Positions 1 to 64,000 of a DNA stretch of 64,000 bases are shown piece after piece; the stretch's first letter is position 1, and the number at the start of each line of letters is the position of its first letter. The DNA comes from Micromonospora halotolerans. Its GTDB lineage: Bacteria > Actinomycetota > Actinomycetes > Mycobacteriales > Micromonosporaceae. The stretch spans positions 6,200,001 through 6,264,000 of the forward strand of contig NZ_CP134876.1 of the NCBI RefSeq assembly GCF_032108445.1, in the 5' to 3' direction. A program made the position numbers and the translations under genes. Under the pieces are notes generated by a model. The model did no database searches, had not been told where the DNA came from, and saw nothing but the letters and a program-made list of their open reading frames with translations.

Positions 1-930
1 GGTGGCCAGGACCCAACGCGCGCCTTGGTGGACCGCGACCCCGAGAATCACCACGGTGCCGATCCCGGTGACCATCGCGCTCAGGCCCAGCAGACCGCCG
101 AACCCCAGGGCCGCCAAACCCGAGGTGATTCCCGCCCCGCTGAGGCCGGAGACGCTGCCAGCAAGACTGATCGCGGCGATCGGGGCACCGAACGCAGCCG
201 CCTTGGCAGCAATGTCCTTGGTGGTGGCCTCCAACTGGCTGGTCGTGATCTTGCCGGAAGCAAAGTCCTCTTCCGCAATCACGAACCGTTCGGTCGCCTC
301 CACGACCTTGTCAGCTGACTCGGCGAACACGAGTCCTGCGACCAGCACGATTCGCTCACGCTCGACGTCTGCAGCATGTCTGTCAGCACGCGAGATTCGC
401 ACCAGATCGCGCACCAGCACCGTGAACACCGGCTCGCGCTGATCCTCCTCGAGGCAGTCGTGCAATTTTCTGGACAGCTCCACCGTGGCGTCGGGGACCC
501 CTGCGTCGCTCGCCGTATCGCGTTGCGCCCCAGTGATCTCCCTGCGCAACTCCGATCGCGCTTCGCCGTCGAGACCAATCGTCGATGCGAACAAGTACAG
601 ATTCGCGATCTCGCGAGGATCGAGGAGGCCGTCGACCAGAGCCAAGCTCACCAACACCCGACAATAGAGCAACTTCCCGTCCGCGCTGAGCGCGGACAAG
701 TCGCCGACATCGGCGGGGTTGCCGGACGACCAGGCCGACAGGCCCTCCTTGACTTCTCCGACCTTCGCCATCACCTGCTCGGCGGACTGCTTCACCCTCT
801 CCTGGGCATCGCCAGCAGCATCAGCGACAAGCTGCCTCGCGACGCTCGTGCTGTCGGCAACCATCCGTCCAGCGGCGTCGGCAACGCCCTTCAGCCGTCC
901 AAACCCAACATCACGAAGGCCCATCGCCAT
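1..930 (-). CDS. TerB-like protein with glycine-rich membrane tail (partial, 3' end off the window)
   Basis: An open frame of 310 codons runs from ATG at 930 to the window edge; a second in-frame ATG lies at 924. Upstream are the purine-rich stretches AAAGGA and GAGAGG. Residues about 65-190 are helical, with two acidic metal-site-like loops (DGLLDPREIANL, and RADRHAADVERERI) that resemble TerB/tellurite-resistance folds. Residues about 230-305 form a hydrophobic segment rich in Gly and Ala (SGLSGAGITSGLAALGFGG), like the glycine-zipper membrane segments of pore-forming or stress proteins. A membrane-associated helical protein is inferred; the biochemical role is unknown. It is the last visible gene of a co-directional defence-type cluster. 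The frame is also open upstream of 930, but that part merges with an IS21 relic and is probably not coding. Confidence 0.72.
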   Translation of the reverse strand, partial: MAMGLRDVGFGRLKGVADAAGRMVADSTSVARQLVADAAGDAQERVKQSAEQVMAKVGEVKEGLSAWSSGNPADVGDLSALSADGKLLYCRVLVSLALVDGLLDPREIANLYLFASTIGLDGEARSELRREITGAQRDTASDAGVPDATVELSRKLHDCLEEDQREPVFTVLVRDLVRISRADRHAADVERERIVLVAGLVFAESADKVVEATERFVIAEEDFASGKITTSQLEATTKDIAAKAAAFGAPIAAISLAGSVSGLSGAGITSGLAALGFGGLLGLSAMVTGIGTVVILGVAVHQGARWVLAT

Positions 931-1189
931 CCCTCTCACGTCCTTTGGCGAAAGGCTATCGGTAGCCACCGACGGGACGACGTCCTCCCAGCGGCCCAAG
1001 CGCATGTCCTCATCGGCCAAATTTCGATGCCCTACAGCTGTGGCGCCGCCAGCCTCGCCGAGCGCCTCTATGCCTGGCGAGCCACCCGGAGCCCGGCCGC
1101 CGCCGCGCGGCTCGTCTGCACCACGGCTTCTGACAGCGAGGGCATCCTCGGCGAACTCGTCGCGCTCAGTGAGCTGTCGCGCTTGGCCG

Positions 1190-1450
1190 GCGTCGTCACC
1201 TCGGCACATCCGCACCGTGGACAGCTTGTCGACCTTGCGGCTGACACCGCGAGGGCCCTCCAACCGCAGTGACGGCAGCGGCCGCAGCACGTCACGCTCC
1301 ACGGCCAGGCGATCATCGGCGATCGCCTGGGTCTCGCCGTGCTTTTCACGCTGATCTCGGCGCACCATGCGACCGCGGCGGCACTGGCTACGCTCAGGTC
1401 GCCGCCGAAGTCGTCGGCGGGCACGACCAGGTCCGAATTCGCCAGGCGCA
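1190..1450 (-). pseudogene. Relic of IS21-family transposase (IstA C-terminal part)
   Basis: On the minus strand two overlapping frames together spell an IstA-like C-terminal region. The first, near 1440-1350, reads SDLVVPADDFGGDLSVASAA then WCAEIS. After a frameshift near 1350 the second, about 1345-1190, reads DDRLAVERDVLRPLPSLR, followed by KVDKLSTVRM. These match the family pattern of an acidic catalytic tail, WCAEVN, an AVERxLLxPLPSLR stretch and RKVDKLSxVRF. The N-terminal catalytic part and the IstB partner are absent, and similarity stops abruptly after VRM. Read as a decayed, truncated insertion-sequence fragment between the nuclease-like gene and the TerB-like gene. About 260 bases after it, up to 930, hold nothing else recognised. 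Confidence 0.6.
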
Positions 1451-1512
1451 CTGATCTCGGCTTTATCGTCGCCGCAGACGAGAACACCGGTCCGATTGGG
1501 GCCCCCTCTCCC

Positions 1513-2799
1513 CTACTGTGGAGCGAGCATCAACACAGCACCTTCTTTAGAAACCGCCGTGACGATCTCATCCGGCTCGCGCCCGGAGGACGTCCGATCG
1601 GGCGTACCCCGCTCGGCGACGCTCTGTTGGGCCTCAATCACCTGGTCCGCGTCGCTCTCACTGAGGGCGTCGTCGACCTCCGCAGCCAGACCAAACACCA
1701 CTTCCAACTCGCCGCCGGGCAAGGTGATCAGATTTCGAACGCCCACGACCTCCAGACCGTCGGGCGTCTGGCGTCGGACCCGCTGTGGCCGTGCATCCGC
1801 GTCCCTGTCTAGCCTCGCGCGGTAAACCGGGGGCGCCCATGTCCGGAAGGCGTAGTCGTTGCCGGCAAAGTCGGCGAGGCTTGCCCAGGATGACTGAACA
1901 CCGGCCCGCACCAGGTTTTCGGCGGATAGCGGCTCGCCCTCGTCGATGTCGACGTGTACGGTCCGCTCGAACGTCTCACGCTCGACGTGCACCTCTGCCG
2001 CGTCCTCGAACAACTCCGACACCTCGACGCGGTGCGTCGGCTCTAGGACGGTCCGACGCCGTCCAGGCGACAGTTCCAGCGCCCTGCAGTAGACCCAGTT
2101 GTCTGCTAGAACCGTGCCGACCGCGAGGCCTGGAGGTTGGCGACCGGCGACGGCCACCCCGCGCAGCTGCACGCACGCCGAGGCCATCTGCTTCAGCCCG
2201 TACCCCCAGTTCTTGGTGCCCTTGCACTCGACCACGGCGTAGCGGTAGCGGTCGTCGCTCCCCGGAATTTCCGCGATCAGCAAGTAGTCGGGGCGCCGGC
2301 TGCGGCGCTGCGTGACCGACGCTTTCACCGCGCCTGCCCTAATGAAGCCGCTGGCGAGGGCGACGTCGATGTCGACGACACGTGCGATCGCGCTGTCGGG
2401 CCATCGGTTCGCCATCCACTCCTCAGCTCGGTGCACCGCGAAACCGACGCCCAGTTCCTCCGAAGTGACCCGGCGCTGGTTTCCGCCGATCCGCTGCCCC
2501 GCAGACGACAAGCAGAGCTGCCCGTCCGGGTCGGCGTCGAACAGTCCCAGATACCGCAGCAGTGACCAGTGTTGGTGCACTTCGTACAGATCGGTCTGGT
2601 ATTCCGGCTTCGTCGCGACAGCGAGCCGGAGTAGGACGTCCACCGGTCGCACCGTCGCCTCACCATGCAGTGCAGGGATGTGCCGCACGCCGAGGTCTTG
2701 GTCGGCGTATGCCTGCACGTCGAGGCAGAGCTGGCTGTCGCTCACACCAGCAAACGTCAAGGGCTGCGCGACGATGTCTAGGGCTTGACGGAGATCCAT
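1513..2799 (-). CDS. PD-(D/E)xK nuclease-like protein
   Basis: Protein of 428 residues from ATG at 2799; the frame opens further upstream with GTG 2817 and TTG 2826, so the start is not certain and there is no strong ribosome site. Around residues 185-215 it shows PDYLLIAE, then a hydrophobic strand with VVECKG, then a helix with a conserved Gln (LKQMASA). This is the order D, then ExK, then helix, of PD-(D/E)xK nucleases such as Mrr-type and type IV restriction enzymes. The N-terminal 150 residues are helical and may sense DNA or a partner; the C-terminal 150 are acidic and unassigned. It lies directly downstream of the HEPN-containing gene, from which the IS5 element now separates it. Exact family not recognised; a defence nuclease is inferred from motif and neighbours. 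Confidence 0.65.
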   Translation of the reverse strand: MDLRQALDIVAQPLTFAGVSDSQLCLDVQAYADQDLGVRHIPALHGEATVRPVDVLLRLAVATKPEYQTDLYEVHQHWSLLRYLGLFDADPDGQLCLSSAGQRIGGNQRRVTSEELGVGFAVHRAEEWMANRWPDSAIARVVDIDVALASGFIRAGAVKASVTQRRSRRPDYLLIAEIPGSDDRYRYAVVECKGTKNWGYGLKQMASACVQLRGVAVAGRQPPGLAVGTVLADNWVYCRALELSPGRRRTVLEPTHRVEVSELFEDAAEVHVERETFERTVHVDIDEGEPLSAENLVRAGVQSSWASLADFAGNDYAFRTWAPPVYRARLDRDADARPQRVRRQTPDGLEVVGVRNLITLPGGELEVVFGLAAEVDDALSESDADQVIEAQQSVAERGTPDRTSSGREPDEIVTAVSKEGAVLMLAPQ

Positions 2800-2902
2800 C
2801 TTCGATATTCTGCCCACCCACAGCAATCGCCGCTGCCCCCGCGCACGTCAGAGCCAGCGCAGCCGCGCCCGTTCAGGATACCGACGGCCGTGTCGTCAGT
2901 TA

Positions 2903-2913
2903 GAACTCCTAAC
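2903..2913. repeat. Left terminal inverted repeat of the IS5 element
   Basis: GAACTCCTAAC; pairs with GTTAGGAGTTT at 3799-3809 with one mismatch. The direct TTA repeat lies just outside both ends. Confidence 0.8.
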
Positions 2914-3736
2914 TCTTTGAGCGTTGGAGTCGCCGCCAGCAGACGATGGAGCAGGCGAGGGTGAGGAAGGCTTGGTGGATGTCGTCGCGGATCTCCCAGC
3001 GGATGCGTAGCCGGCGGAACCAGTGCAGCAGGGCGATGGTCTGCTCGATGACCCAGCGTCGGGTGCCGAGGCCGGAGCCGTGGTCGACGCCGCGTCGGGC
3101 GATGACCGGGGTGATGCCCCCTGCCGCGGAGCTGGCGGCGGTAGATGTCGTAGTCGTAGCCCCGGTCGGCGTAGATCCGCTCGGGCCGCTGCCGGGGTCG
3201 ACCGCGGATGCCCTTGATCCGGGGAACCTTGTCGACCAGGGGCATCAGTTGGATGACGTCGTGGCGGTTGCCGCCGGTCAGGCTGACGGCGAGGGGGATG
3301 CCGCCCGCGTCGGTGATGACGTGGTGTTTCGGGCCTGGCTTGCGGCGGTCGACCGGGCTCGGGCCGGTTTTGGGCCCCCTTTGAGCGCCCGGATGTGGGA
3401 GCCGTCGATCACCGCCCGGGACATGTCCAGTTGACCGGCGGCCCGGAGTTTGCCCAGTAGAAGCTCGTGCAGTCGTTGCCACACGCCGGCATCGTTCCAG
3501 TCTCGTAGCCGCCACCAGCAGGCCATGCCTGACCCAAACCCGAGCTCTTGGGGTAGGTACTCCCACGGGATCCCGGTGTAGAGCACGAACAAGACCCCGC
3601 ACAACACCTTCCGGTCATCAAGCGGCTTGCGACCGGGATAGCGCCGCCGACGAGGCGGGCGAGGCGGCAGCAACGGCTCGACCTCGGCCCACAGGTCGTC
3701 CGAAACGATCCACGGCGGCTGCTCACCTCGCCTCAC
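2909..3736 (-). pseudogene. IS5-family DDE transposase, frameshifted
   Basis: The first frame starts at GTG 3736 and encodes the DUF4096-type N-terminal half (WIVSDDLWAEVEPLLPP, LDDRKVLCGVLFVLYTGIPW, VIDGSHIRALKGGPK). The coding sense then moves to the -1 frame at a C CCA AAA heptamer near 3372-3378, giving TGPSPVDRRKPGPKHHVI and YADRGYDYD. This looks like a programmed -1 slip. Near 3116-3121 a run of five G puts the sequence out of frame again. The expected C-terminal part (ITPVIARRGV, then RWVIEQTIALLHWFRRLR) continues in the original frame to TAG at 2909-2911 inside the terminal repeat. The second shift should inactivate the enzyme unless it is a sequencing error. Confidence 0.8.
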
Positions 3737-3798
3737 GGCCGATCACTGTAGTTGATCGTCCATCACGGACATACTCACGCGTCCGCCTAGATCATTCT

Positions 3799-3809
3799 GT
3801 TAGGAGTTT
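3799..3809. repeat. Right terminal inverted repeat of the IS5 element
   Basis: GTTAGGAGTTT, the partner of 2903-2913. The TTA at 3810-3812 immediately outside is both the target duplication and the complement of the TAA stop codon of the neighbouring gene. Confidence 0.8.
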
Positions 3810-5342
3810 TTAGCTGACGTCAACCGCTCTGATCATGTTTGCGAACGCCAGAACGACCTCCAGTTGATCCGACGTCACAGGGTCGGGCGAGAAGTGCATG
3901 ACCTCATTGCGAATCTTGGTCACTCGGTCCAACTGCTCTATGAAGATCCCGTAGTCGAGGCGCCATCCCAGAAGCTTGAAGGTGTCTTCGTCCTTGAGAA
4001 TGTGCTTGTAGTTGCCGAGGCTAAGGTCGTCAACGGACTTGACCCGGTTCGGCTGACGCGTAGCGCCTCGGACATCCTCGAAGGGAAGCCGGCTCTGCAC
4101 CCGTCGCCGCAGCCTCAGCTCAATCTCCTCGAGCAGCGCGAAGGGACGGGTCATGTTACCGAACTTCTCGGTCAGGTCGGAGGCGGTGATGATCCCCGAG
4201 ATGCTTCGGCGATCTACGCCGCGCACGAAGACGAACCCGCGCGAGCAGATCTCTTCGATCTGATTCAGGAGGTGCTCATCGTGCTCGACAACCCGAGCGG
4301 ACACTGTCACGTCGGCAAGATCTACTCGGCTCCGCGAGAGTTGGGCCTTGCTGATCGATTCCCAACTGACGGCGCCATACAGGTTCCCGTGGTCGTCGAA
4401 GACTGCCAGTTGTGAGTAGTTGAACTTAAGCATCAGCGTGGTGGCGAGTTGGAGAGAGTCACCGAGGCGGACGCCTACCACCCCCGAGTTGCCTGCTTGA
4501 AGTTGCCCCACTCGTAGCGCGTCAGCCGCCCGGATGACATCGGCTTCGTCCTCGGGTTCATCGGCTCCGACCGCTGCGTCGCTGGTCGGCTCTGTCTTCG
4601 CCGGCACGAGCGCCACTTCGGAGTCGAGTGAGACACTAGTAAAGGAGGGGCGGGTAGTGAGGCCACGATCCGCCAGATCGGCGCTGATCTGCTCAACGGT
4701 CTGGGCTGTTCGCCTCGTGAAATCCCACCGCTCGATTAGCTCGCGCACGGTAAGGCGCACCGAATCGCGTTCGGCAACTTCCACGGCGTGGTCCAGCAGC
4801 GCATCCACGGTGTCGAGGTCGTCCGTTTCCAGACCCGATGGAGGGCGCCCTGGATCGATCTGGCTCTCGGCGAGCTCCCTGATCCGTCGCGGGGCGTCGT
4901 AACGGGTGAGGGCACAGACCGTGAGCAGGGAACCCAGGCTGTGGAGCAGGTCGGACTTGATCAGGCTCTTCGACACACTGGTGTTCAGCCACTTGACCGG
5001 GCGCACATGCCGGAAGCCTTCAGGCGCGGCAGCGCGGTACCGGTAGGGTCCCGCAATCTGACCTATGGCAATCGTGCCGTTCCTGGTTTTGAGGGGCATA
5101 ACGACAAGGTCGCCTTCCTCAGCTTGGCCGATGACCCGCCAAATCTGCCCGGTCCAGTTGGCGATGACCCGCTCGCTCTCGTCGGGATAGGCTTCTCTGA
5201 CGAAGTCGCGGAGCTGCTCGCGAGATTGACATTCGGTGAGGGCACCGAGTTCGGTCCAGCCAAGGATGGCAAGTCCTTCAGCCATTGCTTCCTGCTCGCG
5301 CTCGCCGCTGCTCCCCGCTCGGATCATCCATGCCGCAGTCAA
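3810..5342 (-). CDS. EVE/Mrr-N-like, winged-helix, CBS-pair, HEPN fusion protein
   Basis: Protein of 510 residues from TTG 5342, chosen because GGGAGG lies 10 bases upstream and because the N-terminal domain needs the preceding AWMIRAG. Residues 5-115 (AWMIRAG, AILGWTELG, IANWTGQIWR, DLVVMPL, IGQIAGPYRY) match the small barrel domain found at the N-terminus of some Mrr-like restriction enzymes. Residues about 195-250 look like a winged helix. Residues about 285-410 form two CBS motifs (SQLAVFDDHGNLYGAVSW, VFVRGVDRRSISGIITASD) that may bind a nucleotide. Residues about 415-510 are a Swt1-like helical HEPN domain with RNEVMH at 478-483, the R-x4-H RNase motif. A nucleotide-gated RNase effector is inferred. 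The stop TAA coincides with the IS5 target site. Confidence 0.8.
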   Translation of the reverse strand: MTAAWMIRAGSSGEREQEAMAEGLAILGWTELGALTECQSREQLRDFVREAYPDESERVIANWTGQIWRVIGQAEEGDLVVMPLKTRNGTIAIGQIAGPYRYRAAAPEGFRHVRPVKWLNTSVSKSLIKSDLLHSLGSLLTVCALTRYDAPRRIRELAESQIDPGRPPSGLETDDLDTVDALLDHAVEVAERDSVRLTVRELIERWDFTRRTAQTVEQISADLADRGLTTRPSFTSVSLDSEVALVPAKTEPTSDAAVGADEPEDEADVIRAADALRVGQLQAGNSGVVGVRLGDSLQLATTLMLKFNYSQLAVFDDHGNLYGAVSWESISKAQLSRSRVDLADVTVSARVVEHDEHLLNQIEEICSRGFVFVRGVDRRSISGIITASDLTEKFGNMTRPFALLEEIELRLRRRVQSRLPFEDVRGATRQPNRVKSVDDLSLGNYKHILKDEDTFKLLGWRLDYGIFIEQLDRVTKIRNEVMHFSPDPVTSDQLEVVLAFANMIRAVDVS

Positions 5343-5464
5343 GTCAACCCCACCTCCCTAGCGCACCTATGACAGCCCCTCGACCGCTTCCGCTGGCGAT
5401 CGAGACAGCAGTCAGACGGCCTCGCAGCCCATCTTCAGACGGTTTTCACGCTTCTGCATCCAAA

Positions 5465-5638
5465 TCACCACGTCGAGCACTCGGAGAGACTTCCGGTCTC
5501 GGCCAGACCGGCGACGGTAGGAAGTTGGCGTAGCCGACCCAAGAGGATGGTGTTCTCTCGATGCGGCCTCTCGTGCATCCACCGCTCCACTCGCTCGACG
5601 CAGTGCTTGACCGTAGCTTCGAGTTCGAACACGCTCAT
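5465..5638 (-). CDS. 57-residue protein coupled to the Ser/Thr kinase gene
   Basis: ATG 5638 overlaps the kinase stop as ATGA (5635-5638), a typical translational coupling signal. The 57-residue product, ending with TGA at 5465-5467, is helical and charged (VKHCVERVERWMHERPHREN, then ILLGRLRQLPTV) with no signal peptide or membrane segment. No family recognised. The exact overlap and the in-frame stop shortly before the next gene's ribosome site support a real gene. It could be a kinase substrate, regulator or antitoxin-like partner; this is inference. Confidence 0.6.
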   Translation of the reverse strand: MSVFELEATVKHCVERVERWMHERPHRENTILLGRLRQLPTVAGLAETGSLSECSTW

Positions 5639-7245
5639 CGCTCCTCTCGCCCTCCGCCTGTCTCGCCTGGGACGCTTTCGTCCAAACGATCGAGATGAAC
5701 CAGCAAGGCTTGGATTTCCACCGCCGCCGGTGACTGTGGCCCCTGCCTGGCGCCGATGTCCCCGAGCAGCTCCATCAGTTTGTTCCGAGCAGCGGTCACG
5801 TCACCGACGCCAGCAGCGAGCATGGCAATCTGCTGACGCAACGCGAAGAGCCCGGGCGAGCCCGAAGGCATTGTCTGCTGTTCCTCGGCCAGCAGCGCTT
5901 CCAACTCACGGAGCGCCTCAGCCGCCTCTCCCAGCTCCGCCTGGCACATCGCCGCCTGCTGCCGGCACTGCCAGATCAGCTCCTGGTCGGGGACGGGACG
6001 TTGAGCCAGATCGGGTATGAGCCGCTGGAACTCAGCCAGCGCCTGCCGGAACGCGCCCGCGAGGACGTGGAGGTTGGCCAGGTAAAGCCGTAGTTCCAGG
6101 ACCCTCGGCTGCTTGGCGCCGCGCCCCCTCCTGATCGGACGCAGCGCCGTTTCGAGCAGCTCGGCGGCCTGGGTGAACCGCTCCTCCTCAGCAAGTTCCC
6201 AGGCACGCTCCTCCACCTCCGCCAAGTGATCTAGCGACGGCGGCTCGACGAGCTCAGGGGCAACGCGAGGCCGAACGATGTCGACCCGCGACGGCGACAG
6301 CGGCGGCGTACGCGGGGGCAGCGGGCCGAAGGGGTACCGGTGCGGCATGGTGGGGTCGATCGACTGACCATCACCAATCTGCAGCGCCAGATCCTCGGCC
6401 ACCCCGGGCTCGACCGTGCCGAACGGCGCCAGGATTCCGTACACCTCGGCGGCAGAGCCGGGACGGTCCTGCGGGTCCTTCGCGAGCATCCGCCCGACGA
6501 TCGACACGAGGCCATCGGGCACACCGGCCCGATGCTCGGCCACCGAGGGGATCGGATCGTTCATGTGCCGGTGCAGCAAGCCGAGCGCGGTGTCCGCTCG
6601 GTACGGCGGGTTTCCCGTCAGCAGCTCGAACAGAACACAACCCAGCGCATAGAGGTCGGCCCTCGGCCCGACCGTGCTGTTAAGCGCCTGCTCTGGAGCC
6701 ATGTACGTGGGCGTACCGAGGGTGTGGCTGGTGGCGGTCAGCCGGGGCACGTCAGGCCCGAGCAGTGCTGCCACGCCGAAGTCGAGGACCTTGACCGCAC
6801 CGGTCGGGGTGACCATGAGGTTCTGCGGCTTCAGGTCCCGGTGTACCAGGGACGCGGCGTGGGCGGCCGCGAGCACGGAGCAGATCTGTGCGCCGATCGC
6901 GGCGGCCCACGGCATTGCGAGCCAGCCCCGTTCGGCGATCAGATCCGCCAGGACCACGCCCGGCACGAGCTGCATGACGATGTAGATGTCGTCACCGTGG
7001 TAACCCACGTCGTGGACGCTCGGCACACCGGGGTGGTCCAACCTGGCCGTAACCCTGGCTTCCCGCATGAAGCGTTCGACTGTGCTGTCCCGTTCGTGCT
7101 CGGGAATGGTGAGCTTGCGGAGGAACTTGATGGCGACCGGTCGGTCCAGCTTCTCGTCGAAGCCGGCCCACACCTCCCCCATGCCGCCATGACCGAGCGG
7201 GTACGTCAACTCGTACCGCTCGGCCACCCGCTCCTGCGCCTGCAT
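5635..7245 (-). CDS. Ser/Thr protein kinase with TPR-like C-terminal region
   Basis: Protein of 536 residues with a purine-rich ribosome site before ATG 7245. Residues about 10-275 are a Hanks-type kinase: glycine loop LGHGGMGEVW, VAIKFL lysine, HRDLKPQN catalytic loop near residue 137, DFGVA metal site and GTPTYMAPEQ activation loop. Residues about 350-510 consist of helix pairs with TPR spacing (EERFTQAAELLETALRP, AGAFRQALAEFQRL, LGEAAEALRELEALL). Unlike most actinobacterial kinases of this class there is no transmembrane segment or extracellular sensor, so it should be cytoplasmic with a protein-binding tail. It lies downstream of hsdR and a membrane protein gene and is coupled by ATGA to a 57-residue protein. 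Defence kinases are known in other island types; a defence role here is inference. Confidence 0.88.
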   Translation of the reverse strand: MQAQERVAERYELTYPLGHGGMGEVWAGFDEKLDRPVAIKFLRKLTIPEHERDSTVERFMREARVTARLDHPGVPSVHDVGYHGDDIYIVMQLVPGVVLADLIAERGWLAMPWAAAIGAQICSVLAAAHAASLVHRDLKPQNLMVTPTGAVKVLDFGVAALLGPDVPRLTATSHTLGTPTYMAPEQALNSTVGPRADLYALGCVLFELLTGNPPYRADTALGLLHRHMNDPIPSVAEHRAGVPDGLVSIVGRMLAKDPQDRPGSAAEVYGILAPFGTVEPGVAEDLALQIGDGQSIDPTMPHRYPFGPLPPRTPPLSPSRVDIVRPRVAPELVEPPSLDHLAEVEERAWELAEEERFTQAAELLETALRPIRRGRGAKQPRVLELRLYLANLHVLAGAFRQALAEFQRLIPDLAQRPVPDQELIWQCRQQAAMCQAELGEAAEALRELEALLAEEQQTMPSGSPGLFALRQQIAMLAAGVGDVTAARNKLMELLGDIGARQGPQSPAAVEIQALLVHLDRLDESVPGETGGGREER

Positions 7246-7290
7246 CCGACTCCCCCTGCATCCGGCCGCAGATTCCGCTGGTTCGCTCAG

Positions 7291-8079
7291 CTAGAACCGC
7301 TCACCGTATAGATCCGCCAACTCCCGGTACGCCTCGCGAACCGCCTCAAGGGCATCGGGGTCGTGGGCGGCGTTCTCCCCAGCCAAGGCTGCGAGTTCGA
7401 GGGCGGTCTGAATCCGGGCCAGTTCCGCCTCGGTCTGCTCCCAGAGCGTTGTTGCCTTCTCCCGCTGCTTAACAAGAGCCTGAAAAGCATGATTGTTCGG
7501 CGTCCGAATCGGCAGCGGCTGGTGGTGACGGCGGACGACCCGCGGGCGAAGCTGCTGCCGACGGCTGAGAATCTCCGCGGCCTCCCACAACATCTGCGCG
7601 AGCAGCCGCCCTCCCTGGGCCGGTTCAATTGCTTCTTCCACGTCAGGGAGGGCGCGGCCAGCTCGCTCGGCCAACGCGACCAGCTGAGAGAATTCCTCTC
7701 GCTCCTCGTTCTCGTGTAACTCGCGGTGTAGTTCCGGGAACGCCGCCTGGTCTGGCGCCACCACCCGAGGAGGCGGTGCTTGCGATAACACCCCCGCCAA
7801 GGAGAGCCCAAGTACCAATACCGCCAGGACAAACACGGCCAGTGCAGGCACACCGCTGAAGAACAGCCCCAGAGCGCCGATCAACACCAGCGTGGCTAGG
7901 ACGATGATGGCGGCGACATTGGGAGGTTTCTGAGGCGCCGGCGCGCCTCGCAGGTCCGTCATGCTGCCCCACTCGTGCTTGAGTGGTGCCTTGGACACCC
8001 TGAGCGGAGCCAGAGCAGCCACGGTCCGCGTGTCGTCCACGGCGATCCAGAGGTGGAAGGGTGGGTCGGACGGGGACAC
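7291..8079 (-). CDS. Two-helix membrane protein with long cytoplasmic helical tail
   Basis: The GTG start at 8079 is preceded by a strong GAGAGGAGG; an internal ATG at 7962 is an alternative. The 262-residue product has about 50 polar residues, two hydrophobic helices at about 54-76 and 79-97, then about 160 charged residues that should form helices or a coiled coil (ELHRELHENEEREEFSQLV and a Glu/Gln-rich stretch near the end). No family recognised. It lies 30 bases after the hsdR stop and about 45 bases before the kinase start, so it is probably co-transcribed with both. A membrane anchor or effector partner of the kinase is one possibility. Confidence 0.7.
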   Translation of the reverse strand: MSPSDPPFHLWIAVDDTRTVAALAPLRVSKAPLKHEWGSMTDLRGAPAPQKPPNVAAIIVLATLVLIGALGLFFSGVPALAVFVLAVLVLGLSLAGVLSQAPPPRVVAPDQAAFPELHRELHENEEREEFSQLVALAERAGRALPDVEEAIEPAQGGRLLAQMLWEAAEILSRRQQLRPRVVRRHHQPLPIRTPNNHAFQALVKQREKATTLWEQTEAELARIQTALELAALAGENAAHDPDALEAVREAYRELADLYGERF

Positions 8080-8108
8080 CCGTCCTCCTCTCGGCAGAGT
8101 TGGGAAAG

Positions 8109-11100
8109 TCAGGCGATGCCCTTGCGGCGCCGGATCATCTGGTACGCCTGTCGGCGCGCGAACTGGTTGAGCTGCGACCGCAGGTTCTCGTCGTCCAGGT
8201 AACGCTGCATCAGCTTGCCGTTGTCGTCGTGCCGGGACAGGATCACGTCCTCGATCCGCTTGTCGCAGACGACGCCGAAGTTGCTTTCGTCGTTGACCAT
8301 TGCGGCGGCTTCGAGGGTGCCGTCCTCGGCCAGGGCGACGATCTGCTGTTCGACCCAGACCTTGTCGGCCTCGCCCAGCCCGATGCCGAACTTGTCGTTG
8401 AACACGTCGATCAACTCGGACAACGCCACCTTCTCCAGATCGTGCTGACGCCCCGCTCCCTCGCCGACGAAGCCGGGCAGCATCTGCTCCCCTTCCGGCG
8501 ACAGCGACGCGTCGTGCTCACCGGTCTTGGCAACGCGCAGGTGGGTCAGCTGCACCTCGCCGATGTCCACCGACGGGTCCTGCCGGCGCGGCAGCCGGTT
8601 CAGCAGAGCCCGCCCGTACAGGTAGAGCCGTTCCAGGTCCGCGTCCTGGTAGGGGACGATCTGGCTGAGGAACGCGTACATCCGGGTGTAGTCGCGCAGC
8701 GCGGACCGAAAGCCGTCCGCGGCCTCATGGTCGTCGTCGGCCAGGGCCTTGAAGCGTTGCACCGCCGGCTCCGTGAAGCGGTAGAGGGAGGCGTGGGCCC
8801 GCTGGAGGGCGGTGTCGCTGGTCGCCTTCTGCTCCGCGGCGAGCAGCGCCTCGGCGTACGCCTGCATCTCCGAGTCGACCAGGACCGGGTAGCCGGTCAC
8901 CGCGTTCTGCGCAGTGTAGAGCAGGTTGGGGTCGGTGGGGGTGGTGGCGGCGGTTTCGAAGTACGGCTTGAACTGCTCGGCGACGTCTCCGGCCTCGTTG
9001 ACGAAGTCGAGGACGAAGACGTCTCCCTGTGCCTTGAGCGGGTGGGTGCGGTTGAGCCGGGACAGGGTCTGGACCGCGGCGACGCTCTTGAGCAGCTTGT
9101 CCACGTACATCGTGGTGAGCAGCGGCTGATCGAAGCCGGTCTGGTACTTCTCGGCGACGACCAGGATCTTGTACTCGACGTCCTGCTTGGCCTTCGGCGT
9201 GCCGGCGTACTTGTCGTCGGCGGCCGTGTAGGCGAACCGCTCGGGCAGCTCACCCTCGCTGAACCCGTTGCTCCGCGCCTCGGTGTGCTCGACCCCGTCG
9301 ATCTCCAGGTCGCCGGAGAAGGCGACCAGGGAGTCGCAGCCCACGTACTGCTGCATCTCGACGTACTTCTTGATGGCGGTCTGCAGGCGGACGGCGGCCT
9401 CGCGGGAGCCGGTGGCCACCATCGCCTTGGCGCGCCCGCCGAGACGCAACGCGGTGTGCTTGCGGAAGTGCTCGATGATGATCTCAGCCTTCTGGGCCTG
9501 CATGGTGGGGTGCAGGCTGGCGAAGCGGGCGAGCTGGGCGCCGGCCTTCTTCGGGTCGACCTCCGGGTCGTCGGGGTTGGCGTTGGCCAGCTTCCAGTAC
9601 GCCTTGTAGGTCAGGTAGTTGCGTAGCACGTCGAGGATGAAGCCCTCGTCGATGGCCTGGCGCATCGAGTACGTGTGGAACGGCTGCGGGTTGCCGGTGA
9701 CCGGGTGCGGCGTGCCGAAGAGTTCGAGGGTCTTCGGCTTCGGTGTGGCGGTGAACGCGAAGTACGACAGCGTCTCGTGCCGGCCGCGGGCCAACGCCGA
9801 GGCGGTGAGCAGGTCGCCCGACTCGTCCACGTCGTCGCTGCCGAGCTTGAGCAGCACCTTCTTCAGCCCGGCAGCCGAGTCGCCGGACTGCGACGAGTGC
9901 GCCTCGTCGACGATGACCGCGAACCGCTTGCCCTTGAGCCCCTGCACCTTGTCGAGGATGAAGGGGAACTTCTGCATCGTGGTGATGATGATCTTCGCCG
10001 TCTCGCCCTGGAGGGCGGCAGCGAGCTGGGCGGAGTCCTTGTCGATCCGCTGCACCACGCCCGGCACGTGCTCGAACTGGAACACCGTGTCCTGCAACTG
10101 CCGGTCCAGCACCACCCGATCGGTGATGATGACGACCTTGTCGAAAACCGGCTCGTTGGGGCGCAGTCCCTTGGCCCGGGCGTCCTCGTCAAGTGTGGGC
10201 GCGGTATGCAGGCTGGAGAGCCGGTGCGCCAGCCAGGCGATGGTGTTCGACTTGCCAGACCCGGCCGAGTGCATGACCAGGTAGTTGCGGCCGGAGCCGT
10301 TGCGGGCGGCATGGTCGGTGAGCTGGGTGACCGCGTGCCACTGGTGGTAGCGTGGGAAGATCAGGGCCCGCGATTCCTTGTCGGTGTGCAGGAACCGCCG
10401 GACCAGGTCCATCCAGGTGTCCGGGTGCCAGATCTGCTCCCAGAGGTAGGAGCTGCGGTAGCCCGATGCGCCCGCAGGCGGGTTGCCGGCGCCGCCGGAG
10501 ACGCCCGGCCCGTCGGAGCCGATGTTGAAGGGCAGGAACCGGGTCTTGTCGCCAGCAAGCTTCGTCGTGATGAAGACCAGGTCGGGATCCACGGCGAAGT
10601 GCACGAGGGTACGCCGCGAGAAGAGCAGTTCCTTCGGGTCGCGGGTCTCGCGGTACTGCTTCTTGGCGTCCTCGACGGTTTGGCCGGTCAGCGGGTTCTT
10701 CAGCTCAGCCGTGGCGAGCGGGATGCCGTTGACGAAGAGCACCAAATCGAGGGTGTTGTGGTTCTGGGTCGAGTAGGCGAGCTGGCGGGTGACGGTGAGG
10801 CGGTTGGCGCGGTAGAGCTTGAGCGCGTCGTCGGTGATGGCGTGGGCAGGCTTGAAGTAGGCGAGGCGGATCAGGACGCCCTTGTCCTTGACGCCACGAC
10901 GGAGGACGTCGAGGGGACCGCGCTCGTCGATCTGCTTGGCGAGGTACCGCGCGAATTGCCGCTGTGCCTCGTCCGGGTTCTTGCCGTGGTACGCCAGCAG
11001 CTTCGTGCACTCGTCCGGCTGCGTCGCGCCGATGAACGCGAACAGCTCGGCGCTGTCCAGCCCGAACTGTCGGACATAGTTGCTGGTGGCCCCTTGCAGC

Positions 11101-11165
11101 CACCCAGAGCCGAGTAGGGCACCCTCGATCGCCGCCTCGAACGACTGCTCCTGATGGCAACTCAT
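8109..11165 (-). CDS. hsdR: Type I restriction endonuclease subunit R
   Basis: Protein of 1018 residues, normal length for HsdR. The N-terminal nuclease domain has LDLVLFVNG followed by AELKN (about residues 138-155), the D and ExK residues of the PD-(D/E)xK site. Two RecA-like motor domains follow: Walker A HSAGSGKSNT near 298, DEAH box VDEAHSS near 419, AFTATP motif III, and TGFDQPLLTTMYVDK plus QTLSRLNRTHP in the second lobe. The C-terminal helical part should contact the methylase. It starts inside the hsdS stop with a 4-bp ATGA overlap (11162-11165). It cleaves DNA at a distance from unmodified sites after ATP-driven translocation, in complex with HsdM and HsdS. Confidence 0.96.
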   Translation of the reverse strand: MSCHQEQSFEAAIEGALLGSGWLQGATSNYVRQFGLDSAELFAFIGATQPDECTKLLAYHGKNPDEAQRQFARYLAKQIDERGPLDVLRRGVKDKGVLIRLAYFKPAHAITDDALKLYRANRLTVTRQLAYSTQNHNTLDLVLFVNGIPLATAELKNPLTGQTVEDAKKQYRETRDPKELLFSRRTLVHFAVDPDLVFITTKLAGDKTRFLPFNIGSDGPGVSGGAGNPPAGASGYRSSYLWEQIWHPDTWMDLVRRFLHTDKESRALIFPRYHQWHAVTQLTDHAARNGSGRNYLVMHSAGSGKSNTIAWLAHRLSSLHTAPTLDEDARAKGLRPNEPVFDKVVIITDRVVLDRQLQDTVFQFEHVPGVVQRIDKDSAQLAAALQGETAKIIITTMQKFPFILDKVQGLKGKRFAVIVDEAHSSQSGDSAAGLKKVLLKLGSDDVDESGDLLTASALARGRHETLSYFAFTATPKPKTLELFGTPHPVTGNPQPFHTYSMRQAIDEGFILDVLRNYLTYKAYWKLANANPDDPEVDPKKAGAQLARFASLHPTMQAQKAEIIIEHFRKHTALRLGGRAKAMVATGSREAAVRLQTAIKKYVEMQQYVGCDSLVAFSGDLEIDGVEHTEARSNGFSEGELPERFAYTAADDKYAGTPKAKQDVEYKILVVAEKYQTGFDQPLLTTMYVDKLLKSVAAVQTLSRLNRTHPLKAQGDVFVLDFVNEAGDVAEQFKPYFETAATTPTDPNLLYTAQNAVTGYPVLVDSEMQAYAEALLAAEQKATSDTALQRAHASLYRFTEPAVQRFKALADDDHEAADGFRSALRDYTRMYAFLSQIVPYQDADLERLYLYGRALLNRLPRRQDPSVDIGEVQLTHLRVAKTGEHDASLSPEGEQMLPGFVGEGAGRQHDLEKVALSELIDVFNDKFGIGLGEADKVWVEQQIVALAEDGTLEAAAMVNDESNFGVVCDKRIEDVILSRHDDNGKLMQRYLDDENLRSQLNQFARRQAYQMIRRRKGIA

Positions 11166-12394
11166 ACGTCCGCTCCCTCAGCCGTCGAGGCATCCAGCTG
11201 GCCGCAAACAGCCGCCGTAACGACCGCGTGATACCGCTCTGTCAGAAGCGCGAGGCTCTGCCGCACCAATTCCTCCGAGCGCTCAAGTTGACCAAACGCG
11301 TCGTCAAGCTCGTGGGCGACCTGTCGCTGCAACTCCAATGGCAGCAGAGGCACCTCGCGCTTATGCAGATCATTCCGATTGAGACCAGGTATAGCGGATC
11401 TTGCTTGCTCCATCTCGAAGGGAAGAGATTTTAGTAGGTAGTAACAGAATCTAGGGTCGTTTCCTTTGAAGTCTCGAACATAGAGAGTTGTATTGTGCGG
11501 CCAGAAGTCTCGGCCAACCCAGTGGACAGCGCCAGCGGACCCATATCTTCCGACGACAACGCCAGGGCCTTTTACTATTGCCACATCATGTTCGCCGACT
11601 ACACCTGCGGTTGTTACGACGACAACATTCCCGGGCCGGCGTTGCTCGGCAGTCAGATCGATGCCACGCTGCAGTTGGACCGCGCGCAATAACGGAACGA
11701 TCTGGCCCTCGGAATGCAGGGCAGGATACCACGGCACGTTCGTCTCAACCGGTGTTGCAGAAAGGTGAGCTCCGGAGACCATCAAAGGCAGCATAGAGCG
11801 CCTGCGTTCGCTTAGTAGGATCAGTTGGCGCTGCCGCCGCTCGACTACACGCCGGAAGCGGATAGTCTGCCGGTCGAGGAAGTCGACGATCCGCCGCTGC
11901 TCAATCAACGGCGGCAGGGGGGTACGCAACTGCTCAATGTCCGGCATATAGATCGTTTTATGTGTTGATCCCGCAGCGACCCGCCGCAGGTCCGGTGCCA
12001 TTGCCTTCAGAACATAAAGCAGGAACTTCGGATGCAGTCCGTGGCCGCATGTCCAGGTGGCAAAGTCCTGGCTAGTCGCCATATCCTTGCCCATGATTGC
12101 AGAAAATCCAACCGAGGCCGTCCTGGAAAGAATTACCGTACCTGCGGGGTGCTTTACGGCAGCAGAGTGAGCAAGGCCAAGAGCGCTGACTTTCTCCTTT
12201 GTATCTTGGATTAGGTCAGCGCTTTGGTCCCGCAGTTGCCACACATCAGCGAGCGTGATCCATGGAATGTCGCAGTTTTGCCAGTACTCCGGCTTTTGAC
12301 GGCTCGGGGTGTGCCCTGTCCCCAGCTTCGCCACGTACCGAATAGGAACGGTTTCGTATCGCGAGTTGACGAGCCAGGGTGCTATCTCGCTCAC
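11162..12394 (-). CDS. hsdS: Type I restriction-modification specificity subunit S
   Basis: Protein of 410 residues with the two-repeat architecture of HsdS. A first target-recognition domain (KLGTGHTPSRQKPEYW, IPWITLADV) is followed by a conserved helix (PPLIEQRRIVDFLDRQTIRF). A second, diverged recognition domain (about 205-350) ends in a second conserved helix (LELQRQVAHELDDAF). It sets the bipartite DNA sequence recognised by the complex. Part of the gene (11400-12200) is visibly richer in A and T than its neighbours, the usual sign of recognition-domain exchange. It overlaps hsdM and hsdR by 4 bp at either end. Confidence 0.95.
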   Translation of the reverse strand: MSEIAPWLVNSRYETVPIRYVAKLGTGHTPSRQKPEYWQNCDIPWITLADVWQLRDQSADLIQDTKEKVSALGLAHSAAVKHPAGTVILSRTASVGFSAIMGKDMATSQDFATWTCGHGLHPKFLLYVLKAMAPDLRRVAAGSTHKTIYMPDIEQLRTPLPPLIEQRRIVDFLDRQTIRFRRVVERRQRQLILLSERRRSMLPLMVSGAHLSATPVETNVPWYPALHSEGQIVPLLRAVQLQRGIDLTAEQRRPGNVVVVTTAGVVGEHDVAIVKGPGVVVGRYGSAGAVHWVGRDFWPHNTTLYVRDFKGNDPRFCYYLLKSLPFEMEQARSAIPGLNRNDLHKREVPLLPLELQRQVAHELDDAFGQLERSEELVRQSLALLTERYHAVVTAAVCGQLDASTAEGADV

Positions 12395-14352
12395 CGCGTC
12401 ACCTTGCCGAGCAGGGTCTGAATTTCGTTCTCCACGGCCTTGATTTCTGCATCGATATCCGCGAGCGACCGCGGGGGATGATAGACGTAGAAATGGCGGG
12501 TGAAGGGGACCTCGTACCCGATCTTGGTCTTGGCCTCGTCGATCCAGGCGTCGGGGACGTGTGGCAGCACCTCGCGCTTGAGGTAGTCGTGGATGTCCTC
12601 GTCGAGCGACACGTTCTCGTTGTCGCGCAGGTCAGCGTCCGGCAGCGGGTTGCCCTTGCGGTCGGTCTGCACCTCCCCCTCCGGGTCGCTGGCCGAGAAC
12701 GCCACCCACACCGCCTTCTCCACGGCCGCCGGCAGCTTTCCCAACGCGTTCACCTCGATCGCGAACTCAGCCCGAGCCACAGACCGCAGACCGACCAATG
12801 ACTTCGCCGCCGCCAGCAGCGACTCCCGCTCCGCGTACTTGAGGACCGCCTTCGCTTCCGCCAGCAGCGCGACGGTCTCCTCGGTGACCTCGAAGCGCAG
12901 CCGCAGCGGACGCTCGACGGTGATGCGCTGGTAGCCGAAGTCGGTGGTGTTGAAGACCTTCACCTTAGCGTGCTGCGCGTGCTCCGGGTCGTCCGCGATG
13001 GACAGGGCCTCCACATAGGCGCGAGTCAGCTCGGCGATGTGTTCGTCGGTGAGCATCTTGCGCTTGTCGCCGAGGCTCTTGCGCATCCTGGTCCAGTAGT
13101 CGCGGCCGTCGAGCAGCACGACCTTCCGCCGGCGCGCTGGCTCCTTCCGATTGGTGAGGATCCAGAAGTAGGTGGAGATGCCGGTGTTGTAGAACAACTG
13201 GTCGGGCAGCGCGACGACGCCCTCCAGCAAGTCGTTCTCCAGGATCCAGCGGCGGATCTCCGACTCCCCCGACCCGGCGGCGCCGGTGAAGAGCGGCGAG
13301 CCGTTGAAGACGATCGCCAGCCGGCTGCCGCCGTCCTCGGGGCGCTTCATCTTCGAGATCATGTGCTGGAGGAAGAGCAGCGAACCGTCGTTGATCCGGG
13401 GCAGTCCGGCGCCGAACCGGCCGGCGTGGCCCCGGGCCGCCTCGTCCTTGATGGACTTCTCGACCTTCTTCCACTCCACGCCGAAAGGCGGGTTGGCGAG
13501 CATGTAGTCGAACCGCTCGTCCTCGTGGCCGTCCTGGCTGAACGAGTTGCCGAAGGCAATCTTTGTCGGGTCGCCGCCCTTGAGCATCATGTCGGAGCGG
13601 CAGATGGCGTACGTCTCGCCGTTGAGTTCCTGCCCGTACACCTCGACGGTGGCGTGCGGGTTGTGCTCCTGGATGTGGTCCTGAGCCTCGCTGAGCATGC
13701 CGCCGGTGCCGCAGGCCGGGTCGTAGACCTTGCGCACGATGCCCGGGGTGATCAGGTCGTCCTCGTCGGGGGCGAGGAGCAGGTTGACCATCAGCTTGAT
13801 GACCTCGCGCGGGGTGAAGTGCTCACCGGCGGTCTCGTTGCTGATTTCGGAGAAGCGGCGGATCAGTTCCTCGAAGACGTACCCCATCTGGTGGTTGGAG
13901 ACCACGTCCGGGTGCAGGTCGATATCAGCGAACTTGGCGACCACCTGGTAGAGCAGCCCGGCTTCGGCGAGCCGGCTGATCTGCGTGTCGAAGCCGTACT
14001 TGTCAAGCACGTCGACGGCGCCGGGCGAGAAGCCACCGATGTAGGCGCGCAGGTTGAGCGCGACGTGGTCCTGGTCGCCGAGGAGCTTGCGGATGGACAT
14101 CTCGCTGGTGTTGTAGAACGACAGCCCGGCGGTCTTGCGTAGCACCGGGTCCATGTTCTGCACGCCCATGTCCTTGAGCTGCTTGTGCCGGGCGAGCACC
14201 GCGTCCTTCGTCGGCTCGAGCACGCAGTCGAGACGCCGGAGCACGGTCAGCGGGAGGATCACCCGGCCGTACTCGGACTGCTTGTAGTCGCCGCGGAGCA
14301 GGTCGGCCACCGACCAGATGAAGTTCGCCAGCTCTTGGTGCTTAGTGCTCAC
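12391..14352 (-). CDS. hsdM: Type I restriction-modification methyltransferase subunit M
   Basis: Protein of 653 residues, GTG start at 14352 with AAGGAACC upstream. The N-terminal HsdM helical domain (FIWSVADLLRGDYKQSEYG, VILPLTVLRRLD) is followed by the methylase core: S-adenosylmethionine motif YDPACGTGGM near residue 213 and catalytic LANPPFG near 287. The C-terminal 150 residues include YQRITVERPLRLRFEV and a conserved VPFTRHFYVY near the end. It methylates adenine within the site chosen by HsdS. It is the first gene of the hsdM-hsdS-hsdR run and lies 93 bp downstream of the HTH-methylase gene on the same strand. Confidence 0.95.
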   Translation of the reverse strand: MSTKHQELANFIWSVADLLRGDYKQSEYGRVILPLTVLRRLDCVLEPTKDAVLARHKQLKDMGVQNMDPVLRKTAGLSFYNTSEMSIRKLLGDQDHVALNLRAYIGGFSPGAVDVLDKYGFDTQISRLAEAGLLYQVVAKFADIDLHPDVVSNHQMGYVFEELIRRFSEISNETAGEHFTPREVIKLMVNLLLAPDEDDLITPGIVRKVYDPACGTGGMLSEAQDHIQEHNPHATVEVYGQELNGETYAICRSDMMLKGGDPTKIAFGNSFSQDGHEDERFDYMLANPPFGVEWKKVEKSIKDEAARGHAGRFGAGLPRINDGSLLFLQHMISKMKRPEDGGSRLAIVFNGSPLFTGAAGSGESEIRRWILENDLLEGVVALPDQLFYNTGISTYFWILTNRKEPARRRKVVLLDGRDYWTRMRKSLGDKRKMLTDEHIAELTRAYVEALSIADDPEHAQHAKVKVFNTTDFGYQRITVERPLRLRFEVTEETVALLAEAKAVLKYAERESLLAAAKSLVGLRSVARAEFAIEVNALGKLPAAVEKAVWVAFSASDPEGEVQTDRKGNPLPDADLRDNENVSLDEDIHDYLKREVLPHVPDAWIDEAKTKIGYEVPFTRHFYVYHPPRSLADIDAEIKAVENEIQTLLGKVTR

Positions 14353-14445
14353 CAGGTTCCTTTCGATTGCCTTAAGTCAGGCAGTATGCCCGTTGTCCTG
14401 CATCGTTGTAGTCCCCCGCCCGGGGGCGGATCGTCGTCCAATCCG

Positions 14446-16407
14446 TCAGCTCGGCGGCCTCCTGGGGTCCTTACCTCGCCGAGGGCCGCCGGGATGACGC
14501 TGATCAGGTCGGAGCGCCCCGCGCGCGAGGCCGTCGGCGGTGAGCTGGACCATTTCCGCGCCAAGGGTCGCCGCCTGTCGGATTGCCGACTCGAACGCAT
14601 CGAGTCGCCGGAACGCCTCCCCGTGCGCGCGCTGCTCGTCCAGCGGCAGCCGCCGCACCTGGGCCCGCCGGATGTCGAACCGCAGCGTCCCGGACAGGCT
14701 CGACGCCTGCTTCTCGTTTGCCGACGTCCGCAGCTGACCGGCGAGAAACCACGAGTCCAGCGCCGCCGGATTGGGCCGCAGCAGGTAGAGGTTCCGCCCC
14801 AGCAGCGCCCCCTCGGTCGTCACCACGCGGGCGGTGAGCTGGCGCGCGATCATCGGCACCACCACGTCCCCGGCCGCGAGCCGGACCTCCTGGCCGAGCC
14901 GCCCGTCGTCCCGGCCGGAGGGACCTTCGCCGCCCAGAACGTCCTGGACGGTCAGCACCGACGGCCCGCCGGCTGAGGGCTCACCGCCCTCGGATGACGC
15001 GGCGCGGATCGGGCCGATCAGCTGCAGTGCACCGGCGCGGGCCAGCTCGCCCACCGACAGGAACTCCCCGTCCGTTCCCTCGGGCGACGGAGTCACCTGC
15101 GGCATCAGCCCCGGCAGGTCGCCGACGATGGCAGCGAGGCGCTCTCTGGTGCGTACCAGATGCTCCCCCGTCACCTCGCCCGCGACGGTGGGTTGGCGGC
15201 GCGCGGGGGTGAGGTCGACCTCCTCGTCGAGCAGCTCGATGACCGGGACCGCCCGGGCGAAGCCGGCCTCCTCGACGTCGGCGTCCGGCGCGGCGGTGAA
15301 GGCGCGCCAGACGGCGAGGATCCGCGCGTAGGTCTCGGCAGCGTCGCCGGCAGCGGCGTCCACCAGCAGCGTCCGCGCCGGAGGCGGCGCGTCGGGTGCC
15401 GGCCGCCGCAGCACCCACAGGTGCAGGGGTACGCCGTGCGGCGCGGCCACGCCGGGCGGAAGCGCGATGACGGCCCGCAAAGCGCCGCGGCGCAGCAGCT
15501 CGGCGCGGATGCGGCGGCCGGGGCGTCGGCTGGCGACGGTGGGTGGCATCAGCAGGACGGCATGGCCACCGGCGCGTAGGTGGGCCAGGGCGTGCTGCGC
15601 CCAGGCCAGCTCCGGCTCGGTACGTGGGGTGGTGCCGACGATCCAGCGGGGGTCGTGGCCGAGCTCCTCGTCGCCCCAGTTGGCGGCACCGAACGGCGGG
15701 TGGCAGACGACGGCGTCGAAGGTGCGGCCGGCGAAGGCATCGGCGCGCAGCGAGTCACCGGTGCAGACCTCCCCCGCCACGTCGCGCAGGGCCAGCCACA
15801 ATCCGGCGAGCCGGGCGAGGTCCTCGTCGATTTCCTGCCCGTAGGCCGAGGTGCAGCCGGCGCGGACGGCGGCGCGCAACGTGGCGCCAGAGCCGGCGGC
15901 CGGGTCGAGGACAGAGCCGCCACCGACGCCGACGAGCCCGACCATCAGATCCGCCAGGTCGTCCGGGGTGGCGAACGGGCGGCCCGGTCCGGGAGCGGAG
16001 AACCGTTGCCACAGCGCGTCGAAGGCGCCCTGCGATCCGAGTTCGTCGGCGAGCGCCTCGACGTCGGGCAGTAGCGGCTTGAACTGCGGATCAGCTGAAC
16101 GGCCGGGGCCTTGACCGCGTTGCCGGGCCAGGAGCAGGGCGCCGACGGCGGCCAGGCCGGCGGCGGGTGACTGGCTCGCGGCGGCGAGATGCCGCCACAG
16201 CCGGTCGGCGCTGGCCAGCTCGGGAAGTTTCCCCTGGGCGTGGAGCCACTGCTCGACCTGCCCCAGGTCGAACTCGGGACTGGCCGCGGTGCCGCCAACC
16301 GGGGCGGGGAAGTCGGCGTGTCGTTTGCGCCAGTTGCTGACTGCGGCCCGACCGACACCGGCGAGCCGGGCGATCTCCGCTGCGGTGATGGTCGGTGTCT
16401 CCTGCAC
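14446..16407 (-). CDS. HTH-containing N6-adenine methyltransferase-like protein with HPPF motif
   Basis: Protein of 653 residues, probable GTG start at 16407. Residues about 7-60 are a helix-turn-helix (TAAEIARLAGVGRAAVSNWR). The HsdM-like core has DPAAGSGATLR near 167 for cofactor binding. Motif IV reads VVCHPPFG (near 235), so the usual Asn of NPPF is His; the codon is CAC. Asn at this position contacts the target amine, so activity may be altered or lost. Residues about 430-620 resemble an HsdS-like recognition region (GDVVVPMIARQLTARVV, SGTLRFDIRRAQVRRLPLDE). It may be an extra modification enzyme or a DNA-binding regulator of the adjacent hsd genes. Confidence 0.8.
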   Translation of the reverse strand: MQETPTITAAEIARLAGVGRAAVSNWRKRHADFPAPVGGTAASPEFDLGQVEQWLHAQGKLPELASADRLWRHLAAASQSPAAGLAAVGALLLARQRGQGPGRSADPQFKPLLPDVEALADELGSQGAFDALWQRFSAPGPGRPFATPDDLADLMVGLVGVGGGSVLDPAAGSGATLRAAVRAGCTSAYGQEIDEDLARLAGLWLALRDVAGEVCTGDSLRADAFAGRTFDAVVCHPPFGAANWGDEELGHDPRWIVGTTPRTEPELAWAQHALAHLRAGGHAVLLMPPTVASRRPGRRIRAELLRRGALRAVIALPPGVAAPHGVPLHLWVLRRPAPDAPPPARTLLVDAAAGDAAETYARILAVWRAFTAAPDADVEEAGFARAVPVIELLDEEVDLTPARRQPTVAGEVTGEHLVRTRERLAAIVGDLPGLMPQVTPSPEGTDGEFLSVGELARAGALQLIGPIRAASSEGGEPSAGGPSVLTVQDVLGGEGPSGRDDGRLGQEVRLAAGDVVVPMIARQLTARVVTTEGALLGRNLYLLRPNPAALDSWFLAGQLRTSANEKQASSLSGTLRFDIRRAQVRRLPLDEQRAHGEAFRRLDAFESAIRQAATLGAEMVQLTADGLARGALRPDQRHPGGPRRGKDPRRPPS

Positions 16408-16506
16408 GTTCGGAGTGTGTCACACCTGTCAAGCATCATGTGTGTTGACAGCGTTCACAGATGATGCTCTCATTGACGCCGCCACGTTCACAGCAGGAGG
16501 AAAACG
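16408..16506. promoter_or_regulatory. Divergent promoter region between HTH-methylase and lipoprotein genes
   Basis: This 99-bp gap holds TTGACA on the plus strand (16445-16450) and TTGACA on the minus strand (complement of 16427-16432). The minus one is about 20 bases before the GTG start, so that message may be leaderless or nearly so. A perfect palindrome GTGTG-T-CACAC lies at 16415-16425 and could be an operator, for example for the adjacent HTH protein. The -10 boxes are not clear. Confidence 0.4.
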
Positions 16507-17040
16507 ATGCGCAAGGCCACCACTCTCGCTCTGCTCGCCACCGGTCTCGTCGCGCTGGGCTGCGGCGCCGGCTCCACGGACGACGCCACCAGCAGCAAGG
16601 CCGACGCCGGCGGCGCCAAGGGCGAGGACAAGCCCGCCAAGGTCGCGAAGATCGGTCAGCCGGCCAGGGACGGCAAGTTCGAGTTCACGGTCAAGTCGTC
16701 CAAGTGCGGCGTCACCAAGATCGGCACCGACCTGATCGGCGCCAAGGCCCAGGGCCAGTTCTGCCTGGTCACGCTCAACGTCAAGAACATCGGCAAGGAG
16801 GCGCAGATGTTCGATGGCAGCAGCCAGAAGGCGTACGCCGCCAACGGCACCGAGTACTCCGCCGACGGCGGGGCCGCCATCTACGCCAACAAGAACGCCG
16901 AGACGTTCCTCAACGACATCAACCCCGGCAACCAGGTCACCGGCGTGGTCGTCTTCGACATCCCGAAGAACGTGAAGATCGCCAAGCTCGAGCTGCACGA
17001 CTCGCCGTTCTCCGGCGGCGTGACCGTCTCCCTCGCCTGA
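16507..17040 (+). CDS. DUF4352-type secreted lipoprotein
   Basis: Protein of 177 residues; CAGGAGG lies 8 bases before ATG 16507. The signal peptide ends in a lipobox (LVALGC, Cys about residue 19), followed by a low-complexity linker and a beta-sandwich domain (GKFEFTVKSSKCGV, FCLVTLNVKNIG, NGTEYSADGGAAIY, VVVFDIP) of the DUF4352/telomeric-repeat-like type. The product should be tethered outside the membrane. Its role is unknown. It is paralogous to the products at 31724 and, more distantly, 24669. Confidence 0.85.
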   Translation: MRKATTLALLATGLVALGCGAGSTDDATSSKADAGGAKGEDKPAKVAKIGQPARDGKFEFTVKSSKCGVTKIGTDLIGAKAQGQFCLVTLNVKNIGKEAQMFDGSSQKAYAANGTEYSADGGAAIYANKNAETFLNDINPGNQVTGVVVFDIPKNVKIAKLELHDSPFSGGVTVSLA

Positions 17041-17054
17041 TCCACCGCTGGCTT

Positions 17055-17080
17055 TGGGGCGGGCGCCACCGCCCGCCCCA
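17055..17080 (+). terminator. GC-rich hairpin after the lipoprotein gene
   Basis: Perfect 11-bp arms TGGGGCGGGCG and CGCCCGCCCCA with a 4-base loop, 14 bases after the stop. There is no clear T run, so it may be a weak terminator or an attenuator before the next gene. Confidence 0.55.
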
Positions 17081-17122
17081 GCCATGCCCCGTTCCTTGCC
17101 GCTGTTCACAGAGGAGACCGCC

Positions 17123-18019
17123 ATGACGGATCCGACCCAGCCCATTCCGCACGATGAGCCGGCCAACCGGGATGCGGCACTGCCGCAGTCCGCGCCCACG
17201 CCGACGGGTGCCGCCGCTCCCCCGCTCGCCAGCCCGGCCACTCCCGCCAGGCCCTCCACCGCCCGCGCCCTGGTGATCGGTGGCGCCGCGCTCGCCATCG
17301 CCCTGTGCTGCGGCGGCACCGTGATCAACGCGCTCGGCAGCGACGACGATGCCAAGCCGACGTCCATCGCCGCCACCTCGGCCAGCCCGAGCAGCGCGGC
17401 ACCGACCACCGCGGCGCCGACGACCGCGACACCGACGACTGCCGCCCCCACGTCAGCCGCCCCGGCCACGACGGAGCCGGCGCCCACCACCGCGCCGCCC
17501 ACTCCGAAGCCGAAGGTAATCAAGGGACGCGGCGACGACGTGGTGAAGATCCGCGAACTGACGGAGCTGTCCGTCGTGAAGTTCACCTGCAAGTGCACCA
17601 GCAACACCGTCCTGAAGAGCGACGGCGACGGCCTGCTCGTCAACGAGATCGGTTCGTACAGCGGCAAGCGGTGGATCAACCTGGAGGACGGTTCGCTGAC
17701 CACGCAGTTAGAGATCGAGGCGACGGGGTCGTGGACGCTGACGATCGGGACCGTCGACCAACTGGCCACCGCCTTCCCAAGCGGGAAGGCGTCCGGCAAG
17801 GGTGACGACGTGCTGGTGCTGGGGGGCACCGCCAGCGCCGTCAAGATCACCCATCGAAAGGGCAGCTCCAACTTCGCCGTCCACGCCTACTCGCTCGATA
17901 CCGGCGAGGGTGGCCTGCTGGTCAACGAGATCGGTGCGTACTCCGGCACCCGCCCGCTGTCCGCGCCGGCCCTCGTCCAGATCACCGCCGACGGCTACTG
18001 GACGATCACGCCCGCCTGA
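17123..18019 (+). CDS. Single-pass membrane protein with duplicated extracellular motif
   Basis: ATG 17123 follows AGAGGAGACC. The 298-residue product has a Pro/Ala-rich cytoplasmic N-terminus, one membrane helix at about 48-72 (ALVIGGAALAIALCCGG), a Thr/Ala/Pro linker, and an extracellular part in which GLLVNEIGSYSG and GLLVNEIGAYSG occur twice about 95 residues apart. Each copy is followed by a tryptophan-containing strand (WTLTI, WTITPA). It is therefore an internal duplication of a small beta domain. Function unknown. It follows the DUF4352 lipoprotein by about 80 bp. Confidence 0.8.
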   Translation: MTDPTQPIPHDEPANRDAALPQSAPTPTGAAAPPLASPATPARPSTARALVIGGAALAIALCCGGTVINALGSDDDAKPTSIAATSASPSSAAPTTAAPTTATPTTAAPTSAAPATTEPAPTTAPPTPKPKVIKGRGDDVVKIRELTELSVVKFTCKCTSNTVLKSDGDGLLVNEIGSYSGKRWINLEDGSLTTQLEIEATGSWTLTIGTVDQLATAFPSGKASGKGDDVLVLGGTASAVKITHRKGSSNFAVHAYSLDTGEGGLLVNEIGAYSGTRPLSAPALVQITADGYWTITPA

Positions 18020-18127
18020 CCCGTCCACGACATCCGCTTCACCGAGGACCGCCGCGGCGACGTCTTGACAGCCGTCGCGGCCGGTACCGCCCACCCCTTC
18101 GCTGGCTACGAGACGTCAGGAGGCGTC

Positions 18128-18946
18128 GTGCGTCCCGATGAGTTCCTCCGTGCCCTGGACCTGCTCCCCGCTCCCCTGCACGCCCGCGCCCTCCCCCTGC
18201 GCCGCTACGTCCGCCACACCACCTGCGCGGAATGCCAGCGGATCGGCGACGCGGTCACGCTCGCGCTCACCGCGGCGAACTACGACGAATTCGACTCGGC
18301 CAGCGAGCTCCTGGACACCGCTGAGCGCCTCGCCGCCGCGCATGGCACGGCCTGCCGTCCGCATCAGGACGAGCAGCGCGGACGCGGCCGGGTCACGCGG
18401 TGGGCGGAGGTGTCCGCGCCGGTCGTCGCGGCGACCGACGCCAGCTGGAAGGGCCGCGCCGGCGGCATCGCATACGTGGTCAGTGACGGCCACTACGGCC
18501 TGCGTGGCCGGGGCACGGGCCGGCTCGACCCGACCGGGGCGTCGCGGGTGCTGATCAACGAGTTGCGGGCGGTGGACTTCCTGCTCTCGGCGTACGAGGA
18601 GGCGCCGGCGGGGATGACGGTGTTGCTGGACAGCACGGTGGCGCTGCGCTGGCTGTGCCGTTGGCAGGCCGGTGAGGTGTCGGCGATGCCGGCCGGCTAC
18701 AGCCTGCGCCAGCGCCGCTGGGCTGACCGGCCGACGCTGGTGCGGCTCGCCGATCAGGTGAGCCTCCGGCCGGACCTGTCCTTCCAGCACGTGAAGGGGC
18801 ACAGCGGGCATGCCCTCAACGAGGCTGCCGATGGCCTGTCGCACATGGCCCGCCGCCGGGTCGAGGAGAGCTTCGACGTTCGCCCGCGGGCGCACGACCT
18901 GGTCGGCGCCTTCCTGCGGGACTGGCACGCCGGCCTTCCCCACTGA
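18128..18946 (+). CDS. RNase H-like protein
   Basis: GTG 18128 is chosen because AGGAGG ends 4 bases upstream; the frame opens earlier at 18065. The 272-residue product has a helical N-terminal part with a CAEC pair (residues about 34-37) and then a complete RNase HI fold: VVAATDASWKG (first Asp), INELRAV (Glu), VLLDSTVALRWL (second Asp) and HVKGHSGHALNEAADGLS (His loop and last Asp). All four acidic residues are present, so cleavage of RNA in RNA-DNA hybrids is expected. It precedes the SMC-like ATPase operon by about 400 bp on the same strand. Confidence 0.85.
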   Translation: MRPDEFLRALDLLPAPLHARALPLRRYVRHTTCAECQRIGDAVTLALTAANYDEFDSASELLDTAERLAAAHGTACRPHQDEQRGRGRVTRWAEVSAPVVAATDASWKGRAGGIAYVVSDGHYGLRGRGTGRLDPTGASRVLINELRAVDFLLSAYEEAPAGMTVLLDSTVALRWLCRWQAGEVSAMPAGYSLRQRRWADRPTLVRLADQVSLRPDLSFQHVKGHSGHALNEAADGLSHMARRRVEESFDVRPRAHDLVGAFLRDWHAGLPH

Positions 18947-19072
18947 TCCGGCCCGCCGGGCACGTCGGCTGATCCGCTGCCGGCACTACGCACCAGCTTC
19001 CCCACCACCACCTCATCGGGCGGGTCGATGAGTCATCGCCCCGCGGACACCACGCGCCTGGAGGAGAAGACG

Positions 19073-19240
19073 ATGACCTCGGTACAAGCACTCTGGGCCG
19101 GTCCGGGATTCCACCCGCACCCGCCAGTCGGACTCCCGCCGGCCGTCGGCCCGGCCGGTCATGGCGCTGCTCAACGGGCCACCGCCGCCGCGCCAACCTC
19201 GTCGGCCAGCCCCGACTGTCCTGTTGCGCTGCCGGCCTGA
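19073..19240 (+). CDS. Possible 55-residue proline/alanine-rich protein
   Basis: ATG 19073 follows a strong GGAGGAGAAG. The product is rich in Pro, Ala and Gly with no domain recognised. The ribosome site is the main support; the composition suggests a disordered peptide or a decayed gene start. Confidence 0.35.
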   Translation: MTSVQALWAGPGFHPHPPVGLPPAVGPAGHGAAQRATAAAPTSSASPDCPVALPA

Positions 19241-19352
19241 GTACCGATCACTTCACAGGCGGCAATTGCACACCGTTGTCGCATCAGCACGGCCAGCGAA
19301 CCGGCCCGAGCCGGAACCGTCCACCTTCCCTGCCCTCCCCGGAGGTTGCCCG

Positions 19353-21839
19353 ATGAATCCCACGGAACCCCTGGTCGAGCTGATCTTCGACCGGCTCGCC
19401 GCGGACCGCGTACCCGATGACACCGCCGAGGTGGTCCTCGCCGCGCTGAGCGGCGAGGCCGACCTGGCCGCCGCGCTCGCCGGCGCACCGACCACGCTGG
19501 AGCCGCAGCGCACCGCGGCGGACGAGCCGCGGGAGCGGATCTGGCTCTCGTCGGTCACCGTCGCCGGGTTCCGCGGCGTCGGCCCGGAGCGCACCCTCGC
19601 CATCGAGCCCGGCCCCGGGCTGACCGTGGTGGTCGGGCGCAACGGCTCCGGCAAGTCCAGCTTCGCCGAGGCCGTGGAGCTGGCCCTTACCGGGGACAGC
19701 GCGCGCTGGGCGGACCGCAACAGCGTGTGGCGTACCGGGTGGCGCAACCTGCACGCCGGCGACCCGTGCCGGATCGCCGTGGAGCTGCGGGTCGACGGGG
19801 TGGCCACGCCTACCCGGGTGGTCCGTTCCTGGCCGTCGGAGGCGGAGCTGGGCGATGCCGAGGTGGCGGTCACCAGCGCACGCGGCACCCACCGGGACCT
19901 CGCCGAGCTGGGGTTGGCTCGGCCGCTGGAGCTGTATCGGCCGTTCCTCACCGCCGCCGAGCTGGGACGGCTCACCGCCGGCACGCAGAGCCAGCTCTTC
20001 GACGCCATCTCCGCGATCCTCGGCCTGGAGGCGATCACCGACGCCGACCGCCGCCTGATGACCGCCGCGCGCCCCGTCGACGCCACCATCAGGGAGGTAC
20101 GCGGACAGCGCGCCGCCCTCGCCGCCACCCTCGCCGGGATCGACGACGACCGGGCCCGCCGGGCGGCGGCGCTGCTCGCCGTAAACCGTCCGGACCTGGC
20201 GGCGCTGACCGCGATCCTCGACGAGCCGGACGAGCCGACCGCCGATGAGGCAGTGCTTCTCTGCCGGCGGCTGGCGGACATGCGGCTGCCCGACACCGAC
20301 GAGGTGACCCGCCTTGCCGGGCAGCTGCGGGAGGCCGCCGCGCAGGCGCGCCGGCACGACGGTGGCCGGTCGCGGGCGTCGCTGCGCAGCGCCGAGCTGC
20401 TCCGGCTGGCCATCGAGCACCACGACGACCGGGGTGACGGGTCCTGCCCGGTCTGCGCGACCGGCCGCCTCGACGGCGACTGGCGGACCAGCGCGGCCGC
20501 GTCCCTGGCGGAGCTGCGCGACCGCACCCTGGCTGCCCAGGCCGCCGCTTCCCGGCTGACCGCGCTGCTGCAGCGGGCGCACTACCTGATTGACGACCTG
20601 GACGTGCCGAGCGGTGACGCCGACGGGGTGCCGGTCGACGACCTGCACGCGGCGGTGACGGCGCTGCGGCTCGCACCGGGCGGGCCGGAGGAGCTGGCCG
20701 ACCATCTGACCGCGCGGTACCCGGCGGTGCTCGTGGCGGCGCAGGCCGCGCAGGCGTACGCGAAGGGTCTGCTCCGCCAGCGCGACACCGGCTGGCAGGC
20801 GGTGGCCGGCGACCTGCGGGCCTGGATCGCGTCGGCTGCGACGCTGCCGGGGCGTGAACGCGCCCTCGCCCGGTTGAAGGCGGCGCGGGCGTGGCTGAAG
20901 GAAACGGGGGCGGAGCTGCGCAACCAGCGGGTGGCGCCGTTCGCCGAGCACTCGCAGCGGATCTGGGCGCAGCTGCGGCAGGAGAGCAACGTCGAGCTCG
21001 GGGCGATGACCCTGGAAGGGGCGAACACCCGGCGGCGGGTGGTGATCCCGGTCAGCGTGGACGGCGCCGACAACGGCACCGCCCTGGGCGTGATGAGCCA
21101 GGGCGAGATGCACGCCCTCGGGTTGGCGACGTTCCTGCCGCGCGGCTGCGCGCCGGAGAGCCCGTTCCGGTTCATCGTGGTCGACGACCCGGTGCAGAGC
21201 ATGGACCCGGCCAAGGTGGACGGGCTGGCCCGGGTGCTCGCCGAGCTGGCCGAGCAGCGGCAGGTGGTGGTCTTCACCCACGACACCCGGCTGCCCGACG
21301 CGCTCGCCCGCCTCGACCTCGGACGGTCCCGCATCGTGGAGGTGACCCGCGCGGAGAGTTCGGTGGTGACCCTGCGGCCCGGCTCCGACCCGGTGACCCG
21401 CTACCTCGACGACGCGTACGCGCTGGCCCGCACCGAGGAGATCGCGTCCGAGGTGCGCGGGCCGGTGGTGGCGGAGCTGTGCCGCTCGGCAATCGAGGCG
21501 GCCTGCCACCGGATCGTGTGGCGGCGGCGGGTGGCCCGCGGTGTGCCGCACGACGACATCGAACGGGCCGTCGTCGCCGCCTCCCGCAGGCTGACCACCA
21601 CCGTCGCGCTGGCACTGTTCGACGACGCCGACCGGGGCGGTGACGTGCTCGGATACCTGAGCCGCCGGCACGGGACGCGGGCAGTGGGCGCGTACAAGGC
21701 GTGCAAGGAGGGCGTGCACGGGGCGTACCTGTTCGACCTGCCCGAACTGGTCTCCGACGCCCGCCACCTCGCAGAGGCGCTGCGGGCCCACGTCCCTGCG
21801 GTGCCCGCGCCCCGCGACGGCGCCGAGGTCCGGTCGTGA
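19353..21839 (+). CDS. SMC/Rad50-like ATPase with CPVC zinc-hook motif
   Basis: ATG 19353 is used because GGAGG lies 8 bases upstream; the frame extends to 19161 without a signal. The 828-residue product has a helical N-terminus, then VTVAGFRGVGPERTL and Walker A VGRNGSGKSS near residue 95. Coiled-coil-like helices follow, with SCPVCATGRL near 364 (Rad50-like hook), a second helical arm, a signature-like MSQGEMHALGLATFLPR, Walker B FIVVDDPVQSMDP near 609 and FTHDTRLPDAL. The last 180 residues form a separate helical domain (RRRVARGVPHDDIE, ALFDDADRGG). The DDPxQSMD form resembles AAA_13/RloC-type ATPases. It is coupled by GTGA to the next gene. A DNA-damage or phage sensor is inferred. Confidence 0.85.
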   Translation: MNPTEPLVELIFDRLAADRVPDDTAEVVLAALSGEADLAAALAGAPTTLEPQRTAADEPRERIWLSSVTVAGFRGVGPERTLAIEPGPGLTVVVGRNGSGKSSFAEAVELALTGDSARWADRNSVWRTGWRNLHAGDPCRIAVELRVDGVATPTRVVRSWPSEAELGDAEVAVTSARGTHRDLAELGLARPLELYRPFLTAAELGRLTAGTQSQLFDAISAILGLEAITDADRRLMTAARPVDATIREVRGQRAALAATLAGIDDDRARRAAALLAVNRPDLAALTAILDEPDEPTADEAVLLCRRLADMRLPDTDEVTRLAGQLREAAAQARRHDGGRSRASLRSAELLRLAIEHHDDRGDGSCPVCATGRLDGDWRTSAAASLAELRDRTLAAQAAASRLTALLQRAHYLIDDLDVPSGDADGVPVDDLHAAVTALRLAPGGPEELADHLTARYPAVLVAAQAAQAYAKGLLRQRDTGWQAVAGDLRAWIASAATLPGRERALARLKAARAWLKETGAELRNQRVAPFAEHSQRIWAQLRQESNVELGAMTLEGANTRRRVVIPVSVDGADNGTALGVMSQGEMHALGLATFLPRGCAPESPFRFIVVDDPVQSMDPAKVDGLARVLAELAEQRQVVVFTHDTRLPDALARLDLGRSRIVEVTRAESSVVTLRPGSDPVTRYLDDAYALARTEEIASEVRGPVVAELCRSAIEAACHRIVWRRRVARGVPHDDIERAVVAASRRLTTTVALALFDDADRGGDVLGYLSRRHGTRAVGAYKACKEGVHGAYLFDLPELVSDARHLAEALRAHVPAVPAPRDGAEVRS

Positions 21840-22240
21840 CCGCGCCGACGCCCCGACACTGCCTGGCGGCGGCCGACCAGATGCTGCGCGGCGCCGGCCC
21901 GCTCGGCGCGGCCGCGGTGACCGCCGGATGGTGGCCGCGGGCGTGCGCCTGCCTGATCCGGCTCGCCCTCGAAGGCGGCATCGACGCCTACTGGCGACGG
22001 ACCCGCCCCGTGGTGGCCGCGTGCCGGCAGGGCCGGGCGAAGCAGCTGATGCTGCGCGGCCGGTTCGGGCCCGGCCCCGCCGTCGCCCGGCGGGTCGCCT
22101 TCACCTGGGCGGCCCTGTCCGCCGCCACCCATCACCACTGCTACGAACTGGCGCCGACGGCCGCCGAGCTGCGTCGCCTACACACCGAGGTGAGCGCCCT
22201 GCTCACCCAACTCGACGGAAGAACGGAACCCCAGCGATGA
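21836..22240 (+). CDS. Small helical protein, possible HEPN-like partner of the ATPase
   Basis: GTG 21836 overlaps the ATPase stop (GTGA), and the stop overlaps the next ATG (ATGA). The 134-residue product is all helical: AAADQMLRGAGPLGAAAVTA, a GGIDAYWRRTRP stretch, RAKQLMLRGRF, and WAALSAATHHHCYELAPT near residues 91-108. The polar His cluster and short helical length resemble HEPN-like or antitoxin-like small proteins paired with ATPases, but the canonical R-x4-6-H motif is not clear. A direct functional partner of the ATPase is inferred from the double overlap. Confidence 0.75.
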   Translation: MTAPTPRHCLAAADQMLRGAGPLGAAAVTAGWWPRACACLIRLALEGGIDAYWRRTRPVVAACRQGRAKQLMLRGRFGPGPAVARRVAFTWAALSAATHHHCYELAPTAAELRRLHTEVSALLTQLDGRTEPQR

Positions 22241-22674
22241 CCTACCCGCAGCCCGGCACCCACCCCACCCGACCGCAGCCGCCGCTGCCCGCCGTCCTGG
22301 GGCCGTATCCCCCGGTGTCCGCGCCCACCGGCGCGTACGCGCCGGTCCCGGCCATGCCCTACCAGGGCGGCTACCCGCTCGGCGGGCAGCGACTCACCGT
22401 CCAGCCCATCCTGACCTCGGGAATGGCGACGGCGTCGCTGGTGCTCGGGATCCTCGGCGTGCTCGGCGGCTGGTGCCTGTTCGGCCTGCCCTGCGTCCTG
22501 GCCGTCATCCTCGGCCACCTGGCCCTGCGGGAGACCCGCGACGGCATGCGGTCGGGGCACGGCATGGCGGTCGCCGGCCTCGTCCTGGGATACGTGTTCG
22601 TCGGCCCGATGATCCTCTTCACCGTCATGGTGTTCTTCGGCAGCGTCCTGAGCGCCGCCACCCCGACGCCCTAA
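22237..22674 (+). CDS. DUF4190-type small membrane protein
   Basis: ATG 22237 overlaps the previous stop. The 145-residue product has a Pro/Tyr-rich cytoplasmic N-terminus and two hydrophobic helices (ATASLVLGILGVLGGWCLFG and AVAGLVLGYVFVGPMILFTV) around the LAVILGHLALRETRDG loop typical of DUF4190 proteins. It is the third gene of the ATPase operon. Such proteins are common in actinobacteria, so the link to the ATPase may be only transcriptional. Confidence 0.8.
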   Translation: MTYPQPGTHPTRPQPPLPAVLGPYPPVSAPTGAYAPVPAMPYQGGYPLGGQRLTVQPILTSGMATASLVLGILGVLGGWCLFGLPCVLAVILGHLALRETRDGMRSGHGMAVAGLVLGYVFVGPMILFTVMVFFGSVLSAATPTP

Positions 22675-22760
22675 TCCGGGCGGAACAACAGGTGTGACAC
22701 GACGCCGCCACCGCGGCCCGGAAACAGGCGCCCACGAGGCCGCCGGAAAGACAGGAACGC

Positions 22761-23279
22761 ATGTCTCAGAAGAATAGCCTCCACGCCGTGCCCGACCCGT
22801 CCTTCGAACTGTCTCGGCGGGACGACGGCTTTGTCGTCACGGCCCGCTGGCACACCGACACCGGATCGGACGAGATCAACGGACCGGACGAGGTCGTCAT
22901 CCGCATCGCCGACGAGGCAGCCCCCGAAGTACGCCGGCACGGCATCACGTCGGCGGTCCTGCACCGGATGGGCCGACAGGTCGACGACATGGTGGCGGAG
23001 TTCCACCACATGCCCAGCGTCGGCGCGTACCAGGTGATGGTGAGCCGCTACATCGAGGGCCGGCTCGCCGAGCTTGCCCAGGCCCGCGGTGCAACCGCGG
23101 ACGGCTTCGAGGCCGACCTGCTCGCCGTCTACGAGGACCTGGCCGAACGCCGGCATACCGACCCGCTCGGTGCCCTCGCCACCGCAACCGGCCGGACCCG
23201 CGCCGCCCTCGGCCGCCTGCTCGACGTGGCTCGTCAGCGGAACAATCAGGAGGGACCCTCGCGTGAGCGCCTCGCATGA
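22761..23279 (+). CDS. Unknown 172-residue protein, probable DNA-binding C-terminus
   Basis: ATG 22761 with AGACAGGAA upstream. The N-terminal 70 residues are a small beta-rich domain. The middle is helical (RRHGITSAVLHRMGRQVDDM), and residues about 135-160 (DPLGALATATGRTRAALGRLL) have helix-turn-helix spacing. No family recognised. Two small genes follow closely, the first overlapping its 3' end. Confidence 0.65.
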   Translation: MSQKNSLHAVPDPSFELSRRDDGFVVTARWHTDTGSDEINGPDEVVIRIADEAAPEVRRHGITSAVLHRMGRQVDDMVAEFHHMPSVGAYQVMVSRYIEGRLAELAQARGATADGFEADLLAVYEDLAERRHTDPLGALATATGRTRAALGRLLDVARQRNNQEGPSRERLA

Positions 23280-23601
23280 TGCCCCGGTGACATCGTCAGA
23301 TCCGGGCCGCGTGTGGTCGGAGGTCTTCCACCGCAGCCGTGTCTCACCCCACGTGTTCGTAGTCGCCGGAGCCGCGGCGGACCAGGTCAACCAGGTGGTG
23401 GCTGGCCTCGACCTGCCGCAGGCCACCTCGAACAGCCTGTTCGACAACGCCCACTGGGCGACCCCGCTGCTCGACGGCGCCGTGACGCGGCTGCTCACCT
23501 ACGGGCTGCCCGCGCTGCCCAGCGGAACCCGGGTGTACGGGCACCGGCCGCTGCGACTGCTCTGCCACCTCATGGACCTGCGGCCACCGCCCGCGCACTG
23601 A
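23263..23601 (+). CDS. Unknown 112-residue protein
   Basis: GTG 23263 is chosen for AGGAGGGA 8 bases upstream; it overlaps the previous gene by 17 bp. The sequence has a conserved-looking core (VSPHVFVVAGAAADQVNQVV, LPSGTRVYGHRPLRLLCHLMD). No domain or signal recognised. Probably co-translated with the 172-residue protein. Confidence 0.6.
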   Translation: MSASHDAPVTSSDPGRVWSEVFHRSRVSPHVFVVAGAAADQVNQVVAGLDLPQATSNSLFDNAHWATPLLDGAVTRLLTYGLPALPSGTRVYGHRPLRLLCHLMDLRPPPAH

Positions 23602-23615
23602 CCGGCGAGCGGCAC

Positions 23616-23795
23616 GTGTCGGACATCGACCAGTTGCTGGCCGACCTCGACCGGCAGCGGCAGGCCGAACCCGAGGCGCTGCTCGCCCAGGCGCGTACAG
23701 CCATGGCGAACGACGCGCAGGAGGTACTGGCTGCGGTCCGGGTGTTCTTCGGAAACGAGGCGGCTGGCGTGACCGCCGTCGAGATACCCGGATAG
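23616..23795 (+). CDS. Unknown 59-residue helical protein
   Basis: GTG 23616 lies 15 bases after the previous stop. The product (SDIDQLLADLDRQRQ, then ARTAMANDAQEVLAAVRVFF) is a short amphipathic helical protein. No family recognised; support is position, frame and codon use. Confidence 0.5.
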   Translation: MSDIDQLLADLDRQRQAEPEALLAQARTAMANDAQEVLAAVRVFFGNEAAGVTAVEIPG

Positions 23796-24254
23796 CTGCG
23801 CCCATGGCCGTCCATCCGGTTGGTGGCGGACCGGTCGGCGGCAGGCGGTGAGGCACGACCGGGCCGCGTCGACGTCACCCCCGTCGTCGACGCGGCCGCC
23901 GCCACGACACACTGTCGACATGAACCACGGGCATTCCGACGACATCGCGACGGCGATCCGCACGCGACACCTGCAGACACCGATCGCTCGCGTTCTCTGC
24001 TGCGGCGCGGACACGCCCGCCTCGGACGCCTCGGACGCCGCCAACGCCCTGGCCGACGCCGGCGTCGACTTCGCGCCCGTCACCCGGAACGAGGACATCT
24101 GCGGCTAGCCGAGTCGACGTGGCGAGACCTGATCATCGCCATCCTGATCGCGGTGGGCATCGCCGTCTGGACCATGCTCTCAAATTCTGCCGGTGTTGTG
24201 CTGTATGAGCGTTACGGAACGCCGGAGACTATGCAGGGCACGATGAAGGATTAG
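23796..24254 (+). other. Gene-poor stretch with short open frames
   Basis: An open frame at 23920-24108 (62 residues from ATG) lacks a ribosome site. Another frame ending at 24254 contains one hydrophobic helix (DLIIAILIAVGIAVWTML) but has no convincing start. Both look like decayed or chance frames before the ligase remnant. Confidence 0.3.
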
Positions 24255-24600
24255 GACGGCGGCCGCCCTGCGTGCGCGCACCCATCCGCTGACCGGCGCC
24301 CAGCAGGAGGAGGTCGCCGGGATGCTGTCGCCGCTGCACCCTCTGCAGCACCGCCTGGCCGCCGTGGTGCACCCGTGGCGGGAGCCGCTGCCGGCGTCCT
24401 GGTCGGGGTAGCTCGAGAGGCCGGAGCCGCTGCGGTCCGTGCAGGTGGAACCGACGGTGGCCGAGATCGGCGCCGACGTCGCCTTCAAGCACGCGCGGTG
24501 GCGGGTTCGGTACGCGCAGGCCCGGCGCGACATGTCGGTGTACGACGTGCCGCTGCTGCTCGGCGAGGAGGAGGGCTACTTCGGCGAGCCCCACCCGGGT
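24255..24600 (+). pseudogene. Remnant of ATP-dependent DNA ligase C-terminus (copy 1)
   Basis: One plus-strand frame reads RTHPLTGAQQEEVAGML, HPWREPLPASWSG, a TAG stop at 24409-24411, then LERPEPLRSVQVEPTV, ADVAFKHARW and MSVYDVPLLLGEE. This is the OB-domain tail of actinobacterial ATP-dependent DNA ligases. Copy 2 at about 31100-31540 has CAG at the position of the TAG, so a nonsense change is visible. The catalytic N-terminal domain is missing. A DUF4352-type gene follows, as it does after copy 2. Confidence 0.65.
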
Positions 24601-24668
24601 CGGGTAAATGTACGGAATGAGCGAATCATGCGGATGTTGGGTGTGTTTCGTCTGCTACGGTCGCCGCC

Positions 24669-25241
24669 ATGACTCGCGCCCACTACGCCGCTGCTTTCGC
24701 CCTGGTCACCGTGCTTGCCGGGTGCGGCGGTGGGCCCGAGAAGCCCGTTACGGTCGGCGCCACCCTCGCGCCCACGTCCGCGGCCCCGGCGACGTCGACG
24801 CCGGCGGCATCGCCGTCGGCGAGCCCGAGCCAGGACGGCATGCTCGCGATCGGCCAGACCTTCACCTTCGAGAACAACACCATGACCACCAGCGTCCTGG
24901 GGTACAAGCAGCCGATCGGCGAGGCCAGCCGTGACATGAAGAAGGAGGGTGAGGCGTTCGGTGGGCTCGAGGTGAATACCTGCAACCTGGCCAGCGCGAG
25001 CGAGCCACGGCAGGTGAACGTCTTGCCCTGGTCGCTGGAGTTGCCGGACGGCACGACCACCAGCCACCGCTGGTCCGGCGTCGTGTCTGCCGAGTACCCG
25101 TACAGCCCCAAGACCCTCAAGCCGGGCCGGTGCGTGAAGGGGTGGATCGTCTTCACGGTACCCGCGAAGGGCGAGCCGTCCGTGGCGGTTTACGAGGGGC
25201 AGGGCAACCAGGGTCAACCGGCTGAGTGGAAGCTGAGCTGA
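24669..25241 (+). CDS. Secreted lipoprotein, DUF4352-like
   Basis: Protein of 190 residues from ATG 24669, with no strong ribosome site. The signal peptide ends in a lipobox (VLAGC, Cys about 18), followed by an Ala/Thr/Ser-Pro linker and a beta-rich domain (FTFENNTMTTSVLGY, GLEVNTCNLASA, LKPGRCVKGWIVFTVP). Fold and layout match the DUF4352 proteins elsewhere in the window, but the sequence is more diverged. An extracellular protein of unknown role. Confidence 0.75.
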   Translation: MTRAHYAAAFALVTVLAGCGGGPEKPVTVGATLAPTSAAPATSTPAASPSASPSQDGMLAIGQTFTFENNTMTTSVLGYKQPIGEASRDMKKEGEAFGGLEVNTCNLASASEPRQVNVLPWSLELPDGTTTSHRWSGVVSAEYPYSPKTLKPGRCVKGWIVFTVPAKGEPSVAVYEGQGNQGQPAEWKLS

Positions 25242-26083
25242 CACGACACGACGAAGTCCCCCACCTCTCGGTAGGCGACAGCAACGGATGACATCCCATC
25301 TCAGCCAGCGCCTGATTCGGCCACCCGCCGCCCGTGGGCGCAGCGGAAGGCGGCGGGCGCTGTTGCGTGTCGGTGGCCAGGGCTCGGGGCGGGCTTTTGG
25401 CGAGTGAAGGTATCGAGCCGTCGTCGCCCTTGGTCGCCGCCGGGGCCGGCGTTCACCGGGTTCTCCCCACGCACGTCAGCGTGGTGCGCCGCAGCCACCA
25501 CCGTGCTCAGAACGGCAGGCCGCACGAGGCCGGCCCGCCATGCGGAGCACCGGCGTCCTACTACTCGTTCGCGGATCCGGCCGCCTCCCACAGCGCGGCG
25601 ACCGCCGTGCGCACCGCCGGGGTGTGCTCGACCGCGTCGTGCACGACCACGTGTATCGACCGGATCGGCGTCGGGCGGACCACCCGAACGCGGGTCACGC
25701 CGTCGGGTAGGTTTCCCCACATCGCCGAGATAGCAATGGCCGCCGCTCACGACGAGGGGTCGGTCGTCGGCCAAGGGTGTGACGACGAGTTCGAGCTCGA
25801 GTTCGCGCTCGACCTCATGGTCGACGGATTCGAAACTCCACCGGCAGGGGTGGACGTCTCGCGGCACCCGGTCCTGACCCGGCGCCAGGCATTCGCGCCT
25901 GGACGGCTGAAGCTCAGCCGGCCCCTGGTATGAGCCTGGGATGACGGCGTCAATGCGGTCGTTCCCAGCACGTGACCACCGCGGCTGGCAGTGCCGGCAT
26001 CAGTGGAGCTAGAACCTCCCGTCAATCGGCGCCTCGCGGATCAGCTGCCCCCGGAGCTCTCACCGCACCGGTAGCCTCGCCGC
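25242..26083. other. Intergenic stretch with a LysR-like remnant
   Basis: About 840 bases without an intact gene. Plus-strand open frames have unnatural composition. On the minus strand about 25800-25565 reads, across a frameshift, LELELVVTPLADDRPLVV and then MWGNLPDGVTRVRVVRP with AVRTAVAALWEAAG and a stop. This resembles parts of a LysR-type effector domain. No promoter or terminator recognised. Confidence 0.35.
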
Positions 26084-26647
26084 ATGCCGACCGAGATCGT
26101 TTTTGAAACTCACTCCTGGAGCGAGGACAACGACCGTGGCATCGCCACCGGGTGGCTGCCCGGCCGGTTGTCGCCGCGAGGACGAGTGCTGGCAGCGGAG
26201 CTTGGCAAGCGCAGGCGAGACGACGGCATCGCCGCGGTGTTCGTCTCGGATCTGCGCCGGGCAGTGGAGACGGCCGACATCGCCTTCTCGGGAACTCAGA
26301 TCCCGGTCCTGCACGACTGGCGGCTGAGGGAGTGTGACTACGGCGACCGCAACGGCATGTCCGCCGCCGAGTTGCACGAGCATCGGGATCGGTATCTCGA
26401 TGAGCCCTACCCTGGTGGCGAAAGCTGGCGGCAGGCCGTACACCGGGTTGGTCGATTCCTCGATGACCGGTATCTGCGGTGGGTTGGCCAGCGTGTCCTG
26501 GTGATCGGACATGTCGCCACCCGATGGGCCCTCGACCACCAGATCGACGGGGTCCCCCTAGAAGATCTGATCAACGCCGACTTCGCCTGGCGTGAGGGCT
26601 GGGAGTACCGGATAGCCGACCCGCACAATCGACAGGACAGGACCTAG
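26084..26647 (+). CDS. Histidine phosphatase family protein
   Basis: Protein of 187 residues. The N-terminal catalytic motif usually written RHG is FETHSWSEDND here, keeping the phospho-acceptor His. GRLSPRGRVLAAEL, FVSDLRRAVETADIAF, RLRECDYGDRNGM (acid/base loop) and VIGHVATRW (second His) follow in the order of the phosphoglycerate-mutase-like superfamily. The substrate is not predictable. It is a stand-alone gene between remnant-rich stretches. Confidence 0.85.
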   Translation: MPTEIVFETHSWSEDNDRGIATGWLPGRLSPRGRVLAAELGKRRRDDGIAAVFVSDLRRAVETADIAFSGTQIPVLHDWRLRECDYGDRNGMSAAELHEHRDRYLDEPYPGGESWRQAVHRVGRFLDDRYLRWVGQRVLVIGHVATRWALDHQIDGVPLEDLINADFAWREGWEYRIADPHNRQDRT

Positions 26648-26928
26648 CGGACCACCAGCGTCGCGGTGGTGTGATGGACCAGCGAGGCGCTGATGCCGGT
26701 GATGGCCATCGTGAATGTGCCGCGCGGGGTTCGGCCAGCGGCGCTCACCCGCAGCGTGGGGGCGCCGGAGGCGCTCACGGGGTTCGGCGTGAAGCTGGCC
26801 GATGAACCGGTCGGCAGCCCGGTGACCTTCAGTGCCACCGCCTCGGTGAACCCTCCGATCGCCGAAGTCGAGACCGTGTAGGTGACGGCCCGGCCCCGCA
26901 GCAACGTTGTTCGGGAATGCGGCACGCT
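26644..26928 (-). pseudogene. Remnant: last Ig-like repeat of an exported protein
   Basis: The minus-strand frame carries one immunoglobulin-like repeat (AVTYTVSTSAIGGFTEAV, GLPTGSSASFTPNPVSASG, ITGISASLVHHTTATLVVR) ending in a stop, as in the C-termini of large secreted proteins. The upstream part runs into the response-regulator gene and has no signal peptide, so the rest of the gene is lost. Confidence 0.55.
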
Positions 26929-26959
26929 CATCGCGCCAGATCGCATGATCTGAACGGGT

Positions 26960-27655
26960 TCAATGTCCTGAGCCGTGCTCGCGGCCAAGTCCCGCATCGC
27001 GGCCCTTGACTATCGCCGCCGCCCGGTCCGGCACCTGCAGCTTCGTCAGCACGGTCGAGATGTGGTTGCGCACCGTCTTCTCCGACAGCACGAGCCGTCT
27101 GGCGATCTCGTGGTTGCGGCAGCCGGCCGCCATCAGGTCGAGCACCTCCCGCTCCCGCGGCGTAAGGTCCGGGAATACCTGGGCGGAGAAGTCTTTCTGC
27201 GCTCCGGTGAAGAAGGCCATGATCCGGCGGGCGACGGCAGCGCCGTACACCGCGTCGCCGGTCGCGACGGCCAGCACGGCGCGGACGATTTCATCGCGCT
27301 CGGCGCCCTTCACCAGGTACCCGTGCGCGCCGGCGCGGAGCGCCCCAAACACCGCCTCGTCGTCCTCATGCATGGTCAGGACGAGCACCCGTACGCCGGG
27401 CCAGCGCGCCCTGATCCGTCGGGTCGCCGCGGCGCCGTCCACCCCGGGCATCGCGAGATCGGTGAGCACGACGTCGGGTTGGGTCCGCTCCACGAGGGCG
27501 ATCAGGCGCTCGCCGTCCGGCGCCTCCCCCAGCACCTCGATGGAGTCCGCTCCGCTCAACGCCGAGCGGAGGCCGAATCGGAACATCGGGTGATCGTCAG
27601 CGAGGACCACCCGGACCGGCGGCCGGTCTCCGCCTCCGCCGACGTTCGGGCTCAC
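26960..27655 (-). CDS. NarL/LuxR-type response regulator
   Basis: Protein of 231 residues. The receiver domain has ADDHPMFR (acidic pocket), VVLTDLAMPG (phospho-acceptor Asp, about 64) and YLVKGA (Lys). A C-terminal LuxR helix-turn-helix follows (LTPREREVLDLMAAG, NHEIARRLVLSEKTVRNHIS). The GTG start at 27655 overlaps the TGA of the kinase gene, so the pair is coupled. It should be phosphorylated by that kinase and act as a DNA-binding regulator; target genes are unknown. Confidence 0.92.
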   Translation of the reverse strand: MSPNVGGGGDRPPVRVVLADDHPMFRFGLRSALSGADSIEVLGEAPDGERLIALVERTQPDVVLTDLAMPGVDGAAATRRIRARWPGVRVLVLTMHEDDEAVFGALRAGAHGYLVKGAERDEIVRAVLAVATGDAVYGAAVARRIMAFFTGAQKDFSAQVFPDLTPREREVLDLMAAGCRNHEIARRLVLSEKTVRNHISTVLTKLQVPDRAAAIVKGRDAGLGREHGSGH

Positions 27656-29694
27656 GACGCGTCCTCGATCGGGAGGCGGGCGACGACTGTCGTGCCACCC
27701 CGACCAGAACGCACCTCGAGACTGCCGCCGACCGACTCTGCCCGCCGGCGCATGGACGGCAGGCCGACCCCGGTCCCCGCCCCGTGGCCGGTCATTCCGC
27801 TTCCGTCGTCGGCGATCGTCACGACGAGTTCGTGCCTGCCGGTCGGCAGTTGCGCTCTCGTCATCGCTACGCTGACGGTTCGGGCGTTCGCGTGCCGCAC
27901 AACGTTGGTCAGCGCTTCCTGGGTGATCCGGTAGGTCGCGGCTTCGACGGGAAGCGTCAACGTCGGCAGGTCGTCGATGTCTACGGACACCTCGACGGCC
28001 CCGTTGACTGAGTCGGCGTGCCGACGTACGGCATTGACGAGGCCAAGTTCGTCCAGGGTGACGGGACGGAGGTCGTCGATGATCCGGCGGACGTCGTTCA
28101 CCGTGGTGGCGACCTCCTCCCGCAGCCGACCGACGATGGCCTGTGCTGTCGTGGTGTCGGCGGCGGTGATCGCGTCGTCGATCGCCTGCAGTCCGAGTCC
28201 GATGCCAGCCAGGGCCGGACCGAGCCCGTCGTGCAGGTCCCGACCGAGACGCTGACGTTCCGACCGGGTCGCGGCAACCACCCGGTCGCGCTCCAGCTGC
28301 AGCGCCTCCATGAGGTCAACGGCGCGCAGTACCACCGCGACCTGCGGCGCCAGCAGCCCGAGCAGGCGGCGGTCGTCAGGCGTGAACGGCGATGCGTGGT
28401 GCCGGTGCCCGACCTGTAGCTCACCGATGCGCTGTCCCTCGAGGAGGAGGGGTATCGCCTCGTGGCCGCCGGCGACGACGTCCGCCTCGCCGGCGTCGTA
28501 GCCACGATCCGGGCGCGCCACGGCCACCGGCCGGCCGTCCACCGCGACCACCGCCGCCCACGGGGCCCGTACGGCATCGGCCACCCCGGTCAGGACCCCG
28601 GCGAGCGCGTCACCCTCGGCCGCGACGGTGCCGCCGACCCGGGTGACCGCCTCGAGCGGGTCCCGGCGGGCTCCGTACACGAAGCGGTCCACGCCGCGCT
28701 GCAGGCGGTCCCGCAGCGGGGTGATGCCCACCGCCACCAGGGCCGCGGCCACGACGCCGGGCAGCCGACCGTGGTCGAGCAGGCTTCCGGCGAAGGCCGA
28801 CACGCAGAAGTACACCCCCACGACGGCAGCGGTGAGCGTGCCGTAGGTGAGGGCGGGGCGCAGTACGATGCCGAGCAGGCGGTAGCGGATGACGCCGACA
28901 CCCACCGCGACCGGTACGAGGAGCGCGACAACGGCGAGCACGGGCCGCGGCAGCGGGACGAAGAACGCGCCCAGGGTCAGCGGGATCACCGCGGCAACGA
29001 GCCAGGCGAGTTGCACTCGCTGAGGACCGCGAGCCCGTACCAGCCGCACGGCTGTCGCCACCCAGATCGTGGCCGTGCCGCAGATGATCGTCGCGAAGCA
29101 GGCGACGACGCCGACCGTTGTCCACCACCCGGTGGGCAAGACCGCTGGGGCTTGGCCTGCGCCGACATCGTCGTAGGAGTCCTGGCTGAACGTCGCGCCG
29201 ACGGTGAGTACGGCCATGGCGATGACAACGCCGAGCACCGGCCACCGCCACCATCGGGCCGGCAGGCGACCGGTGGGATAGAGGGCCAGCAGGACGTTCG
29301 CCTGCAGCAGCAACGACGGGAAATAGATCATGACGGTGAGGAGGCCCACCCAGTCGGCGTACGGCCAGGGCGGGTCGGCCCGCGTGCCGAACGCGCCGTA
29401 GGTGTTGCCGCTGTTCGAGACGGACTGCAGCGCCCCGACCAGCACGAGAAGCCAGCCGATCCGGTTGCGCGGGCGCAGCGTGACCAGCAGCGCGCCGGTG
29501 ACGACCCAGGCCAGCCCGGCCACGGCGACGGCCGGGGTCGGATCGAGGCCCTCCCCGAGCGGCGGCTGCGTGCTCGCCCAGCCCACCAGCGCGGCCATGG
29601 CGACGGAGGCTGCCACGACGAGCCACGCGAGCAGAACGGTCACCCGCGCCCCAGGAACGCGGACCGAGCCAGCGACCTCCACCTCATGGTTCAC
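27652..29694 (-). CDS. Membrane sensor histidine kinase (HisKA_3 type)
   Basis: Best start is GTG 29694 (680 residues); the frame extends far upstream with non-coding composition, and there is no clear ribosome site. The N-terminal half has about eight to nine hydrophobic helices (VTVLLAWLVVAASVAMAALV, LVTLRPRNRIGWLLVLVGAL). A GAF-like segment follows (residues about 340-440), then the dimerisation helix RQRLGRDLHDGLGPALAG with the phospho-His, and the ATPase domain with ITQEALTNVVRHAN (N box) and GTGVGLPSMRRRAE (G box). It is paired with the response regulator by overlap and divergent from the small membrane protein at 29866. Confidence 0.9.
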   Translation of the reverse strand: MNHEVEVAGSVRVPGARVTVLLAWLVVAASVAMAALVGWASTQPPLGEGLDPTPAVAVAGLAWVVTGALLVTLRPRNRIGWLLVLVGALQSVSNSGNTYGAFGTRADPPWPYADWVGLLTVMIYFPSLLLQANVLLALYPTGRLPARWWRWPVLGVVIAMAVLTVGATFSQDSYDDVGAGQAPAVLPTGWWTTVGVVACFATIICGTATIWVATAVRLVRARGPQRVQLAWLVAAVIPLTLGAFFVPLPRPVLAVVALLVPVAVGVGVIRYRLLGIVLRPALTYGTLTAAVVGVYFCVSAFAGSLLDHGRLPGVVAAALVAVGITPLRDRLQRGVDRFVYGARRDPLEAVTRVGGTVAAEGDALAGVLTGVADAVRAPWAAVVAVDGRPVAVARPDRGYDAGEADVVAGGHEAIPLLLEGQRIGELQVGHRHHASPFTPDDRRLLGLLAPQVAVVLRAVDLMEALQLERDRVVAATRSERQRLGRDLHDGLGPALAGIGLGLQAIDDAITAADTTTAQAIVGRLREEVATTVNDVRRIIDDLRPVTLDELGLVNAVRRHADSVNGAVEVSVDIDDLPTLTLPVEAATYRITQEALTNVVRHANARTVSVAMTRAQLPTGRHELVVTIADDGSGMTGHGAGTGVGLPSMRRRAESVGGSLEVRSGRGGTTVVARLPIEDAS

Positions 29695-29865
29695 GCGCTC
29701 ATTGTCAGTCAGCGGTTGTCCCGCACAACACCACGGATGTCCCGGATCAGCCGGGCAGTCGTCCCGGGTGCGATCGCGACCGCGGTCCCATGCGCCCGAC
29801 CGTCCGGGCGCCCGAGTCTCACTGCCATAGCCGTCGCCCGACGGCCCGCTGCGAGAGGAACTCCG

Positions 29866-30366
29866 ATGACGACTCACCTTGACAACCCGACCGCCACTTC
29901 CACACAGCGCCGGCCCAACCTGGCGGTCGTCGGGGCCGTCGGCGGTTCGGTCGCCGCCCTGCTCGCGATGATCTCCACGGCCGTCGACTCCCCGTTCCGT
30001 CCGAAGGAGGGGCCGACCTCGGGCCAGTGGGGAATCTTCCCCGACGCCTCGGCGGGAGAGGTCGCGGCGCACGCCGGCATCGCCCTGCTCGCCGCGGTGG
30101 TCGTCTTCGCAGTGGCGGCGCGGGTGGCCCTGCGGCAAAAGCCCGGCTCGACCGCGGTGTGGTCGCTGGTGCTCGCGATCCTCGGCCTGCCCACCGGCAT
30201 CGTCGTCTACTGGTCCGGGCTGCCGGCCGCACTGGGCATCGCGGCGATCGTGTTGGGGCTGGACGCGCGGCGCCGCCTGGGCCGGCTCCCGGCTAGCGCC
30301 GCCGTCGGGATCGGGCTCGGAGCGATCGTCCTCATCGCCAATTCGATGCTGGTCTTCGCGAGCTGA
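29866..30366 (+). CDS. Small four-helix membrane protein
   Basis: ATG 29866 with GAGAGGAAC upstream. The 166-residue product has four predicted membrane helices (LAVVGAVGGSVAALLAMIS; AGIALLAAVVVFAVAARVAL; AVWSLVLAILGLPTGIVVYW; AAVGIGLGAIVLIANSMLVF). It is transcribed divergently from the sensor kinase and may be its regulon member or accessory sensor. It ends just before a strong terminator. No family name assigned. Confidence 0.75.
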   Translation: MTTHLDNPTATSTQRRPNLAVVGAVGGSVAALLAMISTAVDSPFRPKEGPTSGQWGIFPDASAGEVAAHAGIALLAAVVVFAVAARVALRQKPGSTAVWSLVLAILGLPTGIVVYWSGLPAALGIAAIVLGLDARRRLGRLPASAAVGIGLGAIVLIANSMLVFAS

Positions 30367-30376
30367 CACACGTCAC

Positions 30377-30411
30377 GCCATGATCGCCGCTCCGGGAGCG
30401 GCGATCATGGC
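30377..30411 (+). terminator. Long perfect hairpin after the membrane protein gene
   Basis: Arms of 16 bp (GCCATGATCGCCGCTC at 30377-30392 and its exact complement at 30396-30411) with a 3-base loop, 11 bases after the stop. The symmetric stem may work in both directions. Confidence 0.8.
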
Positions 30412-30659
30412 ATGCTCCGGTGCCGTCGCTCCCCGCCAAGCCGCCACATTCGAGCGCAGCGACGTGGACATCGCGCAAGCCCGGTCCTCGCCGCGGGACC
30501 GGGTGCTGCACGGCCGTCGAAGTGCACCGAGGCGCGGGTCACGCCGGGGAACTCCTCAGAGTGGTCGGCGCCCTCGGCGGGGTCGAGGAAGTCGGTGCGC
30601 CACCGGTTGACGACGTCGTAGGTGCCGGTGAAGAAGCCGAATCCGGTGCTGTTGTCCAT
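30405..30659 (-). pseudogene. Truncated gene start of an unknown cytoplasmic protein
   Basis: From ATG 30659 the minus strand reads STGFGFFTGTYDVVNRWR, then DFLDPAEG and EEFPGVTRASVHFDG, which looks like a conserved N-terminus. After HFDG the composition becomes Arg/Pro-rich and the frame ends at 30405 inside the terminator hairpin, so the rest appears deleted. Family not named. Confidence 0.4.
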
Positions 30660-30732
30660 GTCCCGCACGTTAGGCAACCGCCCCTGACATCTTCTGTCGG
30701 TAGACCGAGATGGCTCCTCCGGCACACACGCG

Positions 30733-31050
30733 AGGGCGGCGGTGGCCCGGCTCGGGGTGCGCCAGCCGCTCGCCGCGAACGCCGACGGGCCCGGTCTCGT
30801 GCTCACCGCCACCATGGACCCAGCTGGGCAGCGGCTGCTGCACCTGCTCAACGTGGCACCGTCCGCGGTGACCTTCGCGCTCGACTGGCAAGGCGTCCCG
30901 GTGCTCGCCGGCCGGCGGCTGCGCGTGCCCGCCCGCACCGGGCTGATCCTGCCGTACGGGGATCCGGGCCGGCGCCGCCACGCTGGTGGAGACAACATGC
31001 CAGAGGGTTTGCCCCGCGTGCCGAGCCGCCGACGTGCGCGGCGGCCGCCG
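30733..31050 (+). pseudogene. Remnant of a glycosidase C-terminus (GH35 beta-galactosidase-like)
   Basis: The plus-strand frame reads GVRQPLAANADGPGLVLTA, AGQRLLHLLNVAPSAVTFAL, VPARTGLILPYG and then loses frame (AATLVETTCQ in another frame). This resembles the C-terminal beta domain of actinobacterial GH35 galactosidases. No catalytic domain is present. It is one of several truncated genes in this stretch. Confidence 0.45.
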
Positions 31051-31099
31051 CCACCTGTGAATACCGCAGCTCTGGAATACCACCCCTTCACCAGCAGGT

Positions 31100-31540
31100 G
31101 CGTGCGGCGACCGAGGCGATCGTCGGCGGGGTGACCGGCAGCTTCGCCAATCCGAGCACGCTGCTCCCGGCCGGTCCGATCGGCGGGTACACCTGCGCTA
31201 CACGGGAAGGACGCACCCGTTGTCGACGTTCCAGCCTCGGGAGTTCGCGACGCTGCTGTCCCCGCCCCGACTGCAGCGTCGGGGCATCGTCGCGCACCCC
31301 TGGCCGCAGCCGCTGCCGGCGAGCTGGAGCGGGCAGCTGGGCCTGCCCGAGCCGCTGCGCTTCGCGCAGGTGGAGCCGACGGTGATGGCTGAGATCGAAG
31401 TGGACACGGCTTTCGAGCACCGGCGATGGGCGCCACCGGGTGTGGTACGTGCGTCCGCGGCTGGACCTGTCGGTGTACGCCGTACCGCTGCTGCTCGGCG
31501 ACGGGGCTAACCAGTTCTGGGACGCAGCGGCCGGAGCGTG
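31100..31540 (+). pseudogene. Remnant of ATP-dependent DNA ligase C-terminus (copy 2)
   Basis: Frames spell AIVGGVTGSFANPSTLL, then after a shift YTGRTHPLSTFQPREFATLL, HPWPQPLPASWSGQLGLPEP, VEPTVMAEIEVDTAFEHRRW. After another shift near 31427 they read VWYVRPRLDLSVYAVPLLLG and end at 31539-31541. The order matches the end of the adenylation domain and the OB fold of ATP-dependent DNA ligases. At least two frameshifts make it non-functional. It is similar to copy 1 at 24255-24600. Confidence 0.65.
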
Positions 31541-31723
31541 AACAAGTTGGTGGCTCAACGGGTGACGGCCGGGTCACCAAGGTCGGGCGTTTTTCGAGCT
31601 GACCGGGCGTGTGGGTCAGGCCAGCCGGAGGACCGTTGCCTGAGGCAAAATGTGTCAGGGTGGAAAGTATTGCGCTCAACTAACGGGGCAGCGCGAAATC
31701 AAGACCTGGGAGAACACCACTCA

Positions 31724-32560
31724 ATGACCACCCCCTACGACCCTGCGCAGAACCAGCCGCCGGCCGGCCAGCAGCCGATGCCGCCCACCGCTCAGTTCCC
31801 GCAGGTGCCGGCCGGCCAGTTCCCGCCGCCGCCGCCCGGGCAGTTCCCTCAGCTGCCCGGCCAGTTTCCGCCGCCGCCCGGCGCGCCGGCGCCCGCCGCC
31901 CGCAAGCGGCCCTGGCTGATCCCCACCCTCATCGGCGTCGGCGCGTTCGTGGTGCTGTGCTGCGGCGGCTCGATGGTGATCGGCCTGGTCAGCGGCGACG
32001 ACAAGAAGACCGATGTGTCCGCCAGCAGCGACATCCCCGCTGCCAGCCCCAGCGCCTCCACCCCCGCGGCCGTCGCCCCGAGCACGTCGGCCCCCGCACC
32101 GGCCAAGCCGGAGCCGGCGAAGACGACTGCGGCGCCGGCCCCGCCCAAGCCGAAGACCTTTGGCGTCGGCGACAAGGTGCGCGGCGGTGACTTCGAGTTC
32201 ACCGTCAACGGCGTGAAGTGCGGGATCTCCCAGGTGGGCAGCCAGTTCCTGAACACCAAGGCGCAGGGCACCTTCTGCAAGATCAACGTGACCGTCAAGA
32301 ACGTCACGAAGAGCGCGCACACCTTCCACGCCGACGGCACCCTCACCGCCCAGGACGCGACCGGCCGGGAGTACGAGGCCGACGGCGAGGCCGGGATCTA
32401 CGGCAACACCGACGGGCAGGGTTTCCTCGACGAGATCAACCCGGGCAACTCGCTGAAGGCGAACGTCTACTTCGACGTGCCGAAGGGCACGAAGCTCAAG
32501 ACGATCACCTTCGACGCCGGCCTGTTCACCCTCGCTGAGGACGCCGTCGTCACCCTGTGA
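31724..32560 (+). CDS. Membrane-anchored DUF4352-type protein with proline-rich N-terminus
   Basis: ATG 31724 with GGGAGAA upstream. The 278-residue product has a Pro/Gln/Phe-rich cytoplasmic tail with repeats of the form GQFPxxPG, one membrane helix (LIPTLIGVGAFVVLCCGGSM), a Ser/Ala/Pro linker and a DUF4352-type domain (GDFEFTVNGVKCGI, FCKINVTVKNV, GREYEADGEAGIYG, ANVYFDVP). The extracellular domain is clearly related to that of the lipoprotein at 16507, including the paired cysteines. Role unknown. Confidence 0.85.
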   Translation: MTTPYDPAQNQPPAGQQPMPPTAQFPQVPAGQFPPPPPGQFPQLPGQFPPPPGAPAPAARKRPWLIPTLIGVGAFVVLCCGGSMVIGLVSGDDKKTDVSASSDIPAASPSASTPAAVAPSTSAPAPAKPEPAKTTAAPAPPKPKTFGVGDKVRGGDFEFTVNGVKCGISQVGSQFLNTKAQGTFCKINVTVKNVTKSAHTFHADGTLTAQDATGREYEADGEAGIYGNTDGQGFLDEINPGNSLKANVYFDVPKGTKLKTITFDAGLFTLAEDAVVTL

Positions 32561-32596
32561 TCGCCCCCCAGCCGTGAAATGCGTGACTGGCGACAG

Positions 32597-32630
32597 CAGC
32601 GACAGCCCGGAAAACCCCGGGCTGTCGCTG
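32597..32630. terminator. Bidirectional terminator between convergent genes
   Basis: Arms CAGCGACAGCCCGG (32597-32610) and CCGGGCTGTCGCTG (32617-32630), perfect 14 bp, followed by TTT on the plus strand. It lies between the stops of the DUF4352 gene (plus) and the Ser/Thr kinase gene (minus), the latter only 2 bases away. Confidence 0.85.
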
Positions 32631-32631
32631 T

Positions 32632-34221
32632 TTACCGTAGATCGGCGGCGATCCGGTCGGCGTCGGCGGTCAGGCCGTCGTAGCCGTCGGCGGTGAGTTT
32701 GCCGTCGCGTCGCAGGTCGCTGAGCTTGTCGCGCAGCTTCTTGAGCTGGTCCTCGGCATGGTCGGTGTCGCTCTCGGCGATCTCTTTCGCGATCGCGTCC
32801 ACCTTGGTGTGCAGGTCCTTCGCGGCATCGGGGTTCAACCGGCCGGCTTCCACCTGCTCCCGGATCGACTGGCGCATGCCGGCGATCGGGTCAGCGCGTG
32901 GGGTGCGGCTCGGCCTTCGGGAGGTGGCCAGAGGGCTCGGTGCGGGGCTGCCCGGGGTGCGGGTGGCGGACGCGACGGCCCGCAGGGTCGGCGTGGCGGG
33001 CGCGACCGTGACCGGCACAGCCGGCACGCGGGGCGCCACGACGGTGGTGGCCGATGCCGGCGGCGTGGTCGGTCCCGCGATCGAGGTGTGGTCGTCCCGG
33101 TCGAGCAGCGTGAAGCCGGTCAGGGCGAGCAGCGCGACGCCGAGCAGGGCCGCCGCCAGCAGCGCTTCGCGGCGACGCCGTGCCGGGCGGTAGCCCGGCC
33201 TGGGGCGTGCTGGGCCGGCTGCGTCCGGCGTGGGCGGAAGAGCGATCACCGGCGTGGACCGTCCCGGCTGGCCCGGGTCTGCTGGCGTGACCGGCACGAG
33301 GGGAACCGGCGTGCCGGCCCGGGGCAGCAGAGCTGCGAGGCGGTCCCGGACGTCGGCCGCGTCGCGCGGCCGGTCGGCGGGATCTTTGGCCAGCAGTTCG
33401 GCGACCAGCGCTTCGAGCTCGGCGGGTACGTCGGGCCGGCGCTCCCGCAGCGGCTGGGGTGGCTCGTTGACGTGCTGATGCAGCACGCTGAGCTGCTCGC
33501 CGACGAACGGCGGACGGCCGGCGAGCATGGCGTAGAGGGTGCAGCCCAGCCCGTACAGGTCGGTGCGGTGGTCCACCGCCTGGCCGAGGGCCTGCTCCGG
33601 GGACATGTACGAGCTGGTGCCCAGCTTGGTCGCCGGCTCGGTGAGGGTTTTCTCCCCCTCTGCCCAAGGAAGTCGGGCGATGCCGAAGTCGCAGATCTTC
33701 ACTGTGCCGGTGGCGGTGACGATCAGGTTGCCCGGCTTCACGTCCCGGTGCACCACCCCTGCCGCGTGCGCGGCGGCGATCCCGTCGCAGGTCTGTACGG
33801 CTATCGACAACGCCTGCAGGACGGGGAGCGGGCCGTCGGCGATCAGGGCGGACACGGTCCGCCCCTCCACCAGTTCCATGATCAGGTAGGAGTCGTTCGC
33901 CTCGGTGCCGAAGTCGTGGACAGCGACGATGTGCGGATGGGTCAGCCCGGCCGCTGCACGGGCCTCGCGGTCGAAGCGTTCCGCGGCCATCGGCTCCTTC
34001 AGTCCCGCCGCGGCGAGCACCTTGATCGCCACCGGGCGGTCCAGGCGCAGGTCGCGACCACGCCACACCTCACCCATGCCGCCGTTGCCCAGCAACTCCT
34101 CGGACTGGTAGCGGCCATCGAGCAGACGTCTCACCACGCGTCTCACTGCTCCAACCCTGCGCGCCGCTACACGGGGGGGCGGTGACGCGACGGCCGGCAT
34201 CGGGGTCATCGGACGATCCAT
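32632..34221 (-). CDS. Membrane Ser/Thr protein kinase
   Basis: Protein of 529 residues from ATG 34221; starts nearer the kinase domain (MTPMP, or VRRLLDGRYQ) are possible since no ribosome site is clear. Kinase domain at about 37-295: LGNGGMGEVWRG, VAIKVLAAAG, HRDVKPGN near 155, DFGIA, GTSSYMSPEQ. One membrane helix lies near 357-375 (LLAAALLGVALLALTGFTLL). The outer region is Thr/Pro-rich and ends in a helical FIVAR-like domain (DTDHAEDQLKKLRDKLSDLR). It is a conventional actinobacterial sensor kinase, unlike the soluble TPR kinase at 5635. Confidence 0.9.
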   Translation of the reverse strand: MDRPMTPMPAVASPPPRVAARRVGAVRRVVRRLLDGRYQSEELLGNGGMGEVWRGRDLRLDRPVAIKVLAAAGLKEPMAAERFDREARAAAGLTHPHIVAVHDFGTEANDSYLIMELVEGRTVSALIADGPLPVLQALSIAVQTCDGIAAAHAAGVVHRDVKPGNLIVTATGTVKICDFGIARLPWAEGEKTLTEPATKLGTSSYMSPEQALGQAVDHRTDLYGLGCTLYAMLAGRPPFVGEQLSVLHQHVNEPPQPLRERRPDVPAELEALVAELLAKDPADRPRDAADVRDRLAALLPRAGTPVPLVPVTPADPGQPGRSTPVIALPPTPDAAGPARPRPGYRPARRRREALLAAALLGVALLALTGFTLLDRDDHTSIAGPTTPPASATTVVAPRVPAVPVTVAPATPTLRAVASATRTPGSPAPSPLATSRRPSRTPRADPIAGMRQSIREQVEAGRLNPDAAKDLHTKVDAIAKEIAESDTDHAEDQLKKLRDKLSDLRRDGKLTADGYDGLTADADRIAADLR

Positions 34222-34557
34222 CAGGAGTTGCTCATGGTGGTGGGTCCCCCCAGTTGGTCAACGCGCCATCGGCACCGAGGAAACGACCGACCGGCGCCGG
34301 CTACGCCCTGCTCCGGCGGGCAGCCGAAGCTGCCGCCGTCCGCGTGCAGCTCAACAAGGTCGTGACCGCCTCCGCCGCCGACGGCGAACCCGGCGCGTAC
34401 CCACCGTTCTCCGCCTGACCGCAGAATCCGCGCTGAGAAGTCGGTGCGCCGGATCTAACTGCCGGAGTCGGGCTCGACGAGCAAGGGCAGGATCCCGGTC
34501 ATCGACAGCACCCGCCGGACATGGCCGGTGGGATTGGCCAGGGCGCGCGCGCGTGTC
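34222..34557 (+). other. Stretch without a recognised gene
   Basis: About 335 bases between the kinase start and the response regulator end. A short plus-strand frame up to 34418 (LLRRAAEAAAVRVQLNKVV) could be a gene fragment. No hairpin or operator was recognised. Confidence 0.3.
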
Positions 34558-35184
34558 TCAGAGTCCGGCCTCACGGGCGCGCAGCGCTGCCTGGGCCCGG
34601 TCCGCCACCCGGAGTTTCGCGAGAATGTTCGACAGGTGGTTGCGGACCGTCTTGAGGCTGAGCGCCAGGGTCGCGGCGATGTCGGCGTTGGTGCGCCCGG
34701 CGGCTACCAGGCGCAGCACTTCCTCCTCCCGCTCGGTGAGCTCGGGGAAGGCACGCGCGGGGGGACGTGTCCCGGCTGAGGCGAGGAGCCGCGCCACCAG
34801 GCCGGGCGCCAGCACGCTCTGCCCCTGGGCGACCGCTTCCACGGCGATGCGCACTTCCTCCCGGCTCGCGTCCTTGCGCAGGTATCCCCGCGCCCCTGCT
34901 CGTACGGCGGCGAGCAGCGAGGCGTCGTCGTCGAGCATCGTCACGACCAGCACGGCCACTGTGGGTGCCAGGGCGCTGATCTCGGCGGTGGCGGCGATGC
35001 CGTTGACCCCGGGCATCGCGACGTCGATGAGCATGACGTCCGGTCGCAGCTGTTCGGCTAGTGCGATCGCGGTTGCTCCGTCCCCGGCTTCACCTATCAC
35101 CTGCATGCCCGGCAGCGATTCCAGCAGCCCCCGCAGCCCGTCGCGGAACAGCGGATGGTCGTCGACCACCACCAGCCGGATCAT
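34558..35184 (-). CDS. NarL/LuxR-type response regulator
   Basis: ATG 35184 overlaps the kinase stop as ATGA. The 208-residue product has receiver motifs [21 protein letters not shown] and YLRKDAS, and a LuxR helix-turn-helix ([32 protein letters not shown]). Partner of the upstream sensor kinase. Layout is the same as the pair at 26960-29694, with only moderate sequence similarity. Confidence 0.92.
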
Positions 35185-37196
35185 CCCGCCACCGCCCATC
35201 CCCGGTCGACCGGCAGGCACGCCCGCACCGACGTGCCGCCCTCAGCGCCGGCCGTTACTGCGAAGGTGCCGCCCAGTTCCTCGGCCCGCTCGCGCATGCT
35301 GATCAGTCCGACACCCGCCGGCCGGTCCTCGGCCAGCCCCACCCCGTCGTCGTCGACCTGCACCACCAGTCCGGCCGGTTCGGTGGTCAGCCGGATGGCG
35401 CAGGTTCGGGCTGTGGCGTGCCGCGCGGCGTTGGTTACCGCCTCATCGGTGATCCGGTAAGCGGCGGCCTCCACCGCCGCGGGCAGCCGTCCGACGGGTG
35501 GGTCGCCGATCAGCTGGACGGTCAGCCCGTCGTGGCTGTGCCGTGCGGCCACCTCCCGGAGCGCGCCGACCAGTCCCAGCTCGTCCAGGCTGGGCGGGCG
35601 TAGCCCTCGCACAACTCGCCGCACGTCGCTGACCGCCTCCCGGGCCAGCGCGGCCAGGTCGGCCAGCGCGGCGACCACGGCCGGTTGACTGGCGAATCGG
35701 GCCTGGGCCGTCTCCAGTCGGAGCACCAGGGCGGCCAACCGCGGCCCCGTCCCGTCGTGCAGGTCGCGGCGGAGCCTGCGCCGCTCCTCCTCCCGGGAAA
35801 GCACCAGGCGCTCCCTCGAGGCGCGCACCTCCTCCGCCAACTGGGCGGCGTGGGCGGCGACCGCCACCTGCCGTCCGAGTTCGGCCAGCAACCGCCGCTC
35901 GGACTCGGTGAACGCCTCCCCTGGGCCGCGCGGGCCCAGCTCGAGCAGGCCCATCGGTCTGCCGCCGTGGATCAGCTCGATCGGGTACCGGCCGTGACGG
36001 GCCACACCGTGTTCTGCCTCGCGGGTCACCTCACCGTCGGGACCGGACAGGGCCAGTCGGGCGTACGGCAGGCGCAAACCGTCGGCGATTGCGGTGACCA
36101 CGCTGTGCAGGTCGGCCTCCGGCTCGGCGGCCTTGCCCAGGCGGCGTCCGATCTGGGTCAGGGTGCCGTACGGGTCCCGGCGCCCGCCGTGCAGCAGCCG
36201 GTCGACGGCCGCCTCCAACCGGTCACGCAGCGGAGCGAAGGCGACCGCCACCCCGGCGGTCGCCACCAGGCCGCCGAGCCGACCCGCCTCGGCGCCGAGA
36301 ATCGCCCCGACGTAGCTGACCACCGCCACATAGAGCGCGGTCAGCAGCGCCGTCAACGCCCCGTAGACCAGGGCGGCGCCGAGCACCGCCTCGATGTCGA
36401 AAAGCCGATGACGCAGGATCGCCACGCCCAGGGCGACCGGGAACGTCACGACGGCGACCAGGAACAGCACGTCCGCCAGCCAGCCGGGCAGCGGCACGCC
36501 CAGCGCCCCGGCCACCGGGTGGGCGGCAAGCACCCCGATGAAGACCAGGGCCGCCGCGACCACCCATGACAGCCGCCGCCGTTGCTCGGCGTCGCCCCGG
36601 CGATGCCGGACCAGCACGGACACCGCCGCGGCGAGCACCAGCGCCGCGGTCACCGGCGGCTCCACGGCGGCGACGACCGCTGCGGGTGCGGCCAGAGCGT
36701 CGATATCGAGCGGATTGTCCACACCCGAGCCGCCTGCGAGTTCGCCTGGCGCGAAGGCCGTGACGACTCCCTTCACGGCAAGCAGACCCGCGCCCCCGGC
36801 GAGCACCGGCCGCCAGCGCCGCGAAGGCAACCGCCCGTCCGGGATCAGGAGCATCGACAGGATCAGCAGGCCGACGCCGACCGGCGCCAGAACCGCGCCG
36901 GCCCAGGCCGCCGCGACCCCCACCGCGCCGTCGGCCACTGCCGCGTACGCCGACGCGGCGTCGGCCGCGACCATCGCCGCCGCGGAGGCCGTCAACAGCG
37001 GCCCGACTGGATGCCCCGGACGGCGGGCCAGCACGAGCGCGCCGACACTGGCCACGGCGAGCGGCACGCCCAGGGTGAAGCCGATGTCCGACCAGAACGG
37101 TCCGGCCGGTGCCTGCCGCCGAAGCGCCAGCGCCACCACCGCGAGGACGACGACACCGCTCCAGAGCGCGCCGACGCGGGCAGGTCGGTCGACCAT
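35181..37196 (-). CDS. Membrane sensor histidine kinase (HisKA_3 type)
   Basis: ATG 37196 follows GGGGGGAGGA; the frame opens further upstream without signals. The 671-residue product has about ten hydrophobic helices in the first 310 residues, a GAF-like region, the phospho-His helix [20 protein letters not shown], and an ATPase domain with [14 protein letters not shown] and [16 protein letters not shown]. Coupled to its response regulator by ATGA. The ligand is not predictable. Confidence 0.9.
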
Positions 37197-37341
37197 TCCT
37201 CCCCCTTCCTCGGCCCACCGTTGCGGTGTCGCCGGCCTCAGCAGCACCGACGTCGGCCGTGCCGGCCCTCGGCCGGGTCGCCGAGCCGACGCCGGCACGG
37301 TCGACCCGGCCGCGTGGCGGACATTCTGCCCGCTCCACGGA

Positions 37342-37866
37342 TCAGCTGACGGCCGGCACCACGGCAGGCGCGGCACGTCGGGACATGGCCCAGCCGATCG
37401 CGACGTAGAGCAGCCCGAAGGCGATCTCGCCGTAGACCGGGACCCCGCTGAGCACGACACCGAGCAGGACCCCCACCCCCGCCCAGACCGGCAGGGCCCG
37501 AGCCCGCAGGCAGGCGATGCCGAGCAGCAGCAGGCCAACGAGCAGGCCCAGCAGCGAGGCCGGCCCCGCCGGAGACTCGAAGAAGTCACCTACCCCAGTG
37601 AGGTTCAACAGCAGGATGGCTACCTGCACCAGGGACGAGAGCACCCCCAGAACGGCCCCGGTGGTGGCCAGGCTGGCCGAACGGGGGCGGCAGAGCACGG
37701 CGATCGCGATGATCGCGACTGGCAGGAGAAGGCCCCGGCCGAGGTACCCGACCGTCGACAGCGGCCCACCGTCCGGCTCCGCCAAGTGGTCCAGGCCGAG
37801 CAGTACGGAGCAGAGCCCACCACCGGCCGCGGCCGCGGCCCCCAGACGGGCGAGACTGACGTTCAT
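37342..37866 (-). CDS. Five- to six-helix integral membrane protein
   Basis: ATG 37866 with AAGGGAG upstream. The 174-residue product is almost entirely hydrophobic helices (LLLPVAIIAIAVLCRP; GLLVGLLLLGIACLRAR; AGVGVLLGVVLSGVPVYG). It precedes the sensor kinase by about 145 bases on the same strand and may be co-transcribed. No family name assigned. Confidence 0.75.
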   Translation of the reverse strand: MNVSLARLGAAAAAGGGLCSVLLGLDHLAEPDGGPLSTVGYLGRGLLLPVAIIAIAVLCRPRSASLATTGAVLGVLSSLVQVAILLLNLTGVGDFFESPAGPASLLGLLVGLLLLGIACLRARALPVWAGVGVLLGVVLSGVPVYGEIAFGLLYVAIGWAMSRRAAPAVVPAVS

Positions 37867-38014
37867 GATGTACTCCCTTGCCGACTTCGACGGATCGTGA
37901 CCCACTGATCCTCAAGCCCGCCGATATCCCGGCACATCGGCCCCGATCCCGCGCGACCCGGGATTTCCGTCCCGCCGGCCGGGACCGAGACCGGGCTGGA
38001 CGGACGAGCCGGCG

Positions 38015-38188
38015 GTGGCGGCCACAGCAGCCGCACCCGCGGCACCGCCACCTCCACCGCCCCAGTTCTGCCTGATCTCCATCGGCGTCGGCCTGGTCAC
38101 CATGCCGTTGACGTGGATCGCGTATCTGATCCTGGGTCCGATACTGGCCGCGCGAGCGGTGGAGGAGCACAACGCCCGCGGCTGGTGA
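38015..38188 (+). CDS. Possible 57-residue membrane peptide
   Basis: From GTG 38015 the plus strand encodes an Ala/Pro-rich start followed by one membrane helix (LISIGVGLVTMPLTWIAYLI) and a charged tail (ARAVEEHNARGW). There is no good ribosome site. It may be a small membrane protein or the tail of a lost gene. Confidence 0.4.
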   Translation: MAATAAAPAAPPPPPPQFCLISIGVGLVTMPLTWIAYLILGPILAARAVEEHNARGW

Positions 38189-39073
38189 CGGTGTCGCTTG
38201 TGGCCTGAGTAGAAGATGCTGCTGCGGTCAGCAGCGGGCTCACCAGCCTCGAGGCGGCGGCCCGCATGCCTTGACTACGGCACGGTGGTCTCGGCGTTCT
38301 GTCGGACGGGCAGCACGAGGCGTGCGGCGCAGAGGTCTCACGTGTCGCTGTCACCGCAGCGTTCGGCGCCCGGTGGGTCGGCGAAGAGATCGCTTCACTT
38401 TGAGCTGTGCAGTTCTCATCGGCAGACGGCCGCCGCGCTGACCGGCCTGCCGGGATGGCCCCGCCTGTCCGAACCGGTGGGCTGACCGCCCGATCAGCCG
38501 GGCGGACCGCCGGCCGATGTTCCGCCCGAGGTTCAACCGATCCGCCCGGTTGAACCCGCCAATCGGCGAGCCGGCTTCTCGATCGGCGGCACTCGGCCGC
38601 CACCCGGGGGTCGCGACGCCGATAGCCGACTCACCCCTTGCCGCCCCGACCTGCGGTTTCGACAGTGAACGCAGGAACCCGGCCGCGTACCGCGGAAGGC
38701 GCGAGGACGCCGCACGCCGGCGCGCGGAAGCCGCCGCGGAGGGCCGGCCCGAGCAGAGACCGGAGGCGACGGTGATGGACATCGCCAGTTGACAGTGACT
38801 ACCAGGTGACCGTCTTCGAGGAAGACGACGACCCGGAGGCCCTCATTGGGGAGGCGGTCGAGTACGACCTCTCCACGGACGAGGAGCACTGACGTGAGGG
38901 TGCATCTGGCACCCACCCTGAGAGTTCTCCGCGAGCGGAGATCAACATGCGGTCGTCCCATCCGGTCCGCTGGTACGGGCGGATGCGCGGCCTCACCGAC
39001 GACGGCGTCGTCGGCCGCCTCACCTGGACCCAGATGGGTGTCCGGGTCACCTACTGACGTCGGGAGAGTTCTC
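38189..39073. other. Remnant-rich stretch with a hairpin
   Basis: No intact gene was recognised. A perfect 10-bp inverted repeat (GGTTCAACCG at 38530-38539, CGGTTGAACC at 38547-38556) could be a terminator or protein-binding site. At 38776-38892 a frame without start reads SDYQVTVFEEDDDPEALIG and ends STDEEH. At 38947-39057 a 36-residue frame reads HPVRWYGRMRGLTDDGVVG. Both look like ends of decayed small genes. Confidence 0.4.
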
Positions 39074-39340
39074 ATGCGGGTGTCCTTCCGTCCGGCTCGG
39101 GACGGCTACGCCTTCACCAACGGCTTCACCAACCACATCAAGATCGCCGGCCTGCCGATCACCGACACCAAGGGCCGGTGCGGCGGAATGGCGTTCGCCG
39201 CCATGGACCACTGGCACCAGCGCCTGCCGGTGCCGCCCGCCGGCGGTTCCTGCGGCGGCGGCAGGGCTGTGGCGTCGACTGGCAGGCGGGGCCATGGCGA
39301 CTACGTGACCCAGCGCCGACGGTGTCCGGCGGATCCCTGA
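39074..39340 (+). pseudogene. Truncated conserved hypothetical gene
   Basis: From ATG 39074 (GGGAGAG upstream) the first 55 residues look conserved (FRPARDGYAFTNGFTNHIKI, RCGGMAFAAMDHWHQRLPVP). After that the sequence becomes Gly/Arg-rich and stops at 39340. Actinobacterial proteins starting this way are usually several hundred residues, so a 3' deletion is inferred. Confidence 0.5.
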
Positions 39341-39428
39341 GCGGGAAGCGCCACACGGGCGAGCTCGAATCCACGCTCCTCAGGCAGCGGACTGCCTGCA
39401 CCGGCGGCCTGGCGTGGCCGTGCCGGGC

Positions 39429-40457
39429 CTACCGTCCTCCGACCGGCCGGCCGGACCCGTCGATGCGTGCCGGGAGACTGCAGGGCTCGAAGAGGCTCGG
39501 GTCGTGGAAGGACACGATCCGGGAGACGCCTGTTCGGGTGAGGGTGAGCACCTGCAGGCCGTGCGGATGGTAGAGCCCGTCGGCGCCGCGGGTGTAGGTG
39601 GCGAGCGCCGGCTGGCCGTTGGCCGTCGCCGGAATCGTGCGGACCGCCCCGGCGCGGTCGAACACGGTGGTGGTGAGGAAGCGAATGACCGCGTCGCGTC
39701 CGGCGAACCATGTCAGGTGTGGCGGCATCTCCATCGTGACGTCCTCGCGCAGCACCCGTAGCAGTGCCGCGGTGTCCGCGTTCTGGAAGGCCTGTGCGTA
39801 CCGGTCGAGCAGCATCCGGTCGGCCGGATCGGCCGGTTCGGTGAACATGTCCTCGGTGAGGCCGGTGCGAGCGAGGTGCGCGCGGGCCCGGGCGAGCGCG
39901 CTGTTGACCGCGTCGGTAGTGGTGTCGAGCAGGTCGGCGACCTCGGAGGCGTGCCAGGCGAGCACGTCGCGCAGGATCAGCACGGCCCGCTGTCTGGCCG
40001 GAAGGTATTGCAGAGCTGCCACCAGGGCGAGTCGGACGCTGCTACGTGTGGTGACGATCGTGGCAGGGTCCACGGCCGGCAGTGCGGCGTCGGGCAGCGG
40101 GTGGACCCAAGCGACGTCCGGACCGGCGACCGTCAGCGGCTGGTCCGGGTCACCGGAGGGCCCTAGCCCGGAGGGCAGGACCCGTCGACTGCGGTGGTTC
40201 AGGGTGGTGAGGCAGGCGCTGGTGGCGATGCGATACAGCCAGACCCGCAGCGACGATCGGCCCTCGAAACCGGCAAAGCCGCGCCAGGCCCGCAGGTAGG
40301 TTTCCTGGACGATGTCCTGGGCGTCGTGCAGCGAGCCCAGCATGCGGTAGCAGTGCGCCAGAAGTTCGCGGCGGAACGGCTCGGTGAGCCGGGAGAACTC
40401 CTCGTCGTCCGTCCCCGCGTAAGGCTCCCGGACCAGATCCTGCGCTGCTTGCGCCAT
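39429..40457 (-). CDS. ECF sigma factor with SnoaL-like C-terminal domain
   Basis: Protein of 342 residues, ATG 40457 with GGTGGAG upstream. Sigma region 2 is at about 20-95 (ELLAHCYRMLGSLHDAQDIV, VWLYRIATSACL) and region 4 at about 140-200 (LPARQRAVLILRDVLAWHAS, LLDTTTDAVNSALARARAHL). The C-terminal 130 residues form an NTF2/SnoaL-like fold (DRYAQAFQNADTAALLRVLR, FAGRDAVIRFL), as in the SigG/SigJ-like ECF groups where the extra domain controls the sigma activity without an anti-sigma factor. It is divergent from a SnoaL-SDR-MFS operon, the probable target. Confidence 0.9.
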   Translation of the reverse strand: MAQAAQDLVREPYAGTDDEEFSRLTEPFRRELLAHCYRMLGSLHDAQDIVQETYLRAWRGFAGFEGRSSLRVWLYRIATSACLTTLNHRSRRVLPSGLGPSGDPDQPLTVAGPDVAWVHPLPDAALPAVDPATIVTTRSSVRLALVAALQYLPARQRAVLILRDVLAWHASEVADLLDTTTDAVNSALARARAHLARTGLTEDMFTEPADPADRMLLDRYAQAFQNADTAALLRVLREDVTMEMPPHLTWFAGRDAVIRFLTTTVFDRAGAVRTIPATANGQPALATYTRGADGLYHPHGLQVLTLTRTGVSRIVSFHDPSLFEPCSLPARIDGSGRPVGGR

Positions 40458-40798
40458 GTCGTCGCTCCACCCGTCTGCGGCCTGACCTGTCTTGATGCAG
40501 ACCTGCGGTCCGCCTGAAAGTGATCGGCCCGGAGCTTCGGTGTGGCCAAGCCCACGTCGCTGTAGGTGGCCGACCAGTGCGATCCATCCGCTGAGTCTTC
40601 ATTCGTGACCGGCGAGCTGCCAGGTCCGCCGGGCGCTCGTACGGCCGCTACTCGTGCCCGATCCGCTTCATCTCAGGCTTCAAAAGGCCGCAGAGGTCGT
40701 CGCCGCTGGCGTCGCGCCCTCCAAGTGGCGGTGGCCCCCGACCGCGACACGGGTTCCCTGGCCCCAGGTCAGTCGACACATCGATGAGAGGACGACCA
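40458..40798. promoter_or_regulatory. Divergent intergenic region, sigma factor / SnoaL operon
   Basis: A 341-base gap that must carry both promoters. No clear -35/-10 pair, operator palindrome or gene was recognised. Confidence 0.35.
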
Positions 40799-41203
40799 AT
40801 GACTTCCACGAGGACCCAGGACACCGACGAGCATGCGGTACGAGCCCTGATCGACGCCGTCTCGGCCGCGTGGGCGGACAACGACGTGGCCGCGTTCGTC
40901 GCCCACTACGCCGACGACGCGACCGCGGTCCTGCCTGGGCTCGCACTGCTGAGCAAGGCAGTGATCCGCACCGCGATGGCGGCGGCGTTCGCCGACCAAC
41001 TCAAGGGCACTCGGCGCATCCATCGCGTGCAGGACGTGCGGTTCCTCGACAACGCCACCGCGATCGTGATCAGCCGCAGCGTCACCGTCCACGCCAGCGA
41101 GAACGAGCCGCCCGCCGATCGATGGTCGATCGCGACGTGGGTCCTGTCCGACCGCTCCGGGCGTTGGCTCATCGAGGCCTACCACGACTGCCCCGCCGCC
41201 TGA
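40799..41203 (+). CDS. SnoaL-like (SgcJ/EcaC-type) protein
   Basis: Protein of 134 residues, ATG 40799 with GAGAGGAC upstream. It has an NTF2-like fold signature (ALIDAVSAAWADNDVAAFVA, HYADDATAVLPGLAL, SDRSGRWLIEAYHDCP), as in the SgcJ/EcaC family of small-molecule binding proteins. First gene of a three-gene operon with an SDR and an MFS exporter. Its fold matches the C-terminal domain of the divergent sigma factor, which suggests they sense related molecules; that is inference. Confidence 0.85.
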   Translation: MTSTRTQDTDEHAVRALIDAVSAAWADNDVAAFVAHYADDATAVLPGLALLSKAVIRTAMAAAFADQLKGTRRIHRVQDVRFLDNATAIVISRSVTVHASENEPPADRWSIATWVLSDRSGRWLIEAYHDCPAA

Positions 41204-41238
41204 CCGCAAACACCAGACAACGGACGAGGAGGAGCACG

Positions 41239-41979
41239 ATGACACAGCTGTCCGGACGGGTCGCACTGGTGACCGGCGGGAGCCGCGGGATCGGCGCGGC
41301 CATCGCCCAGCGACTCGCGCACGACGGCGCGACGGTGGCGCTCACCTACACCAGTGCCGCCATGAAGGCCCAGGCCGTCGCTGACAAGATCGAGGCCGAA
41401 GGCGGGCGCGCACTGGTCATCCGCGCCGACAACGGCGACCCGGACGAGGCCGTCGGTGCCGTCGAGCAGACCGTGCGAGTGCTCGGCGGCATCGACATCC
41501 TGGTCAACAACGCCGGCGTCTTCACCGGCGGCCCACTGGACCAGATCACGCTGACCGAGCTCGACCGGATCCTCGCCGTCGACGTGCGCGCGGTCTTCCT
41601 CGCGTCACAGGCCGCCGCGCGGCACATGACCGAAGGCGGTCGGATCATCACCATCGGCAGCGCTCTGACCGAGCGGGTCCCGGCGGATGGCATGACCGTG
41701 TATGCGATGTGCAAGGCCGCGCTAACCGGTCTGACCCGGGGCCTGGCGCGTGACCTGGGCCCGCGCGGGATCACCGCCACCGTGGTGCACGGCGGCCTGA
41801 TCGACACCGACATGAACCCGGCCGACGGCCCCGCGGCGGGCCTGCTCACCGGTGTCACCGCGCTAGGCCGCTACGGCACCGCCGCGGACATCGCCGCGAC
41901 GGTGTCCCACCTGGCCGGCGACGGCGGCCGGTACATCACCGGCACCGCGATCACCGTCGACGGCGGATTCGCCGCCTGA
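41239..41979 (+). CDS. Short-chain dehydrogenase/reductase
   Basis: Protein of 246 residues with GAGGAGGAG before ATG 41239. NAD(P) motif TGGSRGIGAAIA, NNAG motif VNNAGVF, catalytic Ser (TIGSALTE) and YxxxK (YAMCK), C-terminal GTAITVDGGFAA: a complete classical SDR (FabG-like). It lies between the SnoaL-like gene and the MFS gene, 35 bases after the former. Confidence 0.93.
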   Translation: MTQLSGRVALVTGGSRGIGAAIAQRLAHDGATVALTYTSAAMKAQAVADKIEAEGGRALVIRADNGDPDEAVGAVEQTVRVLGGIDILVNNAGVFTGGPLDQITLTELDRILAVDVRAVFLASQAAARHMTEGGRIITIGSALTERVPADGMTVYAMCKAALTGLTRGLARDLGPRGITATVVHGGLIDTDMNPADGPAAGLLTGVTALGRYGTAADIAATVSHLAGDGGRYITGTAITVDGGFAA

Positions 41980-42052
41980 CCGTTCCGCCTGACCTACCCC
42001 CTCAGGGCGAGGCGGAACCCGAGCACCGGACAGACAACCCTTGGAGAAAAAC

Positions 42053-43495
42053 GTGGACAAGACCCGAACGCCGGTACGCTCCACCCCGGCGCAGCGGTGG
42101 GTTCTGGCCCTCAGCTCCCTCGCATCGTTCATCGTGGTGCTGGACATGCTGGTGGTGGCGACCGCGCTGCCCGCCATTCAGCGGGACCTCAACGCGTCGC
42201 TCGAGGATCTCGAGTGGACCGTCAACGCCTACACGCTCAGCTTCGCGGTCCTGCTGATGACCGGGTCGGCGCTGGGCGACCGCTACGGGCGACGCCGCCT
42301 GTTCGCGATCGGGCTGGGCCTGTTCGCCGCGGCCTCGGCCGCCTGCGCGCTGTCCACCCAGGCGAGCCCGCTGATCGCGGCGCGAGTCGTGCAGGGCGCC
42401 GGCGCCGCGATGATCATGCCGGTCGCGCTGGGCGTGCTCAACGGCGCGTTCCCGCCCGAGCGACGTGGCTGGGCGACGGGCATCTACGGCAGCATCACCG
42501 GGCTCGCCGCGATCACCGGCCCAGTCCTGGGTGGCGTCGTCACCCAGCACCTCGCCTGGCAGTGGATCTTCTGGCTGAACGTTCCGATCACGCTGATCGC
42601 GATTCCGCTGGTGCTCGGCCGGATTGTCGAGACCCGCGGGCCCGGCGGTGCGCTCGACCTTCCGGGCCTGGCCCTGGCCGCCGGCTCGGCGCTCGGCGTC
42701 ACCTGGGCTCTGGTGCGCGGCAACGCGGCCGGATGGAGCAGCACCGAGACCCTGACGACGCTGGCCGGCGGGATCGTGCTCGGCGGCCTGTTCGTCATCA
42801 GGGAGCTGAGAACCCCTACCCCCATGCTGCCGATGCGGTTGTTCCGCTCGCCGGCCTTCTCCGCCGGCAACGCCGCGGTCTTCTTCACAAACGCGTCGCT
42901 GACCAGCGCGATCTTCTTCACCGCCCAATTCCAGCAGGTCGCACTCGGCCACGGTGCACTGCAAGCCGGCCTGCGGCTGCTGCCGTGGGGCATCGCGCCG
43001 TTCCTCATCGCGCCACGGGCGGGCGCGCTCACCGATCGAATCGGCGAACGGACGCTGGTCATCGCCGGCACGCTCCTGCTCGGCGTCGGCATGGGATGGA
43101 TCGCGCTGATCTCCGAACCCGGCATCGGGTACGCCATGACCGCCGTCGCGATGACCGTCGGCGGCCTCGGGTTCTCGCTGGCCCTTCCCGCCGTCACCAA
43201 ATCAGTCGTCAGCCGCGTCGCGCCGCAGGACATCGGCCGGGCATCGGGCACCTTCAGCACCCTCCGCCAGCTCGGCGGCGCGTTCGGGGTCGCCCTCACC
43301 GGCGCCGTCTTCGCCACGGCCGGCGGCTACGCCACCGCTCGCGCGTTCAGCGACGGCTACGTCCCGGCGATGAGCGTCTCCGCCGCGCTCGCCTTCGCGG
43401 CCACCGCCGCTGGCATCGTGCTACCGCGACATCGCGGCCTCGCGCCGGCCACGATCACCGGACATGCCGCACCTGTCGAATCCAAGGCGGGATGA
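42053..43495 (+). CDS. MFS multidrug exporter, 14-helix DHA2 type
   Basis: GTG 42053 with TTGGAGAAA upstream; 480 residues. Motifs typical of DHA2 exporters: LDMLVVATALPAIQRDL in helix 1, GDRYGRRRLFAIGLGLF in loop 2-3, RVVQGAGAAMIMPVALGVLN and ITGPVLGGV (antiporter motif C). Fourteen hydrophobic segments can be counted. Last gene of the SnoaL-SDR-MFS operon; probably exports the compound that induces the divergent ECF sigma system. Confidence 0.92.
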   Translation: MDKTRTPVRSTPAQRWVLALSSLASFIVVLDMLVVATALPAIQRDLNASLEDLEWTVNAYTLSFAVLLMTGSALGDRYGRRRLFAIGLGLFAAASAACALSTQASPLIAARVVQGAGAAMIMPVALGVLNGAFPPERRGWATGIYGSITGLAAITGPVLGGVVTQHLAWQWIFWLNVPITLIAIPLVLGRIVETRGPGGALDLPGLALAAGSALGVTWALVRGNAAGWSSTETLTTLAGGIVLGGLFVIRELRTPTPMLPMRLFRSPAFSAGNAAVFFTNASLTSAIFFTAQFQQVALGHGALQAGLRLLPWGIAPFLIAPRAGALTDRIGERTLVIAGTLLLGVGMGWIALISEPGIGYAMTAVAMTVGGLGFSLALPAVTKSVVSRVAPQDIGRASGTFSTLRQLGGAFGVALTGAVFATAGGYATARAFSDGYVPAMSVSAALAFAATAAGIVLPRHRGLAPATITGHAAPVESKAG

Positions 43496-43808
43496 CCAGT
43501 CGAGCAGGACGATCTACATTCCTCGACTTGGCGACTGACGGTCGTCTACCTCGTTGTACCAGGGGCGGAGGAGGCACGACTGCGCCAACTGCACCAGTGG
43601 ACAGCGCACGGGATCGGCACCAGAGGACGGCATCGTCGGTGGTGAAGACCTGCCCGTGGCCCCGCTCAGTGGCCAAGGCCCCGAGGTGATCTCGGTCGTC
43701 ACCTGGCGTCTCTCCCTTGATCGGTCGATCAGCCGTTATTTGTACAGTCCCGCGCTGGGCCGGATAGATCCGGCGGATCGCCGCTCGCCGCGCGTCACCG
43801 CTCCGGCG
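43496..43808. other. Intergenic stretch without recognised gene
   Basis: Between the MFS gene and the terminator of the SGNH gene. A short plus-strand frame (LTVVYLVVPGAEEARLRQLH) could be a fragment. Nothing else was recognised. Confidence 0.3.
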
Positions 43809-43848
43809 GGTGGCTGCGTGCCGGCCTGTGGGGCAGCACGCAGCCACC
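43809..43848 (-). terminator. Hairpin after the SGNH hydrolase gene
   Basis: Perfect 12-bp arms GGTGGCTGCGTG (43809-43820) and CACGCAGCCACC (43837-43848) with a 16-base loop, starting 2 bases after the stop of the minus-strand gene. Confidence 0.7.
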
Positions 43849-43850
43849 GC

Positions 43851-46226
43851 TCAGCGGAGTGTGCCGAGGTCGATCGCCTCAGCCATCGCGCGGTAGCCCG
43901 CGTCCGACGGGTGCAGGTGGTCGCCCGAGTCGTACGACGGGTTGATCCGTTGCGGGTCGGCCGGGTCACGCACCACCGCGTCGAAGTCGACGACGGCATC
44001 GAAGTCGTCACTCGTGCGGATGAACTCGTTCACGGTCTGCCGCACGTTGTCCCGTTCCTCGGTGTAGGAGCGCCATCCTTTGATCGGCGTGATGGTTCCG
44101 ACGACGATCCGCAGGCCCTGGGCGTGTGCCTGGGCGGCGATCTGCCGCAGGGCGAGTTTCAGGGTCTCCGCGTCGGGGTGTGCGAGGTTGAGGATGTCGT
44201 TGACCCCCTCGAGCACGATGACCGTGCGCGCCCCGGACGTGGTCAGCATGTCCCGGGGCAGGCGGGCGAACGCGTTCGGGCCACCGATCCCGGTTCCGGT
44301 GCTGCTGTCCAGGATCCGGTTGCCGCTGATGCCGCTGTTGACCACCCCGAACTTGGTCGGTCCCGGCTCGGCGGCGAGCCGGTCGGCGAGAACGTCGGGC
44401 CACCGCAGGTTCGCGTTGATGGTCGACCTGTCGCCGTCGGTGATCGAGTCGCCGAAGGTCACCACCGCGCCGCGCGAGGTGATGGACCGGACGTCCACGC
44501 CTGTCACGTAGTACCACGCCGTAGTCGGCCGGGTGAATGCGGCGCCCTGCTCGTCGGCCGCATGGTCGCCGTCCGCGGTGATGAACGACGTCTGGTACGA
44601 GCGCGGATGCTCGGTCACCGGGCCGGACGGCGTCGGGGTGTAGACGGTCACCAGCAGGTCCGCGTCTGCCGGCACGGCAAGGGAGATGGGGTCGCTGAGC
44701 ACTTCACCGCCGGCCGGGATGGTCACCGACGGCGCGCCGCCGAAGGTCAGCTCGCGCATCGTGCCGGCGACCGCCTCCGGTGCGTCGGGCCTGGTCGCCA
44801 CCGCCAGGGTCGCTCGTCCCATCAGGACCGGCGCCGTGCCGAGCGCGTTGGACAGGCGCACGCGGGCCGCGTCGCCCCCCACGCTGGTGTGCACCACGTT
44901 GCGGATCGTGTGGTTCGGCATGCCCTGGTCGGCGCCGGGCGTCGTGCGCGCCATGGCCGTCTGCCAGGTGCCCACCCAGTGGCCGGGCGGGCGGCGGTCG
45001 AGCTTTTCCAGGTCAACGGCCGCCGCCATCGCCTGGTAGCCGGCGTCCTTCGGGTGCAGGTGGTCGCCGGAGTCGTACTCCGCGCGTAGCCGGTTCGGCG
45101 TCGCGGGGTCCCGGAGAGCGGCGTCGAAGTCGGCCACCGCGTCGAACGCGCCGCCGTCACGGATGAAGTCGTTGACCGCCTGCCGTACGCCTTCCAGTTC
45201 CTCGGTGTAGTTGCTCGACCCGCCGAACGGCGTGAGCGTGCCACCGGTGATCCGTAGCCCCTTTGCCTTGGCCTGAGCCGCAATCTGCCCCAACGCCGCG
45301 ATGATTTGCGACGGCTCGTGGTGCTGCGGCTGGCCGCCGATGTCGTTGATGCCCAACAGGACGACCACCGAGCGCACGCCGGTCGCGGTCAGGACATCGC
45401 GGTCAAGCCTGGACAGGGCATTGGGGTTCCAGGTGTTGTTGAGCAACCGATTCGAGCTGATGCCGGCGTTGAGCACGCCGAGCCGGGTCGACCCAGGCTC
45501 AGCGATCAGCCGGTCGGCCAGGTAGTCCGGCCAGCGGTGATTCGCGTTCCGGGTCGAGTTGTTGCCATCGGTGATCGAGTCGCCGAGTGTGACCACTGTG
45601 CCCGCGGCATCCCCCAGGACGTCCACGCCGCTCACGTACGGCCAGAAAGTGATCGTTTGGGTGAACGCGGCACCGGACTCGTCGGCCGCGTGATCGCCGG
45701 TTTGCGACAGGTACGAAGTCTGGTTGGCCACCTGGTGATAGGTCACCGGCCCGGACGGCACCGGGGTGTACACGCTGACCAGCAGGTCGCCGTCCTCCGG
45801 CAAGGCAAGGGCGATCGGGTCGCTGAGCACCTCGCCGCCGGCCGGGATGGTCACCGACGGCGCGCCACCGAAGGTCAGCTCGCGCATCGTGCCCGCGACC
45901 GCGTTCGGCGCGTCGGGCGCACCGGCGACCGCGACCGTCACCGCGTCCATCCGCACCGCCACTGTGCCGAGGACGTTGGTCAGTGAGACCCGCACACCCG
46001 CACCACCAACGCTGGTGTGCACGACGTTGCGGATGGTCCGGTCCGCATATCCGGTGGGGAGGTTGGGCACGGTGCCGGAAGCCGAGGCCGACCAGGTGCC
46101 AACCCAGCCATCCGGCGGTGCCGTCGACTGGGCGTTCTGCCCGGCTGCGGAGGCCGGGCTCGTCAGGCCGAGCACCAGCGCGAGCACGATGCTGGCAGTT
46201 TGCGTCATTCTCCGAATGTAGGACAT
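43851..46226 (-). CDS. Secreted tandem SGNH/GDSL hydrolase
   Basis: Protein of 791 residues, ATG 46226 (or ATG 46208). A signal peptide (IVLALVLGLTSPASAAG) is followed by two consecutive SGNH esterase modules of about 380 residues each. Each has WVGTW, IRNVVHTSVGG, a shared GTMRELTFGGAPSVTIPAGG, block I GDSITDG with the nucleophile Ser, VLLGINDIG or VLEGVNDIL (block III), and DxxH near its end (YDSGDHLHPKDAGY, YDSGDHLHPSDAGY). Both catalytic triads appear intact. Extracellular removal of acyl groups from glycans is inferred, consistent with the divergent sialidase across a shared operator. Confidence 0.9.
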   Translation of the reverse strand: MSYIRRMTQTASIVLALVLGLTSPASAAGQNAQSTAPPDGWVGTWSASASGTVPNLPTGYADRTIRNVVHTSVGGAGVRVSLTNVLGTVAVRMDAVTVAVAGAPDAPNAVAGTMRELTFGGAPSVTIPAGGEVLSDPIALALPEDGDLLVSVYTPVPSGPVTYHQVANQTSYLSQTGDHAADESGAAFTQTITFWPYVSGVDVLGDAAGTVVTLGDSITDGNNSTRNANHRWPDYLADRLIAEPGSTRLGVLNAGISSNRLLNNTWNPNALSRLDRDVLTATGVRSVVVLLGINDIGGQPQHHEPSQIIAALGQIAAQAKAKGLRITGGTLTPFGGSSNYTEELEGVRQAVNDFIRDGGAFDAVADFDAALRDPATPNRLRAEYDSGDHLHPKDAGYQAMAAAVDLEKLDRRPPGHWVGTWQTAMARTTPGADQGMPNHTIRNVVHTSVGGDAARVRLSNALGTAPVLMGRATLAVATRPDAPEAVAGTMRELTFGGAPSVTIPAGGEVLSDPISLAVPADADLLVTVYTPTPSGPVTEHPRSYQTSFITADGDHAADEQGAAFTRPTTAWYYVTGVDVRSITSRGAVVTFGDSITDGDRSTINANLRWPDVLADRLAAEPGPTKFGVVNSGISGNRILDSSTGTGIGGPNAFARLPRDMLTTSGARTVIVLEGVNDILNLAHPDAETLKLALRQIAAQAHAQGLRIVVGTITPIKGWRSYTEERDNVRQTVNEFIRTSDDFDAVVDFDAVVRDPADPQRINPSYDSGDHLHPSDAGYRAMAEAIDLGTLR

Positions 46227-46402
46227 GGGATCTCCTCCCGATCGCCAACGAGTTTGCTCCCCGCCCCCGTCGCGGTCAACAGGTCACCGGTGTTCCGTCC
46301 GATCGCGATTTACCTTGCTCGTAAGGTGCGGCACAGCGCGCAAATTGATCGACGTAGGCAGATCATCGCCGGACGGTGCGCACCAAGGGGCTTGCGGCAA
46401 GC

Positions 46403-46422
46403 GACATCGGACGTAGGATGTC
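46403..46422. promoter_or_regulatory. Candidate GntR operator in the SGNH/sialidase divergent region
   Basis: GACGTAGGATGTC at 46410-46422 matches GACRT-N3-AYGTC exactly. A 12/13 copy, GACATCGGACGTA, overlaps it at 46403-46415 with a 7-bp offset. The same double arrangement occurs at 50676-50695 and 63593-63612. Confidence 0.7.
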
Positions 46423-46573
46423 CGGCAACATTTCGCACATGTGACGAGAAGTGGGAGGCACGGGCAGAGCCGCGGACGATCCACGAGCGCAACAGGTGCG
46501 ACAACCGGCAACTCCGGCTCACCTGCCGCTCGACACGATCCGCCAAGTGGTGACCAGTGGAGGTATCGCATTC

Positions 46574-48463
46574 ATGACGAGACAGAGACACCAACGATGG
46601 TTGTCCATCGCGGCAATCGCGGCGATGGTCGGCGCCTTGCTCACCCCCGGCACCGCGCACGCCGCCGAGCCGTACCACGAGGAGCAGGCGGTCTACACGG
46701 CAAGAACGGACGGGTATTTCTGCTTCCGGATCCCGGCGATCGTGAAGGCCACCAACGGAGACCTGCTGGCGTTCGCCGAAGGCCGGATCAACAACTGTGA
46801 CGACAGGGGCGACATCGACCTGGTGCTCAAGCGGTCCCACGACGGCGGTCGCAGCTGGGGGCCGCTGCAGGTCGTGTCGCGCGGCAACGGCGACACGCAC
46901 GGTAACCCGATGCCGATCGTGGACGAACGGACCGGTCGGGTCGTGCTGTTCACCACCCACAACCCGGGCACCGGGAGCGGTGGCCGCGTTCCGTTCCTGC
47001 AGATCAGCGACGACCACGGAGCGACCTGGAACGCGCCGCGGGAGATGATCGAGCTGATGCAGCCGGAGTGGACCGCCTGGTACGCCACTGGTCCCGTGCA
47101 CGCGATCCAGCTCAAACGCGGCCCGCACGCCGGGCGGCTGGTGATGAGCGCCAACCATGAGTCCATCGCGCCCGACGGGCGGCGCATCGCCGGCATCCAT
47201 CTCGGGTACAGCGACGACGGCGGCGAGACCTGGCACCTGGGTGCCAGCGCCGGTGGCGCCGCCAACGACATCTTCGTCAACGAGTCGACGCTGGTGGAGC
47301 TGACCGACGGGCGGGTCTACGTCAACGTGCGGGAAGCCGGCACGGCGGAGGGCACCCGGGCGTACGCGGTCTCCAGCGACGGCGCCGAAGGCTTCGACGC
47401 GCCGTTCCAGATGGTGCCCGAGCTGATGATGCCGGTCGTGCAGGCAGCGTTGCTGCGCCTCACCGCCACCGACGAAGGCGACGCGCGGGACCGCATCCTG
47501 TTCTCCGGGCCCGCCAACCCCGGCAAGCGCGAGGCCCTGACGATCCGGTCCTCGTACGACGAGGCCCAGACCTGGGAGACCTGGCAGGAAGGCAAGGTCA
47601 TCAGCTGGGGTCCGGGCGGGTACTCCGACCTGGTCAAGATCGGGACCGACCCGGTCGCGGGCCCCATGGTCGGGGTGTTGTACGAAGGCGGCGTGGCCGC
47701 CCTGTACGAGGTGATCCAATTCGTCAGGTTCAACGAGGCGTACCTCGACACCCCGAACGGCTCGCCGCCGGACCTGCCGCCGCCTCCGGCGCCGGGACCG
47801 ACGACCCCAGACGCGTCACCACGCTACGACAACACCGCCTACGTCCGCGGCGGCGCGACGCTGACCGAGGGACGGTACGGCACCGGAATCGCGCTCGACG
47901 GCGTCGACGACCACGTGGAGGTGCCGTACAACCCGGACGTCGACCTTGGGGACGAGCCGTTCACGATCATGACGTGGTTCCGGTACAGCGAGACCACCGG
48001 CAACATTGTGATCTGGTGGTTCCACCAGGTGGGCACGGGAGCTGCGCAGATCTGGCTGCGGGCCGAACCGGCGAGCAACCGCATCCGGGGTGTCGTCGGC
48101 ACCGGCCAGGGCGACGCGAACATCACCATCGCGGGCGCGTACAACGACGGGCTCTGGCACCACGTCGCCATGCAACGCACGGCAACCCGCGTCATGGTCT
48201 TCATCGACGGCGCCACCGTCGCCGACCTGGCCGCCCCCCGCGGCTCGGTGACCACCGGCAAGGAGTTCGGCATCCACAGCATCTACCTCGGCCGGCGGGT
48301 CGACGGCCTCAACAACCCGTTCCACGGCACCCTCGACGAGTTCCGCATCTACGGCCGCGCTCTCACCCCGGAGGAGTTGCGGGATATCCGGGAACACAAC
48401 GCCCCGATCGCCGGCCAGCTCCGGCTCCGCCTCCCGTTCGCGACTATCAACCCCCTGCGCTAG
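46574..48463 (+). CDS. Secreted GH33 sialidase with LamG domain (first copy)
   Basis: ATG 46574 is used because the signal peptide follows (QRWLSIAAIAAMVGALLTPG, cleavage after AHA); the frame opens at 46451. The 629-residue product has the sialidase FRIP motif (CFRIPAIV, near residue 52), Asp boxes SHDGGRSWG, SDDHGATWN and SDDGGETWH, and the Glu/Tyr region of the six-bladed propeller. After a Pro linker a LamG/concanavalin-like domain follows (about 430-620: VDDHVEVPYNPDVDLG, WHHVAMQRTATRVMVFIDG). It releases terminal sialic acids outside the cell. Paralogue of the gene at 61578, with the same layout. Confidence 0.93.
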   Translation: MTRQRHQRWLSIAAIAAMVGALLTPGTAHAAEPYHEEQAVYTARTDGYFCFRIPAIVKATNGDLLAFAEGRINNCDDRGDIDLVLKRSHDGGRSWGPLQVVSRGNGDTHGNPMPIVDERTGRVVLFTTHNPGTGSGGRVPFLQISDDHGATWNAPREMIELMQPEWTAWYATGPVHAIQLKRGPHAGRLVMSANHESIAPDGRRIAGIHLGYSDDGGETWHLGASAGGAANDIFVNESTLVELTDGRVYVNVREAGTAEGTRAYAVSSDGAEGFDAPFQMVPELMMPVVQAALLRLTATDEGDARDRILFSGPANPGKREALTIRSSYDEAQTWETWQEGKVISWGPGGYSDLVKIGTDPVAGPMVGVLYEGGVAALYEVIQFVRFNEAYLDTPNGSPPDLPPPPAPGPTTPDASPRYDNTAYVRGGATLTEGRYGTGIALDGVDDHVEVPYNPDVDLGDEPFTIMTWFRYSETTGNIVIWWFHQVGTGAAQIWLRAEPASNRIRGVVGTGQGDANITIAGAYNDGLWHHVAMQRTATRVMVFIDGATVADLAAPRGSVTTGKEFGIHSIYLGRRVDGLNNPFHGTLDEFRIYGRALTPEELRDIREHNAPIAGQLRLRLPFATINPLR

Positions 48464-48472
48464 TCACAGCGC

Positions 48473-48509
48473 CGGTGCCCCCGCCAGCGGTCATCTGGCG
48501 GGGGCACCG
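48473..48509 (+). terminator. Strong terminator after sialidase 1
   Basis: Perfect 15-bp arms CGGTGCCCCCGCCAG (48473-48487) and CTGGCGGGGGCACCG (48495-48509), 7-base loop, about 10 bases after the stop. Confidence 0.85.
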
Positions 48510-48909
48510 CCACCTGCGCCGGATGCATTCACAGATCACGCAATGGCCGCTGTCTCTGTCGATGGCCGCCAGGTACTCGGACAGAGCCGCGGAACCGGAG
48601 GCCGCACCCACAACAGCCGGCGCCGGGTCAGCATGACCTGCTTCGAGCAGCTCTTTGCGCTCCTTACGGCGGCTACGCACCGCTTGCCGGGCCACGAGCC
48701 GTGGCTATAGGCCCGTCTCCCCGACCAGGTGGGGGGCAACGCAGCCTTCCCGCTTCCTCTGCTACCCCTCTCCCCCGGTCGCTGTCAAACGGCTGCGAGC
48801 GCTCACCGACGAGGGGTACACGTCGCTGGCCAAAGTCGAGTTCGACGCCACACCCTCAACCGGTCGCTGGCGGCAGCGCGGGCGAGGTTTGTCCACCTCC
48901 GTGAGCCGT
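48510..48909. other. Intergenic stretch with one doubtful small frame
   Basis: A minus-strand frame from GTG 48695 (82 residues, CVICEC cysteine pair) could be a small gene, but it runs into the terminator of sialidase 1 and has no clear ribosome site. No other gene seen. Confidence 0.3.
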
Positions 48910-48922
48910 GACATGGGATGTC
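48910..48922. promoter_or_regulatory. Candidate GntR operator upstream of first regulator
   Basis: GACATGGGATGTC, an exact match to GACRT-N3-AYGTC, about 130 bp before the first GntR gene. Confidence 0.65.
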
Positions 48923-49007
48923 CGCTTGGCGTCTGGTACAGGCGACGCCAGCAGGCCAGCGGGCGGAGCCGCGTGTACATTGCTCCTCAGCGGAGTGCGC
49001 TTGCCCA

Positions 49008-49020
49008 GACGTAGGATGTG
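49008..49020. promoter_or_regulatory. Second candidate operator upstream of first GntR gene
   Basis: GACGTAGGATGTG, 12 of 13 positions, ending 31 bases before the start codon, so well placed for autoregulation. Confidence 0.6.
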
Positions 49021-49051
49021 CGCCAGCCGCAGTAGAGCCTGGAGGCACGGG

Positions 49052-49753
49052 ATGGCCAGACGCAACGGCGAGACGGTTCAGGACCGCATCGTGGCCCTGA
49101 TCCACGATCGTCAGCTCCAGCCCGGCGCTCCGATGCCGACCGAAACACAGCTCATGGATCTGATGGGCGCGAGTCGCAACAGCGTACGCGAGGCGGTCCG
49201 GGCGCTGCAGGCGCTGGGCATCGTCGAGATCCGCCACGGGTTCGGCACCTTCGTCGGCCGAGCTTCACTTGACGTGCTCGGTACGTCGCTGGAGTTCCGG
49301 ATCCGCTCCGGCCCGCATGGCGTCCGCGCGCTCCATGACCTCGTGGAGGTGCGGGAGATGCTGGAGACCGCGCTCGTCGCGCGGGTCGCCGGCTCGACCA
49401 GCCCGAGCCGGCTGGCGGCGCTCGACGCCCTCGTGACCGCGATGCAGAACGATCTCGAAGCGGACCGCGCCTTCCACGCGCTGCTCTACGAATCCTGCGG
49501 CAACGAGCTCGTGCTGCAGCTGATCGACCTGTTCTGGCAGGTCTACCACCAGGTTGAGCCGCTGCTGGGAGCGCCGGAGGAGCGCATGGATGTGACGGTG
49601 GGCAACCATCGGCGGATCGTTGATGCGCTGCGCGCCCGGGACGCGTCCGCGGCCCAGGAGGCGATGCAACGGCACTTCCGCGACGTCAAGGAGCGCATCG
49701 CCCGTGCCGAATCGGCGCAGGCGGCGAAGCCGCTCGACAGCGAAGCGGCCTGA
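49052..49753 (+). CDS. FadR-type GntR transcriptional regulator (first)
   Basis: ATG 49052 with GGAGG 6 bases upstream; 233 residues. N-terminal winged helix (PGAPMPTETQLMDLMGASRN, SVREAVRALQALGIVEIRHG). C-terminal all-helical FCD effector domain with the metal-binding pattern: Asp and His in DRAFHALLY, NHRRIVDALRARD and RHFRDVKERI. The winged helix is similar to that of the second regulator (SRNSVREAVRAL against GRNSVREALKVL), which fits both binding the shared GACRT-N3-AYGTC palindrome. It probably senses a sugar acid or its catabolite. Confidence 0.92.
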   Translation: MARRNGETVQDRIVALIHDRQLQPGAPMPTETQLMDLMGASRNSVREAVRALQALGIVEIRHGFGTFVGRASLDVLGTSLEFRIRSGPHGVRALHDLVEVREMLETALVARVAGSTSPSRLAALDALVTAMQNDLEADRAFHALLYESCGNELVLQLIDLFWQVYHQVEPLLGAPEERMDVTVGNHRRIVDALRARDASAAQEAMQRHFRDVKERIARAESAQAAKPLDSEAA

Positions 49754-49824
49754 GCCGGCTCGGGTCAGCGCCGACTGTCCTCTCTTCCCCACAGCACCAC
49801 TGCGGTCGAGGCAAGTGGACTCGG

Positions 49825-50619
49825 TCAGTGTTGCCCCAGGCGGGCCAGCCGGGCGCGTACGCCGTCGAAGTGCGCGCGCATCGCCGTCGCGGCCAACGCG
49901 CGGTCCCCCATGATGACGGCCGTGTAGATGTCGCGATGCTTGCGAGCCACGTCGGCGGGCGTCTCGTCGGGCGGGCCGAGGTCGTCGCTCAGCTGGTGAT
50001 AGACCTCCCAGAAGGCGCCGAGCAGGCTGCCCACGAGCGGGTTACCCAGGGGGTGGTAGAGCACGTCGTGGAAGCGGCGGTCGGTCTCCGGGGAGACCGG
50101 GCCCACCAGCGCCTCGGCCTCCATCTGTGCTATGACGTCGCGGGCCGTGGCGAGGCGGGTCGTCAGGTCGTCCTCGCCCCGCAGGTCGATCAGGCGTTGC
50201 ACTAGCCCGCTCTCCAGGATCTCGCGGATCTCGATGAGGTGCTCGAGGTGGTTGCGCTCGTCCTGCAGGGTGATGCGGCTGTGGAACGCCAGCTCGTCGA
50301 CGAGGCCGTTGAGTGACATGCGCCCGACGAACATCCCGAAGCCATGGCGGATGTCGACGATCCCGACGGCCTCAAGGACCTTGAGCGCTTCCCGGACCGA
50401 GTTGCGGCCGATGCCCAGCTCCTCCATCAGCTCGGACTCCGTCGGCAGCGGGTCCCCTGTGCTCAACCCGCGCTGCAGAATGATGCCCTTGACCGCTTCC
50501 TGCACCTCGACGGCGCGGCTGAGCCGACGGCGCCCGTCCGCGGGACCGCGGCGTACGGTAACGGGCTGGTCGAAGGCGTCGCCAGTGCGTTGACGATCAG
50601 GATGAAACACCACGGACAT
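49825..50619 (-). CDS. FadR-type GntR transcriptional regulator (second)
   Basis: ATG 50619; 264 residues with a longer N-terminal tail than the first regulator. Winged helix STGDPLPTESELMEELGIGR and EALKVLEAVGIVDIRHGFGM. FCD domain with DRRFHDVLYHPLGN, KHRDIYTAVIMGDR and RAHFDGVRARL, supplying the metal-binding His and Asp. It is transcribed divergently from the ABC importer across a region with a double operator at 50676-50695. The two regulators face each other tail to tail. Confidence 0.92.
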   Translation of the reverse strand: MSVVFHPDRQRTGDAFDQPVTVRRGPADGRRRLSRAVEVQEAVKGIILQRGLSTGDPLPTESELMEELGIGRNSVREALKVLEAVGIVDIRHGFGMFVGRMSLNGLVDELAFHSRITLQDERNHLEHLIEIREILESGLVQRLIDLRGEDDLTTRLATARDVIAQMEAEALVGPVSPETDRRFHDVLYHPLGNPLVGSLLGAFWEVYHQLSDDLGPPDETPADVARKHRDIYTAVIMGDRALAATAMRAHFDGVRARLARLGQH

Positions 50620-50675
50620 CTCCCGGTCATTTGCTCTTGACTGGGGGCGAGCGCGACCCCTAGCCTCCACTTTAA

Positions 50676-50695
50676 GACGTGGGACGTAGGACGTC
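50676..50695. promoter_or_regulatory. Candidate double GntR operator before the importer operon
   Basis: GACGTAGGACGTC at 50683-50695 is an exact palindrome match; GACGTGGGACGTA at 50676-50688 overlaps it with a 7-bp offset (12/13). It lies between the second GntR gene and the importer operon. Confidence 0.72.
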
Positions 50696-50755
50696 CAACG
50701 TGATGGCTCGAAGAGATCAATTCAAGGCGAAGCCAGATACCCCACAGGAGGCACC

Positions 50756-52375
50756 GTGAGCGCTCCGGTTTCTCGGCCAGTTTTCAGCCGCCGCGACTTT
50801 CTGCGCTACAGCGGAACGGTGAGTGCCGCGGCGGCCATCTCCGCCACCCTCTCCGCCTGCAGCGGTCCCGCGTCCACCAGCTCGGCGGGGGCCGGCGGCG
50901 ACAAGGGCCTCGTCACCGCCGTCATCGGATACGGCAACAACCAGAGCTGGGACCCGACCATGACGGCGTCGGCCTTCTCCATGGCCGCCATCAACCACAT
51001 CTACGAGGGACTGGTCGACACCGACCCGATCACCCGCGAGCCCTACCCGGCCCTGGCCACCGCCCTGCCGGCCGACACCTCGGCGACCACGTGGAAGTTC
51101 ACCCTCCGGCAGGGGGCCAAGTGGCACGACGGGCAGCCGGTCACAGTCGACGACGTGCTCTTCACCTTCCAGCGCATCCTCGACCCGGCCGCCAAGACGC
51201 TCACCTACTCCTTCTTCGGGACCTGGCTGAAGGAGGCGCGCAAGGTCGACGACACGAGCGTCGAGCTGGTCTTCAACTTCCCGTTCCCCGATGCGTTGCA
51301 GCGCCTGACGATCGCCAAGATCATGCCGAAGCACGTCTTCGGCGCGCCCGGCGGCTGGGACGCGGCCAAGGGCGGCAAGGCGGTCGGCTCCGGCCCCTAC
51401 AAGATGGTCGCGCACAACCCGAAGTCCAACACCGTGCTCGAGGCTTTCGCCGACTACAACGGCCCCCGCAAGCCCGTCATCAAGAAGATGAACTGGCTGT
51501 CCATCGTCGAGGCGCCAGCCCGGGTCGCGAAGATCTCCGGCGCCAGCGCCGAGGCCCAGATCGCCGACAACATCCCGTACGCCAACATCGACCAGCTGCG
51601 CAGCGGTGGGCTGACCGTCGAGGGCGGCAAGGGCATGAACCACATGTTCCTCATGTTCAACACAGCCCAGAAGCCCTTCGACGACGTGCGTGTGCGCCAG
51701 GCGCTCCTCTACGCCATCGACACCAAGAAGATGATCGACGTGGCGCTCAAGGGCCACGGCACACCAGCCACGAGCTTTCTCAACGAGCAGAATCCGTCGT
51801 ACGCCAAGGCGAAGACCGCCTACAACTACGATCCCGCGAAGGCCAAGGCCTTGCTGGCCGCCGCGGGCGTGACGAACCTGTCCGTCACGCTGATGGCAGT
51901 GAACGTCAGCTGGATCGCCGACTGCCTGCCCACCATCGCCAACTCCTGGCAAGCGGTCGGCATCAAGACCACGCTCGAACCGCAGGACACCGCCGCGCTC
52001 TTCACCAAGATGGACCAGTCGCAGTCCTACCAGGTGGTCGCGGCGGCGTCGAACCCGAACCAGTTCGGCCTGGACGCGGACCTAATCCTCCGCTACAACT
52101 ACACCTCCGGCGGCACCTGGATGAAATACACCAAGTGGGACACCAGCCCGGCGGCCAAGAACCTGTTCGCGCTGATGGACAAGGCCACCCAGGAGCCCGA
52201 CCGGACAAAGAAGCTGGAGCTGCTGCACCAGTACCTCGACGTCATCGCGGAGCAGGCAGTGCTCTACCCCGTCGTGCACACGGAGCTGATGACCGCCTGG
52301 GATCCGAAAAAGCTCACCGGAGTCCGGCCGCAGGCATACCCGGGCATCAACCTGCTGCAGGCGCAGCGCGTCTGA
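50756..52375 (+). CDS. ABC importer substrate-binding lipoprotein (oligopeptide/Dpp family)
   Basis: GTG 50756 with CAGGAGG upstream; 539 residues. A Tat signal (SRRDFLRYSG) ends in a lipobox (LSAC), so it is exported folded and anchored. The body is SBP_bac_5: SMAAINHIYEGLVDTDP, TWKFTLRQGAKWHDGQPVTV, VDDVLFTFQRILDP, GSGPYKM, VRQALLYAIDTKKMIDVAL. Members bind peptides, but some actinobacterial members carry sialic acid or other sugars. Context with sialidases and lyase-family enzymes suggests a sialic-acid-type ligand; that is inference. Confidence 0.92.
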   Translation: MSAPVSRPVFSRRDFLRYSGTVSAAAAISATLSACSGPASTSSAGAGGDKGLVTAVIGYGNNQSWDPTMTASAFSMAAINHIYEGLVDTDPITREPYPALATALPADTSATTWKFTLRQGAKWHDGQPVTVDDVLFTFQRILDPAAKTLTYSFFGTWLKEARKVDDTSVELVFNFPFPDALQRLTIAKIMPKHVFGAPGGWDAAKGGKAVGSGPYKMVAHNPKSNTVLEAFADYNGPRKPVIKKMNWLSIVEAPARVAKISGASAEAQIADNIPYANIDQLRSGGLTVEGGKGMNHMFLMFNTAQKPFDDVRVRQALLYAIDTKKMIDVALKGHGTPATSFLNEQNPSYAKAKTAYNYDPAKAKALLAAAGVTNLSVTLMAVNVSWIADCLPTIANSWQAVGIKTTLEPQDTAALFTKMDQSQSYQVVAAASNPNQFGLDADLILRYNYTSGGTWMKYTKWDTSPAAKNLFALMDKATQEPDRTKKLELLHQYLDVIAEQAVLYPVVHTELMTAWDPKKLTGVRPQAYPGINLLQAQRV

Positions 52376-52447
52376 CCCCTCGTGCGGCGCCGGGCCGTGC
52401 CCGGCGCCGCACCCACCGCCCACCAGCCGCGTCAGGAGGATCAACCA

Positions 52448-53407
52448 GTGGCAGTCGTCGCCAGAATGCTGGCCCGCCGAATACTCATCCTGATCCCGCT
52501 GTTGCTGGGCGTCATCCTCTTCGTGTTCGTCATCATGCGGTTCTCCAACAACAAGCCGGAGTACGCCTACTTCCAGGGCGCCAACCCGACGACGGAACAG
52601 ATCCACCAGTTCCAGGTGGAGAACGGCCTGCTCGATCCGCTGCCGGTGCGCTACGTGCGCTTCGTCGGCGACCTGCTCCACGGCGACATGGGCACCAGCG
52701 TCCTCACCAAGGCGCCGGTGCTCGACTCCGTCGTCACCGCGCTGCCGCTCACGCTGCAGCTGACCTTCCTCGGGCTGGCAGTCGCCGTGGCCCTGGCCGT
52801 GATCTTCGGCGTCACCGCGGCGATCTTCCGGGACCGCTGGCCCGACCAGCTCATCCGGCTGGTGTCGCTGATCGGCGTCGCCGCGCCAGGGTTCTGGCTG
52901 GCCCTGCTGATGATCCAGTGGCTGGCCGTGGACCGCGGCTGGTTCCCGACCAGCGGCTACATCAATCCCGGCGACTCGTTGACCGGCTGGTTACGGTCGA
53001 TGACGCTGCCCGCGCTCTCCCTGTCGCTGCCCGTCGCCGCCCAGTTGACCCGGATCATCCGCACGTCGATGGTCGAGGAGTTGGACAAGGACTACGTCCG
53101 CACCGCGATCGGCAGCGGCCTGCCACCGATCGTCGTGATCGGACGCAACGTCCTGCGCAACGCGCTGATCAATCCGCTGACGGTGCTGGGCCTGCGCATC
53201 GGCTACCTACTCGGCGGCGCGGTGGTCATCGAGACCATCTACGCGCTGCCCGGCATGGGACAGCTCATGATCAACGGCGTGCGCGACGGGGACCCGGCCG
53301 TGGTGCAGGGCGTGGTGCTCACCATTGCCACCGGCTTCGTCGTGGTGAACCTCGTCGTCGACGTCCTCTACCTGCTGGTCAACCCGAGAATCAGGAGCGC
53401 CGCGTGA
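52448..53407 (+). CDS. ABC importer permease (DppB/OppB-like)
   Basis: GTG 52448 with CAGGAGG upstream; 319 residues. First helix RRILILIPLLLGVILFVFVI, periplasmic loop, core of five helices and the EAA-like loop (IRTSMVEELDKDYVRTA, GLPPIVVIGRNVLRNALINP). The end overlaps the fused permease-ATPase gene (GTGA at 53404). Confidence 0.92.
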   Translation: MAVVARMLARRILILIPLLLGVILFVFVIMRFSNNKPEYAYFQGANPTTEQIHQFQVENGLLDPLPVRYVRFVGDLLHGDMGTSVLTKAPVLDSVVTALPLTLQLTFLGLAVAVALAVIFGVTAAIFRDRWPDQLIRLVSLIGVAAPGFWLALLMIQWLAVDRGWFPTSGYINPGDSLTGWLRSMTLPALSLSLPVAAQLTRIIRTSMVEELDKDYVRTAIGSGLPPIVVIGRNVLRNALINPLTVLGLRIGYLLGGAVVIETIYALPGMGQLMINGVRDGDPAVVQGVVLTIATGFVVVNLVVDVLYLLVNPRIRSAA

Positions 53408-55398
53408 TGCGCACCGGACTTGCGAGGAGACTCTCCCGGCCCGGAATCCGTTTCCGGCGGCTCAGCCTGCCCTCGTGGATCTCCATCGCCGTTCTCGCCG
53501 TGATCGCCCTCGCCGCGGTCCTGGCCTCCGTGCTCGCCCCGCACTCGCCGTACGTGCAGCAGGCGGCCGGCGGCGGGCCCAGCGCGGCGCACTGGATGGG
53601 CCTCGACAGCGCGAACCGCGACATCTTCACCCGGCTGCTCTACGGCGCACGGTGGTCATTGATCATCGGGCTCGGGGCGACCGCCATCTCGCTGGTCTTC
53701 GGCGCGGTGATCGGCGCGATCGCGGCCACGTCGCGCAAGGCGGTCGACGAAGCGATCATGCGCAGCCTCGACGTCGTCATGGCGTTTCCGGGCATCGCGC
53801 TCGCCGCCGTGCTGGTCGCCGTCTTCGGTGGCAGCATCCCGGTGCTGGTGCTGGCGATTGCATTCCTCTACATGCCGTCCATCGCCCGCGTGGTACGCGC
53901 GAACGTTCTCGCCCAGTACGGCGAGGACTACGTCGCGGCCGAACGCATCATCGGCGCCCGCACCCCACACATCCTGCTCAAGCACGTGGCGATCAACTGC
54001 GCCGCGCCCATCCTCGTCTTCTGCACGGTGATGGTGGCCGACGCGATCGTCTTCGAGGCGTCGCTGTCGTTCATCGGCGCCGGCGTACGCCCACCGGACC
54101 CTTCATGGGGCAGCGTCATCGCCGACGGTCGCAACATGGTCCTGCTCGGCGGCTGGTGGGCCACGGTCTTCCCCGGCCTGCTGATCCTGATCACGGTCCT
54201 CGCGCTCAACATCCTCGCCGAGGGCGTCTCCGACGCCTGGGCCGCACCGACCGCCCGTCGCGCCGACCCGGTCAAGAAAGCGTCGGAGGTCGACGCGCTC
54301 GAGCAGGCGACCCCCGGATCCGGTGAGATCACCGAGCTGCCGGGGCTGGCGAAGGCCGCGCAGCGGCTGGCCGAACGGGCCCGCCCGCTGCCGCAGGGCG
54401 AGCCGATCCTGCAGGTCAAGGAACTCGCCATCGGCTTCGAGGGCCGGCACGACGGCGTGGACGTCGTCGACGGCATCTCCTTCGACGTGCGCCCCGGCGA
54501 GGTGCTCGGCCTCGTCGGCGAGTCCGGCTGCGGCAAGTCGTTGACCGCGCTGACCATCATGGGCCTGCAACCACACGGCGCCCGCATCGGCGGCCGGATC
54601 CTCTTCGACGGCAGGAACCTGCTGACGCTTCCCCGCACCGCCCGCCGCCGGCTGCTCGGCCACGACATGGCGATGATCTACCAGGACGCGCTGTCATCGC
54701 TGAACCCCGCGATGACCGTCAGGGCGCAGCTGAAGCAGGTGGTCCGCCGGGGCGGCCGGCGCAGCCCGGCGGAACTGCTGGAGCTCGTGGGCCTCGATCC
54801 GGCGCGTACCCTCTCCGCCTACCCCCACGAACTGTCCGGCGGCCAACGGCAGCGGGTCCTGATCGCGATGGCCCTCTCCCGCGAGCCCAAGCTGATCATC
54901 GCGGACGAACCCACCACGGCGCTGGACGTGACCGTGCAGGCGCAGGTGATCCAGCTGCTGCTGCGACTGCGTGCCGAGCTGGGTTTCGCCCTGATCCTGG
55001 TCTCGCACGATCTCGCCCTCGTCGCCGACGTCACCGACCGCGTCGTCGTCATGTACGGCGGCCAGATCGTGGAGGCCGGCGTGACGGCGACCCTGGTCGG
55101 CGCGCCCGCGCACCACTACGCTCGCGGGCTGCTCGGCTCGGTGCTGTCGCTGGAGTCCGGCGCCGCGCGGCTGACCCAGATCCGCGGCGTCGTACCAGCC
55201 CCTGCCGACTTCCCCAGCGGCTGCCGCTTCGCCGACCGCTGCCCGATGGCCAGCGAGATCTGCCGTACGCAGACGCCGCGGCTGGCGGGGCAGCGCCACC
55301 ACGAGGTGGCCTGCCACCACCCGGCGATCGACGTCACGGCGTCCGCCCTCGCCACCGGCGCGAGCGCCGCACCGGCCAGCCCTGCGGAGGCACGATGA
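53404..55398 (+). CDS. Fused ABC importer permease and ATPase (DppC-DppD fusion)
   Basis: A single 664-residue frame from GTG 53404 (or ATG 53407). Residues about 1-285 are a DppC-type permease: first helix WISIAVLAVIALAAVLASVL, HWMGLDSANRDIFTRLLYGA, DYVAAERIIGA loop, SLSFIGAGVRPPDPSWG. A charged linker (about 285-335) leads without any stop into a DppD-type ATPase: Walker A GESGCGKSL, LSGGQRQRV, Walker B LIIADEPTTALD, and an oligopeptide-type tail with the Cys cluster (CRFADRCPMASEIC). These are normally separate proteins; the fusion fixes one permease to one ATPase. It overlaps the next gene by ATGA. Confidence 0.9.
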   Translation: MMRTGLARRLSRPGIRFRRLSLPSWISIAVLAVIALAAVLASVLAPHSPYVQQAAGGGPSAAHWMGLDSANRDIFTRLLYGARWSLIIGLGATAISLVFGAVIGAIAATSRKAVDEAIMRSLDVVMAFPGIALAAVLVAVFGGSIPVLVLAIAFLYMPSIARVVRANVLAQYGEDYVAAERIIGARTPHILLKHVAINCAAPILVFCTVMVADAIVFEASLSFIGAGVRPPDPSWGSVIADGRNMVLLGGWWATVFPGLLILITVLALNILAEGVSDAWAAPTARRADPVKKASEVDALEQATPGSGEITELPGLAKAAQRLAERARPLPQGEPILQVKELAIGFEGRHDGVDVVDGISFDVRPGEVLGLVGESGCGKSLTALTIMGLQPHGARIGGRILFDGRNLLTLPRTARRRLLGHDMAMIYQDALSSLNPAMTVRAQLKQVVRRGGRRSPAELLELVGLDPARTLSAYPHELSGGQRQRVLIAMALSREPKLIIADEPTTALDVTVQAQVIQLLLRLRAELGFALILVSHDLALVADVTDRVVVMYGGQIVEAGVTATLVGAPAHHYARGLLGSVLSLESGAARLTQIRGVVPAPADFPSGCRFADRCPMASEICRTQTPRLAGQRHHEVACHHPAIDVTASALATGASAAPASPAEAR

Positions 55399-56438
55399 CT
55401 GCGACAAGCACCGAGACTCTCGTCGAGCTCGCCGATGTGCACGTGGTGTACACGGCGCGTTCCGGCGGGCTCTTCCGCCGCGATCGCGTCTACGCACTGA
55501 CCGGCGCGGATTTCACCATCGAGGCCGGCGAGACGGTGGGTGTCGTGGGGGAATCCGGCTGCGGCAAGTCGACGCTGGCCAAGATCCTGGTCGGGCTGGA
55601 GAAGCCCACCACGGGCACGGTGCGATTTCGCGGCCAGGACCTCTGGTCCATGTCCCCTGCCAGGCGTCGGGCGGCGATCGGGTCGAGCACCGGCATGGTG
55701 TTCCAGGACCCCTCGACGGCGCTCAACCGGCGGCTGCCTATCCGGCAGGTGCTGCGCGACCCGCTGGACGTGCACCGGGTCGGCAACTCCCGGCAGCGCG
55801 AGGAGCGGGTACGCGAGCTGCTCGACCTGGTGGGCCTGCCGTCGAGCGTCGCCGACCTGCTGCCGAGCCAGGTGTCCGGCGGCCAGCGCCAGCGGGTCGC
55901 GGTCGCCCGCGCGTTGGCGCAACGGCCGCAGCTGCTGATCGCCGACGAACCCACCAGCGCGCTCGACGTCTCGGTACGCGCGCAGATCCTGAACCTGCTG
56001 CTCGACCTGAAGGAGCAGCTCAACCTGGCGATGGTCTTCGTCTCCCACGACATCCAGACGGTGCGGCGCATGAGCGACCGGGTCGTGACGATGTATCTCG
56101 GACGGATCGTCGAGCAAACCCCGGCCGGGGCGGTGCCCGGCGGCGCCCGCCACCCCTACACCCGCGCGCTCTTCTCGGCCACGCCCGGGCTGCTCTTCCC
56201 GATCGACCCGATCCCGCTGGCCGGACCGGTTCCCTCCGCTACCCGGCCGCCCAGCGGATGCCCCTTCCGTACGCGCTGCTGGAAGGCCGACGACCGGTGT
56301 GCCACGGAGATGCCGGGAGTGCAGATCGCCACCGTCGTCCGGCCCGGTGATCACCTGTTCCGCTGCCACCATCCGATCCGCGACGGCTCGACCGACCTCG
56401 ACCTGATCAGCCAAGCCCAGGAGCCTTCATGTCACTGA
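55395..56438 (+). CDS. ABC importer ATPase (DppF/OppF-like)
   Basis: ATG 55395 overlaps the previous stop; 347 residues. Walker A GESGCGKSTLAK, VSGGQRQRVAVARAL signature, Walker B LLIADEPTSALDVS, His switch VSHDIQTV, and the C-terminal oligopeptide_HPY-type domain with CPFRTRCWKADDRC. It pairs with the ATPase half of the fusion protein. Its 3' end overlaps the lyase-family gene by 10 bp. Confidence 0.93.
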   Translation: MTATSTETLVELADVHVVYTARSGGLFRRDRVYALTGADFTIEAGETVGVVGESGCGKSTLAKILVGLEKPTTGTVRFRGQDLWSMSPARRRAAIGSSTGMVFQDPSTALNRRLPIRQVLRDPLDVHRVGNSRQREERVRELLDLVGLPSSVADLLPSQVSGGQRQRVAVARALAQRPQLLIADEPTSALDVSVRAQILNLLLDLKEQLNLAMVFVSHDIQTVRRMSDRVVTMYLGRIVEQTPAGAVPGGARHPYTRALFSATPGLLFPIDPIPLAGPVPSATRPPSGCPFRTRCWKADDRCATEMPGVQIATVVRPGDHLFRCHHPIRDGSTDLDLISQAQEPSCH

Positions 56439-57349
56439 CCGGCGTCATCCCCCCGGTATCCACCCCGCTGACCCCGGATTTCGAGGTCGACACCGGATCG
56501 CTGACCCGGTTGGTGGACCATCTGCTGGACGGTGGGGTGGACGGGCTGTTCGTCCTCGGCTCCACCTCCGAGGTGGCCTTCCTCCCGGACGGTCACCGCA
56601 AGATCGTGCTGGACACGGTCCGGGGCCACGTCGCCGGCCAGGTTCCCGTGCTCGCCGGCGTGATCGACATGACCGCCCTGCGCGTACTGGACCACGTGCG
56701 GGTGGCCGCCGAGGCGGGCGTGGACGGGCTCGTGGCCACCGCACCCTTCTACGCCCGCACCCACCCCGCCGAGATCGAGCTGCACTTCCGCACCATCGCG
56801 GCGCGGGCCGGGTTGCCGTTGTACGCCTACGACCTGCCGGTTTCGGTGCACAGCAAGCTCGGCATCGACCTGCTGCTCGACCTCGCCCGCGACGGTGTGC
56901 TGGCCGGAGTCAAGGACTCCAGTGGCGACGAAGGCGGCCTGCGTGGGGTGATCCTCGGGCGACGGGACCGTCGGGACATCGGCTCGTTCAGCGTGCTGAC
57001 CGGCTCCGAACTCACCGTCGACTCCGCGCTCTGGATGGGCGCGGACGGCGTGGTGCCGGGCCTGGGAAACGTCGACCCGCACGGCTATGCGCGGCTGTTC
57101 CGGGCCGCGTCGAACGGCGACTGGGAGGCCGCGCGAGCCGAACAGGAGCGACTGCTGCACCTCTTCGAACTCGTGACTGTCGGCGGACCCCGAATGGGTA
57201 GGGGTTCGTCCGCGCTGGGAGCGTTCAAGGCCGCACTGTACCTGCGCGGGATCATCGACTACCCGACGACGGCGGTGCCGCAGATCCCGCTGAACGAGGA
57301 CGAGATCGCCCGGGTCGGGAAGTATCTGGGCGCAGCCGGCCTGCTGTGA
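56429..57349 (+). CDS. Dihydrodipicolinate synthase / N-acetylneuraminate lyase family enzyme (first)
   Basis: Protein of 306 residues, ATG 56429. A (beta/alpha)8 aldolase with GVIPPVSTPLTPDFEVD at the start, GLFVLGSTSEVAFL (the GTTGE-type carboxylate-binding loop, here GSTSE), LYAYDLPVS with the catalytic Tyr, and AGVKDSSGD with the Schiff-base Lys. Reversible pyruvate aldol chemistry is expected. Next to sialidases and an importer, cleavage of N-acetylneuraminate or a related keto acid is the best guess. nanE and nanK homologues were not seen in the window. Confidence 0.88.
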   Translation: MSLTGVIPPVSTPLTPDFEVDTGSLTRLVDHLLDGGVDGLFVLGSTSEVAFLPDGHRKIVLDTVRGHVAGQVPVLAGVIDMTALRVLDHVRVAAEAGVDGLVATAPFYARTHPAEIELHFRTIAARAGLPLYAYDLPVSVHSKLGIDLLLDLARDGVLAGVKDSSGDEGGLRGVILGRRDRRDIGSFSVLTGSELTVDSALWMGADGVVPGLGNVDPHGYARLFRAASNGDWEAARAEQERLLHLFELVTVGGPRMGRGSSALGAFKAALYLRGIIDYPTTAVPQIPLNEDEIARVGKYLGAAGLL

Positions 57350-58350
57350 CACCCGGGGACGGCGGCCGCGGACAACGGGATACGCCACCAGGGACCAGCC
57401 ACGAGACGGTGAACAGGCCGCGGGCATCGAGATCGGTGGACCTACGCGGTACGTGGGGGACGCTGCTCCTGCCGTTGCACGCCGACGACACGATCAACTG
57501 GGACCTAGCGGCGCACGCACTCGATGTCCTCGTCGCCGCCGGGCTCGATGGCGTCTACGCGCACGGCACCGCGGGCGAGTTCCACACGCTCAGTGAGGAC
57601 GAGTACGACCGGATCAACGAGCTCGTCGCCGACAAGTGTGCGCGCCACCGGATTCCGTTTCAGCTCGGTGCCAGCCACATGAGCGCGCAAACCTGCCTGG
57701 GCCGGGTCCATCGGGCACGGGCGCTCGCGCCGAGCGCCCTGCAGGTGACGCTGCCAGACTGGCTGCCGCTGTCGCGTACCGAGGTGATCCGTTTTCTGGT
57801 CAGGATCGCCTCGGCCGCCGAACCGGTCCCGCTCGTCCTGTACAACCCGGCGCACGCGAAGACTCAGGTCGCCGCCGACAGCTACGCCGCGATTCGCCGG
57901 GAGGTGCCGAGCCTCATCGGTATCAAGGTCGCCGGCGGCGACGCCGCGTGGTACGCAGCGATGCGGGAGTACGCGGGCGACCTGGCCATCTTCGTCCCGG
58001 GGCATGCCCTGGCGACCGGCCTTCGGCATGGTGCCGCCGGCTCCTACTCGAACGTTGCCGCCCTCAATCCGGCCGGCGCCGTCGCGTGGCAGCGGATGAT
58101 GATTGAGGACCTCGGGGGTGCGCTCGATGTGGAGCGCCGGATCCAGAGGTTCCTGGCCGACCACGTCGACCCGCTCGCCAGGCAGGGCTTCGGGAACCCG
58201 GCGCTGGACAAGTTTCTCGCTCATCTCGGCAACTGGGCCGAGATCGGCACCCGAGTTCGTTGGCCTTACGCCTCCGTCGACGAATCGGCTGCCGAGCGGC
58301 TACGTCCGACCGTGCGCGGCTGCCTGCCGGAGCTCTTTCCGGGTGAGTGA
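57346..58350 (+). CDS. Dihydrodipicolinate synthase family enzyme (second)
   Basis: GTG 57346 overlaps the first lyase gene stop; 334 residues, with an N-terminal extension of about 32 residues before DLRGTWGTLLLPL. DGVYAHGTAGEFHTL replaces the GTTGE loop, LVLYNPAHAK holds the catalytic Tyr and LIGIKVAGGD the Lys. It is clearly diverged from the first copy and may act on a different keto sugar acid, or as the next step. The last 85 bp overlap antisense with the CE7 esterase gene. Confidence 0.85.
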   Translation: MTPGDGGRGQRDTPPGTSHETVNRPRASRSVDLRGTWGTLLLPLHADDTINWDLAAHALDVLVAAGLDGVYAHGTAGEFHTLSEDEYDRINELVADKCARHRIPFQLGASHMSAQTCLGRVHRARALAPSALQVTLPDWLPLSRTEVIRFLVRIASAAEPVPLVLYNPAHAKTQVAADSYAAIRREVPSLIGIKVAGGDAAWYAAMREYAGDLAIFVPGHALATGLRHGAAGSYSNVAALNPAGAVAWQRMMIEDLGGALDVERRIQRFLADHVDPLARQGFGNPALDKFLAHLGNWAEIGTRVRWPYASVDESAAERLRPTVRGCLPELFPGE

Positions 58351-59339
58351 ATTCGGTCGACGACGTTGCCGGTCAGCACGCTTCGCAACCACCGGATCTG
58401 CTTCGCACGCTGCATGCCCGCGCCGCCTTCGTGCCCGTTGTACGGCCACACCGTGATCTCCTTGCCGCCCGAGGCGTAGTGGTTGTAGGCCGCAAAGACG
58501 GTCGAGGGCGGACACACGCTGTCCATGAGGGCAACCGAGAAGAGAGCCGGCGCGCTCGCGCGGGCGGCGAAGTTCATGCCGTCGAAGTAGCTCAGCGTCG
58601 CGAAGACCTGATCGACCTCACCGTGGTAGGTCTTCAGGTACGACACCAACTCGCCGTACGGGAGGGCATCGGTGATCTCGGCGGCGCGCCGGTAGTGGGA
58701 CAGGAATGGCACGTCGGGCATGGCGGCGGCGAGCCCGTCGACCAGGCCGGCGACGGCGACGGTGATCCCTCCGCCCTGGCTGCCGCCGGTGACCACCACC
58801 CGGTCGGGGTTGACCCTGGGGTGCGCGCGCGCCGCGTCGACCGCGCGGACGCCGTCGGCGAGGACCCGGCGGTAGTAGTAGTGGTGCGGGTCGCCGATGC
58901 CGCGGGTCAGGAAGCCGGGCGCCTGGGGCAGGCCGACCGGGTCGGGGTCTGGGGTCTCGCCCACGAGTTTGCCGTTGCTGCCCTGCCCCCGGGTGTCCAT
59001 GACGAGGTGGGCGTAGCCGGCGGCACTCCAGGTGAGCCAGTCGTGCGGCAGGCCGCGCCCGCCGCCGTACCCGAGGTACTCGACCACGCAGGGCAGTCGG
59101 CCACTCGTGTGCCGGGGCAGCAGGAACCAGCCGCGCACGGGCTGGCCGGCGAATCCGGGGAATGTGACGTCGTACACCTCGACGGTGGACAGGCCAGCGT
59201 CGTAGGGGACGAAGCGGGCGGGCCAGTGCTCGGCTCGCGACTCCTTGAGAGTGGTGGCCCAGAAGTCGTCGAAGTCGGTGGGCTCGTCGCGGGCGGGCAG
59301 GTAGTCGCGGAGACGGTCCAGTGGCCAGTCGACGAGCAT
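58266..59339 (-). CDS. CE7 acetyl esterase (cephalosporin C deacetylase / acetylxylan esterase family)
   Basis: Protein of 357 residues, ATG 59339. Alpha/beta hydrolase with DFDDFWATTL, VRGWFLLPRH, RGQGSNG (the RGQ motif of CE7), GGSQGGGITVA (nucleophile Ser), LMDSVCPPSTVFA (Asp) and NGHEGG (His). No signal peptide, so cytoplasmic deacetylation of imported sugars is likely. The last about 28 residues, after RWLRSVLTGNVVD, are a polar tail encoded opposite the end of the second lyase gene and are absent from typical members. The overlap suggests that the original stop was lost. Confidence 0.9.
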   Translation of the reverse strand: MLVDWPLDRLRDYLPARDEPTDFDDFWATTLKESRAEHWPARFVPYDAGLSTVEVYDVTFPGFAGQPVRGWFLLPRHTSGRLPCVVEYLGYGGGRGLPHDWLTWSAAGYAHLVMDTRGQGSNGKLVGETPDPDPVGLPQAPGFLTRGIGDPHHYYYRRVLADGVRAVDAARAHPRVNPDRVVVTGGSQGGGITVAVAGLVDGLAAAMPDVPFLSHYRRAAEITDALPYGELVSYLKTYHGEVDQVFATLSYFDGMNFAARASAPALFSVALMDSVCPPSTVFAAYNHYASGGKEITVWPYNGHEGGAGMQRAKQIRWLRSVLTGNVVDRIHSPGKSSGRQPRTVGRSRSAADSSTEA

Positions 59340-59434
59340 GATGTTCTTCCCTTCGAGATGCGGGCGTTACAGGCCAGTCACCGTGCCGTTCACGGGGTGC
59401 TCCTCGGTCACGGCCGTTGCCGGGCGTCGTCGGA

Positions 59435-59468
59435 GATGGCACCCACCGCAGGCCCGGTAGGCGCCATC
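59435..59468 (-). terminator. Hairpin just downstream of tnpB
   Basis: Arms GATGGCACCCACCG (59435-59448) and CGGTAGGCGCCATC (59455-59468) pair over 14 positions with two imperfect positions and a 6-base loop, starting 6 bases after the tnpB stop. It could be the tnpB terminator or part of the guide (omega) RNA that TnpB families produce from this end. Confidence 0.5.
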
Positions 59469-59474
59469 TGCTTC

Positions 59475-60893
59475 CTACTTGTTGCTCATAGTTGAGCGGT
59501 TCGGATGATTCGCTCTCCGCCCGGCGGTGGCTGGGTTGGAGTCCTGGACCGGCAGTCTGGTCCGGTGGCGATCGGTCCTATCCTGCAGGATCTGCTTCAC
59601 CTTGTGGTGTGGGGTGTGCAGGGCAATGTCGGGGTCGCCGGCTCGGTGCAGGATGTTGATCGCGGCGTTCACGTCGGCCTGCCACACCACCCCGCACGAG
59701 GTGCAGTGAAACCGGTCCCCACTGCGTCGGCCGAGCCGGCCGCAGCGGTGACAGGTTTGTGAGGTGTAGGCGGCGTTGACGTGTACGAGCGCAGAACCTC
59801 TGCGCTCCGACACGCTTTTCAGGGCCTCGGCGGTGACTCCTTTGGTCCACGCGGCGAGACGCCGGTTGATGTTCTTAGGAAGCTTCTTGCGGCCGGTGAA
59901 GCGTTTGGTGAGGTCTTCGGCGATCACGGTGGCGGCCTCGTTTACGACCTCGTGCACGGCGGTGAAGATTTCCGTACGTACCCGGGCACGGTGGCGGGCG
60001 GCCTGCCGATCCCGCTTGATCGTGCCGAGATTGTTGACCTTGATCCGGTGCGCTTTCGCGTCGTCGCCACGCAGGGCGGCGTTGTTGGCGATTGAGCGTA
60101 GCTTCGCCCGACGGCGGTTACGCTCCTTCAACCGGTCCGACTCGCGGGTGAGCAGGTCGCCGAGCCCGGCACCGTGGGGCTGGCCGTCGGAGTCGGTCAG
60201 GGCTTCGGTGTAACCCTTGTCCACACCAAGCCTCCGGTCGCCGCACGGCCGCTGCGACGACCGCATCTGCGCCGCGTCGATCTGGTAGTGCACCTCGACC
60301 CGGCCGCTGCGCAGGATCAGGCGCAGCGTCCCGGTCGGGGCGACGGTCGTGGACAGCGGAATTTTGACCATCTTGCGGGGCTCCAGACCGGGAATCGCCA
60401 GCCACAACCGTCCCCGCCCATCGACGGCGGTGTGGTACCTGTCGGCGCGCACCACGATCTGATCGTGCGTGCGGTTGTGGCCCCGCTTCCAGTGTTTGCG
60501 CATCTGCCGTGACAGGAACGGATCGTCAGCCCACTGGTCGGCCCTCAGCGCGGTGAACATCCGCCTACGCTCGGCCGGATCGTTGGTGTGTCGGCTGATC
60601 GCCCGCCGCACCTGTACCTTGGCCGCCTCCAGGTTCGCGGCGATATCGGCCATGGCATCGCGGACGGTTTCCTTCCACGCATTCGCCAACACGGCGAACT
60701 GCACATACGTGCCGTCAGCCAACCACCGGTCGCGCACCTGCCGGTCCCGCAGTCCGGCCCCGACACCGTTGATCGAGCCGTAGCGCTGCCACACCTCGCT
60801 GCGCACCCGACCCAACCGGCGGGCCTGCTCCGCCAGGGCGGCGTACTTGCCCGCATTCAGTCGGGCCGAGTAGGCAATCCGGGTGACCTTCAC
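59475..60893 (-). CDS. tnpB: TnpB RNA-guided endonuclease
   Basis: Protein of 472 residues, ATG 60893 overlapping the tnpA stop. The N-terminal helix-turn and WED-like region precede a RuvC-like nuclease: GVDKGYT (first Asp, about 224), VIAEDLTK (Glu, about 322) and ADVNAAINI (last Asp, about 408). Between the latter two lies a zinc ribbon with CHRCGRLG and FHCTSCG. All catalytic residues are present, so it may be active with an omega RNA transcribed from its 3' end. In the family it promotes retention of the element by cutting donor sites. Confidence 0.92.
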   Translation of the reverse strand: MKVTRIAYSARLNAGKYAALAEQARRLGRVRSEVWQRYGSINGVGAGLRDRQVRDRWLADGTYVQFAVLANAWKETVRDAMADIAANLEAAKVQVRRAISRHTNDPAERRRMFTALRADQWADDPFLSRQMRKHWKRGHNRTHDQIVVRADRYHTAVDGRGRLWLAIPGLEPRKMVKIPLSTTVAPTGTLRLILRSGRVEVHYQIDAAQMRSSQRPCGDRRLGVDKGYTEALTDSDGQPHGAGLGDLLTRESDRLKERNRRRAKLRSIANNAALRGDDAKAHRIKVNNLGTIKRDRQAARHRARVRTEIFTAVHEVVNEAATVIAEDLTKRFTGRKKLPKNINRRLAAWTKGVTAEALKSVSERRGSALVHVNAAYTSQTCHRCGRLGRRSGDRFHCTSCGVVWQADVNAAINILHRAGDPDIALHTPHHKVKQILQDRTDRHRTRLPVQDSNPATAGRRANHPNRSTMSNK

Positions 60894-61516
60894 CGGTCAT
60901 CCCCCACGGCTAGATCCGCCCCTTTGAGTTCCTTCTCGTAGCGGCGCAAACCGTCCAGCCGGCGGGAGAAGGTGTGCACGATCGCCAACAAGTCCTCCAC
61001 CAGCTCCTGCTGCGGGGACAGGGACTCCTGGTTGGCCACAACGATCTCGCAGCCGCCGCGCGCCGCCAGATGCTCCAGCAACTCGAACCCGAACCGCGCC
61101 AACCGGTCCTGGTGCGCCACCACCAGCGTGCCAACCTCACCCCGGTCGACCGCATCCATCAACGCCAGGAACTTCTTACGCCGAAGGTCCATCCCGCCGC
61201 CGACCTCGCTGATCCACTCGTCCACGGCCAGACCACGAGCGAGGCAGAACTGTTGCATCGCCGCCACCTGCGAGGCCAGATCGGACTTCTGACCCGGCGA
61301 CGAGACCCGGCAGTACACCACAACCTTCCGCCGGACGGCGTCGAAGCCCGGCCGCAACACCCGGCGCACATCCGAATCGTCGAAATACCGCTGCCCGGAC
61401 GGCAGACGACGGGCCGCGATCCGACCCTCCGCCTCCCACCGGCGCACCGTGCTCACCGAGCGGCCCACCCGCTTGGCGAACTCACCGATCCGATAGACGC
61501 TGCCCACAGCGGTCAA
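60890..61516 (-). CDS. tnpA: IS607-family serine recombinase (TnpA)
   Basis: TTG 61516 (or GTG 61507); 208 residues. An N-terminal MerR-like helix-turn-helix (YRIGEFAKRVGRSVSTVRRW) precedes a serine recombinase domain with VVVYCRVSSPGQKSDL (catalytic Ser near 72), TLVVAHQDRLARFGFELLEH and a conserved C-terminal helix. This reversed order, DNA-binding domain first, is diagnostic of IS607 transposases. Confidence 0.92.
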   Translation of the reverse strand: MTAVGSVYRIGEFAKRVGRSVSTVRRWEAEGRIAARRLPSGQRYFDDSDVRRVLRPGFDAVRRKVVVYCRVSSPGQKSDLASQVAAMQQFCLARGLAVDEWISEVGGGMDLRRKKFLALMDAVDRGEVGTLVVAHQDRLARFGFELLEHLAARGGCEIVVANQESLSPQQELVEDLLAIVHTFSRRLDGLRRYEKELKGADLAVGDDR

Positions 61517-61577
61517 CTATGGATAGTTCTGAAGAGGAAAGCAACCACCAGTAGCTGCTCCTGACGAAGGCTGTCGG

Positions 61578-63509
61578 TCAGCCGACGGTGTCCAGCGGCA
61601 GCCTGAGCCCGAGTCGGCCGCCGATCGGGAGGTTCTGCTCCTGGATCAGGGCCAGTTCGGTGGCGGACAGGGCGCGGCGGTAGACGCGTACCTCGTCCAG
61701 CGTGCCGCGGAAGCGGTCCACGCCGTCCAGGCGCTGTCCGATGTGAAGCCCTTGGATGCCGAACTCCTGACCGAGGGTCACCGAGCCGGCCGGCGCCGCC
61801 GCCGACGAGACCTGAACGCCGTCCACCAGCAGCCTGAGCTGCCCGTCCGCCCGCTGGAGCACGACAAAGTGCCACTGCCCGTCGTTATACGCGCTCGGCG
61901 ACTGCACCGTGACGTTGTACCGGCCGACCGAGAGGATCGCGCGGATGCGACTGCTCGCCGGCTCGGCCCGCAGCCATACTGCAGGCGGGTTGGTGCCCGA
62001 GTTCACCCGGTAGAACCACAGGATCGAGTGCGCGCCGGTCTTCTCCGAGTACCGGATCCACGTGCTCAGCGTGAAGTCGTCCCCGCCGAGGTCGATCGAC
62101 CGGTCGAACGGCACCTCCACCCGATCGTCCACTCGGTCGAGTGCCAGCCCGTTGCCGAACCGGCCGTCGGTGACCTGGGCGCCACCGCGGACGTAGGCGT
62201 CGTTGCGGTGGGGCGACTCGTCAGGCGTCCGCGGTCCGGGTGCCGGCGGTGCGGGAATGCCGGGCGGAATGCCGTTCGGGGTGTCGAGGTACGCCTCGTT
62301 GAACCGGGCGAACCGGATCGTCTCGTACGGGCTGACTGCGCCGGCCTCGTACATCAGTGCCGCCTCGTCACCGTCGAGGCGCAGCATGTCCGAGTAGGCC
62401 GTGGGACCCCAGTAGAAGACCTTGCCCTCGTTCCAGGTCTCGAAGCTGCGCCCCTCGTCGTAGGACGAGCGGATGCCCAGCGCCTCACGGGCGCTGGGGT
62501 GCAGCGGGGAGGAGAAGAGAATGCGGTCATCGCTGAATCGCAGCAGGGAGCCCTGGACGTCGGTCGTGGCGAGGGCCGGCATGGTGCGGAAGGGAGCATC
62601 CCACGTCTCGCCGCCGTCGCTGCTGATCGCGTACGCCCGGTTGCCCGGGTCGGTGCCGCGCTCGCGGGCCGACGCGTAGATCCGTCCGTCGGTGAGCTCT
62701 ACGACGGTGACCTCCTGCGCGATGACCCCACCGTCGTCGCGGAACGTCTCCGCACCAATGTTCCAGGTCACCCCGCTGTCATCGCTGTAGAGCAGATGCG
62801 TGCCGTAGACATGCTTGCCGACCCGGTCCCAGCTTTCGAAGCTCGCCCCGACCACCAGCCGGCCGGCGTGTGCCCCCCGCTGAAGCTGGATCCCGTGCAT
62901 CGGCCCGGTGGCGTACCAGAAGTTCCACTCCGGGCGCTTGCCCTCGGTCATCTCGCGGGCGGCCGACCAGGTTGCCCCGTTGTCGTCGCTGAACTGCACC
63001 CACGGGTCGCGGTCACAGCCATTGGAGCACGGCTCGGGACCGTTGTGCGTGCTCACCACCACGACGCGCCCAGTGGTCCGGTCGACGATCGGCACTGGGT
63101 TGCCGTGGGTCTCGCCGTTGCCCTCGGAGACCACTTGCAGCGGCCCCCAGGTCCGGCCGCCGTCGGCGGAGCGGCGCAGCACGAGGTCGATGTCCTCGTC
63201 GTCGCCGCAGTCCTTCACCCGCCCCTCGGCGAAGGCCAGAATCATCCCGTTCTTCGCTCGCACCACTGCCGGAATGCGAAAACAGGCGTATCCGAAGTCT
63301 CCGCGCTGGTAGAGCACTTGCTCGTCGACGTGCGGTTCACTGGTCTGGCTCTCGCCGGCCGCCGTGCTCGTGCCCGTGGAAGCGGGTTCCGCGCGCGCGG
63401 GGCCGGCGAGCATGCTGAGGACGACGCCGGCCAGGGTCAGCACCGCCCCGAAGCCACGGTAGCGGCGGCGTGAGCTGGTCAGACCCTCCGGCGAATACCC
63501 ATCGTTCAT
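61578..63509 (-). CDS. Secreted GH33 sialidase with LamG domain (second copy)
   Basis: ATG 63509 with GGAGGG 9 bases upstream; 643 residues. A signal sequence (GFGAVLTLAGVVLSMLAGP) starts near residue 22. FRIP motif ACFRIPAVV, Asp boxes SADGGRTWG, SDDNGATWS, SDDSGVTWN and SSDGGETWD, then a Pro linker and a LamG domain (VDDRVEVPFDRSIDLGG, VLQRADGQLRLLVDGVQV). Same domain order and linker sequence (EAYLDTPNG) as the sialidase at 46574, clearly a duplicate, with different loops that may alter linkage preference. Confidence 0.93.
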   Translation of the reverse strand: MNDGYSPEGLTSSRRRYRGFGAVLTLAGVVLSMLAGPARAEPASTGTSTAAGESQTSEPHVDEQVLYQRGDFGYACFRIPAVVRAKNGMILAFAEGRVKDCGDDEDIDLVLRRSADGGRTWGPLQVVSEGNGETHGNPVPIVDRTTGRVVVVSTHNGPEPCSNGCDRDPWVQFSDDNGATWSAAREMTEGKRPEWNFWYATGPMHGIQLQRGAHAGRLVVGASFESWDRVGKHVYGTHLLYSDDSGVTWNIGAETFRDDGGVIAQEVTVVELTDGRIYASARERGTDPGNRAYAISSDGGETWDAPFRTMPALATTDVQGSLLRFSDDRILFSSPLHPSAREALGIRSSYDEGRSFETWNEGKVFYWGPTAYSDMLRLDGDEAALMYEAGAVSPYETIRFARFNEAYLDTPNGIPPGIPAPPAPGPRTPDESPHRNDAYVRGGAQVTDGRFGNGLALDRVDDRVEVPFDRSIDLGGDDFTLSTWIRYSEKTGAHSILWFYRVNSGTNPPAVWLRAEPASSRIRAILSVGRYNVTVQSPSAYNDGQWHFVVLQRADGQLRLLVDGVQVSSAAAPAGSVTLGQEFGIQGLHIGQRLDGVDRFRGTLDEVRVYRRALSATELALIQEQNLPIGGRLGLRLPLDTVG

Positions 63510-63592
63510 CTCCTCGCACCCTCCATCAGAGTCGTGCGCCCCGTTGTCCACTCGGGATGGCTCCGGGCGACCGGATGCGTCGCCGAGGTGGA

Positions 63593-63612
63593 TACGTAGG
63601 ACGTGGGATGTC
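63593..63612. promoter_or_regulatory. Candidate double GntR operator upstream of sialidase 2
   Basis: GACGTGGGATGTC at 63600-63612 is an exact match to GACRT-N3-AYGTC. TACGTAGGACGTG at 63593-63605 overlaps at the same 7-bp offset as at 46403 and 50676 (11/13). Confidence 0.7.
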
Positions 63613-63624
63613 ATGTTGCCGAAA

Positions 63625-63638
63625 CGATACGCGTATCG
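63625..63638. promoter_or_regulatory. Perfect palindrome CGATACGCGTATCG
   Basis: A 14-bp perfect palindrome with a central CG, typical of LacI-family operators, between the divergent sialidase and beta-galactosidase genes. No LacI gene is in the window. Confidence 0.5.
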
Positions 63639-63662
63639 ACGGGGGCGGACAAGCACCCTTGA

Positions 63663-64000
<338 letters not shown>

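Follow-up and report, generated by a model that had tools for sequence, protein, structure and literature searches.

DeWeirdt, Mahoney and Laub validated 42 systems in E. coli, DS-11 among them (DefensePredictor, Science 2026, PMC13092281). DS-11 consists of a single protein containing CBS and HEPN domains, and a dimer model with ATP places Y157 against the adenine; its anti-phage defence is lost in the CBS mutant Y157A and in HEPN catalytic mutants, and the triggering ligand, according to the authors, still awaits discovery (PMC13092281). CBS and HEPN domains had also been seen within one protein in the fusions described by Anantharaman in 2013, in some cases with HD domains (PMC3710099), a paper in which EVE has 0 occurrences as a whole word. 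Among restriction enzymes, VcaM4I is an EVE-HNH modification-dependent endonuclease (PMC7897488), and HHPV4I has the order PUA, winged helix, nuclease, with the winged helix reading 6mA (PMC11037411). CoCoNuTs, which are type IV systems predicted to target RNA, bring a YTH/EVE-superfamily domain and a HEPN RNase together in restriction systems that are multi-gene and contain a McrB GTPase and coiled coils (PMC11090510); the text of that paper has 0 occurrences of 'CBS domain'.

We analyzed a 64,000-nucleotide stretch of the Micromonospora halotolerans chromosome (the window), one gene of which combines elements of several of these systems. Relatives' loci are referred to as L followed by three digits, genomes as G and three digits, proteins as P and four digits, and alignments or profiles as A1 to A5. 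The gene and its parts are as follows.

3810..5342, minus strand: the whole gene, EVE plus winged-helix-like plus CBS pair plus HEPN-like, 510 aa, TTG start
4839..5342, minus strand: EVE/YTH-like (PUA superfamily) N-terminal domain, residues 1-168
4602..4811, minus strand: winged-helix-like segment, residues 178-247, common to the E. coli DS-11-type protein (secondary structure of the model; alignment with the E. coli protein from residue 197; profile A4)
4524..4592, minus strand: low-confidence linker, residues 251-273 (pLDDT <50)
4146..4523, minus strand: CBS pair, residues 274-399
4416..4418, minus strand: Tyr309, counterpart of Tyr157 in the E. coli sequence
4176..4196, minus strand: G383-I-I-T386-A-S-D389 in CBS repeat 2 (G383, T386 and D389 in 93/93 rows of A3)
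3813..4145, minus strand: HEPN-like segment, residues 400-510 (profile A5; HEPN_Swt1 match in the relative L117)
3894..3911, minus strand: RNEVMH, residues 478-483, the HEPN R-x4-H motif (R478, N479 and H483 in 93/93 rows of A3)

The frame is real, as a preliminary description made from the letters alone had proposed: it runs for 510 codons from a TTG on the minus strand, and the plus strand opposite is interrupted by stops. The TTG start is likelier than that of the 491-aa database version (P0001), because W5, R8 and G10 are conserved in the alignment of relatives. The GC content of the gene is 61.6%, vs. 69.4% for the window. A scan for promoters and terminators around the gene gave no signal above shuffles, and a PHROGs search with the protein returned a single non-significant match (0.077).

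Residues 200-504 of the protein scored 274.8 bits against the NCBIfam family NF053863 (DS11_antiphage), a narrow margin over the curated cut-off of 260. Since the cut-off is exceeded, the CBS-HEPN core belongs to an already published system, and the earlier idea of a CBS-gated HEPN defence protein gains the backing of a homologue that defends E. coli (PMC13092281). The same cut-off was passed by only 4 of the 22 genomes with a match in a class sample of 394 genomes. At E<=1e-3, ordinary CBS proteins also match the family weakly in 13/14 control genomes, with 0 above the cut-off. A 365-aa E. coli protein in L007 scored 404.9 bits; its gene is present in 127 of 5426 E. coli genomes, each time at >=99% identity, and to judge from residue number 157 and the family score it is probably DS-11 itself. 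The window protein is 30% identical to it over 345 columns, with Y309 equivalent to Y157 and R478/H483 equivalent to R330/H335. The two proteins share the winged-helix-like segment, the CBS pair and the HEPN-like segment in the same order; the HEPN motif is kept, as is the CBS position essential in DS-11. Unlike the window protein, however, the E. coli protein has no EVE domain, and identity to the proteobacterial rows of A3 is 26-31%.

Conservation was followed in two alignments, with relatives drawn from 120 of the 193 relatives of the window protein and 120 of the 3641 relatives of DS-11. A1 (120 rows) holds the window protein and 119 of the 193, P0001 being omitted as the window's own protein; A3 (93 rows) holds the window protein and 92 relatives picked among DS-11 proteins, EVE-bearing, proteobacterial and acidobacterial ones included. 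At position 309, 77 rows of A1 have Tyr and 43 have Phe, and 90/93 rows of A3 have one or the other. R478, N479 and H483 are kept in 119/120 rows of A1, the remaining row being gapped, and are invariant in A3 (93/93), as are Q311, G383, T386 and D389; the R-x4-H motif picked out at the start as RNEVMH was thus absent from no homologue in A3. We take T386 and D389, within the G383...D389 stretch of repeat 2, to fit the ribose-contacting motif of CBS repeats. The simplest reading of these residues would be one canonical nucleotide site per chain, because repeat 1 carries SWES at the corresponding place.

The four domain calls of the preliminary description, EVE, winged helix, CBS pair and HEPN, all find support: in a fold or a profile for EVE and the CBS pair, in weak profile matches for HEPN, and in predicted secondary structure and alignment for the winged-helix-like segment. 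Segment 400-510 is helical in the predicted model, and the fold list for the whole protein is taken up by CBS, so that this search in effect informs the CBS part only. HEPN_Swt1 matches 3/93 and HEPN_RiboL-PSP 1/93 rows of A3, the HEPN_Swt1 match in L117 having an E value of 2.7e-4. PDB sequence searches with profiles A2 (EVE), A4 (winged-helix) and A5 (HEPN) gave nothing significant.

That fold list is headed by CBS pairs from other kinds of protein with AMP, ATP or SAM bound, which would also suit a stress regulator or toxin whose CBS pair reads the adenylate energy charge and whose HEPN part trims RNA in starvation, phage defence being secondary. HEPN-CBS fusions have indeed been proposed to regulate RNA stability (PMC3710099). 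Against this stand the demonstrated defence by DS-11 (PMC13092281), the restriction-type N-terminal modules described below and a sporadic spread, with 3/396 genomes of the phylum and 22/394 of the class (own genome counted in both), and 7/247 of another phylum. We therefore consider this explanation very improbable and prefer that of an anti-phage RNase.

What sets the window protein apart from DS-11 is its N-terminal domain. A fold search with this domain returned the EVE/YTH (PUA superfamily) fold; among the 50 matches listed were 44 named YTH, two matches to PH1033 and one to MJECL36, one to VcaM4I, and two with titles that name no domain. PH1033 and MJECL36 are EVE proteins. Listed relatives are labelled PF28530. 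W5, W29, W63, Y100 and W118 are kept in 40-42 of 42 rows and are candidates for an aromatic cage around a modified base. The PADLOC profile PDC-S02 matched at 4e-56 over positions 1-203 of 346, its N-terminal half; the alignment stops at position 203 and the C-terminal half is unmatched. PDC-S02 and the Mrr-type restriction proteins in L073, L080 and L083 share the N-terminal EVE-like domain of the window protein, but the proteins of these three loci end in the DNA nuclease domain Mrr_cat, in contrast to the CBS-HEPN ending of the window protein. VcaM4I and HHPV4I resemble the window protein in having a PUA-superfamily domain first and a nuclease last, HHPV4I also in having a winged helix second, whereas the window protein has a CBS pair and a HEPN-like segment in place of the DNA nuclease.

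Relatives of the core carry other modules. RAMA was found on the CBS-HEPN core in four proteins (L006, L098, L103 and L116, the last one broken) and Mrr_N in two (L069 and L074); outside the core, the EVE domain also occurs on an AAA_5 protein in L077. A stop-to-stop census found EVE in 64 of the 110 core-bearing frames of the fetched loci, duplicates and fragments included, a share biased by the EVE-bearing query that drew most of these loci. The class sample is less biased: at E<=1e-25 it gave 24 places in 22/394 genomes (own genome counted), six with EVE, four with RAMA and 14 with neither seen, nine of these 14 having been scanned with Pfam. One genome, G987, has both a RAMA-DS-11 (L103) and an EVE-DS-11 (L118).

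These fusions bear on what the EVE domain reads. The EVE fold list is headed by YTH domains, many with structures in complex with m6A RNA, and the domain could read RNA rather than DNA, putting HEPN on modified tRNA, rRNA or mRNA, with the CBS pair alone as the infection sensor. A role of this kind has been suggested for the YTH-like domains of CoCoNuTs, which join them to HEPN domains (PMC11090510), and the published DS-11 is described without an EVE domain (PMC13092281). However, three proteins combine this EVE domain with the DNA nuclease domain Mrr_cat, and the modules that take its place at the N terminus of other relatives, RAMA and Mrr_N, are by name those of restriction enzymes. An RNA-reading EVE domain is thus unlikely in our view, if a serious contender, and we favor a reader of modified bases.

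A tree was built from 79 cores, after thinning of the EVE rows by about half and with 8 E. coli-type proteins out of the 120 listed. It requires four changes for the four module labels, against a possible minimum of three and a mean of 29.8 for shuffled labels. The tree omits 11 loci (duplicates, fragments and split genes) and cores of <100 bits or <180 profile positions, L116 among them. The EVE rows all lie on one side of one branch (SH-aLRT 82, unstarred), the three RAMA rows form one clade (support 99, starred) and the two Mrr_N rows are not grouped, costing two changes. From these label changes, the reader was therefore gained, lost or exchanged a few times and non-randomly, in a direction that the tree does not allow to be read. 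A clean single origin of the EVE fusion is opposed by the long branches of L010 with L064 and of L056, by L054 and L058, which fall between the remaining EVE rows and all other rows, and by the lack of a star on the branch with support 82.

Other N-terminal regions were seen among the relatives. In the RAMA-bearing protein P0241 of L006/L119 (14141-16423, minus strand, 760 aa), the stretch before RAMA resembles, by eye, a zinc ribbon plus an RNase H fold; a separate RNase_H protein is encoded at 18065-18946 of the window. Actinobacterial DS-11 relatives in L104, L108, L109 and L112 have long open N-terminal regions of 314-511 residues. That of L104 contains much acidic, low-complexity sequence, and those of L109 and L112, the two scanned, had no Pfam match other than CBS.

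The preliminary description had placed the gene in a type I restriction-modification (RM) island, which is correct for the window and optional in relatives. The neighboring genes are as follows.

8109..14352, minus strand: type I RM genes HsdM, HsdS and HsdR, with overlapping ends (profile matches)
5635..7245, minus strand: Ser/Thr protein kinase with a TPR-like tail (Pkinase 1.2e-47)
1513..2826, minus strand: putative PD-(D/E)XK protein, 437 aa (nuclease motif by eye; no Pfam match)

On the same strand, the order is HsdM, HsdS, HsdR, a 262-aa protein, the Ser/Thr kinase and then the EVE-DS-11 gene, 292 bases separating the last two. The same operon recurs in another Micromonospora locus, L012, with an HsdR 90.5% identical to the window's; next come an Mrr gene and, on the opposite strand, an EVE-DS-11 only 48% identical to that of the window. 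The pairing of RM and EVE-DS-11 therefore looks to have been recruited more than once. HsdM/R-like genes were found in the flanks of 6/56 EVE-DS-11 loci. Any searched RM or methyltransferase gene was found in 24/56 and none in 32/56, with flanks of at most 10 kb in each direction (less at contig ends) and every gene in a locus counted. The queries were 11 proteins from the window, L012, L032 and L041 (phmmer, E<=1e-6), so that other kinds of RM are missed. It should be noted that 24/56 is a description and not an enrichment, and that several loci are near copies (e.g. L026/L027 and the Streptomyces set). From these two counts, the gene seems able to stand alone, though it is often placed by restriction loci. 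Sixteen of the 56 loci (15 of them Streptomyces) have an IIG/DrmMI-like methyltransferase and/or a DrmD-like helicase, 11 of the 16 also with a kinase. The window's kinase and 262-aa protein (5635-8079, minus strand; the latter without a significant Pfam match) accompany HsdR in both the window and L012, where they are 79% and 61% identical, respectively. Because of this and of the 11/16 methyltransferase-helicase loci, the kinases may belong to RM systems.

These surroundings raise a further possibility. PrrC sits beside a type I RM system, and the EVE-DS-11 protein could likewise guard the adjacent operon, staying inactive while RM is intact and firing when a phage inhibits it. In L064, HsdR flanks the gene on one side and a methyltransferase plus kinase on the other, all on one strand and separated by short gaps, and the recurrence of the operon near EVE-DS-11 in L012, beyond one Mrr gene, would also fit. 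Guarding is nevertheless improbable, given HsdM/R-like genes in so few of the relatives' flanks and the distance between gene and kinase; nor did the window's HsdM, HsdS and HsdR have any match in the 33 kb around the RAMA-DS-11 of a congener. The low 6/56 count likewise led us to reject a pure type I RM component as a general rule.

On the other side of the gene, the PD-(D/E)XK-like protein has a relative (L119 12236-14008, minus strand; 30% identity over 235 aa) directly after the congener's RAMA-DS-11. Matches to it occur in 15/394 genomes, only G000 and G204 having one beside a DS-11 place and G878 having both on different contigs. In the other loci examined, including the 394-genome sample, no DS-11 gene had such a relative next to it, and we rejected it as a fixed or general partner. 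In the window, the PD-(D/E)XK-like gene is separated from the EVE-DS-11 gene by an IS4/5-type transposase split over two frames that overlap (DUF4096 and DDE_Tnp_1; 2778-3736, minus strand). Beyond the type I genes, the restriction island is extended (14446-17871, minus strand) by a second N6-methyltransferase with a helix-turn-helix-like start (14446-16407; PADLOC mad1 3.9e-6) and a 480-aa protein without a Pfam match (16429-17871).

The preliminary description knew of no described system with this domain order. That holds for the N-terminal reader and fails for the core, which is DS-11. In the open-access literature, we found neither an EVE reader nor RAMA or Mrr_N on a DS-11 core, and CBS domain, HEPN and antiphage together only in the DefensePredictor paper (PMC13092281). 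The EVE survey of Bell 2020 contains, in its main text, no whole-word HEPN, Mrr, CBS or RAMA. No Pfam match to a type IV restriction DNA nuclease (PD-(D/E)XK, HNH, GIY-YIG or PLD) was found in the window protein at E<=1, and no McrB-like Pfam match in it or in seven neighbors scanned. The anticodon nucleases PrrC and RloC combine an ABC-type ATPase domain with HEPN; the window protein had no ATPase domain match at E<=1. The core is not new, and the N-terminal reader on it is a new, testable variant.

The reading we favor, with a probability of about 0.6, is a DS-11-type anti-phage RNase that is complete in one protein, carries a modified-base reader in addition, and is both modification-sensing and nucleotide-gated. 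The EVE domain, possibly with the winged helix, would recognize a modified base in phage DNA or wrongly methylated nucleic acid. The CBS pair would bind an adenine nucleotide and set the state of the dimer and, on the right input, the dimeric HEPN part (R478, N479, H483) would cut cellular or phage RNA, halting phage growth. The ligands of EVE and CBS, the RNA target and the joint action of the two inputs are inferred; the weakest steps are the identity of the EVE ligand and the need for both inputs. The outcome for the cell may be abortive infection, which the accessible text of the DS-11 paper does not state for DS-11 (PMC13092281).

Globally, our data suggest that the protein destroys RNA on meeting foreign-looking DNA or RNA. 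The natural fusions of EVE, RAMA and Mrr_N to the CBS-HEPN core make the input of DS-11 directly testable. More tentatively, and at somewhat short of even odds, they could represent a restriction-like class of proteins whose modified-DNA readers are interchangeable and control a CBS-gated HEPN RNase in place of a DNase. Foreign-modified DNA and an adenine-nucleotide signal would act as an AND gate for RNA destruction in a single protein, and the sensors of type IV restriction would be common to DNA-cutting and RNA-cutting immunity; sensor exchange between the two kinds of defence is possible as a general rule. If true, type IV restriction, with modified DNA as input, would be joined to RNase immunity, with RNA as output, in one chain, and this would explain how a bacterium can counter phages that are protected from ordinary restriction by their modified DNA.
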